Shown here piece by piece: positions 1-32,647 of a stretch of DNA of 32,647 bases (position 1 is the first letter of the stretch; every line of letters begins with the position of its first letter). The position numbers and the translations under genes were made by a program. Source of the stretch: Luteitalea sp. Lineage in GTDB: Bacteria > Acidobacteriota > Vicinamibacteria > Vicinamibacterales > Vicinamibacteraceae. The notes below the pieces were generated by a model that did not search any database, had not been told where the DNA came from, and worked only from the letters and a program-made list of their open reading frames with translations. Location of the stretch: positions 1 through 32,647 of the forward strand of contig WHTT01000073.1 of the NCBI GenBank assembly GCA_009377605.1, given 5' to 3'.

Positions 1-1178
1 GTGGAGTGGAAGCCGATCTCGATGTCGCTCACCGGTCTCTCGCGCGACTTGACGCAGTCCAAGAAGTTGCGGCACTGGGCGACCGTGTGTGGGTCGTCGG
101 CGTAGTTCTCGTCGAACGGTCGGCGCCTGGCCTCGATCGGAGGCGGTGGCTCGGCGCCATCCCGGCTGCGGCGTGGCCGGGCCGGTTGAATCTGATAGCC
201 GCCTCGGTGCACCTGGAGGCTGCCCTTCGGACCGAAGAAATAGTTGCCCTGAAGCCCGAACTCCGGGTCGGTCATCACGGCGTTGGTAAATGACATGACG
301 AAGTCGTCGTACTGCCAGGAGACGATGAACGCGTCCGGCACCTGGTCGTTCTCGGGATTGGGCACGTTCACATACTGCGCCGAGGCGCTGGTCAGCAGCG
401 GGGCTTTTGCGTCCGCCTTCAGGTACCAGTGCGCGACATCCGTGAGATGGACGCCCCAGTCGGTGACCAGCCCCCCGCCGTAGTCATAGTACGCGCGCCA
501 TCGTCGCTGTCGACTGGGCTTGTAGGGGCGGCGCGGCGCCGGTCCCTGGAACAGCTCCCAATTGAGCTCGGGCGGAGGCGCTTCGTTGGGCTCGGGCGGG
601 ACGGTGTAACCCCCGGGATACTGCAGCACGGCGTGCGTGACTTTGCCGAGCAGCCCGCCCTGCACGAGCTCGGCCGCCTCCTTGAAGTGCTCGCCCTGAC
701 GCTGCTGCAAGCCGACCTGGACGACCCGGTTGTGCGTGCGCGCCGCCTCGACCATCTTCTGCGCAGGCTCGATGGCGTTGGAGATCGGCTTCTCCACGTA
801 CACGTCTTTGCCGGCGGCACAGGCGTCGACGGTGATCGGCCCGTGCCAATGGTCCGGCGTCGCCACCAGAACGGCATCGATATCCTGGCGGTCCAAGATG
901 CGGCGGTAGTCTTCGTAGGTATCCACCTTGACGCCAGCGTCACCCAGCTTGGCGACACCCTTGTCGAGCCTGTCCTTGGCAACGTCGCAAGCCGCAGCGA
1001 ACATGCAGTCCTTGTGCTGACCCAAGAATCCAGCCACCATCATGCCGCGCGTGCCGGTGCCGATGACCGCCATCCGCACCCGGTCGTTGGCGCCCAGAAC
1101 GGAGCGAGAGCGCGACGAGACGACGGCCGCAGCGGCCGCGGTTTGCAGAAAGGCGCGTCGAGTGAGCTTGGTCTGCAT
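1..1178 (-). CDS. Gfo/Idh/MocA family oxidoreductase, Tat signal, 3' end cut by window edge
   Basis: Reading from an ATG at 1178 on the minus strand, the frame stays open to the window edge (about 392 codons visible). The N-terminus has a twin-arginine signal (TRRAFLQT followed by an alanine-rich stretch). After it comes a Rossmann nucleotide-binding start (RMAVIGTGTRG), then DAVLVATPDHWHG and the family hallmark VYVEKPIS, whose EKP lysine is the usual catalytic/nucleotide-contact residue. The C-terminal half has GGGLVTDWGVHLTDVAHW, typical of exported MocA-type proteins. Family knowledge: NAD(P)-dependent oxidation or reduction of sugars and inositols, here probably periplasmic with cofactor bound before Tat export. 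The substrate cannot be told. It is divergent from the PQQ fragment at 1570. No clear Shine-Dalgarno precedes the ATG. Confidence 0.9.
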   Translation of the reverse strand, partial: MQTKLTRRAFLQTAAAAAVVSSRSRSVLGANDRVRMAVIGTGTRGMMVAGFLGQHKDCMFAAACDVAKDRLDKGVAKLGDAGVKVDTYEDYRRILDRQDIDAVLVATPDHWHGPITVDACAAGKDVYVEKPISNAIEPAQKMVEAARTHNRVVQVGLQQRQGEHFKEAAELVQGGLLGKVTHAVLQYPGGYTVPPEPNEAPPPELNWELFQGPAPRRPYKPSRQRRWRAYYDYGGGLVTDWGVHLTDVAHWYLKADAKAPLLTSASAQYVNVPNPENDQVPDAFIVSWQYDDFVMSFTNAVMTDPEFGLQGNYFFGPKGSLQVHRGGYQIQPARPRRSRDGAEPPPPIEARRRPFDENYADDPHTVAQCRNFLDCVKSRERPVSDIEIGFHS

Positions 1179-1316
1179 GGTGGACACGTCGTTTCGGTGG
1201 TTAGGTCGGAGTCGAAACAGGGTACCTGACAGGCCCGGCGCCTGCTATCTGGTTTGTTATGAGCCGGACCAGGCGGTTACGAGCCGGCTCCGGGCATCGG
1301 CAGATCGCCACTCGCC

Positions 1317-1342
1317 AACCGCCGTGGCCAACCGCCGTGGCC
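1317..1342. repeat. 13-bp tandem duplication in intergenic DNA
   Basis: The 13-mer AACCGCCGTGGCC occurs twice back to back (1317-1329 and 1330-1342) in the roughly 390-bp gap between the divergent MocA gene and the PQQ fragment. The rest of that gap holds the hairpin at 1353 and the promoter-like region at 1507. I see no gene in it. Confidence 0.7.
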
Positions 1343-1352
1343 GGCCCGTCAC

Positions 1353-1373
1353 GGCCGCCTCGGCGAGGCGGCC
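1353..1373. repeat. Palindromic intergenic repeat, family A (GGCCGCCTC hairpin)
   Basis: A perfect 9-bp inverted repeat GGCCGCCTC / GAGGCGGCC with a 3-nt loop, followed by CCTACCTA. The reverse complement (TAGGTAGGGCCGCCTCGCC, then GAGGCG and CCGT) recurs at 25236-25290, so this is a dispersed repeat family rather than a one-off terminator. Confidence 0.75.
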
Positions 1374-1506
1374 CTACCTAGTGCGGTGTCTCCGAAATAG
1401 CTTGGCATTTGGCCGCCGCTGCATCCCGCCCAGCGGCGTTGCTCCTCCCTGTAGAGCACGATGTGCGCGACACGGCAAGCGGGTGCTCCGGGGGAGGCCG
1501 GAGTCA

Positions 1507-1559
1507 TTGACAAGCGGTCAACCAGACCATTAGATTATTCCTCAGAATAATCGATAATC
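1507..1559 (+). promoter_or_regulatory. Promoter-like region with GATAATC-repeat operator (site 1)
   Basis: A perfect TTGACA lies at 1507-1512, with a weak -10 candidate (TAGATT, 1531-1536) 18 bp downstream. Next comes an 8-bp perfect inverted repeat, GATTATTC (1533-1540) and GAATAATC (1545-1552), overlapping AATAATC+GATAATC (1546-1559). The same 7-mer pair is found upstream of three other genes in the window. Here it now leads only into a PQQ dehydrogenase remnant, so the control region has outlived the gene's 5' part. The promoter call is inference; the repeats are directly visible. Confidence 0.55.
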
Positions 1560-1569
1560 GAGTTTTTAG

Positions 1570-2016
1570 TCGACCTCGATAGGGCACATCATCAGCCCGC
1601 CCTGGTCGTCGATCGTGGCCTATGACCTCAATACCGGCACGATTCAGTGGAAGCGTCCCCTCGGAGAGGACGAGCAGGCCGTCGAGGAAGGCGGCAAGGA
1701 GACGGGGATGCTCCGCGGCGGCGAGCGTCGCGGGATTATCGTCACGTCGACCGGGCTGCTGTTCGTGAACGGCCCCGACGGAAAGCTGAGGGCATACGAC
1801 GCGGCCAACGGTGAAGTATTGTGGACCTACCAGCTGCCGGCGGGGACGCAAGGAATCCCAGCGATGTACGAGGCGAAGGGGCTTCAATTCTTGGTGGTGC
1901 CCTCCTCGGCGCAGCCATCGTTTGGGTCGGAGCGCAGAGGACGTGGCCGCGCTGATGATGCTGTGCGGGGATACATCGCGTTTGCGCTCCCCGCGGGCGT
2001 GGGCTCCGAGCAGTAA
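1570..2016 (+). pseudogene. C-terminal fragment of a PQQ-dependent dehydrogenase
   Basis: The open frame (after TAG at 1567) encodes ISPPWSSIVAYDLNTGTIQWK and continues through DGKLRAYDAANGEVLWTYQLP to AFALPAGVG. These are beta-propeller blades that match the C-terminal end of the larger PQQ gene at 22487-24290 residue for residue over most of their length (SPPWSWIVAYDLNAGTIKWK there). About 140 residues remain, where this family usually has 600-700. The N-terminal propeller and any signal peptide are missing. A GTG at 1615 could start a short protein but lies inside a conserved blade. An operator-like site sits only some 20 bp upstream of the first homologous codon, so a deletion joined the control region to the gene's 3' end. 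Unlikely to be functional. Confidence 0.85.
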
Positions 2017-2162
2017 CTCGCACTGCCAACGTTCGCGGCCGCGGACGCCGCCTCAGGATGCGTTTCTACACAGAAAGCCGACGATGACCAAAGAGCGCTC
2101 AATGGTGATTGTGATGGTGGCTCCTGGCGCGTGTGACCGACCCTATGATACGTTTCATGAAC

Positions 2163-2176
2163 GATAATCGATAATC
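2163..2176 (+). promoter_or_regulatory. GATAATC direct-repeat operator (site 2)
   Basis: Two perfect adjacent copies of GATAATC lie 10 bp before the ATG of the DUF6807 gene. A TATGAT box at 2144-2149 could be its -10, which would put the operator just downstream of the transcription start, the position of a repressor site. The -10 and the repressor mode are inference. Confidence 0.6.
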
Positions 2177-2186
2177 ACAGGATTGT

Positions 2187-3242
2187 ATGACCATGGATCT
2201 GAGACTGACACGCGCCTCCTGTCTTGTTGCGATCTGTTTGCTGGGGCCTCGGTTCACCTCTGCGCCCGCCGCGGAGCACTCTCGCGTGGGACCGACGTCG
2301 CAGGCAACACCCGCAGCGAGCTACACGCTGACACCCGTCACGCATGGCATGCAGCTCAAGACGCCGGATGACCGGGTGGTGCTCGAGTACATGACCAACA
2401 AGCCGGCGGATGTGCCGCTCACTTCGCCGAGCGTGGCGTGCTTTCATCCGGTCAACACACCCTCGGGGGAGCCGGTGACCGCCATTGCCCCTGACGATCA
2501 CCCGCATCATCGCGGCATGTACCTTGCCTGGCACGACGCGGAGTTTCGCCAGCCCCTCGACGCCTCAAAGGGGGGGCCCCACGCACCGCTCTTTGGATGG
2601 AACATCACCAAGGTCGATTTCTGGGGCTGGGGTGTGTACGCCCCTCGAGAAGGACGATTGATTCGAACGACCGATGTAAAACTGCTGGGCGCGGACGCCA
2701 ATCACGCCGAGATCGAGATTCACAACGACTGGATCGTCGGCAAACGGAAGATGCTCGACGAGACGACTGTCGCGACGGTGGTCGAGCGCGACGGCGTGTA
2801 CGTCATCGACTTGAGCTTCCGCGTGGCCCCTCTCGTTGACTATCGGCTGAACAAGCAGTCGTTCTCCGGGTTCAATTTTCAAGCCCGGAAGGATGGCGAG
2901 TCGTACTTCACCAATGCCGACGGCATTGTCGATCTGCGAAACCCGCACTACTCGGTGCCGGAGCTGAACTGGCCGCCGTCGCCCTGGTACGGCTACGTCA
3001 TCAAGGTGCCCAGCGGAAAGACCGCCGGCGCCGCTGTCATCGACCATCCGCAGAACCCGCCCAGCACGTGGCACAACTCGCGTTCGCTCTGGATGCTGAA
3101 TCCCGTGATTGCCGCGCTTGGACCGCTGACCATTCCTGCGGACGAGCCTCTTACGCTACGCTACCGGGTCGTGGTCCACGACGGACCAACACCAACGGAG
3201 GTCGTGCAGAAGCTCGCGGACGAATGGCGCGCGAGGAACTGA
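2187..3242 (+). CDS. Exported DUF6807 (PmoA-like) family protein
   Basis: A 351-residue protein with an N-terminal signal peptide (LTRASCLVAICLLG, then a PAAE cleavage region). The body has the conserved DDHPHHRGMYLAWHD segment around residues 108-122 and a long beta-rich C-terminal part (GYVIKVPSG, FNFQARKDG). Proteins like this are usually labelled PmoA or DUF6807 and occur in Acidobacteria and Planctomycetes beside oxidoreductases and TIM-barrel sugar enzymes. Their reaction is not established, and the methane-oxygenase name is misleading here. The His-rich HPHHRG motif suggests metal or carbohydrate binding (inference). ATG 2187 or ATG 2193 could be the start. A CAGGA at 2177-2181 suits the second by spacing. 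It is the first gene after the GATAATC operator and is followed 44 bp later by an SDR. Confidence 0.82.
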   Translation: MTMDLRLTRASCLVAICLLGPRFTSAPAAEHSRVGPTSQATPAASYTLTPVTHGMQLKTPDDRVVLEYMTNKPADVPLTSPSVACFHPVNTPSGEPVTAIAPDDHPHHRGMYLAWHDAEFRQPLDASKGGPHAPLFGWNITKVDFWGWGVYAPREGRLIRTTDVKLLGADANHAEIEIHNDWIVGKRKMLDETTVATVVERDGVYVIDLSFRVAPLVDYRLNKQSFSGFNFQARKDGESYFTNADGIVDLRNPHYSVPELNWPPSPWYGYVIKVPSGKTAGAAVIDHPQNPPSTWHNSRSLWMLNPVIAALGPLTIPADEPLTLRYRVVVHDGPTPTEVVQKLADEWRARN

Positions 3243-3286
3243 GACGTCGCGGCCTCGAGAGCGCAGCATGGAGGATTCGCAGCCGT

Positions 3287-4066
3287 ATGGATTATCACCT
3301 CGAGAACAAGAAGGCGTTCGTGGCAGCGGGCGCGCATGGCATCGGCGAAGCCACGGCCAACCTGCTGGCGCAGGAAGGGGCGGAGGTCATCGTCGCAGAC
3401 CAAGACGAAGCCGCGCTTCGAGAGAAGCAGTCGCGATGGCGTGGAACCATTGCCGCGGATCTCGCGACCGCCGAGGGGGTGGAGCGGACCGTAGGGTACG
3501 TGCTCGACACGTTCGGCGGGCCACCAGACATCCTGATCAACAACTTGGGCGTCGGCAACTCGACCCCCTTCGAGGAGATATCCGATGAGCGCTGGACGCG
3601 CTCGTTCGACATCAACCTCATGGGGAGCGTTCGCATGTGTCGCGCCCTCGTTCCCAAGATGGCCGACGTCGGTGCCGCATCAGTGGTCATCACAGGATCC
3701 GACCTCGCGAAGCAGCCCGAGTCCACCTTCATGGACTACGGCACGTTCAAGGCCGGCCTGCTCTACCTGACCAAGGCCTTGGCCAAGCAGTACGCGCCGC
3801 GCGTGCGCGTGAACACCGTGCTGCCTGGACCTGTCTGGACGCGCATGTGGACCCGGCCGGGCGGTCTCGCCGATCAGATCCAGGAGCACTACGGTCTCGA
3901 CCGCGATGCCGCGGTCAAGAAGTTCCTCGAGGATCGGCAGCTTCCGATGGGCATCGGTCAGCCGGAAGACGTGGCGCATGCCGTGGTGTTTCTCGCCTCG
4001 CCGCTGGCGAAGTTCATCACCGGCACTGGAATCGACATCGGAGGAACGTTGCGAGGATTGATCTAA
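3287..4066 (+). CDS. Short-chain dehydrogenase/reductase (SDR)
   Basis: A classical SDR of 259 residues. The glycine motif is AAGAHGIG near residue 12, the NNLG equivalent of NNAG is near 86, and the active site is TGSD plus YGTFK (Tyr-x-x-x-Lys). The end (VVFLASPLAKFITGTGIDIGG) is standard for the family. The frame is open further upstream into the DUF6807 gene, but the homology begins at MDYHLENKKAF, so ATG 3287 is chosen. A GGAGG lies 12 bp upstream, a long spacing. It probably oxidises or reduces a sugar or sugar-acid hydroxyl with NAD(P). Its stop overlaps the start of the next SDR (TAATG), so the two are likely co-translated. Confidence 0.9.
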   Translation: MDYHLENKKAFVAAGAHGIGEATANLLAQEGAEVIVADQDEAALREKQSRWRGTIAADLATAEGVERTVGYVLDTFGGPPDILINNLGVGNSTPFEEISDERWTRSFDINLMGSVRMCRALVPKMADVGAASVVITGSDLAKQPESTFMDYGTFKAGLLYLTKALAKQYAPRVRVNTVLPGPVWTRMWTRPGGLADQIQEHYGLDRDAAVKKFLEDRQLPMGIGQPEDVAHAVVFLASPLAKFITGTGIDIGGTLRGLI

Positions 4067-4848
4067 TGCAGACGGATTATTCGAGCTTTGGCCTGCGGGA
4101 CAAGATTGCGATCGTGACCGGCGCATCGCAAGGCATTGGTCGGGCGATCGCCCTCGGTCTGGCACGTGCCGGTGCACACGTCGTGCTCGCCAAGCATCCC
4201 GAGGGACGGCAACACGAGATCAAGGAGGTCCAAGCCGAGATCGAAGGCCTCGGACGCAAGGCCCTGATCGTGCCGACCGACGTCGGACAGGTGGATCAGG
4301 TCCGCGCCCTGGTCGACCAGGCCACCACGGCCTTCGGCCGCATCGACATCCTGGTCAACAACGCCGGATGGACCGGGACGAATCTGGCGCTCGACGTGAC
4401 CGAGGAAGAATACGACCGGACGATGGCCGCCTCCCTGAAGAGCGTGTTCTTCGCGTGCCAGACCGCGGCCAGGGTGATGATTCCGCAGGGGGGCGGCAAG
4501 ATCATCAACATTGGCTCCAACTTTGGCGAGGTCGCCTTCCGCATGCGCTCGGTCTATGCAGCGGCCAAGGCTGGCGTGCATCACCTCTCACGCGCGCTCT
4601 CGCTCGAATGGGCCAAGCAAGGTGTCACCGTGAATGTGGTGGCGCCTTGCATTACCGAGACCGATTCTCGGCGCGTGATTCTCGAGCGGCCTGGCTACAA
4701 GGAGTGGGCCACGGGCCAGATGCTACCCGTCGGGCGGTGGAACCAACCCGAGGATGTTGTCGGCGCCGTGTTGTTTCTCTCCAGTCACTTGTCCGACATG
4801 GTCGTCGGCCACGTGCTGATGGTCGACGGCGGCTGGACCATTCACTAA
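4066..4848 (+). CDS. Short-chain dehydrogenase/reductase (SDR), FabG/gluconate-dehydrogenase-like
   Basis: A 260-residue SDR starting at an ATG that shares one base with the previous gene's TAA. It carries TGASQGIG (NAD(P) site), VNNAGWTG, NIGSNFGE and YAAAKAGVH (Tyr-x-x-x-Lys), and ends in VVGHVLMVDGGW. The general form resembles 2-dehydro-3-deoxy-gluconate or gluconate 5-dehydrogenases, but the substrate cannot be read from the sequence. With the upstream SDR it forms a pair of different enzymes (not a tandem duplicate) in a sugar-acid-like catabolic run. Its stop codon merges into the octamer repeat at 4847. Confidence 0.92.
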   Translation: MQTDYSSFGLRDKIAIVTGASQGIGRAIALGLARAGAHVVLAKHPEGRQHEIKEVQAEIEGLGRKALIVPTDVGQVDQVRALVDQATTAFGRIDILVNNAGWTGTNLALDVTEEEYDRTMAASLKSVFFACQTAARVMIPQGGGKIINIGSNFGEVAFRMRSVYAAAKAGVHHLSRALSLEWAKQGVTVNVVAPCITETDSRRVILERPGYKEWATGQMLPVGRWNQPEDVVGAVLFLSSHLSDMVVGHVLMVDGGWTIH

Positions 4849-4886
4849 GGGGTCTAGGGATCAAGGGGTCTAGGGATCAAGGGATC
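4847..4886. repeat. Degenerate 8-bp tandem array
   Basis: Five consecutive octamers: AAGGGGTC, TAGGGATC, AAGGGGTC, TAGGGATC, AAGGGATC, then a partial AAGG. The first unit starts inside the TAA stop of the preceding SDR. The array lies just before the gene at 4922, whose start codon is missing. Confidence 0.85.
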
Positions 4887-4921
4887 AAGGCAGGGCGGGG
4901 TCGATTCTGCCGACACGTGAC

Positions 4922-5956
4922 GCTATAAAGCCCAACCCGATTCTCGACTTCGGCATCGACAAGAGCGCCATTCGGTATATTGGGCAGGAGCTGCAGCGGC
5001 CCGAATGCATTCTGGCGGAGCCAGACGGGACGTTGTGGGTTGCCGATGCCCGCGGCGGCGTCGTACGGCTGACGGCAAACGGTCGTCAGGAGATCATCGC
5101 CCAACGGCGATCGGGACACTTTCAGGCGGCCAACAGCGAGGCTCAGCGGTATCTGGAAGGGACGCTGCCGAACGGACTGGCGTTCGCCCGCAACGGTGAC
5201 TTCTTGATCTCGAACTTCGGTACGGACTGCCTGGAGGTCATGTCGAGGGACGGAACCTCGAAAGTCGTGGCCGACCGGATCGATGGCCAACCGATCGGGA
5301 AGGTCAATTTCGTCCTCCGGGATTCACGGGATCGCATCTGGATCACGGTGTCCACCAGACTCAAGAGCTGGATGCGTGCGCTGCGAGCGGATCTGGCCGA
5401 CGGCTATCTCGCCCGGTACGAGAATGGCGCGTTTCATATCGTGGCCGACGGTTTCCGCTTCACCAATGAGATCCGCTTCGACGCCGATGAGAGGTTCCTC
5501 TACGTGGTGGAGACCACGGGAGGCTGCATTACGCGCTTGCGCATCGACGACAGGGGCGAGGTCGCGGAGCGAGAAGTCTTCGGCCCCAGCAGCCTGGGGA
5601 AAAGCGCATGGCCCGATGGCATCGCCTTCGATAGCTATGGCAATCTTTGGGGGACGCTCGTCTATTCCGATAAGCTGTTCGTGCTGACACCGCAGGGGGA
5701 CTTGCGCATTCTGCTGGATGAAGGCGACCCGCAGCAGGTGGACGCGCTCGAGCAAGCGTTCCTGCGCAACGAGGTCACCGAGGACGTCCTGTTCGCCACG
5801 GGTCGCGGCCTGGCACCGTGGATGGCGAGCGTCACGTTCGGCGGCTGCGATCTACGAACGGTGTACATTGGTTCTCTGAAAGGTACGCGCATCCCCTATT
5901 TTCGTGCACCGGTCCCTGGTCTCCCGATGGTGCACTGGAGCGAACAGGCAGCGTAA
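4922..5956 (+). CDS. SMP-30/gluconolactonase/LRE-like protein without a normal start codon
   Basis: Homology-like sequence starts at IKPNPILDFG (about 4925) and runs through RPECILAEPDGTLWVADARGG, LPNGLAFARNGDFLISN, NEIRFDADERFLYVVETTGG, WPDGIAFDSYGNLWGTL and GCDLRTVYIGSLKGTRIPYF. These are blades of the six-bladed SMP-30 propeller, with the Glu/Asn/Asp positions that bind divalent metal. The family hydrolyses sugar lactones, a step fitting the neighbouring dehydrogenases. The first standard start codon in frame is TTG 5033, which would cut off the conserved RPECILAEPDG strand. No ATG or GTG lies in frame back to TAG 4871. A GTG at 4917 reads GTG ACG CTA TAA, so adding or losing one base there would join it to the frame. 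Either a rare start is used or the start is broken. Confidence 0.75.
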   Translation, partial: AIKPNPILDFGIDKSAIRYIGQELQRPECILAEPDGTLWVADARGGVVRLTANGRQEIIAQRRSGHFQAANSEAQRYLEGTLPNGLAFARNGDFLISNFGTDCLEVMSRDGTSKVVADRIDGQPIGKVNFVLRDSRDRIWITVSTRLKSWMRALRADLADGYLARYENGAFHIVADGFRFTNEIRFDADERFLYVVETTGGCITRLRIDDRGEVAEREVFGPSSLGKSAWPDGIAFDSYGNLWGTLVYSDKLFVLTPQGDLRILLDEGDPQQVDALEQAFLRNEVTEDVLFATGRGLAPWMASVTFGGCDLRTVYIGSLKGTRIPYFRAPVPGLPMVHWSEQAA

Positions 5957-5957
5957 C

Positions 5958-7433
5958 ATGATCGAAGCACACGTCAATCTGGCAGCAAACTACATCGATG
6001 GCGAGTGGCTGCGCGGCGCATCGTCGACGGCCGCCGAGATCACGAATCCCGCAACCACCGAACTCCTCGCGAGCATCCCCCTGGCCGAAGCAGAGGATGT
6101 TGCCGCTGCTGTACGCGTGGCGGCCGCGGCATTCCCCGCGTGGCGACAAGTCCCGCCGCAAGAGCGCATTCAATATCTGTTCCGATTCAAGCAGCTCCTC
6201 CAGGAGCACGCTGACGAGATCGCGCGCACGACGACGATGGAGAACGGGAAGACGCTCGCCGAAGCGCGCGCCGAGCTGCAGCGAGGCATCGAGAACGTCG
6301 AGGTGGCGTGCGGGATTCCCACGCTGATGCAGGGCTACAACCTGGAAGACGTGTCGCGCGGGATCGACGAGATGATGATCCGCCAGCCGTTGGGTGTCAC
6401 CGCCGCAATCACGCCGTTCAACTTCCCGTCGATGATTCCGCTCTGGTTCCTGCCGTATGCCATCGCGTGCGGCAATACGTTCATTTTGAAGCCGTCGGAG
6501 CGCGTGCCGCTCACCGCGCTCAAGCTGTTCGAGCTGTTGCACCAGACGGGGCTGCCGCGCGGCGTCGTCAATCTGGTGGTCGGCGCGAAGCCGGCGGTCG
6601 ACGCCTTGCTGCACCACCCCGACGTCAGGGCGATCAGCTTCGTCGGTTCCAGCCCCGTGGCGAAGTACATCTATGCAGAGGGAGCCACACACGGCAAGCG
6701 TGTCCAATGCCAGGGCGGCGCCAAGAACTACGTGGTGGTCATGCCGGACGCCGACCTCGAGATGACGGCGAAGATCGTGGGTGACAGCGCATTCGGCTGC
6801 GCGGGACAGCGATGCCTGGCGGTGTCGACGGCCATCACCGTCGGAGACGCCTCGAAGCACTTCCCCACCCGGATGGTGGATCTGGCGTCGACGATCCGCG
6901 TCGGCAACGGGCTGGACGACAAGGTCCAAATGGGCCCGGTCATCACGCCTGCGAGCAAGTCCCGAATCATGCAGCTCATTGACCGAGGGCTCAACGATGG
7001 CGGCACCGCGCTCCTGGACGGGCGTGATGCGCCGATCGAGACAGGGAACTTTCTCAAACCGACGGTGCTCGCCGGCATCGATACCGCGAGCGAGTTGACG
7101 ACGACTGAAATCTTTGGTCCGGTGCTGTCGTTGAACGAGGCTGCCGATCTGGACGAGGCGATTCAGATTCTCTCGAAGAGCCCGTACGGCAACGCCGCGT
7201 CCATCTTCACGTCGAGCGGTGCTGCCGCGCGGAAGTTTCGCTATGAAGCGCCGACCGGCAACGTGGGTGTGAATATCGGCGTTGCCGCACCCATGGCGTA
7301 CTTCCCGTTCAGCGGATGGAAGGACAGCTTCCTAGGCGTGCTGCACGGCCAGGGGCGCGACGCAATCGAGTTCTACACGGACAAGAAAGTCGTCATCGAA
7401 CGCTGGCCCAAAGAGTGGAGCCGAAGGTTCTAA
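5958..7433 (+). CDS. mmsA: CoA-acylating methylmalonate-semialdehyde dehydrogenase-type aldehyde dehydrogenase
   Basis: A 491-residue aldehyde dehydrogenase. Diagnostic features are TPFNFPSMIPLWFLP, NTFILKPSERVP, AISFVGSSPVAKYIY, QGGAKNYVVVMPDAD and the catalytic-cysteine segment GCAGQRC. The Gly-rich QGGAKN in place of the usual ELGGK with its general-base Glu is typical of the MMSDH/IolA branch, which transfers the acyl group to CoA. It probably finishes valine, inositol or beta-alanine-type semialdehyde breakdown, giving propionyl- or acetyl-CoA. ATG 5958 is 1 bp after the stop of the SMP-30-like gene. This is the last gene before the defence island, with no terminator hairpin obvious after it. 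Confidence 0.9.
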   Translation: MIEAHVNLAANYIDGEWLRGASSTAAEITNPATTELLASIPLAEAEDVAAAVRVAAAAFPAWRQVPPQERIQYLFRFKQLLQEHADEIARTTTMENGKTLAEARAELQRGIENVEVACGIPTLMQGYNLEDVSRGIDEMMIRQPLGVTAAITPFNFPSMIPLWFLPYAIACGNTFILKPSERVPLTALKLFELLHQTGLPRGVVNLVVGAKPAVDALLHHPDVRAISFVGSSPVAKYIYAEGATHGKRVQCQGGAKNYVVVMPDADLEMTAKIVGDSAFGCAGQRCLAVSTAITVGDASKHFPTRMVDLASTIRVGNGLDDKVQMGPVITPASKSRIMQLIDRGLNDGGTALLDGRDAPIETGNFLKPTVLAGIDTASELTTTEIFGPVLSLNEAADLDEAIQILSKSPYGNAASIFTSSGAAARKFRYEAPTGNVGVNIGVAAPMAYFPFSGWKDSFLGVLHGQGRDAIEFYTDKKVVIERWPKEWSRRF

Positions 7434-7552
7434 CAGGCTATCTCGAAACCTCATTCGCGATGAACGTGCAGGCGCTTACCACGACCACCTCGTTGAATGG
7501 CCAACCCCATCGCTACCGACCTGCGGATCAGCTGAGAGCGCCCTCAGGTTGA

Positions 7553-7613
7553 TGTTATAACAGCCACAAAACCAGATATTCACTATATGTGATTGTTATG
7601 TCATAATGTGTCC
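7553..7613 (+). promoter_or_regulatory. Putative autoregulated, leaderless promoter of the defence island
   Basis: Two TGTTAT-led palindromes are seen: TGTTATAACA (7553-7562, perfect) and TTATG-T-CATAA (7596-7606). The second overlaps CATAAT (7602-7607), a good -10 box placed 6 bp before GTG 7614. No Shine-Dalgarno is present, so a leaderless message starting at the GTG is plausible. The AT-rich stretch contrasts with the GC-rich surroundings. Binding by the HTH of the first gene is inference. Confidence 0.5.
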
Positions 7614-10600
7614 GTGGAGCTCAGCCCAATCCTGGAGGTGCGCCGCCGGCTCGGCCTGACGCAGGCCGCCCTAGCCGAGTTACTTGGCGTTTCGTTCGTC
7701 ACTGTCAATCGATGGGAGCGCGGCAAGTCACGACCCTCGGACCAAGTACTCCGGCGAATCCGGACGCTCGAAGCTGAACGGACTTCTCACGCGGCCGCGC
7801 GAACAAGCACCCCGGCTTCAAGCGGTTCGAAAGCTGTGGCCGCTAGGACCGACTTTCTCGCGAACCCCGAACACGTCCGCCTAATCGCCGAAGTCGAACG
7901 CCTCTCGTACGGCTACGTCGCCAGCCCCACATTCGCCACCGAGACATCCCGCATCGAGCCGCTTCCGCACCAGCGTATCGCGGTCTACGAGCACATGCTC
8001 ACGCAGCCGCGCCTTCGGTTCTTGCTGGCGGACGACGCGGGCGCGGGCAAGACGATCATGTCAGGACTCTACATTCGAGAGATGCAGGCGCGTCGTCTCA
8101 TCCGCCGGGTCCTCATCGTTCCGCCCGCCGGTCTCATCGGGAACTGGGAGAGAGAGCTCCGGACACTGTTCGGTCTGCGCTTTCGCATCGTTCGCGGCGC
8201 AGACGCAAAATCCGAAAATCCCTTCGCCCGCGATGCCGGCAGCTATGTGATCTGCAGCGTTGACACGCTCGCGGGCACGTCGATGTTCGCCAAGCTCCAG
8301 AGTCGTGAGGTCGATCCGTACGACGTGGTCATCTTCGACGAGGCACACAAGCTCGCGGCCAGTCGTGACGCGGATCTGAGCGTTCGAAAAACTGACCGAT
8401 ACCAGCTCGCTGAAGCACTCGCGGGGGTCATGGCAACCGACCCTGAATGGGCGCTCCCGTGGTCGGCCAATCATCTGCTTCTGCTCACCGCCACGCCTCA
8501 TATGGGGAAGGACTTCCCGTACTACGCGCTATGGCGATTGCTCGAACCGGAGGTTCTATCGACCGAGGACGCGTTTCGGGCCTTCCCCGCCGAAGAACGG
8601 CGAAAGCGCTTCATCCGGCGAACCAAAGAGGAGATGGTGCGGTTCGATGGCACACCCATATACCCGCAACGGATCTCCGACACGCTTGGCTTCGACCTGA
8701 CCTCTGGCCCGGCTGGCGAGCAAGAGCTTTACGAGCGGACGACGGCGTACATGCGGACGTTCTACAACCGCGCCGGCATCCTCAATCCATCGGCCGCTCG
8801 GCTGGCACTCGGCGTCTTCCAGCGCCGCCTGGCGAGCTCGACGTACGCAGTTCTGCGATCGATGGAGCGCCGTCTCGTTCGGCTAGACGAGGTCATCGAA
8901 CGCGTGCGTGAGGGTCGCCTGACGCCGCAGGAGTTGCACGCAGCGCAGCTGCGACTGCGCGACCCCTTCGAGGATTCCACGGCGGATGAGGAAGCCGCCG
9001 TGGACGGTCGAGAGAGTCACGAGCAGGACGAGGACCGGCTGCTTCAGGTCATCAGAACTACTTCGCTCGTGGATTTGGAAACCGAGCGCCGAGAAGTGCT
9101 GGGCGTGATTGAGCTTGCACGAGGCGTGCTCGCGGCCAGCCACGAGTCCAAGTTCGACGTGCTGCGAGAGCTACTGCTCAAACCGGATTACCGGGGAGAG
9201 AAGCTCATTGTCTTCACGGAGCATCGGGACACGCTGGAGTGGGTGGGACAGCGTCTGGAGGGCATGGGATTCACCGACAGGATTGCAGCCATTCATGGCG
9301 GCATGGATTTCAGAGAGCGAGAGGCCGAAGTTGAACGCTTCCGGAACCCCTCAGCAGACGGTGGCGCGCAATACCTGCTGGCAACAGATGCTGCCGGTGA
9401 AGGGATCAACCTGCAGTTCTGCTGGCTGATGGTGAACTACGACGTGCCGTGGAACCCGGCGCGACTCGAACAGCGTATGGGCCGGATCCACCGTTATGGG
9501 CAGGAGCACGACCCGGTTGTCATCGTCAACCTCGTCGCGAACAACACGCGGGAAGGGCTGGTCATCGGCACGTTGCTTCGGAAGCTCGACACGATTCGGC
9601 GGGAGCTGAAGTCCGACAAAGTCTTCGATGTCGTCGGGCGTATCTTCGAAAACGTCTCGATCGCTTCGTACCTGGCTGACGCGCTGGTCCAGGACGATGG
9701 TGCCGACGCGGCCCGGCGGCTCGAGGGTCGCCTCACGCGCGACCAAGTGGACGCCATTCGCCAGCGCGAGCGCCTGCTCTTCGGAGACGGCGGAGACGTC
9801 AAGCGGGAGCTACCTCGCTTGCGCGTGGTCACAGAGCGGGAGACGCTGCGCAGGCTTCTACCCGGGTACGTGCGCCAGTTCGTGGAAGATGCCGCCAAAT
9901 CGCTTCGGCTTCGCGTGGATGGCGATCTTGATGGCGCCTTTTCTCTTCGCCCCACAGAGCGCGGCGCACTGAACCCTCTGTGGGAAGTCCTCGAGAGTTA
10001 CCCGCCCGAGGCACGAGGTCGGCTGACCGTGTACCGCCCCAAGGCGGACGACGCAGTGTTCGTGCATCCGGGAGAGCCGGTCTTTGAACGACTGCGTTCG
10101 CTGGTCCTGGAGCGTTTCGCTGTGGATGCGCGTCGGGGTGCTGCATTCGTGGATCCCACCGTCTCCGAGCCGTATCTGGTCTTTCTGGCGGAGTTGTCGC
10201 TTGTCCGCCGACCTGGCGAACCCATTCACAACAGACTCATCGCAGTGAAAGTGGACGTGCAGGGTCACTTCGACCCCTGCCCCGTCGAACATTTCATGCT
10301 TCTGCGCGGATGCGATCGATTTCCCACAGAGTTCGTCAGCCTTGCCTCTCGGGCCGCCGAGCTCGAGGTGCTGACGGACGAGTTCCTAAGGATGCAGGTG
10401 GCCGAACCGCTGCTTGCCGAACGCCGGCGGGCGTTGCGTCAGACATTGCCTCAGCGAGAAGACTTCCTCATCCGGGGGTTCGACTACCAGTCTGCCGAAC
10501 TGGCGGCATCCCGGCAGCGGCTCACCGAAAAGGTCCAACAGGGTCAGTCGGCTGCAAAGGGTGCGCTTGAACGCGTGAAGGATCAGCAGCGCGCTCTCGA

Positions 10601-11450
10601 GAAACGAAAGGCCGCTGCGGTCGCGTCCCTTCACACCGAGCCCGATGAGCTATCGATCGGCCAGGTCTCGGTGATCGCCCGGGCGCTGATCGTGCCTTCC
10701 TCCGTTGAAGCCGAACGCGAACGCTACGACGCGAACGTGGAAGGGATCGCGATGCAGGTGGCTCGCGCCTTCGAGGAAGCGGCGGGCTCGAACGTGCGGG
10801 ACGTCTCCACTCCGCCGAAAGCCCGCGCCGCTGGACTAACCGACTACCCCGGGTTCGATCTGCTCGCGATCTACCCCTCGGGAGAACGCCGGGCCATTGA
10901 AGTGAAGGGCCGAGCGGGCACAGGCGACGTTGAGGTGTCCTACAACGAGTGGGCACGCGCCTGCAATCTTCGACAGGAATACTGGCTGCACGTAGTCTTC
11001 CACTCGGCATCTCCGCGCCCGCGGCTCGTTCGCGTCCAGGACCCCTTTGCCAAACTGCTCGTCAAGTCGCGCGGGGTCATCGTCAACGACCGCGACATCA
11101 TTGAGGTTGGCGAAAGCGGGGGGGCGGAACCGGCGGCTGGAACTCCGTTGCCCGAGCTCTTGCGCCCGTTGTTGTGGGACCACTCGTTCGAAGACCTTCG
11201 ATGGCCAACGCACCGGGATCTCGTGATCGGCCGCGTGCTGCAGAGTGGCGGCAGCGACGCCGTCAGCTGGCTACGGAAAACCGTGGGCGACATTGAACTG
11301 GCCGGGTGGATTCGCAAACGTGACGGCCGCGGACTGGACGCTCGCCAGCTACGGTTCTGGCAGACCGTGTTGGATCTCCCTGAGAGGGACGCCAATCGCT
11401 GGGTGAAGCAGGCGACGGAAAACCCTTGGGGCGCGAGAACTGGATTTTGA
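7614..11450 (+). CDS. XRE-HTH / SNF2-type helicase / DUF3883 defence protein
   Basis: About 1278 residues. Residues 1-55 form an XRE-type helix-turn-helix (RRRLGLTQAALAELLGVSF then WERGKSRPS). A superfamily 2 SNF2-like helicase follows: Walker A DDAGAGKT near 143, DEAH at 242-245, LLTATPH, TDAAGEGIN, and motif VI RMGRIHRYGQ at 621-630. A Lys/Arg/Gln-rich coiled coil near 970-1005 leads to a DUF3883 domain with GFD (Asp 1082) and EVKG (Glu 1096, Lys 1098), a PD-(D/E)xK nuclease-like arrangement. Related helicases sit in DISARM and in helicase-methylase-ATPase systems, acting on invading DNA. Starts at TTG 7593 and GTG 7608 are also open. GTG 7614 is chosen for its position 6 bp after a -10-like box. 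The HTH fusion is unusual and suggests self-regulation or sequence-specific recruitment. Confidence 0.85.
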   Translation: MELSPILEVRRRLGLTQAALAELLGVSFVTVNRWERGKSRPSDQVLRRIRTLEAERTSHAAARTSTPASSGSKAVAARTDFLANPEHVRLIAEVERLSYGYVASPTFATETSRIEPLPHQRIAVYEHMLTQPRLRFLLADDAGAGKTIMSGLYIREMQARRLIRRVLIVPPAGLIGNWERELRTLFGLRFRIVRGADAKSENPFARDAGSYVICSVDTLAGTSMFAKLQSREVDPYDVVIFDEAHKLAASRDADLSVRKTDRYQLAEALAGVMATDPEWALPWSANHLLLLTATPHMGKDFPYYALWRLLEPEVLSTEDAFRAFPAEERRKRFIRRTKEEMVRFDGTPIYPQRISDTLGFDLTSGPAGEQELYERTTAYMRTFYNRAGILNPSAARLALGVFQRRLASSTYAVLRSMERRLVRLDEVIERVREGRLTPQELHAAQLRLRDPFEDSTADEEAAVDGRESHEQDEDRLLQVIRTTSLVDLETERREVLGVIELARGVLAASHESKFDVLRELLLKPDYRGEKLIVFTEHRDTLEWVGQRLEGMGFTDRIAAIHGGMDFREREAEVERFRNPSADGGAQYLLATDAAGEGINLQFCWLMVNYDVPWNPARLEQRMGRIHRYGQEHDPVVIVNLVANNTREGLVIGTLLRKLDTIRRELKSDKVFDVVGRIFENVSIASYLADALVQDDGADAARRLEGRLTRDQVDAIRQRERLLFGDGGDVKRELPRLRVVTERETLRRLLPGYVRQFVEDAAKSLRLRVDGDLDGAFSLRPTERGALNPLWEVLESYPPEARGRLTVYRPKADDAVFVHPGEPVFERLRSLVLERFAVDARRGAAFVDPTVSEPYLVFLAELSLVRRPGEPIHNRLIAVKVDVQGHFDPCPVEHFMLLRGCDRFPTEFVSLASRAAELEVLTDEFLRMQVAEPLLAERRRALRQTLPQREDFLIRGFDYQSAELAASRQRLTEKVQQGQSAAKGALERVKDQQRALEKRKAAAVASLHTEPDELSIGQVSVIARALIVPSSVEAERERYDANVEGIAMQVARAFEEAAGSNVRDVSTPPKARAAGLTDYPGFDLLAIYPSGERRAIEVKGRAGTGDVEVSYNEWARACNLRQEYWLHVVFHSASPRPRLVRVQDPFAKLLVKSRGVIVNDRDIIEVGESGGAEPAAGTPLPELLRPLLWDHSFEDLRWPTHRDLVIGRVLQSGGSDAVSWLRKTVGDIELAGWIRKRDGRGLDARQLRFWQTVLDLPERDANRWVKQATENPWGARTGF

Positions 11451-11477
11451 GCTTGGGATTTGTCTCCCAAAAACACT

Positions 11478-11566
11478 GAGACCGGCCTCGCAGCCGGTCT
11501 CGCAGCCTGCTTCCGAAGAAGCAGGGGGGATAAATTAGTAACAGGATACCGCCAAGTTTGGTTCCT
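11478..11566 (+). other. Tandem stem-loops between helicase and NYN genes
   Basis: Stem 1: GAGACCGGC (11478-11486) pairs perfectly with GCCGGTCTC (11493-11501), 6-nt loop. Stem 2: CCTGCTTC (11506-11513) pairs perfectly with GAAGCAGG (11518-11525), CGAA loop. A G-run and an AT-rich piece follow, then a weaker dyad (CAGGATACC ... GGTTCCTG) at about 11541-11566. There is no clear U-tract, so a simple rho-independent terminator is not convincing. Attenuation, RNA processing or a small structured RNA are alternatives. Confidence 0.6.
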
Positions 11567-11618
11567 GTCAAAGGTCTCGCGTCGGTCCAGGGAGGTCGGT
11601 GAAGACGGAGCTGGGTTC

Positions 11619-12239
11619 GTGGCAAACGTCAACGTGTACGTCGACGGCTTCAACCTCTACTACGGCGGGCTCAAGCGCACGCCGTACAAATGGCTGGACC
11701 TTGCGAAGCTCTGTCAGATCATGCTGCCGCAGGACGTCGTGCAACACATCTACTACTACACCGCCCGCGTCAGCGCTCGCCCGCACAATCCGTCAGCGCC
11801 AATGGACCAGCAGGTTTACCTTCGTGCGCTACGAACGATTCCGAATCTCTCAGTCACGTACGGGCACTTCATGACTCATTCGGTTCGCATGGCGCTCTCA
11901 CGCGTGATACCGCCTCAGCAGGTGTGGGTCGACAAGACCGAAGAAAAGGGCTCAGACGTGAATCTCGCGACACATCTCGTGCGCGACGCGTTCCAAAAAC
12001 GCTTCGAGTTGGCTGTACTCGTCACGAACGATTCCGACCTCGCAGAACCAGTGAGGATAGTGACTCAAGAACTGGCCCTGCCCGTCGGCATCTTGAATCC
12101 TCACCAGTATCACAGCCAAGTCTTGAAACGGCTCGCGACGTTCGTGAAGCGGATTCGACAGTCAGCCCTGCACGCAAGCCAGTTTCCGGTGACACTCGCC
12201 GACGAGAAAGGTATTTTTCACAAGCCATCTTCGTGGTAG
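11619..12239 (+). CDS. NYN-domain (LabA/DUF88-like) PIN-fold nuclease
   Basis: A 206-residue protein from GTG 11619, which has GGAG 8 bp upstream. The frame is open further upstream, but that part is the stem-loop region and has no domain character. The NYN signature is complete: YVDGFN (Asp 9), EEKGSDVNLATHL (Asp 113), LVTNDSDL (Asp 138, Asp 140). These acidic residues form the metal-binding RNase centre of the NYN/PIN-like fold. Family knowledge: RNA (sometimes DNA) cleavage, often in defence loci. It stands between the helicase and the SIR2 cassette on the same strand. Role here is unproven: effector nuclease or processing enzyme. Confidence 0.85.
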   Translation: MANVNVYVDGFNLYYGGLKRTPYKWLDLAKLCQIMLPQDVVQHIYYYTARVSARPHNPSAPMDQQVYLRALRTIPNLSVTYGHFMTHSVRMALSRVIPPQQVWVDKTEEKGSDVNLATHLVRDAFQKRFELAVLVTNDSDLAEPVRIVTQELALPVGILNPHQYHSQVLKRLATFVKRIRQSALHASQFPVTLADEKGIFHKPSSW

Positions 12240-12270
12240 CGATTGCTGAGGCCGAGCCAATGCCAGAGAT

Positions 12271-12283
12271 GCTTGGCCCAAGC
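12271..12283. promoter_or_regulatory. Perfect 6-1-6 dyad upstream of the winged-helix gene
   Basis: GCTTGG-C-CCAAGC is a perfect palindrome with a single central base, too tight to form an RNA hairpin, so a protein-binding site is more likely than a terminator. It lies 80 bp before the winged-helix start in the 124-bp gap after the NYN gene. Nothing else is evident in that gap. Confidence 0.35.
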
Positions 12284-12363
12284 GAATGAAGTCACATCCG
12301 CGTTGTTATTCAAGCGGCCGTACGCGAGGCGGCAGGGTAAGGATGATCGTTTCTGGAGGCTAC

Positions 12364-12696
12364 ATGACGGCAGAAGGTCGCATTGAACAATTGTTGGGTT
12401 GTCTTGTTCAAGTAATCGGGCGCACGGCAATACCGGAAGATCGCGTGCGCGAGATTGTCGGCACGGCGTCAAAACAAGTTCGTGCTTTCAACCTCTGTGA
12501 TGGCACCAAGACGCAAACAGACATCCGTCAGAAGGTCGGTCTTGATGCCGGAAACTTCAGCCGCACTGCCCGACGATGGGTCGAACAAGGTGTCATGTTT
12601 GAGATTGGCGACGCCGGCAACTCAAAGCTCCTTCACATCTACCCGCTCAGCAAATCTCAGAAGACAAAGGCAGCCCGAACTCGGAGGAAGAGGTGA
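12364..12696 (+). CDS. Small winged-helix DNA-binding protein
   Basis: A 110-residue protein. The middle reads as a winged helix: CDGTKTQTDIRQKVGLDAGN, then FSRTARRWVEQGVMFEIG, i.e. helix-turn-recognition helix followed by a wing, like MarR/ArsR-type domains used on marker-type DNA sites. It ends in a very basic tail (KTKAARTRRKR). ATG 12364 is preceded by GGAGG only 4 bp away. ATG 12343 is an alternative. Its TGA overlaps the GTG start of the SIR2 gene (GTGA). I do not recognise a named family. Likely roles are a repressor of the downstream toxic genes or a DNA-targeting subunit of the SIR2 protein. Confidence 0.65.
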   Translation: MTAEGRIEQLLGCLVQVIGRTAIPEDRVREIVGTASKQVRAFNLCDGTKTQTDIRQKVGLDAGNFSRTARRWVEQGVMFEIGDAGNSKLLHIYPLSKSQKTKAARTRRKR

Positions 12697-13736
12697 AGCT
12701 GGCGTCGGGCTCCCTGCAGACCGCCCTCATTCTTGGCGCCGGGGCAACGCGTGGAGCGATCGGCCACGTTTTACTGAACAGGAAGCGTCTGAAGCCGCCT
12801 TTAAATGGAGACTTTTTCGACGTCGCGGCCACGTACGCACGAGCGAAAGGCTCCGGCACCAGGAAGCGCGTCGACCATCTCCTGGCGGTGGGAGCGGAAC
12901 TCGCCCTGGGCCGAAACCCGACTCTTGAAGAAGCGTTCAGCCTTCTCTACATCGCTAAGGATTTCCCGGAGATCTATAAGTCTGGACCTGGCCCAAAACC
13001 GGAGCCGGGAATAAGTTCCGAGATCGACGACTTTCTCGCGCTGCTGTTCGGCGTCCTCAACGAGGTCGACCGCAACTCGAATGGTCATACTGGATATGAC
13101 CGTCTCACTCGATCGCTTGAGTCTGGAGACTCAGTCCTCACGCTGAACTACGACACCTGTCTCGATTCAGCACTCAAACGGGCCGGGTGGGATCCAGCGT
13201 CGGGCTACGACCTGATCGGTGGCAAAGGCAAATGCAAGTGGGCTGGGCCCAACGCAGCAGTCTCCAACGCTAAAGGAGTCAAACTTCTGAAGCTTCACGG
13301 GTCGATGAACTGGTGGGTTCGTGGTTCGTCGGCCGACCTGACGAAAGTATTCTCGAAAAAGCCGACCCTGATCACGGGGCCCCGCAGGAACGGTCGTCAT
13401 GGGCTTCTGCGGCAGATTGTTCCTCCGATTCACGGTAAATTCTTCTCGCATCCTCACTGGGCCAAGCTGTGGAAGACCGCGTTTCAGGCACTCTGCACTG
13501 CTGACAGGATTGTTGTGATTGGATGCTCTATCGTCGACACCGACTTTCACCTCCAGGGCTTTCTGCGTCGCATGGTTAAGACGCGGAAGTCGTTACAGCG
13601 CTTTCGCGAAGCAGTTTTGGTGGATCGATCTGTCAAGGTCCGCCGCAAGTGGAAGAAAGTCTTGCGCGGCGCGGTTTCCAGCTCTCAAGAGTTCCCAAGT
13701 TTTGAGGCGTTTCTGGAGAAGGGTGCACGCACATGA
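12693..13736 (+). CDS. SIR2-like domain protein (putative NADase effector)
   Basis: A 347-residue protein with a full SIR2-type Rossmann pattern: ILGAGATR (15-20 core), LTLNYDTCLDSAL (Asn 152, Asp 154), KLLKLHGSMNWW (His 202) and VIGCSIVDTDFH (278-285). The Asn and His match the residues needed for NAD cleavage in defence SIR2 proteins such as ThsA and DSR types. No Zn-binding cysteine quartet of protein deacetylases is visible, which fits an NADase rather than a deacetylase. There is no extra effector or sensor domain, so activation must come from a partner. GTG start with GGAGG 5 bp upstream. It overlaps the genes on both sides by 4 bp. Expected outcome: NAD depletion and growth arrest of infected cells (inference). 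Confidence 0.85.
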   Translation: MKLASGSLQTALILGAGATRGAIGHVLLNRKRLKPPLNGDFFDVAATYARAKGSGTRKRVDHLLAVGAELALGRNPTLEEAFSLLYIAKDFPEIYKSGPGPKPEPGISSEIDDFLALLFGVLNEVDRNSNGHTGYDRLTRSLESGDSVLTLNYDTCLDSALKRAGWDPASGYDLIGGKGKCKWAGPNAAVSNAKGVKLLKLHGSMNWWVRGSSADLTKVFSKKPTLITGPRRNGRHGLLRQIVPPIHGKFFSHPHWAKLWKTAFQALCTADRIVVIGCSIVDTDFHLQGFLRRMVKTRKSLQRFREAVLVDRSVKVRRKWKKVLRGAVSSSQEFPSFEAFLEKGART

Positions 13737-13987
13737 CCGCTGAACAGATGGATAGAGGCATCAAGGCTCTGGAACGGATAGCCATGGCTTTGGCAGCCAT
13801 GTATGCCGAACAGCTGAAGGGCCTGGATCAACCTGCTAAGGCAAAACGCCTGAGTCACCTCGGCTTCTCCAACGTTCAGATCGCAAGTGCACTTGGCACA
13901 ACTGCGAACTCGGTCAATGTCTCTTTGCACAGAGCACGTAAACGACCGAAGGCATCTCAGAGATCGCGGCGGGAGAGGAAACAATGA
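13733..13987 (+). CDS. Small sigma-region-4-like HTH protein
   Basis: An 84-residue protein with an N-terminal helix (MDRGIKALERIAMALAAMYA), then HLGFSNVQIASALGTTANSV followed by NVSLHRARKR, the pattern of sigma-70 region 4 or LuxR-type HTH, and a basic tail (SQRSRRERKQ). There is no region 2, so it is not a sigma factor. It starts within the SIR2 stop (ATGA) and its own stop overlaps the methylase ATG (ATGA), so it is locked into the same translational chain. Possible jobs: transcriptional control of the methylase/effector balance, or DNA tethering of the SIR2 protein. Confidence 0.65.
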   Translation: MTAEQMDRGIKALERIAMALAAMYAEQLKGLDQPAKAKRLSHLGFSNVQIASALGTTANSVNVSLHRARKRPKASQRSRRERKQ

Positions 13988-16900
13988 CCAACCGTCGTCT
14001 CATCGAAGTCGCCTTCCCTCTCGAACAGGCGTCACTCGACTCGGTACACGAAAAGAACGTGCGCCACGGGCATATCTCGACCCTGCACATCTGGCCGGCG
14101 CGCCGGCCGCTGGCGGCCTGTCGGGCGGCGCTCATTGCCACGCTGCTGCCTGATCCCGGCACACCTGAGAAGCGGCGCGAGCTGTGCGAGCGCATCGGCG
14201 GGAAGATCGAGAAGGTCATCGAGAAGAAGAAGGGCCCAGGAAGCCGCGGCGAGGAGAAGATCGTCAAGAAGACGATTGGCGGCATCCTTCACTGGGGCCG
14301 CGAGACCGAGAACAAAGCTGACATCGACTTCTTCCGTCAAGAGATCCGGAAGGCGTTCGGCGGCCGTGCGCCGCGTGTGCTCGACCCATTCGCCGGCGGT
14401 GGCGCCATCCCCCTCGAGGCGATGCGCCTCGGGTGTGAGGTCACGGCCGTCGACATCAATCCGGTCGCCTGGTTCATCCTGAAGTGCACGCTCGAGTATC
14501 CGCAAAAGCTCGCCGGTCAGAAACGGCCGCTTCCGGACTTCGTTCGCTCGGACGCCGCCTTCATGGAGAGCTTCTTCAAGGCGCAGGGCTTCAAGGGGGC
14601 GATGCTCCGCAGCCAGCTGCGCAAGCTGGGGCTAAGTGACTCGAAGAAGAACGGGGCGCAGCAGCACTCGCTCAAGGACACGCAGACCGGAAAGGATGTC
14701 GACCTTTCAATCGAAGAACACACTCTGGAAGCAGATCTGGCCTGGCACGTCCGGGCGTGGGGCTGGTGGGTGCTGCGCGAGGCACGCCGCGAGCTGGCGC
14801 GCTACTACCCTGCCTACGCGGATTTCCAGCCAGTGAAGGACGTGGACGACTGGCGCCGACGGCACCCGGAGCAGGCACGACCGAGGCAGCTCGTCCCGAC
14901 TTTCGACGACGGAATACCCGACATCGATTCGCTGAACGCCGATTTCGGCGGCGACTACTTGGCCGACGGCCGCACTGCGCGCTGGGTAGCCAAGCCGGCG
15001 GTTGCCTACCTCTGGGCGCGGACCGTGAAGTGCAAAAACTGCCGCGCGACGATTCCCTTGTTGAAGACGCGTTGGCTAGCCAAGAAGGAGAAAAAGCGCG
15101 TCTTGCTTCACGTAGAACCGAACAGCGATAAAACCGGAGTCTCGTTCGGTATCGAGAATGACGTGCCAGTTGCCGGAGGCAACAACGCGCAGCGCCGCGA
15201 ACACGATAAGCGGCTTGGGCACGGAACAATGAGCCGCGCGGGTGCCTGGTGTCCGTGCTGCGGCAAACCCGGCACTGTAGCCATGGAACGCGAAGACCTT
15301 CGCACTGAGGCGTCGGCGCAGCGAATGGGTATCGCCTTGACCGCGGTCGTGATTGATGGGCCGAGCGGTAAGGAGTATAGGCTACCGACCGAGCTGGAAC
15401 TACGTCTTCCTCTGGTGCAGCCACGAGAGCTCGAGGAAACATTTCGGAGGCTTCCGTTTGGGATTCCGAACGAACCGTTTCCTGAAGGCGGGAGTCGCCA
15501 GACTGGTGGGTCGTCGTTTACTGCCTACGCTTACGGCAAGACAAGGTGGAGCACCGTATTTAGCAGTCGGCAATTGCTCTCCTTAGGGGCGTTCACGTAC
15601 TGGATCAGGAGCTCCCACGAGTCGGCCGCCAGCTTCGGGTACCCGACTGCCTGGACAGAAGCACTGCCTGCGTACCTGTATACGGCGCTTTCGCGTCTGG
15701 CTGATCGGAATAGTGAGTTCTGCACATGGCAACTTGGCGCGGAAAAGATTGGACATACATTCACACGCTTCGCGCTCCCGATAACATGGGACTTTGTCGA
15801 GGTCATGCCCTGGGCTGATTCCAGCGGCGGTTTCCTGCAAGCCGTCGATTGGGTAGCACAGGTAGCCGCACACCTTCTCGACATGGCAAGCGCACCACCG
15901 TCCCAGGTGGTATGCGGGTCCGCGATCAATGCTCGAGACAGCGGAGTGGATCTGATCATCACTGATCCGCCATACTACGATTCGATTCAGTACTCGGATC
16001 TGATGGACTTCTTCCTCGTGTGGCTACGGCGGACGCTGCATGGGTCTTCGAGCGAAATTGATCGCGTCTTGTTGGATCCGCTCGGACCCAAGTGGAATCA
16101 CGACCTCAATGACGGCGAGCTCATCGACGAAGCCAGCCGACACCTCGGAGACGCGGAACAATCACGCCGCGTCTATGAAGATGGAATGTCACGAGCTTTT
16201 AGGGCTTGCTTCGAAGCTCTCAACCCTAATGGCCGTCTTGTTGTCGTGTTCGCGAATAAACAGCCGGATGCCTGGGAAGCGCTGGTAGCGTCAATTACCC
16301 GAGCAGGCTTTTGTGTTGATGGCTCCTGGCCTATTCGGACAGAGCGTGCAGGCAGAATGCGTTCACTTGCATCGGCCGCCCTCGCTTCTTCGGTGTGGCT
16401 CATCTGTCGGAAGCGCGACGTCGCAGCGCGGCCTGGCTGGGACAATGTCGTTCTTGGCGAAATGCGCCGGACGATCAGCCAAGAGCTGCGAGAGTTTTGG
16501 GACGCCGGAATCCGGGGACCGGACTTCGTCTGGGCAGCCACTGGTCCTGCGCTTGAGGCGTACAGCAAGCACCCAGTGGTTAAGAAAGCGAACGACCCGG
16601 GCGAGACGATGTCAGTGTCAGAATTTCTGCGAGCTGTTCGCCGCATGGTTGTCGAGTTCGTCGTTGGCCGCGTCATCGGAGAGCTAACACATGGCCAGGC
16701 CGTAGTAGGCATCGAGGGCCTTACGGGCTTGGACGACGTAACGACCTACTACCTCCTTCACCGTCACGACTTCGGGATGAACGACGCACCGGCAGGCGCC
16801 TGCATTCTATATGCGCTCTCGTGCAATCTGTCGGAAGGCGATCTCGCGGATCGATACGCGATCCTCCTGCGCTCCGGCGGCGTTGAGCAGGGCGACGACG

Positions 16901-17304
16901 GAGAACCCGTCGAGGGAGACGCGGACGCCGAGGGCGATGTGACCGAAGGTTCTGGCAGTACGTTCAAGCTTCGACCGTGGAAGCAGCGCCGGCGTGCTGG
17001 ACTCGGGATGGCGACAGTGAACGCCTCCGTCACCGTGCCTCTCGTCGATATGGCGCATCACCTCATGCACCTCTGGATCGATGGTGACGTCCACAAAGTG
17101 AACGCGTACATCGACGAGCGCGGCCTCCGGCGAAGTGACACGTTCCGGCATGTCCTGCAGGCGTTGATCGAACTGGCGAAGGAGAGCAGCGACGAACGCT
17201 CTGTCCTCGAGCGCATTTCGAATCATCTTCAGGCCAGAGGTCAGGCACCGGCATCCCTTCGCGATGTCGGCTTGGGTGTAGCAGCGGTTGACGAACAGGA
17301 GTAG
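13984..17304 (+). CDS. DUF1156 adenine-specific DNA methyltransferase with Zn-ribbon
   Basis: A 1106-residue protein. The N-terminus IEVAFPLEQ, HEKNVRHGHISTLHIWPARRP is the DUF1156 signature. SAM-binding motif I is LDPFAGGGAIPLEA (134-145), followed by AVDINPVAWF. The catalytic DPPYYDSIQYSD is at 661-672, so target-recognition sequence is inserted between motifs I and IV. A Zn-ribbon (Cys 350/353 and Cys 423/426) lies in that insert. The C-terminal third continues with an acidic linker near 975-990. This matches the COG1743 adenine-methylase type with Zn-ribbon, predicted to modify host DNA. Length is in the usual range of about 900-1100. SD-like GGGAGAGGAA precedes the ATG. Stop is 2 bp before the DUF499 gene. 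Confidence 0.9.
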   Translation: MTNRRLIEVAFPLEQASLDSVHEKNVRHGHISTLHIWPARRPLAACRAALIATLLPDPGTPEKRRELCERIGGKIEKVIEKKKGPGSRGEEKIVKKTIGGILHWGRETENKADIDFFRQEIRKAFGGRAPRVLDPFAGGGAIPLEAMRLGCEVTAVDINPVAWFILKCTLEYPQKLAGQKRPLPDFVRSDAAFMESFFKAQGFKGAMLRSQLRKLGLSDSKKNGAQQHSLKDTQTGKDVDLSIEEHTLEADLAWHVRAWGWWVLREARRELARYYPAYADFQPVKDVDDWRRRHPEQARPRQLVPTFDDGIPDIDSLNADFGGDYLADGRTARWVAKPAVAYLWARTVKCKNCRATIPLLKTRWLAKKEKKRVLLHVEPNSDKTGVSFGIENDVPVAGGNNAQRREHDKRLGHGTMSRAGAWCPCCGKPGTVAMEREDLRTEASAQRMGIALTAVVIDGPSGKEYRLPTELELRLPLVQPRELEETFRRLPFGIPNEPFPEGGSRQTGGSSFTAYAYGKTRWSTVFSSRQLLSLGAFTYWIRSSHESAASFGYPTAWTEALPAYLYTALSRLADRNSEFCTWQLGAEKIGHTFTRFALPITWDFVEVMPWADSSGGFLQAVDWVAQVAAHLLDMASAPPSQVVCGSAINARDSGVDLIITDPPYYDSIQYSDLMDFFLVWLRRTLHGSSSEIDRVLLDPLGPKWNHDLNDGELIDEASRHLGDAEQSRRVYEDGMSRAFRACFEALNPNGRLVVVFANKQPDAWEALVASITRAGFCVDGSWPIRTERAGRMRSLASAALASSVWLICRKRDVAARPGWDNVVLGEMRRTISQELREFWDAGIRGPDFVWAATGPALEAYSKHPVVKKANDPGETMSVSEFLRAVRRMVVEFVVGRVIGELTHGQAVVGIEGLTGLDDVTTYYLLHRHDFGMNDAPAGACILYALSCNLSEGDLADRYAILLRSGGVEQGDDGEPVEGDADAEGDVTEGSGSTFKLRPWKQRRRAGLGMATVNASVTVPLVDMAHHLMHLWIDGDVHKVNAYIDERGLRRSDTFRHVLQALIELAKESSDERSVLERISNHLQARGQAPASLRDVGLGVAAVDEQE

Positions 17305-17306
17305 CG

Positions 17307-20300
17307 ATGAGCAAGCCGTCATGGAATCCCTGGCATCAGGTCGTTCAACTGCGCGAAGACCTTCGCACAGGAGAGCTGGCACTCAACGAATTCGCGGCCG
17401 ACATCTATGATGTCGCGCTCCGGAGCGGGAAGCGGCGCATCTACGAAGATCCAAAGGAGTTCTTCGCCCTCACCTACCCTACCTCTGCGCTTCTCGATCT
17501 CGCGCGAGACGTCGTCCGCCGCCTGGCAGGCAAGAATCAGAAAGCGGTCCGACAGCTCGAGCTCACCTACGGCGGCGGCAAGACGCACACGCTCATCACG
17601 TTGTTTCACCTCGTGACCGATCCAGCGTCGCTGCCGCAACTGCCGGCGGTCGACGAATTCAAAGCGCGGATCGACCTACCGCTGCCACCAACGCGGGTTG
17701 CCGTACTGCCTTTCGACAAATTCGATGCGGAGAAAGGGACCGAGGTCCGCGACCCGTCCGGTGACAGGCGGATGCTCCGGCAGCCCTGGAGCGCGCTCGC
17801 GTGGCAGCTCGCCGGCGCCGACGGCCTACGAATCCTGCACCCGGACGACAAACCGGAAGAACGGAGGACCGCACCCGCGGAGAACTTGCTGACGCTGCTA
17901 CTCGAGACGCCGCAGAAGGACGGGCGCTCCACCCTGATCCTGATGGACGAGGTGCTGATGTTCGCTCACGCGGCGGTCGACGCGGACCCAGCATGGCGCG
18001 AGCGTCTGAAGAACTTCTTCCAGGCGCTCACGCAGGCTGCAACCAAGGTCGACCGCTGCGCCATCGTCGCCTCGCTCCTCGCGACCGACGTCGCAAAGAA
18101 CGATGAGTTGGGCCGGGCGATCACCGACGAGCTGTACGCGATCTTCCGGCGCGAGCGAGAAGAAGGCGTGGAGCCCGTGAGCAAGAAGGATGTCGCAGAG
18201 GTACTGCGGCGCCGGTTCTTCACGCCGGAATCGCTCCAGACCAAGGAAGCGTTCCGGAAGCCGGTGATCGAGGCGCTGAACGGCATCGAAGTTCTTGACG
18301 ACGAAACAAAGAAATCGAGGAAAGACGAAGAAGTTCGCTTTGTGGCGAGCTACCCGTTCCATCCCGACCTCACCGAGGTGCTCTACGCGAAGTGGACGCA
18401 GCTCCAGGGCTTCCAACGCACGCGCGGCGTGCTGCGGACGTTCGCGCTGGCACTCCGCGAAGCGGAGAAGTGGGATACGTCTCCGGTCGTCGGCCCGAAC
18501 GTCTTTCTCGCGGCGCCGACCGAAGACGGTCTCTCTGAAGCCGCACGTGAGTTGACTCAGGTAGCGACGGTTGAGGAACACGAGGGCAAGAAGCAAGAGT
18601 GGTCATCGATTCTCGCAGGTGAGCTCGAAAAGGCTCGGCGCGTTCAACAGGAGTTGAGCGACTTACAGCATCGCGAGGTCGAACAGGCCGTGTTGGCGAC
18701 CTTCCTGCACTCGCAGCCCCCTGGTGCCCGCGCTCAACTCCGAGAACTGCTGGTTCTCGTGGGCGCAACCAGGCCTGACAAGATCACGTTGCAGAAGGCT
18801 CTTCGCGAGTGGTTCGACCGCTCCTGGTTCCTGGACGAAGCTGCAGACGCCGACACGAGAGCCACGAACGGCGTGAAGTCGCCGCCGGCTGTTTGGCGGT
18901 TGGGATCCCGTCCCAACCTGAAACAAATGCATGCAGACGCCGTCACGCGCGTCGCCGACCAGACAGTCGAAGAACACCTCCTTGGCGCCATTCGCAAGAA
19001 CAAGACACTAACCGCGACGGCCTCTCAGGCCGGTGCCCGTGTTCACAATCTGCCGGAAAGGCCGGGGATGGTGGATGACGATGGCCAGTTTCGGTATGTG
19101 GTGCTGGGACCATCGGCTGCATCAGAGTCGGGCAAGCCGAGCGCGGAAGCGAGGCGGTTCATCGAAGAGACGACCGCCGCCGACCGGCCACGCACGGAGC
19201 GGAACGCCATCGTGCTGGCAGTGCCTTCCAGAGAGGGCGTCTACATCGCGCGGACGGCCGTACGCGATTACCTCGGATGGCTGGCTGTGGACGACGCGCT
19301 CAAGAAAGAAGGGCACGAGCTTGATCTCGTACGCCAGCAGAATCTCGACTCCTACAGGAATGCGGCCTTGAAGCGCATCGGCGACGCCATTCAGCAGGCC
19401 TACTGCATTGTTGTCACGGTGTCTTCCGACAACGATGTGCAGGCTTTCCGCGTTCAAGTCTCCGATGCGCCGCTCTTCAATACGATCAAGGCGGATTCCC
19501 GCTCGCGCATCCAGGAGAGCGCAATTAGTCCGGACGCGGTACTGCCTGGCGGGCCGTACCAGCTCTGGCGAGACGACGAGGAATCTCGACCGGTTCGCGA
19601 TCTCGTCGGTGCATTTGCCAGATTTCCTCACCTGCCCAAGATGCTGAATCGTCAGGCGATCGTTGACACGATCATCCGAGGGTGCGAAGAGGGCTATTTC
19701 GTGGCGCGTCTCACTCGCCCCGACAAGTCCATTCAGACGTGGTGGCGGCAGGCGCCGCCTTCCGACGTGCTCGACGATCCCCAGCTTGATCTCGTGCTGC
19801 CCGACAAAGCCGAGCTTGTCAATCTGTCGCCCAACATTCTCCGGCCCGGCATGATCGATGATTTGTGGAGGATGCCACAGGTCACCGTTGCCACCATCCG
19901 GACGTTCTTCGACGGCGCCCATACGATTACCGTTTCTCGGGGAGGTTACGACGAGCCGATGCCGGTCCCCCGCGTGCTGGCCGACGTAGTCGATGGCGCC
20001 CTGCGCGCGGCGGTGAAAGAAGGATGGCTCTGGTTGACGTCAGGGCCGGCGAGTCTGCTTGGCGAAGATGTGCCGCCCGCGCTCGTTACCGCGGATACCG
20101 TGCTTCAGGCTCCGCCCGATCCGATCTCGCCGCTCGATCTCTTGCCGAACAGCCTCACCGACGCCTGGCAGAGTGGCAGAAGCGACGCGATGTCGGTAGC
20201 CGTCGCGCTCTCAAAGAAGGTGGGTGGAACCCTTCCTTGGCTCACGGTGCGCGAGGCCATTGACGCCGCCTTTCGCGCGCGGGTGCTGGATCGTGGCCCC

Positions 20301-20618
20301 GGCAGCGTCGACTGGCCGTGCGACTACTCCAACGCGTCGGCCGTTTCGATTGTCGTACCAGAGCCTGGCTCCGTTGCTGCTACGCTTCCGCCTGCAGCCG
20401 CCAGCGACACCCGAACCAGCGCTGCCACCGCACTCAAACCCAACCAGCTCCAGGATCTCGTCGACGTGCTCCCGGACTTAATCAAGATGACCGCGGGTCA
20501 CGAGCTAAGGTTCCGCTTGGCGGTCGAGATCAAAGGTAAGCAGCGCCCACACGACAAGCTGGTCGCTGCGGTCAATGAGCTGTTCAAAGACCTAGACGAC
20601 GAACTGCGGATTCAATAG
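17307..20618 (+). CDS. DUF499 AAA+ ATPase
   Basis: A 1103-residue protein. Walker A is TYGGGKTHTLI (Lys 92), preceded by a DUF499-type N-terminus (WNPWHQVVQLREDL, FFALTYPTSAL). Walker B is STLILMDEVLMFA (Asp 214, Glu 215). The long C-terminal half resembles other DUF499 proteins but has no motif I can assign. COG1483-type ATPases are strongly tied to DUF1156 methylases in predicted defence modules. The analogy to BREX/PglY-type P-loop proteins suggests a complex-forming motor or switch. ATG follows AGGAG and lies 2 bp after the methylase stop, so methylase and ATPase are one unit. Confidence 0.9.
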   Translation: MSKPSWNPWHQVVQLREDLRTGELALNEFAADIYDVALRSGKRRIYEDPKEFFALTYPTSALLDLARDVVRRLAGKNQKAVRQLELTYGGGKTHTLITLFHLVTDPASLPQLPAVDEFKARIDLPLPPTRVAVLPFDKFDAEKGTEVRDPSGDRRMLRQPWSALAWQLAGADGLRILHPDDKPEERRTAPAENLLTLLLETPQKDGRSTLILMDEVLMFAHAAVDADPAWRERLKNFFQALTQAATKVDRCAIVASLLATDVAKNDELGRAITDELYAIFRREREEGVEPVSKKDVAEVLRRRFFTPESLQTKEAFRKPVIEALNGIEVLDDETKKSRKDEEVRFVASYPFHPDLTEVLYAKWTQLQGFQRTRGVLRTFALALREAEKWDTSPVVGPNVFLAAPTEDGLSEAARELTQVATVEEHEGKKQEWSSILAGELEKARRVQQELSDLQHREVEQAVLATFLHSQPPGARAQLRELLVLVGATRPDKITLQKALREWFDRSWFLDEAADADTRATNGVKSPPAVWRLGSRPNLKQMHADAVTRVADQTVEEHLLGAIRKNKTLTATASQAGARVHNLPERPGMVDDDGQFRYVVLGPSAASESGKPSAEARRFIEETTAADRPRTERNAIVLAVPSREGVYIARTAVRDYLGWLAVDDALKKEGHELDLVRQQNLDSYRNAALKRIGDAIQQAYCIVVTVSSDNDVQAFRVQVSDAPLFNTIKADSRSRIQESAISPDAVLPGGPYQLWRDDEESRPVRDLVGAFARFPHLPKMLNRQAIVDTIIRGCEEGYFVARLTRPDKSIQTWWRQAPPSDVLDDPQLDLVLPDKAELVNLSPNILRPGMIDDLWRMPQVTVATIRTFFDGAHTITVSRGGYDEPMPVPRVLADVVDGALRAAVKEGWLWLTSGPASLLGEDVPPALVTADTVLQAPPDPISPLDLLPNSLTDAWQSGRSDAMSVAVALSKKVGGTLPWLTVREAIDAAFRARVLDRGPGSVDWPCDYSNASAVSIVVPEPGSVAATLPPAAASDTRTSAATALKPNQLQDLVDVLPDLIKMTAGHELRFRLAVEIKGKQRPHDKLVAAVNELFKDLDDELRIQ

Positions 20619-20710
20619 CGAGACCGGAACCGGTGATGCAGAGGTGGCCAAGATCTTCATCGGTGGGTCTCGGCAACTTTCGCGCCCAAACGCCGACGCG
20701 GAGCTATCCG

Positions 20711-21586
20711 ATGAAGCGTGATCCTGTTGAAGAGCATAAACACACCGCGACCGTCGAGGGCGTGTTAGCGCAGCTTGAGGGCGACTACTTCTATGACTAT
20801 GCGGCCTTTACCGGCAGCCTGCGGGAGTACGTTGTCCGAGCCCTCGAGGCCCGATACAAGTCAGAGCCGAACGAGCTGCACAAGCGCGCCTTTCTCCTGA
20901 ATGTCTACCGCGAGGAGTACACGGCGTACGAAGACCTTGGGGCGTTCATGGATGCGTTCCTTTCCATCAAAGGCGATCCAACGATCCTGCCGCTCCATCG
21001 GATGATTTCCTACGGCGCTGGCCAGGTGAAGCTCGGATCCGTCCTCGAACGACACCAGATCGATACCGGTGACGACCTCTATAACGGGCTCGGTCTGGCC
21101 GAGTGGATGCCCGCGAGCTGGTCGGAGCACCATCCGAAGATCGACCTGCAGAAGGTCCTTCGTAGAGCCTGTTATTTCCTCGTGGAGGATTGCTGGCCGG
21201 GACAGCGGGCGACAGGGGTCAGGGCGTTCAACAAGATCAAGCACGGGCTGGTGCTTGTGCCCGATGGGCGACCGTATGCGTCGAAGCTTCCGAGCGCGCC
21301 GGCCATCATCTTCGCGACCCACCCGAAGGATCCCGCATCGAAGGAGACTCCGGTCAGCATCTTGGCAATTCCGACGGAGCCAGAGAAGGTTGAAGAGCGG
21401 CTGAGGATCGTTCACTTCACGCAGTTCATGCTACGGATGTTCGCGATGCTGTACGTCTTGAAGCGATATCCGGCCGCCATCGGCGGACGGGGCCTTAAGG
21501 CGGACGCGTCGGTGTTCGGCTCGGAGCGGATGGTCGACGTCTTGGAATTCATGCGGAATTCATCTGAGACACCTTGGTCAAAGTAG
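20711..21586 (+). CDS. Defence-island protein of unknown family, possible HEPN-like
   Basis: A 291-residue protein from ATG 20711, with GGAG 7 bp upstream. A GTG at 20633 is in frame but adds low-complexity sequence. It is mostly helical. The segment RAFNKIKHG (Arg 171, His 178) looks like the R-x(4-6)-H site of HEPN ribonucleases, in the N-K-x-K-H-G style, directly followed by a strand (LVLVPDG). The N-terminal half has EGDYFYDYAAFTGSLREYVV. I cannot name the family. It sits 92 bp after the ATPase and 40 bp before a clearer HEPN gene, so the two may form a pair. Alternative: a structural partner with no catalysis. Confidence 0.6.
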   Translation: MKRDPVEEHKHTATVEGVLAQLEGDYFYDYAAFTGSLREYVVRALEARYKSEPNELHKRAFLLNVYREEYTAYEDLGAFMDAFLSIKGDPTILPLHRMISYGAGQVKLGSVLERHQIDTGDDLYNGLGLAEWMPASWSEHHPKIDLQKVLRRACYFLVEDCWPGQRATGVRAFNKIKHGLVLVPDGRPYASKLPSAPAIIFATHPKDPASKETPVSILAIPTEPEKVEERLRIVHFTQFMLRMFAMLYVLKRYPAAIGGRGLKADASVFGSERMVDVLEFMRNSSETPWSK

Positions 21587-21626
21587 GGAACTGATCACGC
21601 GACTTTTCTTGCGAGGTACGACCGAC

Positions 21627-22301
21627 ATGGCGCTACGACTGCGGGACGACTCTGACTTCAAGCCCTTATTGGACGCCCTCGCGGACGAACTCGTGATGGC
21701 CGCGATCTATTTCAAGCTGTATCAAGACTTGATCGAAGCGAAGAACGGCGAGTACGAGCGCGAGATCAGCCAATCGTGGACGTTCTGGTCACTGACATTG
21801 AGGTCGCTCATCGATGCGACCGTCTACCGGATCTGCAAGGCCTACGATCACAATAGGGATTCGTTGAATCTGAAGAACCTTCTCGAACTCGTGCGTGAGC
21901 GTCAGGACGTTTTCGATCGAGACACATTTCGCGAGCGGCTGAAAGACAATCCGTATGTCGACTCTCTCGCCAAAGACACCCGACTTCCTGACGCCGCACA
22001 GCTGGAGGCGGACCTGGAATTCGTGCAGGTAAAATCGAATCCCCTGGTCAAACGGCTGGTGACGTGGCGCGATAAGTTCTACGCGCACCGGGACCCGGCG
22101 CACGCGCTGGATCCGACCACCTTCGACCCATTGTTGGTGAGCGACGTGGAGACGTTGGTCAAAGAGGGCATGCGGATCATCAACTACTACAGCTCCCTTT
22201 ACGCCGCAACGACGCACTCGACCCAGATGGTCGGCCACGACGATTACCTGTCGGTCCTCAAGGCGGTGCGAAAGCGGTTGGAGCGATACGAGGCCGGGTG
22301 A
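21627..22301 (+). CDS. AbiU2-type HEPN domain protein
   Basis: A 224-residue all-alpha protein from ATG 21627, with GAGG 10 bp upstream. The C-terminal motif TWRDKFYAHRD (Arg 148, His 154, R-x5-H) and the upstream helix WSLTLRSLIDATVYRICKAYD match the AbiU2-like HEPN group. These are known or predicted metal-independent RNases of abortive-infection and toxin systems. It is the last gene of the island, followed by about 115 bp without a gene before a TTGACA promoter. No antitoxin (e.g. MNT nucleotidyltransferase) is adjacent, so its control may lie in the preceding protein or the larger complex. Confidence 0.75.
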   Translation: MALRLRDDSDFKPLLDALADELVMAAIYFKLYQDLIEAKNGEYEREISQSWTFWSLTLRSLIDATVYRICKAYDHNRDSLNLKNLLELVRERQDVFDRDTFRERLKDNPYVDSLAKDTRLPDAAQLEADLEFVQVKSNPLVKRLVTWRDKFYAHRDPAHALDPTTFDPLLVSDVETLVKEGMRIINYYSSLYAATTHSTQMVGHDDYLSVLKAVRKRLERYEAG

Positions 22302-22416
22302 AAGGGGAGTTGGCTCTCGCGATGGCCGCCGGCCAGTCGAGTTCGGAGGTAACCCGATGACTCGAATCTACTTATGAAGCGGTCTTCAAACAAATGAGCT
22401 CTCGGCTCAATCAACA

Positions 22417-22472
22417 TTGACAATTTGGTGGAGTGGCGATACGGTGTGCTGAACTGATGATAATCGATAATC
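22417..22472 (+). promoter_or_regulatory. Promoter with GATAATC direct-repeat operator (site 3)
   Basis: A perfect TTGACA (22417-22422) is followed after 17 bp by TACGGT (22440-22445), a weak -10. GATAATC twice in tandem (22459-22472) begins 13 bp after the -10, the same distance as from the TATGAT box to the operator at site 2. The ATG of the PQQ gene follows 14 bp later. The position suggests repression of a short-leader transcript. Confidence 0.6.
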
Positions 22473-22486
22473 GATGCAATTTTCCC

Positions 22487-24290
22487 ATGCGCCTATACAA
22501 CGGCCTGCCCCTACCGGTCGGCTTCCGATTCGTGGCACGAGGGACGATGCTGCTCGCGCTCTGCATCGGGATCGCCTGCGCGCCGGTCGCGCCGCAGGGG
22601 GCGAGCAATGGCCGGCCCGCGCCCGCCGAGCGCGGCACCGCCGCGGCACAGCACGTTACGTGGAGCGACTACGGTGGAGGGTCGGACTCGTCGAAGTACG
22701 TCGCGCTCGGACAAATCACCAAGGCCAACGTCGACCAGCTCGAGGTCGCCTGGACGTATCCCACCGGAGATAACAACTCGTACCAGTTCAATCCGCTCAT
22801 CGTCGACAACGTGATGTACGTCCTGGCGAAGAACAACTCCCTGGTGGCCCTCGACGCAACGACCGGCAAGGAGATCTGGATCCACGGGCGCCTGCGCGGA
22901 ATCGCCAGGCGCGGGATCAATTACTGGGAAAGCGCCGATCGCCGGGATCGGCGGCTGATCTTCCAGATGAACAACTTCCTTCAAGCCATCGACGCCGACA
23001 CGGGCAAGTCGATCCTGACCTTCGGCACGAACGGCCTGGTGGATCTGAGGGAAGGCCTGGGTCGCGATCCAGAGACGCTCACGCGCGCGCAGTCGAACAC
23101 GCCCGGGCGCATCTTCGAGGACCTCCTTCTGATGGGATCAGCCACCGGCGAGGGCTATTTCTCGACGCCCGGGCATCTGCGCGCGTACGACGTCCGCACG
23201 GGGAAGATTGTCTGGACCTTTCATACGATTCCGCAGCCGGGCGGGCTTGGCTATGACACCTGGCCGAAGGACGCCTGGCGGTACGCGGGCGGCGCCAACA
23301 CGTGGGGTGAGATGTCGATCGACACCGAGCGCGGCATTGCCTACTTTCCAACCGGATCGCCGACCTACGATTTCTACGGCGCCGATCGGCGTGGTGCGAA
23401 CCTCTTTGGCAACAGTCTGCTCGCCCTGGATGCCCGCACCGGGAAGCGCCTCTGGCATTTTCAGACGGTCCATCACGATATCTGGGACTACGACAACACC
23501 TCGGCGCCCCAGCTCGTGACCGTGCGCCGCCAGGACAAGACCATCGACGCCGTCGCGATGGCCACCAAGCAGGGCTTTCTGTTCGTCTTCGATCGAGTCA
23601 CCGGTACGCCAGTCTGGCCGATCGAAGAGCGACCGGTGCCGCCGAGTAACATGCCCGGCGAGGAGGCGTGGCCCACGCAGCCGTTTCCCACGGCGCCTCC
23701 ACCGTACGCCCGCCAGATTTTGACCCCCGATGCCATCACACCCTATTTGCTGACCCCGAAAGAGCACGCCGAGTGGAAGGCGCGCATTGCCCGGGCGCGG
23801 ACGGGGTTGTTCACACCGCTCTCCACGCAGGAGACGATACCCGTACATCATGAGCCCGCCGTGGTCCTGGATCGTCGCTTACGACCTGAACGCAGGCACG
23901 ATCAAATGGAAACAGCCGCTCGGGACCGACCTGCACGCCGCGGCAGAAGGCGGGAAGGACACGGGCATGCCGCGCGGCTCCCAGAGTCTCGGCATGATCG
24001 TGACGTCGAGCGGCCTGGTCTTCGCGCCGGCGAAAGACGGCAAGATTCGCGCGTATGACGCGGACACCGGCGACGTGCTGTGGACCGCCGATCTGCCCAA
24101 CGGTCCCGAGGGCATTCCTGCGATGTTCGAAGTCAACGGACGTCAGTACCTGGTGGTCTGCGCCACCACGCCCCTGACGTGGGGCCGCCAATCCACGGAA
24201 CGAGATGAGATGGCGGAAGGGCCGGAGGCCCGCACCAAGGGTGGCTACGTGGTATTTGCGCTGCCCGCCAGCAAAGGAGAATCGCAATGA
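22487..24290 (+). pseudogene. PQQ-dependent dehydrogenase with internal deletion and frameshift
   Basis: The N-terminal part from ATG 22487 has a signal or lipoprotein-like segment (MLLALCIGIACAPVAP) and PQQ propeller blades (WSDYGGGSDSSKYVALGQI, VALDATTGKEIW, LLALDARTGKRLWHFQTVHH, DIWDYDNTSAPQLV, WPIEERPVPPSN) up to GLFTPLSTQETIPV at about 23841. In this family the sequence then continues with a GGANWGG-type blade. Here it jumps straight to YIMSPPWSWIVAYDLNAG in another frame, which runs to 24290. The middle region is missing and the two halves are out of frame, so the N-terminal frame ends in nonsense at 24058. Frames total about 600 codons. Without a programmed event the product lacks its last blades. 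The original role would be periplasmic alcohol or sugar oxidation. Confidence 0.8.
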
Positions 24291-25186
24291 CGGACGCGCT
24301 CAACCGACGACGCTTTGGCAAGGCCCTCGTGATGGGGCTCGCCGCCGCCTCACAGATCGTGGCGCGCGCAGCACCGCGCAGGCTCGAAGCCGGCCATACG
24401 GGGATTACCTGGGGGTTCCAGCCGGCCGATGCCGAGCAGGCCATCAAGGACGTTGCGCAACTCGGCTTTCAGGCGTTCGAATCGTTTGGGAACGTCCTCG
24501 AAGCGTGGGAAGCCAAAGGTGGTCTCGACAAGGTGCTGGAGGCAGCCCTCCTCCCGTTGCACTCGGCGTACTGTCCGGTGGATCTCACCGACACGACCAA
24601 GCGCAAGGAGGAGATCGCGAAAATGGTCCGCTGGGGCCGGCTCATCAAGAAATGCGGCGGGTCGGTTGCCGTCATCGGGCCCAATGGCGTCGAGCGCGAG
24701 ACGTACGATTTCAACGCGCATCGCGCGCACATCGTCGAGGCGCTGAACGAGATCGCCAAGGCGCTCGATGACATCGGCGTGGTCGGCGTCCTCCACCAAC
24801 ACACCGATACTTGTGTCGAAACGCGGGAGGAGACCTACGCGGTCATGGAAGCCGTCGACACGCGTTACGTCAAGTTTGGTCCGGACGTGGGACAACTCCA
24901 GAAAGGCGGATCGGATCCGGTGAAGGTCGTCAAGGACTTCTTACCGGTCGTTCGTCACGTCCACCTGAAGGACTACGACGGCGGCGAGCACTACCTTGGA
25001 TACTGCCCGCTCGGACAGGGCCAGGTCGACCTCACCGCCATCGTGGACGCGCTGGATGGGTCCGGCAACGATCTAGTGATCATGGCGGAGCTCGATCCGT
25101 CGAAGAACATGACGCTCGCGCCGTTCGAAGCCGCGACGATCAACAGAGCCTACCTAGAAAAGCTCGGGTACAGCTTCCGGTCATAG
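24287..25186 (+). CDS. Tat-exported sugar phosphate isomerase/epimerase-like TIM barrel (IolE-like)
   Basis: A 299-residue protein. The Tat motif NRRRFGKALVMGLAAAS starts it. The barrel has ITWGFQPADAEQAIKDVAQLGFQ, LHSAYCPVDL, GVLHQHTDTCVETREET, YVKFGPDVGQLQKGG, VRHVHLKDYDGGEHYLG and GQGQVDLTAIVDAL. This matches the AP-endonuclease-2/xylose-isomerase-like family that includes inosose dehydratase (IolE), with Glu/Asp/His metal ligands. Substrate is unknown. An inositol- or keto-sugar-type reaction fits the dehydrogenases nearby. ATG has AGGAG 8 bp upstream and overlaps the PQQ gene stop (ATGA), showing the ancestral operon was PQQ dehydrogenase then isomerase. Confidence 0.87.
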   Translation: MTDALNRRRFGKALVMGLAAASQIVARAAPRRLEAGHTGITWGFQPADAEQAIKDVAQLGFQAFESFGNVLEAWEAKGGLDKVLEAALLPLHSAYCPVDLTDTTKRKEEIAKMVRWGRLIKKCGGSVAVIGPNGVERETYDFNAHRAHIVEALNEIAKALDDIGVVGVLHQHTDTCVETREETYAVMEAVDTRYVKFGPDVGQLQKGGSDPVKVVKDFLPVVRHVHLKDYDGGEHYLGYCPLGQGQVDLTAIVDALDGSGNDLVIMAELDPSKNMTLAPFEAATINRAYLEKLGYSFRS

Positions 25187-25235
25187 GCCATTCACTTCGC
25201 GCACGGTGTCCTCCACCCGGTGCGCGCAGACCGTG

Positions 25236-25290
25236 GTAGGGCCGCCTCGCCGATTTCTAGGTAGGGCCGCCTCGCCGAGGCGTCCGTCAC
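25236..25290. repeat. Palindromic intergenic repeat, family A, two copies (one truncated)
   Basis: GTAGGGCCGCCTCGCCGA appears at 25236-25253 as a half copy, then again at 25261 as GTAGGGCCGCCTCGCC followed by GAGGCG, forming a CGCCTC/GAGGCG hairpin (25268-25282). It is the inverted relative of the repeat at 1353. It occupies most of the 129-bp gap between the isomerase and the next SDR. Confidence 0.75.
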
Positions 25291-25315
25291 CTCTTACTCA
25301 TGGCACAATTCGGGC

Positions 25316-26047
25316 GTGGCTCAATTAGACGGGAAGGTCGCTCTTGTCACGGGCTCGAGCCGAGGGATCGGCCGCGCCATTGCTCTGGCCCTCGCGCGGG
25401 CCGGGGCAAACGTCGTCGTGAACTTTCGAGCGCGCTCCACAGAGGCTCACGATGTGGTACGGGAGATTCAGCAGCTCGGACGAGACGCTCTCGCGATTCA
25501 GGCCGACGTCTCCATCGCCGCCGACGTCGTGAGACTCGTTCGAGATGGACACGACCAGCTTGGCGCGATCGACGTGTTGGTGAACAACGCGGGCATCTCG
25601 CGTCCACAGGCGCCGGAAGAGATCACCGAGCGAGACTGGGACGAGCTGATGACCGCGAACTTGAAATCGTGCTTCCTGGTCACGCAGGCCGTCCTGCCGG
25701 CGATGCAGCGCCGCACATGGGGACGAATCATCAACCTGTCGTCCGTTGCTGCGCAGATTGGCGGCGTCGTGGGCCCTCACTACGCCGCGTCCAAGGCCGG
25801 TATGCTGGGCCTCACACGCTTCTACGCGAGCCGGCTCGCGCGCGAGGGGATCACCGTGAATGCCATCGCGCCGGCGTTGATAGAGACCGACATGGTGACG
25901 TCCAATCCCAACGCGCGACCCGATCGCATCCCCGTGGGGCGCTTCGGGTCCGTCGACGAAGTGGCGGACGTCGCCGTCATGCTCGCCTGTAACGGCTACA
26001 TCAACGGCCAGACCATCAACGTCAATGGCGGCTGGTTCCTGACCTGA
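25316..26047 (+). CDS. Short-chain dehydrogenase/reductase (SDR), FabG-like
   Basis: A 243-residue SDR with VTGSSRGIGRAIALALARAG, VLVNNAGISRP, NLSSVAAQ, YAASKAGMLG (Tyr-x-x-x-Lys) and the end GQTINVNGGW. NAD(P)-dependent oxidoreductase of unknown substrate. The start is GTG, with no Shine-Dalgarno. CACAAT at 25304-25309 lies 6 bp before the GTG, the same arrangement as CATAAT before GTG 7614 of the helicase, which suggests a leaderless transcript. An 11-bp near-duplicate of the start (ATGGCACAATT at 25300 and GTGGCTCAATT at 25316) is present but the first is out of frame. Confidence 0.9.
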   Translation: MAQLDGKVALVTGSSRGIGRAIALALARAGANVVVNFRARSTEAHDVVREIQQLGRDALAIQADVSIAADVVRLVRDGHDQLGAIDVLVNNAGISRPQAPEEITERDWDELMTANLKSCFLVTQAVLPAMQRRTWGRIINLSSVAAQIGGVVGPHYAASKAGMLGLTRFYASRLAREGITVNAIAPALIETDMVTSNPNARPDRIPVGRFGSVDEVADVAVMLACNGYINGQTINVNGGWFLT

Positions 26048-26090
26048 TCGGTCGTCAACCAAGGCCCTGTGCAGGGAGGCAGCAGAAACC

Positions 26091-27047
26091 GTGCGAGTCG
26101 TAGTCATCGGTGGAACTGGACACCTCGGAACGTCTCTCGCGCCACGCCTGGTGGAGGCCGGGCACGACGTGACGTGCGTGAGCCGGCAACAACGAGAGCC
26201 TTATCACGCGCATCCAGCCTGGACGCGGGTGAGGCATGTCGAGCTGGACCGCGAGGCCGCAGAAGCCGACGGCACCTTCGGTCAGAGGATCGTTGACCTG
26301 CAAGCAGAGGTCGTCGTCGACTTGATCTGCTACACGCTCGAGAGCGCGACGCACCTGGTCGACAGCCTGCGCGGTGTCGTGCAGCACTTCCTCCACTGCG
26401 GAACGATCTGGGTGCATGGTCCCAGCGCACGGGTGCCAACGACCGAGGCCGAACCGAAGCACCCCCTGGGTGACTACGGCCGCCGCAAGGCAGCAATTGA
26501 AAGCTATCTCCTGGAACAGGCGCGCGCTGGCGGCTTTCCGGCAACGCTGCTCCATCCCGGCCATCTGGTCGGACCCGGCTGGGTGCCCATCAATCCGGCT
26601 GCCAACTTCAACGTGCAGGTGTACTCGGACCTCGCCACCGGACGCGAGCTCCTACTGCCACACCTCGGCATGGAAACGCTGCACCACGTGCACGCCGATG
26701 ATGTGGCGCAGGGGTTCCTACAAGCGATCGGCAATCGTCACGCCGCCGTTGGTGAGAGCTTTCACGTCGTGTCGGCGGCTGCCTTGACCTTGCGGGGCTA
26801 TGCCGAGCACATGGCCGCATGGTTTGGCCGCGAGCCGCGTCTGCGATTCGTGCCTTGGGATGATTGGCGTCGCACGGCTTCCGACAAGGACGCGGAGGTG
26901 ACATACAACCACATCAGCCACTCGTCACACTGCAGCATCGAGAAAGCGCGGGCCCGCCTGGGATACGCGCCGCGCTACAGCTCCCTCGAAGCGGTGCAGG
27001 AAGCGGTCACCTGGCTGATGGACAACAACCTCATTCGCCGTGATTGA
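26091..27047 (+). CDS. NAD-dependent epimerase/dehydratase (extended SDR)
   Basis: A 318-residue protein. VVVIGGTGHLGTSLAPRLVEAGH is the Rossmann motif (GxxGxxG), HCGTIWVHG carries the active-site region, DYGRRKAAIE provides Tyr-x-x-x-Lys, and LLHPGHLVGPGW plus HHVHADDVAQGFLQAI are typical of nucleotide-sugar epimerases and related dehydrogenases. GTG start has GGGAGG 11 bp upstream. It follows the SDR by 43 bp and its stop overlaps the TTG start assigned to the next gene. Likely acts on a sugar or sugar acid rather than a nucleotide sugar, judging from the neighbours (inference). Confidence 0.88.
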   Translation: MRVVVIGGTGHLGTSLAPRLVEAGHDVTCVSRQQREPYHAHPAWTRVRHVELDREAAEADGTFGQRIVDLQAEVVVDLICYTLESATHLVDSLRGVVQHFLHCGTIWVHGPSARVPTTEAEPKHPLGDYGRRKAAIESYLLEQARAGGFPATLLHPGHLVGPGWVPINPAANFNVQVYSDLATGRELLLPHLGMETLHHVHADDVAQGFLQAIGNRHAAVGESFHVVSAAALTLRGYAEHMAAWFGREPRLRFVPWDDWRRTASDKDAEVTYNHISHSSHCSIEKARARLGYAPRYSSLEAVQEAVTWLMDNNLIRRD

Positions 27048-27968
27048 GCTTGCACCTTGGAGACCGACCTCTGAGCCCGGCTGAAACCAGCAGCCCCCTG
27101 AATCGGCGCCACTTCCTTGCCGCGGGTGTCCTCGCTCCCCTTGCGCTCAACGCTCAGCGCCGGCGCGTCCAGACGCCACCGCCGTTCACCACGTCGATCA
27201 ACATCGAGATCATGTTCGACCGATCCCTGCCGAAGAGCGAGCGGATTCGGGCGGTGGCTGCTCAACAGGTGAAGGCCTACAGCTTCTGGCGTGCATCGGC
27301 CGATGAACAGGAGGCGATGCTGGACGTGCAGCAACAGACCGGCCTCAAGTGCTCCTGCGTCGTGGGAAGCGGGGAGACCGGAAGGACCTCCGGCCTGACC
27401 AGGCCGGGCGCCGAACAGCAATACCTCGACGAGCTCTCGCTGGGCGTTCGGACGGCGCAGCGCTTTGGCGGCGCGGACGCGATCATCTTCCCCGGCGCGC
27501 GGCACGACGACATTCCCCTGGGAGGCGCAGCGCGAGAACCTGATTCAAGGGCTCCGCAAGGCGGGAGACCTCGCCGTGGAACACGGCATCTACTTGGTGC
27601 TCGAGCCACTCAATCGTGTCGAGTCACCAGACATCGCGATCCTCACCGCCGAAGCCGCGTTCGACGTTGTCAGCGCCGCAGCCCACGAGCACGTGAAGGT
27701 GGACTTCGACATCTACCACCTGCAGCTGAGCGAGGGCAACATCATCAACAACCTCAAGGTCGGCTTGGAAAAAGGCTGGATTCGCCTCGTGCAGATTGGG
27801 GATGTTCCGGGCCGTCTCGAGCCCGGCACGGGAGAGATCCACTATCCAAACATTTACCGGACGCTTCGCGAGATGGGCTATGACGGCTACGTCGACTCGG
27901 AGCACGGTACCTCGTCCACTCCAGAGCATGCGATTCAGGTCGTCAAACAGATGGCGTTGGAGAGCTGA
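27044..27968 (+). pseudogene. Hydroxypyruvate-isomerase-like TIM barrel, Tat signal, broken by a 1-nt frameshift
   Basis: The first frame (from TTG 27044) has LNRRHFLAAGVLAPLAL (Tat signal), SINIEIMFDRSLPKSERI and up to IIFPGARHDDIP. The second frame takes over with WEAQRENLIQGLRKAGDLAV, LVLEPLNRVESPD, VKVDFDIYHLQLSEGN, VQIGDVPGRLEPGTGEI and YVDSEHG to 27968. These match the Hyi/OtnI-type hydroxypyruvate isomerase family on both sides. Removing one C from the CCCC run at 27515-27518 gives an unbroken reading (DDIPWEAQREN). Catalytic Glu residues (LEPLN and DSEH) are present. The break may be a real mutation or a homopolymer sequencing error. Otherwise the protein looks intact at about 307 residues. 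Confidence 0.85.
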
Positions 27969-27976
27969 GCGAAACC

Positions 27977-29926
27977 ATGAGCACACTACGCATCTCGATG
28001 CTCCTCACGCTGGCCGTGGGGCTTCTCGTCGGCGTCGCTGCCCTGCAGGCGTCGGGCCCCTCCTTCCGGCCAGACACGAGATTTGAGGGCTCCACCCTCG
28101 CCGGGTGGCACGTCGTCGGCGCAGCCGAGTGGCGCGCGCAACAGGGTGAGATCATCGGCACGCCGAAAGAGCCTGGCGGAGGCTGGCTCGTCCTTGATCG
28201 CTCGTACCAAGACGTTGCGCTCTACGCCACTTTTCGCTGCTCGGCTGGTTGCCGCGCAGGTGTGCTCCTTCGCGCCGAGAAGACGGCGACCGGCATGAAG
28301 GGAATCTACGTGTCGCTCACCGACGAAGACGAGGCGCCGTACGCTGTGACGCTGGACACGGATGGCCGGGAAGTGCAACGCGAGCCGCTCCGTCGCGGCG
28401 GCGGCAGCGTGCGCATCGCACCGCCGCCCGATCCGGACGCGGAGACAGACGGAGCTGGCGCAGCAGCCCGTCGTCGCGCGGCCCAGGCCCGACGACGCGA
28501 CACCGCTGTCACGTTGCCCGTCGAGCCACCGGACACGAGCCTGCGTCCGGGTGAGTGGAATGGCGTGGAGATCATCGTCGACGCAAACCTCGTCCGGGTA
28601 TTCCTGAACGGCGGCGGCAGCCCCGGCAGCGTTGCGGAAGAGGAGGTCGGACGTTACGGGCCGGTGGCATTGCACGTCGGCGGCTCCGGCGAAGTGCGCT
28701 TCAAGGAGGTGGCCTACAAGGATCTCGCGCTGAGACAGCGTCCCGCAGAAGAAGTGTCGAACCGGTTTCGCCTGCAGCGTGTGAGCGACTTCTACTACAG
28801 TTGGGGCGTCGCTGCCAAGGACTTCAATCAGGACGGCGTTCTCGACCTGGTCTCGGGCCCGCACGTGTACTTCGGCCCGGACTACACCGAGTATCGCGAG
28901 ATCTATCCAGCGCTGACGAAGAACCCGTCCTCCGAGTACACCTCGGATGTGTGGATGCAGTTTGCCGCAGATGTCACGGGCGACGGTTGGCCGGACGTGA
29001 TTAATGCCAGCTTTTCCGGCGACAACGCCGGCGCCACGCTGTACGTCAATCCCAAAGGTGAAACGCGCCGCTGGGACAGTTATCGCGTGACCACCGCGCA
29101 GCAGACAGAGATCGCTGTGCTCGTCGACGTCGACGGTGATGACGAGCCGGAGCTGGTCTACGGAGCGGAGGGCTCCATGCGATATGCCGAGCCTGATCCG
29201 GCGAAGCCAACCGAGCCGTGGATTGTCCACACGATTTCCGAGACCGGTTACGCAACCGCGCACGGGGTCGGCGCCGGCGACGTGAACGGCGACGGACGCG
29301 TCGATATCTTGAACGCGTACGGCTGGTGGGAACAGCCAGCATCCGGCGGCGCGAAAGAGCTCTGGACGTATCATCCGCAGGCATTCGCCCGCGCGTCCGG
29401 CCGCACCAGCGCAGGCGGCAGTGTGATGGCTGTGTACGACGTGAACGGCGACGGCCTCAACGACGTCGTCACCTCGCTCAGCGCGCACGGCTGGGGCCTG
29501 GCCTGGTTCGAGCAGAAGCGCGAGGCCGACGACGCGATCTCGTTCGTCCAGCACATGGTCATGGACGACTTCGGCACCGAGAACGCGGGCGACGTCACGT
29601 TCTCGCAACTGCACGGGTCCGCCCATGCCGACGTCGATGGCGACGGAATAGAGGACTTCATCGTGGGCAAGCGCTATTGGGCCCACTTGGACAGCCGCAC
29701 GGATCCCGATTCGTACGGAGATCCCGTGCTCTACTGGTATCGGACGGTTCGCAGTCCCAAGACTCCGGGTGGAGCGGAGCTCGTTCCCGAGCTGATCCAC
29801 AATCGCTCGGGCGCCGGTTCCCACGTCTTGGCGATCGACCTCGACAAGGATGGCGCGATGGATATCACCACACCCACCAGGTTTGGGACGTTCATTTTTT
29901 GGGGTCAGTCCGCAAGCACCCGTTAG
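27977..29926 (+). CDS. Exported DUF1080-like plus FG-GAP/VCBS repeat protein
   Basis: A 649-residue protein with a signal peptide (MLLTLAVGLLVGVAALQASG). Residues about 35-255 form a DUF1080/LamG-like jelly roll (FEGSTLAGWHVVG, GEIIGTPKEPGGGWLVLD, GEWNGVEIIVDANLVRVFLNG) as found in 3-keto-disaccharide hydrolase-type proteins. From about 280 on there are seven calcium-loop repeats: DFNQDGVLD, DVTGDGWPD, DVDGDDEPE, DVNGDGRVD, DVNGDGLND, DVDGDGIED and DLDKDGAMD, which make an FG-GAP/VCBS beta-propeller. An Ala/Arg-rich stretch (AAARRRAAQARRRD) interrupts the jelly roll near 160-175. Likely a periplasmic or surface carbohydrate-binding or -cleaving protein. ATG 27977, 8 bp after the previous stop. 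Confidence 0.87.
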   Translation: MSTLRISMLLTLAVGLLVGVAALQASGPSFRPDTRFEGSTLAGWHVVGAAEWRAQQGEIIGTPKEPGGGWLVLDRSYQDVALYATFRCSAGCRAGVLLRAEKTATGMKGIYVSLTDEDEAPYAVTLDTDGREVQREPLRRGGGSVRIAPPPDPDAETDGAGAAARRRAAQARRRDTAVTLPVEPPDTSLRPGEWNGVEIIVDANLVRVFLNGGGSPGSVAEEEVGRYGPVALHVGGSGEVRFKEVAYKDLALRQRPAEEVSNRFRLQRVSDFYYSWGVAAKDFNQDGVLDLVSGPHVYFGPDYTEYREIYPALTKNPSSEYTSDVWMQFAADVTGDGWPDVINASFSGDNAGATLYVNPKGETRRWDSYRVTTAQQTEIAVLVDVDGDDEPELVYGAEGSMRYAEPDPAKPTEPWIVHTISETGYATAHGVGAGDVNGDGRVDILNAYGWWEQPASGGAKELWTYHPQAFARASGRTSAGGSVMAVYDVNGDGLNDVVTSLSAHGWGLAWFEQKREADDAISFVQHMVMDDFGTENAGDVTFSQLHGSAHADVDGDGIEDFIVGKRYWAHLDSRTDPDSYGDPVLYWYRTVRSPKTPGGAELVPELIHNRSGAGSHVLAIDLDKDGAMDITTPTRFGTFIFWGQSASTR

Positions 29927-29932
29927 TCAGGA

Positions 29933-30001
29933 CGAGGGGCCTGAAGGCCCCTCGCTACGCGTTTGATTTTGCGACGTAGCGCGCGGCCTTTAGGCCGCGC
30001 G
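29933..30001. repeat. REPIN-like pair of inverted palindromes in a convergent gap
   Basis: Hairpin 1: CGAGGGGCCT/AGGCCCCTCG (29933-29954). Hairpin 2: CGCGCGGCCT/AGGCCGCGCG (29980-30001). Between them, CGCTACG (29953-29959) and CGTAGCG (29975-29981) face each other, so the two units are mirror copies around a short spacer. It fills the gap between the convergent VCBS and minus-strand genes and can act as a bidirectional terminator. Confidence 0.8.
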
Positions 30002-30012
30002 ACCAGGACGGG

Positions 30013-31227
30013 TCAGCCCTCCATCTCGTCGAGCAGTTGTTCCAGCGTGACGGCGCTGTTGGACTGCGTGCCGCGAGCCAACGATGGCGACACCACGACG
30101 GCTTCGGTATGTCCCTCGAACCAAGCCAAGAACGACGATTCAGCGGCGCCGGGCAGCCGCTTCAGGTTCAGCCACGTGTAGTACGCGCCCATATCTGCGT
30201 CGATCAGCGCCCCCTGCGGATCCAGCACGGGAACCGTCGGGATGCCAGCAAGCGCTTCGTTCATCGAGCGCTCGGTCATCCGCGGCGCAAATCTCGTGAT
30301 CAAGGTCAAGGGCTGCGCCCGCCACAACAGCTCTCGTGCCGACCACTGGACGAAAGTCGTGCTGAAGAATTGCGTTCCAGATCCCTGGGACAGGACGCTC
30401 ACCTTGAAGTGGTCCACGACCTGCTCGGCTTCAGCAGCATTTCTCAGGCCAACATCCTCTGGACCGAGGTGCGCCAGGGCGGTGCGCCTGGCTTCGCTCC
30501 CTGTTCCCGCTTGCAGCATCTCACGCAGTCTCGCCACGACACTGGCGCGCACTGGCTCCAGCGCATCGTACGAAACCATCGTGACACCGGCCGGTGATGG
30601 CTCCTCTGCGGATCCGCCGTCGACGTACCAGTGCGCAAACGGGATGGCATGCGCCTTCGCGCGCGCAGCTACGCGATCAAGGAGCACACGCACGCCGTTC
30701 TTTGGACTCACGTGGGTAAAGTAGGCGCCGTGCGGCCGAAGCTTGCGAAAGAGCGGGTGGCTCGTCTGCGTCGTTCCGCGCCCTACAACCGAGATCCCCA
30801 GACGCCGGATCTCCGGCGGCTGCGGGGGAACCGCCGCACGGACCGCATCGAGGAAGCCGACAGCCGCCGCGCGAAACGACGCAATCTGGTCCGTCGTCCA
30901 AAGATGTGCCGAGAGCTGCTCGGAAAACTCGCCTGGCGAGCCAACCCAGTCCATGTCCTCGAGCGCCGAGGAGAGCCTCAGTTGGGCGAGCTCGCGCATC
31001 ACCCGACCGCGCCGCTCCTGCGAGAGAGAGGTCAGATACGTGAGCTGCGCATCGATCTCGCGACGCTCGGCTGGAAACTTCCAGTCGTACGCCTTCAGCT
31101 CGCGCAGCAGCAACGCCAAGAAGCTGAGCGGGAGCTGCCGCAGGAGCTCGATTTCGCGGATGGCGAGCTGCTTGGCCAGGCGCGGATACGCCGCGAAGTG
31201 CTCGCGTCTGAGTTGAGCTGGGCGCAT
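30013..31227 (-). CDS. Conserved-looking protein of unknown function
   Basis: A 404-residue protein with no signal peptide or membrane segment visible. The N-terminal third is helical and rich in Leu/Arg (LLRQLPLSFLALLLRELKAYD). The middle has GISVVGRGTTQTSHPLFRKL and PFAHWYVDGGSAEE, VTMVSYDALEPVRASVV. The C-terminal part has QGSGTQFFSTTFVQWSARELLWRAQPL, RMTERSMNEAL and GAYYTWLNLKRLPGAAESSF. I do not recognise the family. It lies downstream of a phosphatase-like gene on the same strand, 124 bp away across a REPIN-like repeat, and may be co-expressed. The ATG at 31227 is the first of the frame. No strong Shine-Dalgarno. Confidence 0.75.
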   Translation of the reverse strand: MRPAQLRREHFAAYPRLAKQLAIREIELLRQLPLSFLALLLRELKAYDWKFPAERREIDAQLTYLTSLSQERRGRVMRELAQLRLSSALEDMDWVGSPGEFSEQLSAHLWTTDQIASFRAAAVGFLDAVRAAVPPQPPEIRRLGISVVGRGTTQTSHPLFRKLRPHGAYFTHVSPKNGVRVLLDRVAARAKAHAIPFAHWYVDGGSAEEPSPAGVTMVSYDALEPVRASVVARLREMLQAGTGSEARRTALAHLGPEDVGLRNAAEAEQVVDHFKVSVLSQGSGTQFFSTTFVQWSARELLWRAQPLTLITRFAPRMTERSMNEALAGIPTVPVLDPQGALIDADMGAYYTWLNLKRLPGAAESSFLAWFEGHTEAVVVSPSLARGTQSNSAVTLEQLLDEMEG

Positions 31228-31245
31228 TGACGTTCAGGTTCGGCA

Positions 31246-31334
31246 GGGCTTTAGCAGCCCATCAACACGCGGCCGTAGCGCAGGGCTTCAGCCCTGCCCA
31301 CGTGGTGCAGGCAGGCCTAAAGGCCTGCGCTACG
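31246..31334. repeat. REPIN-like palindromes, same family as 29933, plus an extra hairpin
   Basis: GGGCT/AGCCC (31246-31260), CGTAGCG then GCAGGGCT/AGCCCTGC (31274-31297), and GCAGGCCT/AGGCCTGC then CGCTACG (31311-31334). The CGTAGCG boxes now point outward, the opposite layout to the repeat at 29933. It covers nearly the whole gap between the two minus-strand genes. Confidence 0.8.
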
Positions 31335-31351
31335 CCTATTTCCTCGCACGC

Positions 31352-32500
31352 TCAAAACAGCCCCTCGATTGGCTTGCCTTGCGCAAAGCGCGCGGAGAAT
31401 CCGAAATACGAACCGAGCGTCGGTACCAGATCCGTTGATTCCACAGGGCGATCGATCAAGACGTTCTCACGAATCCCTGGGCCAAGCACCATCATCCAGG
31501 TAGTTCGCGAGCGCGCGTCGCCAGTGCGATGATGCTGGAATCCGTTACCGCTGGCCTCCCCATCCGAGTCCCGCCCAAAATCTGGGAGGATGAACATCGT
31601 CGTTCTCCCGGTGTACTCCGGGTCGCGCTGAATCATCTGCCAAATTTCCGCGCAAAGCCTGTCCGTTCGCCTGATGCCGTCGATGTAGAGCGAGTAGGCT
31701 CCGGCATGGGCAATGTCGATGTCGTGGAGCGTAATCCAGAGGAGGCTCGGCGCGAACTGTCGCATGAGCCTTCGCGCGATGAACACCGACAGCTCGTCCG
31801 GGCTCTCTACGCTGCGGGCGCCAGCCAGGAAATCGGACACCGACAGCTTCAAGATCCCGGCCATCCGCGCTAGCTCGATCTCCGTGTCCGCCGCCTCAGG
31901 CTGGTAGAACGGCGACTCGTAGTTGTCGTGAAGCAGAAACTCGTATTCGGCTCGCGCGCCAGAGGGTAGCGCGGCGGCGAGGAGACGTTTGGGGAGAATC
32001 ACGCCGGCACCCTGGCCCGCTCCATATGCGCCGTGGCTGCTTTCGCCAATACGCTCGAAGCCGTTGCTGGGCGCGATGACCCAGGCATCGGAGACGGGTC
32101 GATCCAGCTCTTTCCGGAAGTACTCGAACACCGTCGGGTGCTGCGGAGGCGCCGCCACGAAGTTGTTGATGGTCTCGTACGATCCAGTCGCCAAGCTCGC
32201 GTTCGCGACGTAGTGGCCCAGGATGCCGCGGTTGACCACCTGTGTGAAAAACGTCGCCTGCGGCACCAGCTGCTCCAGGAGATGCGGAATGTTCTCCCTG
32301 CCCTCCGGCATGAAGGTCTCGTCGTCTCGCGCACCGCCACCGAAGGTCACGACAACGGCCTTGCGGCGCCGCGCGGAGCCGGTAGCTTGCCGGGAGGCGC
32401 CGAACATGGCCGGGCTCAGACATGCCGCCGTCGCGGCGCGCAAGAAGTCACGACGACGCAGGGAGACCGCCATCGCGGTCTCGCGCAAGTGCTTGGTCAT
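31352..32500 (-). CDS. Tat-exported alkaline-phosphatase-superfamily-like (sulfatase/DUF1501-like) protein
   Basis: A 382-residue protein. A Tat signal (LRRRDFLRAATAACLSP) precedes KAVVVTFGGGARDDETFM, the first metal/nucleophile strand region. Later come LWITLHDIDIAHAGAYSLYIDGI, ILPDFGRDSDGEASGNGFQHHRTGD and MMVLGPGI, with VESTDLVPTLGSYFGF near the end. The Asp-Phe-Gly-Arg and His-His pair are in the usual place of metal ligands for the alkaline phosphatase superfamily, and DLVPTL is a common late motif. Candidate hydrolase of a phosphate, sulfate or related ester in the periplasm; specificity unknown. Starts at 32500 or, nearer the Tat motif, ATG 32473. The GATAATC-type operator lies 70 bp upstream. 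Confidence 0.78.
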   Translation of the reverse strand: MTKHLRETAMAVSLRRRDFLRAATAACLSPAMFGASRQATGSARRRKAVVVTFGGGARDDETFMPEGRENIPHLLEQLVPQATFFTQVVNRGILGHYVANASLATGSYETINNFVAAPPQHPTVFEYFRKELDRPVSDAWVIAPSNGFERIGESSHGAYGAGQGAGVILPKRLLAAALPSGARAEYEFLLHDNYESPFYQPEAADTEIELARMAGILKLSVSDFLAGARSVESPDELSVFIARRLMRQFAPSLLWITLHDIDIAHAGAYSLYIDGIRRTDRLCAEIWQMIQRDPEYTGRTTMFILPDFGRDSDGEASGNGFQHHRTGDARSRTTWMMVLGPGIRENVLIDRPVESTDLVPTLGSYFGFSARFAQGKPIEGLF

Positions 32501-32569
32501 GGCGCAATGCCAACTAGCTTATCGTATAAGCTCTCGGACGAATTTCGCGCGGTGAGTTGATCTGTCATC

Positions 32570-32583
32570 AATTATCGATTATC
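32570..32583 (-). promoter_or_regulatory. GATAATC direct-repeat operator (site 4)
   Basis: On the minus strand this reads GATAATC then GATAATT, 13 of 14 positions equal to sites 2 and 3. It is 70 bp upstream of the phosphatase-like ATG at 32500. A further half-site (AATAATC, + strand 32622-32628) lies 39 bp beyond. The remaining bases to the window end hold no gene I can see. Confidence 0.55.
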
Positions 32584-32647
32584 ATCCCGCATGCTAGTGT
32601 CGTGTCTCAAAGAAAGCTTGTAATAATCAGGGGCGTTTGGTACGCTG

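Follow-up and report, generated by a model that had tools for sequence, protein, structure and literature searches.

The Hma locus and its genes

The window, i.e., the whole analyzed stretch of 32,647 nucleotides from Luteitalea sp., contains an Hma/Type-1 BREX-related (BR) system, and the XRE helix-turn-helix (HTH) protein under study is its helicase-nuclease HmaA. HmaA, HmaB (DUF1156) and HmaC (DUF499) are encoded in one locus on the same strand (7614-20618). The Hma system (PADLOC; PMC8565338) corresponds to the Type-1 BR system (PMC12839542). The original prediction had pointed to DISARM-like systems, where DUF3883 helicases occur; this affiliation was not supported, as the NCBIfam model of DISARM DrmD scored 339.5 bits, below its cut-off of 610, and the partner genes are hmaB and hmaC. 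The genes are:

7614-11450, + strand: hmaA-like gene, XRE - SNF2 helicase - RapA-like middle - PD-(D/E)xK nuclease - DUF6922 (PADLOC HmaA, E 1e-154)
11619-12239, + strand: cargo, NYN-domain protein, HEC-09, likely start GTG 11619 (PADLOC HEC-09, Pfam NYN)
12286-12696, + strand: cargo, 136-aa protein, no family match in profile searches
12693-13736, + strand: cargo, SIR2-like protein (SIR2_2, E 2e-7; SIR2 models)
13733-13987, + strand: 84-aa sigma70 region-4-like HTH protein (Sigma70_r4_2, E 4e-6)
13984-17304, + strand: hmaB, DUF1156 methyltransferase, DPPY motif at 661 (PADLOC HmaB, E 9e-112)
17307-20618, + strand: hmaC, DUF499 ATPase, Walker A GGGKT (PADLOC HmaC, E 5e-75)
20633-21586, + strand: 317-aa protein close behind hmaC, no convincing family match in profile searches
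21609-22301, + strand: AbiU2 HEPN protein, motif RDKFYAH (HEPN_AbiU2, E 4e-37)

The HEC-09 profile (PADLOC) matches residues 56-259 of the 11460 ORF between hmaA and hmaB (E 6e-41), and the SIR2-like cargo is a possible NAD-consuming effector. Hairpins are present at 11476-11530, behind hmaA, and may attenuate the transcript. The slot behind XRE-HmaA holds varied defence genes, encoding Argonaute, SIR2, a CBASS cyclase, a PARIS-like ATPase, Schlafen and AbiE.

Domain architecture of XRE-HmaA

The reading frame at 7614-11450 (+) is open and encodes 1278 aa from the start codon GTG 7614. The following parts were assigned:

7629-7763, + strand: XRE HTH domain, residues 6-50, recognition helix SFVTVNRWERGK (HTH_3)
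7953-9500, + strand: SNF2 helicase core, residues 114-629 (Pfam ResIII/SNF2/Helicase_C)
9819-10706, + strand: RapA-like middle region, residues about 736-1031 (structural match)
10725-11120, + strand: PD-(D/E)xK nuclease domain, NOV_C (Pfam, invariant residues, AlphaFold2 fold)
10857-10859, 10899-10901 and 10905-10907, + strand: catalytic residues D1082, E1096 and K1098
11160-11288, + strand: DUF6922 match, residues 1183-1225, inside a C-terminal extension of ~114 aa (Pfam)

The N-terminal XRE domain and the complete helicase core of the original prediction were both recovered: Pfam HTH_3 matches residues 7-49 (E 7e-12), and the helicase motifs DDAGAGKT, DEAH, TATPH and GRIHRYGQ are all intact. 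An alignment-free model of residues 1-329 was poor past residue 60 (overall pLDDT 41) so that only the HTH bundle is claimed from it, residues 1-60 being modelled as a helical bundle with a mean pLDDT of 73-88. The middle region matches the C-terminal part of RapA (Z 10.3, 248 residues). DUF6922 is a domain absent from the original prediction, and the C-terminal extension clearly aligns only in the window's nearest relatives (L021, L031, L033, L042).

The GFD(x13)EVKG arrangement noted in the sequence is real, with GFD at residues 1080-1082 and EVKG at residues 1096-1099 within the DUF3883-type NOV_C domain (residues 1043-1134, E 8e-13, Pfam). Without exception, D1082, E1096 and K1098 are retained by the XRE members (66/66), the XRE-less members (11/11) and the canonical HmaA proteins (12/12). 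In an AlphaFold2 model of residues 650-1278, D1082 is predicted on or beside one core strand and E1096 and K1098 on the next, and the unit bearing these residues matches PD-(D/E)xK resolvases (for AfHjc, 112 residues aligned with an rmsd of 2.9 and a Z of 11.6). The model thus supports the PD-(D/E)xK nuclease that had been proposed, with Hjc resolvases as its nearest match, and the window HmaA would probably cleave DNA.

XRE as a regular domain of a multi-phylum clade

In PMC12839542, the Type-1 BR helicase is described with an N-terminal Tudor domain and with a C-terminal active PD-(D/E)xK nuclease in 79% of the taxa; a search of its main text returned no occurrence of "XRE". The window HmaA carries its XRE domain at the canonical Tudor position, and the PADLOC HmaA profile match begins at profile position 69, corresponding to residue 80. 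This is a variant feature that is compatible with HmaA. Canonical HmaA lacks the XRE domain, whereas in a large HmaA clade it is a regular component, carried by 73 of the 84 nonredundant rows. The 73 XRE-HmaA loci span more than 15 phyla, the majority being derived from metagenome-assembled genomes. The statement that such helicases usually have no XRE is hence right for canonical HmaA and wrong for this clade, and the combination of XRE, SNF2 and DUF3883 is not an oddity. The routine occurrence of the domain removes the argument from rarity, leaving the proposed mechanism untouched.

No XRE-HmaA was found on viral contigs of the viral collection, which yielded only two canonical relatives matching from residue 76-80. 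Plasmid records likewise contained no close XRE-HmaA, since their top matches begin no earlier than residue 43 and show 30-38% identity. A separate XRE gene replacing the lost domain was sought near the XRE-less members and not found on the same strand. The canonical locus L037 has one XRE-like ORF on the opposite strand.

A putative palindromic operator accompanies the XRE domain

A new finding here is a palindromic, putative operator at the own promoter of most XRE-HmaA genes. Of the 73 nonredundant XRE-HmaA genes, 49 have the palindrome TATARCAnnTGYTATA upstream with at least 12/14 positions matched (shuffles: 0.03/73), leaving 24/73 XRE members without it. Consensus members include Desulfofundulus L047 and acidobacterial L034. 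The IUPAC pattern was composed after inspecting the sequences; the dyad TATA-N8-TATA was nonetheless recovered de novo in one half of the set (11/37) and recurs in the other (13/36, with 0.32 expected). Within 200 bp upstream of the genes 51 sites were counted, compared to 2 elsewhere across 1.16 Mb, and a search of 20 whole genomes found the exact operator in 15, in each as one copy at the gene's own promoter. It adjoins or overlies the promoter: in most relatives whose promoter can be recognized it directly precedes the -35 box, and in some it covers the -10 box, the position of a repressor.

Moreover, the operator follows the recognition helix. It is present in 47/54 members with the helix type [FY][AP][ST] compared to 2/19 with other recognition helices; sign tests corrected for phylogeny gave a median p of 0.06, by which the association is suggestive rather than strong. 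Further nonduplicate loci, few in number, show the operator at 12/14 or better in 3/4 FA[ST] loci compared to 0/3 others. Two genomes each encode two paralogues, whose helices differ and whose sites differ. In XRE-less clade members no operator site reaches 12/14, and on the starred branches operator and XRE were lost jointly in 4.4/5 pairs, the reverse never being seen. A second operator class, CTATCAnnTGATAG, for helices of the type [PT][IL]T is perfect at L123 and present as half-sites at L027, L028, L119 and L121; these loci are too few and the class, though suggestive, was not adopted.

The promoter of the window hmaA gene

Upstream of the window gene the following elements were predicted:

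7557-7568, + strand: left arm of the putative operator, ATAACAGCCACA, 12-bp inverted pair
7579-7607, + strand: sigma70-like promoter TTCACT-17-CATAAT with extended -10 TG (1 found, 0.1 expected)
7588-7599, + strand: right arm of the putative operator, TGTGATTGTTAT, in the -35/-10 spacer

The predicted transcription start lies near GTG 7614, so the hmaA transcript may be leaderless. The consensus operator is absent upstream of the window gene and its four nearest relatives (L021, L031, L032, L033), and one operator common to this five-member clade was not found. The inverted pair at 7557-7599 has 12-bp arms with 2 mismatches on either side of the -35 box, about 0.2 such repeats being expected by chance in 200 bp by our estimate, so that the repeat alone is not significant. 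Its left arm overlaps the family half-site TATAACA (7556-7562). Within the clade the putative site is common only to the window and L032/L039, and its support comes from this one close relative and from the inverted repeat itself. The window's subclade appears to have switched both its recognition helix and its operator, the latter being the putative inverted pair.

A helicase-nuclease as probable transcription factor of its own operon

The XRE-HmaA helicase-nuclease very probably serves as the transcription factor of its own gene, in view of the family operator, which covaries with the recognition helix and is lost along with the XRE domain. The conserved operator at the own promoter, matched to the recognition helix, represents strong comparative evidence for the autoregulation that the original prediction had suggested. 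In our main reading (probability about 0.82) the XRE domain would bind, probably as a dimer, the operator found at its operon's promoter, and HmaA would thereby set its own level. This control would extend to the methyltransferase, the ATPase and the embedded cargo (HEC-09/NYN, SIR2), whose genes follow hmaA on its strand with little spacing and are probably transcribed from the hmaA promoter. Judged from its position, mostly upstream of the -35 box and sometimes over the -10 box, the operator may act in either direction. A more tentative and rather doubtful extension is that HmaA is sensor, repressor and effector in one: at rest it would sit on the single genomic operator and limit the operon; upon infection, helicase-nuclease molecules would be drawn to the invading DNA and the operator would empty, by which infection itself would induce more HmaA and the embedded back-up effectors.

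HTH domains of defence proteins are often architectural, and the operator might belong to another regulator, such as a host or mobile-element factor, the XRE of HmaA serving e.g., the recognition of invading DNA or of an Hma partner. The variable presence of the operator would fit this improbable explanation, whereas a foreign regulator would hardly account for exactly one exact site at the hmaA promoter in each of 15 genomes, for a site that covaries with the XRE recognition helix and is lost together with the domain, nor for paralogues of the same genome differing in both. Still less probable is that the XRE is a targeting device with which HmaA binds specific sites on invading DNA, translocates and cuts, as originally envisaged. 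In principle a fused HTH might let a translocase-nuclease load at particular sites, and the specificity is conserved across phyla; however, with about 0.06 expected per strand per 4.3 Mb the 14-position palindrome is too rare, its exact form occurs once per genome and only at the gene's own promoter, which makes cleavage targeting unlikely as main role of the XRE, and the domain is dispensed with by canonical HmaA as well as by several XRE-less lineages.

For the window itself, the system might be an ordinary Hma system whose XRE no longer regulates and whose operator has decayed. This is unlikely, if the least so of these alternatives: the clade's upstream regions lack the consensus and any obvious common site, but the XRE domain is intact, its recognition helix changed in the same lineage, and the inverted pair, which occurs once per genome in the window and L039 genomes, is conserved with the promoter in 94%-identical L039, whereas farther upstream the sequences can hardly be aligned. 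As a summary, the observation itself is confirmed and not due to chance, and its earlier interpretation is partly supported, autoregulation by the XRE domain being the preferred reading.

Most known defence-operon regulators, such as BrxR/CapW, RptR and C proteins, have genes of their own. For XRE-HmaA the role of transcription factor appears to fall to the effector itself, with one exact operator per genome and across more than 15 phyla. As many kinds of defence genes occupy the slot, the arrangement would let the helicase-nuclease of the host system control foreign cargo. This short, defined operator falls into specificity classes that track the recognition helix.

Comparison with known systems

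The window system shares with Hma/Type-1 BR systems the SNF2 helicase with C-terminal PD-(D/E)xK nuclease, the DUF1156 methyltransferase and the DUF499 ATPase, and differs in that XRE stands in place of the N-terminal Tudor of canonical HmaA and a putative operator lies at the gene's own promoter. DISARM DrmD is likewise an SNF2 helicase related in sequence to the window HmaA. As for the Hma-embedded candidate (HEC) defence genes (PMC12111858), cargo lies between the Hma genes, the NYN gene being HEC-09; in contrast, the slot here is downstream of a promoter apparently controlled by the Hma helicase itself. The WYL regulators BrxR/CapW (PMC9122601) and RptR (PMC12255303) also autoregulate a defence operon via promoter repeats but are separate genes outside the effector, whereas in XRE-HmaA the regulator would reside within it. 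The arrangement is reminiscent of a restriction system whose C protein and nuclease are fused. Such fusions are rare; five C protein-REase fusions, e.g., CR.NsoJS138I, were described, and natural fusions with both activities exist (PMC3850674). C proteins are activators at low and repressors at high levels; the window arms flank the -35 box and the relatives show either operator placement. In both CR.NsoJS138I and XRE-HmaA a transcription-factor HTH precedes a nuclease and acts, for XRE-HmaA putatively, on its own promoter; CR.NsoJS138I is, however, a Type II PvuII-like enzyme, whereas XRE-HmaA is a BREX-related translocase-nuclease with another operator.

Identity of the helicase and its gene set

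The 7614-11450 product was assigned by PADLOC to HmaA (E 1e-154, covering residues 80-1145), the helicase-nuclease of the Hma system, and the products of 13984-17304 and 17307-20618 to HmaB and HmaC, so that a DISARM-like affiliation was not supported. DISARM DrmD reached 339.5 bits, far below its cut-off of 610. Hma (helicase-methylase-ATPase) was named by PADLOC's authors (PMC8565338) and corresponds to the Type-1 BREX-related system, whose helicase is arranged as Tudor, SNF2, inactive REase, alpha/beta and active PD-(D/E)xK domains (PMC12839542). The Hma genes, their cargo and the genes behind hmaC lie on a single strand, most overlapping or almost touching, and are flanked by metabolic genes (PQQ-dependent dehydrogenase, sugar-isomerase-like, epimerase).

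Features of the Hma locus (window coordinates; genes on a single strand)
7557-7568: left arm ATAACAGCCACA of an inverted pair, one side of the -35 box
7588-7599: right arm TGTGATTGTTAT of the pair, other side of the -35 box
Promoter of hmaA: TTCACT-17-CATAAT, sigma70-like
7614-11450: hmaA, ORF of 1278 residues
HmaA residues 7-49: HTH_3, profile match
HmaA residues 114-629: SNF2-type helicase
HmaA residues 1043-1134: NOV_C
HmaA residues 1183-1225 (11160-11288): DUF6922
Ending at 12239: NYN gene, HEC-09 (E 6e-41), between hmaA and hmaB
Between hmaA and hmaB: gene for a 136-aa protein
Between hmaA and hmaB: SIR2-like gene
13733-13987: 84-aa HTH protein, sigma70 region-4-like, in front of hmaB
13984-17304: hmaB (PADLOC)
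17307-20618: hmaC (PADLOC)
20633-21586: 317-aa protein without family, behind hmaC, adjoining the AbiU2 HEPN gene
Behind hmaC: gene for an AbiU2-type HEPN protein

For the NYN ORF (11460-12239), TTG is probably wrong as the listed start and GTG 11619 the likely one, because similarity to HEC-09 begins near 11625. The C-terminal DUF6922 extension is confined to the window's nearest relatives. The hmaA/HEC-09 gap holds two adjacent GC-rich hairpins at 11476-11530, GAGACCGGC-CTCGCA-GCCGGTCTC and CCTGCTTC-CGAA-GAAGCAGG; this stretch is predicted to fold more stably than shuffled sequence (z -2.5), has one copy in the genome and is a possible attenuator.

The XRE domain marks one HmaA clade

Relatives at 48-65% identity align from residue 4-16, i.e., with the XRE domain included, and those at 33-39% from about residue 75-90 only. 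A FastTree tree built on the helicase part separates 84 rows from six canonical HmaA with full support and shows at least five XRE changes on well supported branches. As 73 of these rows carry XRE and 11 do not, the domain, thought at first to be an unusual addition, is a routine feature within one HmaA clade. Members with XRE occur in Pseudomonadota, Bacillota, Acidobacteriota, Chloroflexota, Myxococcota, Planctomycetota, Armatimonadota and other phyla; both archaeal clade members (L082, L088) have neither XRE nor operator. An XRE domain on the helicase is not mentioned in the searchable main text of PMC8565338, PMC12839542 and PMC12111858.

A conserved operator and its candidate reader

Regions upstream of the hmaA gene were compared for 73 nonredundant XRE-HmaA loci, mostly from MAGs. 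The palindromic dyad TATA-N8-TATA was the commonest dyad in one half of the set (11/37) and turned up again in the second half (13/36 vs 0.32 in shuffles). The class-1 operator TATARCAnnTGYTATA, its IUPAC form written by eye and supported by this halves test and a small out-of-sample set, matches 49/73 regions at a minimum of 12 of its 14 positions (0.03 expected). Across 1.16 Mb of loci, 51 such sites lie at most 200 bp upstream of XRE and two elsewhere. The exact operator is present in 15 of 20 whole genomes, with one copy in each; all copies whose position could be compared with that of the gene fall at the xre-hmaA promoter.

The operator is very probably read by the XRE domain, for which three independent lines argue: helix variation, XRE loss and paralogues. 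Recognition helices of the form [FY][AP][ST] go with the operator in 47/54 cases and other helices in 2/19 (Fisher p 3e-9), and of eight phylogeny-aware pairs five change in the same direction and none in the opposite one. Clade members that lost XRE have no operator site. Furthermore, two genomes (G425 with L119/L122, G426 with L120/L123) each encode two XRE-HmaA loci, one with a FAT helix and the class-1 operator, the other with a PLT helix and a different site, as expected of insulated autoregulators.

Upstream of hmaA, members with [PT][IL]T helices (L027, L028, L119, L121, L123) share another site that contains a TGATAG half (CTATCACATGATAG in L123), a candidate second operator class.

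The window's recognition helix is FVT, and the consensus operator was not found upstream of its hmaA nor of its four nearest relatives. The inverted pair at 7557-7599 is plausibly a re-coded, putative operator, as suggested by one close relative: L039 (94% identical) keeps both arms and their spacing, the DNA farther upstream being barely alignable. In both genomes the ATAACAGCCACA/TGTGATTGTTAT pair is present as a single copy.

Promoter geometry

A sigma70-like promoter lies near the operator in 30/49 operator-bearing loci. The operator is upstream of the -35 box in 22 of the 30 (20 centred 11-17 bp before it), which fits activation or repression, and over the -10 box in seven, which fits repression. 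Since both placements occur, geometry does not fix a single direction of regulation, which may differ between lineages. Many class-1 promoters (L047, L055, L057, L075, L079, L116 and others) have a CACGCGA-like element after the TTGACA box, perhaps a weak second half-site; CACGCG is in the spacer of 7/49 loci, and the shuffle maximum is also 7.

The nuclease domain

The AlphaFold2 model of the C-terminal part (37 sequences, mean pLDDT 84, about 90 over most of the nuclease domain) arranges residues 1032-1142 as helix, strand, strand ending in GFD, strand with EVK, helix and two strands. VIA-align aligned the nuclease part with Hjc resolvases of archaea (Z 11.6, 112 residues at rmsd 2.9), with the SPARDA nuclease (10.8) and with further PD-(D/E)xK enzymes such as RecU, and the 250 residues before it with RapA (Z 10.3); in Foldseek RapA alone was a confident match, with PvuII next, weakly. 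The modelled topology and these matches therefore support a PD-(D/E)xK fold, with cleavage predicted. The originally proposed site is supported by an Hjc-like predicted fold and by D1082, E1096 and K1098, which with N1111 and E1112 are invariant in the 66 XRE, 11 XRE-less and 12 canonical relatives whose sequence reaches this region.

Cargo and proposed mechanism

At least one gene separates hmaA and hmaB in 42/61 loci having a downstream hmaB; genes in such positions go by the name "Hma-embedded candidates" (PMC12111858). The families found in this gap include Argonaute, SIR2, CBASS cyclase, PARIS/Septu/Gabija-type ATPases, AbiEii, TIR and Schlafen. If HmaA controls the operon promoter, this cargo would be governed too, and gene spacing suggests that it shares a transcript with hmaA. 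Most likely, a dimeric XRE domain on the operator would set the level of the whole operon. As a further possibility, HmaA engaged on invading DNA might leave the operator empty and the operon induced. A precedent for XRE-HmaA setting its operon's level is given by the similar PvuII-like C-REase fusions, which are active both as C protein and as nuclease (PMC3850674).

Follow-up and report, generated by a model that had tools for sequence, protein, structure and literature searches.

An AbiU2-type HEPN gene and an orphan gene beside an Hma defence operon of Luteitalea sp.

Are the defence genes carried by an anti-phage operon controlled by their host system, or only carried along with it? The locus described here lets this be asked directly. 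In the window, i.e., the whole stretch of 32,647 nucleotides that was analysed, the gene of a DUF499 ATPase is followed by two further genes, the first of which is called P1 below and the second of which encodes an AbiU2-type protein. The initial annotation had taken them for a tandem pair of HEPN or HEPN-like genes, possibly a heterodimeric RNase or an effector with its regulator. Both reading frames that it named are present and are supported as real genes, since their third-position GC (0.76 for P1, 0.78 for AbiU2) fits that of the neighbouring core genes (0.71-0.75).

The Hma operon and its variable cargo

HmaA, HmaB and HmaC, all three named as such by PADLOC, occur together in the order A-B-C, and the window thus carries an Hma defence (anti-phage) operon (Table 1); the DUF499 neighbour recognised in the initial annotation is confirmed as HmaC. 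The Walker A motif of this ATPase already begins at residue 89 (residues 83-89 in 10 close relatives), too near the start of the protein for a HEPN domain to precede it, and the domain that is fused to DUF499 in part of the Type-1 BREX-related members is accordingly absent from the window HmaC.

Table 1. Features of the Hma locus. Positions refer to the window, except in the last row, where they refer to a plasmid record.
Feature	Position	Strand	Evidence
HmaA, SNF2-type helicase with N-terminal XRE-like helix-turn-helix	7593..11450	+	PADLOC HmaA E 1.4e-154; helix-turn-helix matches residues 11-62
NYN-domain protein (PADLOC HEC-09), A-B gap cargo	11460..12239	+	PF01936 E 1.3e-8; HEC-09 E 6e-41
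Small winged-helix-like protein, A-B gap cargo	12286..12696	+	MarR_2 E 0.014, weak, under cut-off
SIR2-like protein, A-B gap cargo	12693..13736	+	SIR2_2 E 1.5e-7, over cut-off
Small sigma-region-4-like helix-turn-helix protein, A-B gap cargo	13733..13987	+	Sigma70_r4_2 E 4.1e-6, 26.8 bits against a cut-off of 25.7
HmaB, DUF1156 DNA methyltransferase	13984..17304	+	PADLOC HmaB E 9e-112; Pfam DUF1156 E 9.2e-18
HmaC, DUF499 AAA+ ATPase, no fused N-terminal HEPN	17307..20618	+	PADLOC HmaC E 5.3e-75; DUF499 E 2.4e-19
P1, 291-aa orphan protein	20711..21586	+	No family over cut-off in Pfam, NCBIfam or PADLOC; one distant relative
RAFNKIKH codons, proposed HEPN site of P1 (residues 171-178)	21221..21244	+	Not above chance; R replaced by K in the relative
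HEPN_AbiU2 protein, 224 aa	21627..22301	+	PF18734 E 3.5e-37
RDKFYAH codons, predicted HEPN ribonuclease site (R148, H154)	22068..22088	+	Alignment of 16 members
DUF499 system of plasmid pMIC7113.06, circular-record start inside	L168 (NC_019742.1) 20512-28806 and 1-4907		PIN, VapC and AbiU2 between core genes

The XRE-like helix-turn-helix at the start of HmaA (7593-7800 in the window) recurs among its relatives, where a strict pattern found it in 18 of 42, the window included, and several more were recognised by eye; some of these 42 sequences end at a contig edge. Scans of the window for promoters and terminators gave nothing above shuffled sequence, and Rfam gave no match. Beyond AbiU2 lies a quinoprotein gene (22487-24283) whose reading frame is broken by a frameshift near 23860, and the C-terminal fragment of a similar gene is found at 1615-2016.

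The gap between HmaA and HmaB (11460-13987) holds a cargo of four genes, the last three of which overlap at their ends. The genes of related loci were compared in two sets. The first comes from 11 genomes with an HmaC relative of about 48-66% identity, with upstream DNA at nine loci and downstream DNA only at two, and their gene content was read by eye among the matches listed. A wider scan gave 80 Hma loci from many phyla, two of which are the same as two of the 11, giving 89 distinct loci besides the window. The Hma core genes recur across these 89 loci, while the genes that lie between them differ, and none of the four A-B gap genes of the window was matched at E <= 0.01 in the related loci.

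The extent of this variation was tallied over the 80 loci of the wider scan, counting gaps for which both borders were found and ORFs of at least 100 aa; some of these ORFs will not be genes, since they were chosen by length. Of 38 A-B gaps, 24 were filled, as were 37 of 64 B-C gaps. Among the 25 commonest families listed for the 109 gap proteins are AAA_21 (13), Schlafen AlbA_2 (7), nucleotidyltransferases (3), Ymh (2), Fic (2) and others, and the PADLOC names listed on the same terms include HEC-01A and HEC-01B (12 each). Downstream of HmaC, 44 of 45 ORFs were scanned, with one of 2051 aa omitted. HEPN-related families other than AbiU2 are represented by Ymh, which is counted as HEPN in PMC3710099 (two proteins in the A-B gap and one after HmaC), and by one HepT-like protein. 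A pair of genes of about 420 and 210 aa recurs between HmaB and HmaC (L061, L062, L095, L097, L101, L112, L116, L126 and others) and apparently corresponds to AAA_21/HEC-01A with HEC-01B. Three family relatives were also inspected for an unoccupied insertion site, an attempt that was abandoned because their best matches to the flanking dehydrogenase were 35-51% identical and too distant to be trusted as the same place.

The AbiU2 protein and the orphan gene before it

The WRDKFYAHRD motif, which the initial annotation had read as AbiU2-type, is real and lies inside a PF18734 match of 128.2 bits against a cut-off of 26.8. The best start of the gene is the ATG at 21627 rather than the TTG at 21609. 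In an alignment of 16 members of the family, from which the G184 (L155) match was omitted on account of its unresolved reading frame, H154 is the only invariant residue (16/16) and R148 is present in 13 of 16; the window protein keeps both in an R-x5-H arrangement. By its sequence, therefore, this protein is a member of the HEPN_AbiU2 family with an intact predicted ribonuclease site. A single-sequence structure model reached a pLDDT of only 38.5, and the assignment of its fold thus rests on the Pfam match. Close relatives were absent from the viral contigs and phages that were searched. Toxicity cannot be assumed for the protein, because lactococcal AbiU2 alone left the growth of E. coli uninhibited, as described in PMC3985639.

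P1 presents a different case. Its best start is the ATG at 20711, with GGAG seven bases upstream, and 92 bases separate it from HmaC, all genes being on the + strand. The initial annotation had drawn attention to RAFNKIKHG as reminiscent of a HEPN site; the motif is indeed present at residues 171-179, but its presence carries no signal here. At least one R-x4-6-H occurs in 88% of 5000 shuffles of P1, as it does in 59 of 84 similarly long ORFs of the related loci, and in the sole relative found R171 is replaced by K, while H178 (KH) is kept. The motif is therefore uninformative as a HEPN site, and an R-x6-H in a single orphan protein should not be read as one.

Searches of Pfam and NCBIfam gave no HEPN family match for P1, and those of Pfam, NCBIfam and PADLOC no antitoxin family. 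When P1 was aligned by hhalign with the AbiU2 profile, the probability was 0.2-0.3%, within the 0-0.8% of 20 shuffled copies; the comparison has low power, since even two groups of the AbiU2 family, taken as the positive control, scored no higher than 7.5%. The single-sequence model of P1 has a mostly helical look at a pLDDT of 36.2, a value which says nothing on its fold, because AbiU2, a sure family member, fared no better. A search of solved structures by sequence returned nothing usable for either protein. One half of the proposed tandem thus stands, AbiU2 being HEPN by PF18734, while a HEPN nature of P1 is not supported by these sequence comparisons.

Relatives of P1 are correspondingly rare. 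Among 396 genomes of the window's phylum, three had a match at E <= 0.01: that of the window itself, G022 and G238. The last of these matches (L002) was discarded, because it runs through two stop codons and shares its position with other reading frames. The G022 protein is hence the sole relative, with a pairwise E of 2e-8 over 112 residues and an E of 6.8e-5 when the two single sequences were compared by hhalign. Its gene stands by itself at L135 8639-9430, with no AbiU2 gene adjoining; its neighbours, named by eye, are sirtuin-like and radC-like housekeeping genes. G022 alone yielded a relative among four genomes of its class, and none was found in 292 genomes of a second phylum, in 398 of a third, in 11 further genomes or records, or in viral contigs, plasmids, phages and genome contigs, although these empty searches are weak evidence, since a two-sequence profile is thin. 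The best reading of P1 from its sequence is that of a putative orphan accessory protein beside AbiU2.

AbiU2-type genes in other DUF499 loci

Starting from AbiU2 itself, genes of the family were located in 8 genomes of the window's phylum out of 247 surveyed, in 5 of the 249 surveyed for a second phylum and in 2 of 72,556 plasmid records. Three of these 15 loci, the window included, are DUF499 loci. Under a uniform model with the window left out, at least two of 14 would fall in DUF499 loci by chance with a probability of about 7e-5, a rough figure from approximate inputs (0.17 DUF499 places per genome, 23 kb, 4.5 Mb) that is no proof of a specific link, because the model ignores the clustering of defence genes.

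Within the Hma loci, G214 carries an AbiU2-family gene in its B-C gap, encoded on the opposite strand (PF18734 E 1.8e-14), and this arrangement is repeated in G270, a member of the same genus. A phmmer search with the window protein alone missed both of these relatives, which only the profile or Pfam found, and their profile scores are circular, both sequences having entered the profile build. The independent evidence is PF18734 for G214, and likeness to G214 together with the aligned site for G270. A weak match between HmaB and HmaC in L081 (E 3.3e-4) is below the cut-off and lacks the R.

The closest relative among the plasmid records, at 45%, belongs to the cyanobacterial plasmid pMIC7113.06. 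Its annotated order runs DUF499, PIN, DUF1156, record start, VapC, AbiU2 (a hypothetical protein in the record) and SNF2 helicase, the last two genes overlapping, and matches to HmaC, HmaB and HmaA agree with the DUF499, DUF1156 and SNF2 annotation. The system is of another subtype, since PbeA and PLD-helicase models score above HmaA for its helicase; a separate small gene before DUF499 also matches HmaA. AbiU2-type HEPN genes do recur, then, in DUF499 loci. The genes concerned are diverse, and their places and orientations differ, a diversity which is as compatible with general clustering in defence islands as with a functional link.

P1 does not share in this recurrence. It is absent from the 89 related Hma loci, by single sequences as by the two-sequence profile, and from the stretches fetched around 13 other AbiU2 genes (11 from genomes and 2 from plasmids). 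As its relative also stands alone, the pair is not conserved, and the suggestion that P1 and AbiU2 form one unit finds no support in the gene-neighbour survey, which never found the pair conserved next to DUF499 in this sample, an outcome that the initial annotation had itself named as refuting its reading.

Interpretation and comparison with known systems

The account that we favour, with moderate confidence, is that of an Hma operon with exchangeable defence genes, placed in the A-B gap and after HmaC, among which a predicted AbiU2 RNase is one and P1 a putative orphan accessory. The position of the window gene counts against it, as this AbiU2 sits after HmaC and not inside the operon. From the protein families we infer a ribonuclease activity of AbiU2, an abortive outcome and any regulatory link to HmaABC; AbiU2 would probably serve as a backup abortive effector. 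HmaABC would modify and restrict DNA, as its families suggest, while AbiU2 would most likely be held silent and set free once the DNA-level defence is triggered or failing; the freed enzyme would then cut cellular or phage RNA, and the infected cell would be stopped. A separate AbiU2 could in this manner replace, in trans, the fused HEPN domain of other DUF499 ATPases.

Against this stands the somewhat unlikely reading that AbiU2 and P1 are defence-island passengers with no working link to HmaABC. It is consistent with the locus survey, in which neither gene is kept in the 89 related Hma loci save for the diverged AbiU2-family members of G214, G270 and, weakly, L081. It is also consistent with the 11 loci found from the AbiU2 side that gave no Hma gene match within the fetched flanks, and with a Nitrosococcus relative that lies in a defence region with no DUF499 annotated in the stretch read. 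However, AbiU2-type genes occur in DUF499 loci oftener than the uniform model allows, and in pMIC7113.06 such a gene once lies inside a DUF499 locus of another gene order. At the opposite end is the stronger and quite improbable proposal that, in the Hma clade whose HmaC lost its fused HEPN or never possessed one, a separate AbiU2-type HEPN has been recruited repeatedly and is under the control of HmaC in trans, with P1 as an adaptor here; were this control to be real, a DNA restriction system would switch on an RNA-cutting suicide enzyme.

Two further readings tie P1 to AbiU2 directly. It is unlikely that P1 acts on AbiU2 as an antitoxin or regulator in a two-gene, toxin-antitoxin-like module: the gene lies directly 5' of AbiU2 with 40 bases between them and plausible ribosome sites on both, and the lactococcal AbiU system described in PMC3985639 likewise has two genes, yet P1 accompanies none of the 13 other AbiU2 genes, its relative lacks an adjoining AbiU2, and no antitoxin family matches it. 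The least probable of all is a heterodimer of AbiU2 with P1 as a diverged HEPN protein. Such a partnership would recall the HEPN family Bxe_C0808, which PMC3710099 lists as 'in operon with AbiU2', and would suit the helical look of the poor model and the KH kept in the relative; it is opposed by the missing family match, by a profile comparison at the level of shuffled P1 (if of low power), by a motif at chance frequency whose R is K in the relative, and by a pair that is not conserved.

In the published view of the DUF499-centred BREX-related systems (PMC12839542), methylation labels self DNA, and whatever lacks the label is restricted by the ATPase and the helicase; for many Type-1 members the N-terminal HEPN of the ATPase, first noticed in PMC3710099, is proposed there as a suicide ribonuclease of last resort. 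Hma loci are already known to harbour defence genes, some of them with antiviral activity, under the name of Hma-embedded candidates (HEC; preprint 10.1101/2024.01.29.577857, as cited in PMC12988326), and AbiU2 in an operon with the Bxe_C0808 HEPN is also known already. What is new here is AbiU2 as a further Hma-carried defence gene, the kind itself having been described; AbiU2-type HEPN genes are thereby placed among Hma/DUF499 cargo. A paper describing AbiU2 as Hma cargo was not found in the literature searched, which excludes bioRxiv and most subscription journals.

The window resembles the Hma system described in PMC8565338 and the DUF499-centred systems of PMC12839542 in carrying the published set of HmaA, HmaB and HmaC, and differs from Type-1 systems in that its HmaC lacks the HEPN fusion reported for many members, the HEPN being encoded separately. 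Its AbiU2 is like other members of PF18734 in a score far above the cut-off and in the R-x5-H, and unlike them in lying after an Hma operon, behind an orphan gene that is absent from the other AbiU2 loci examined. The likeness to HEC consists in defence-like genes that occur with Hma, of which the NYN gene of the window scores as HEC-09; in contrast, P1 and AbiU2 lie after HmaC with no PADLOC HEC match, whereas the AbiU2 genes of G214 and G270 do lie between Hma genes. Bxe_C0808, compared by its description in PMC3710099 only, is similar to P1 as a gene that adjoins an AbiU2 gene. Finally, many plasmid DUF499 relatives are annotated as 'Swt1 family HEPN', and these Swt1-type fusions share with the window a HEPN linked to a DUF499 ATPase, there within one chain, here encoded by its own gene and from a different HEPN family.
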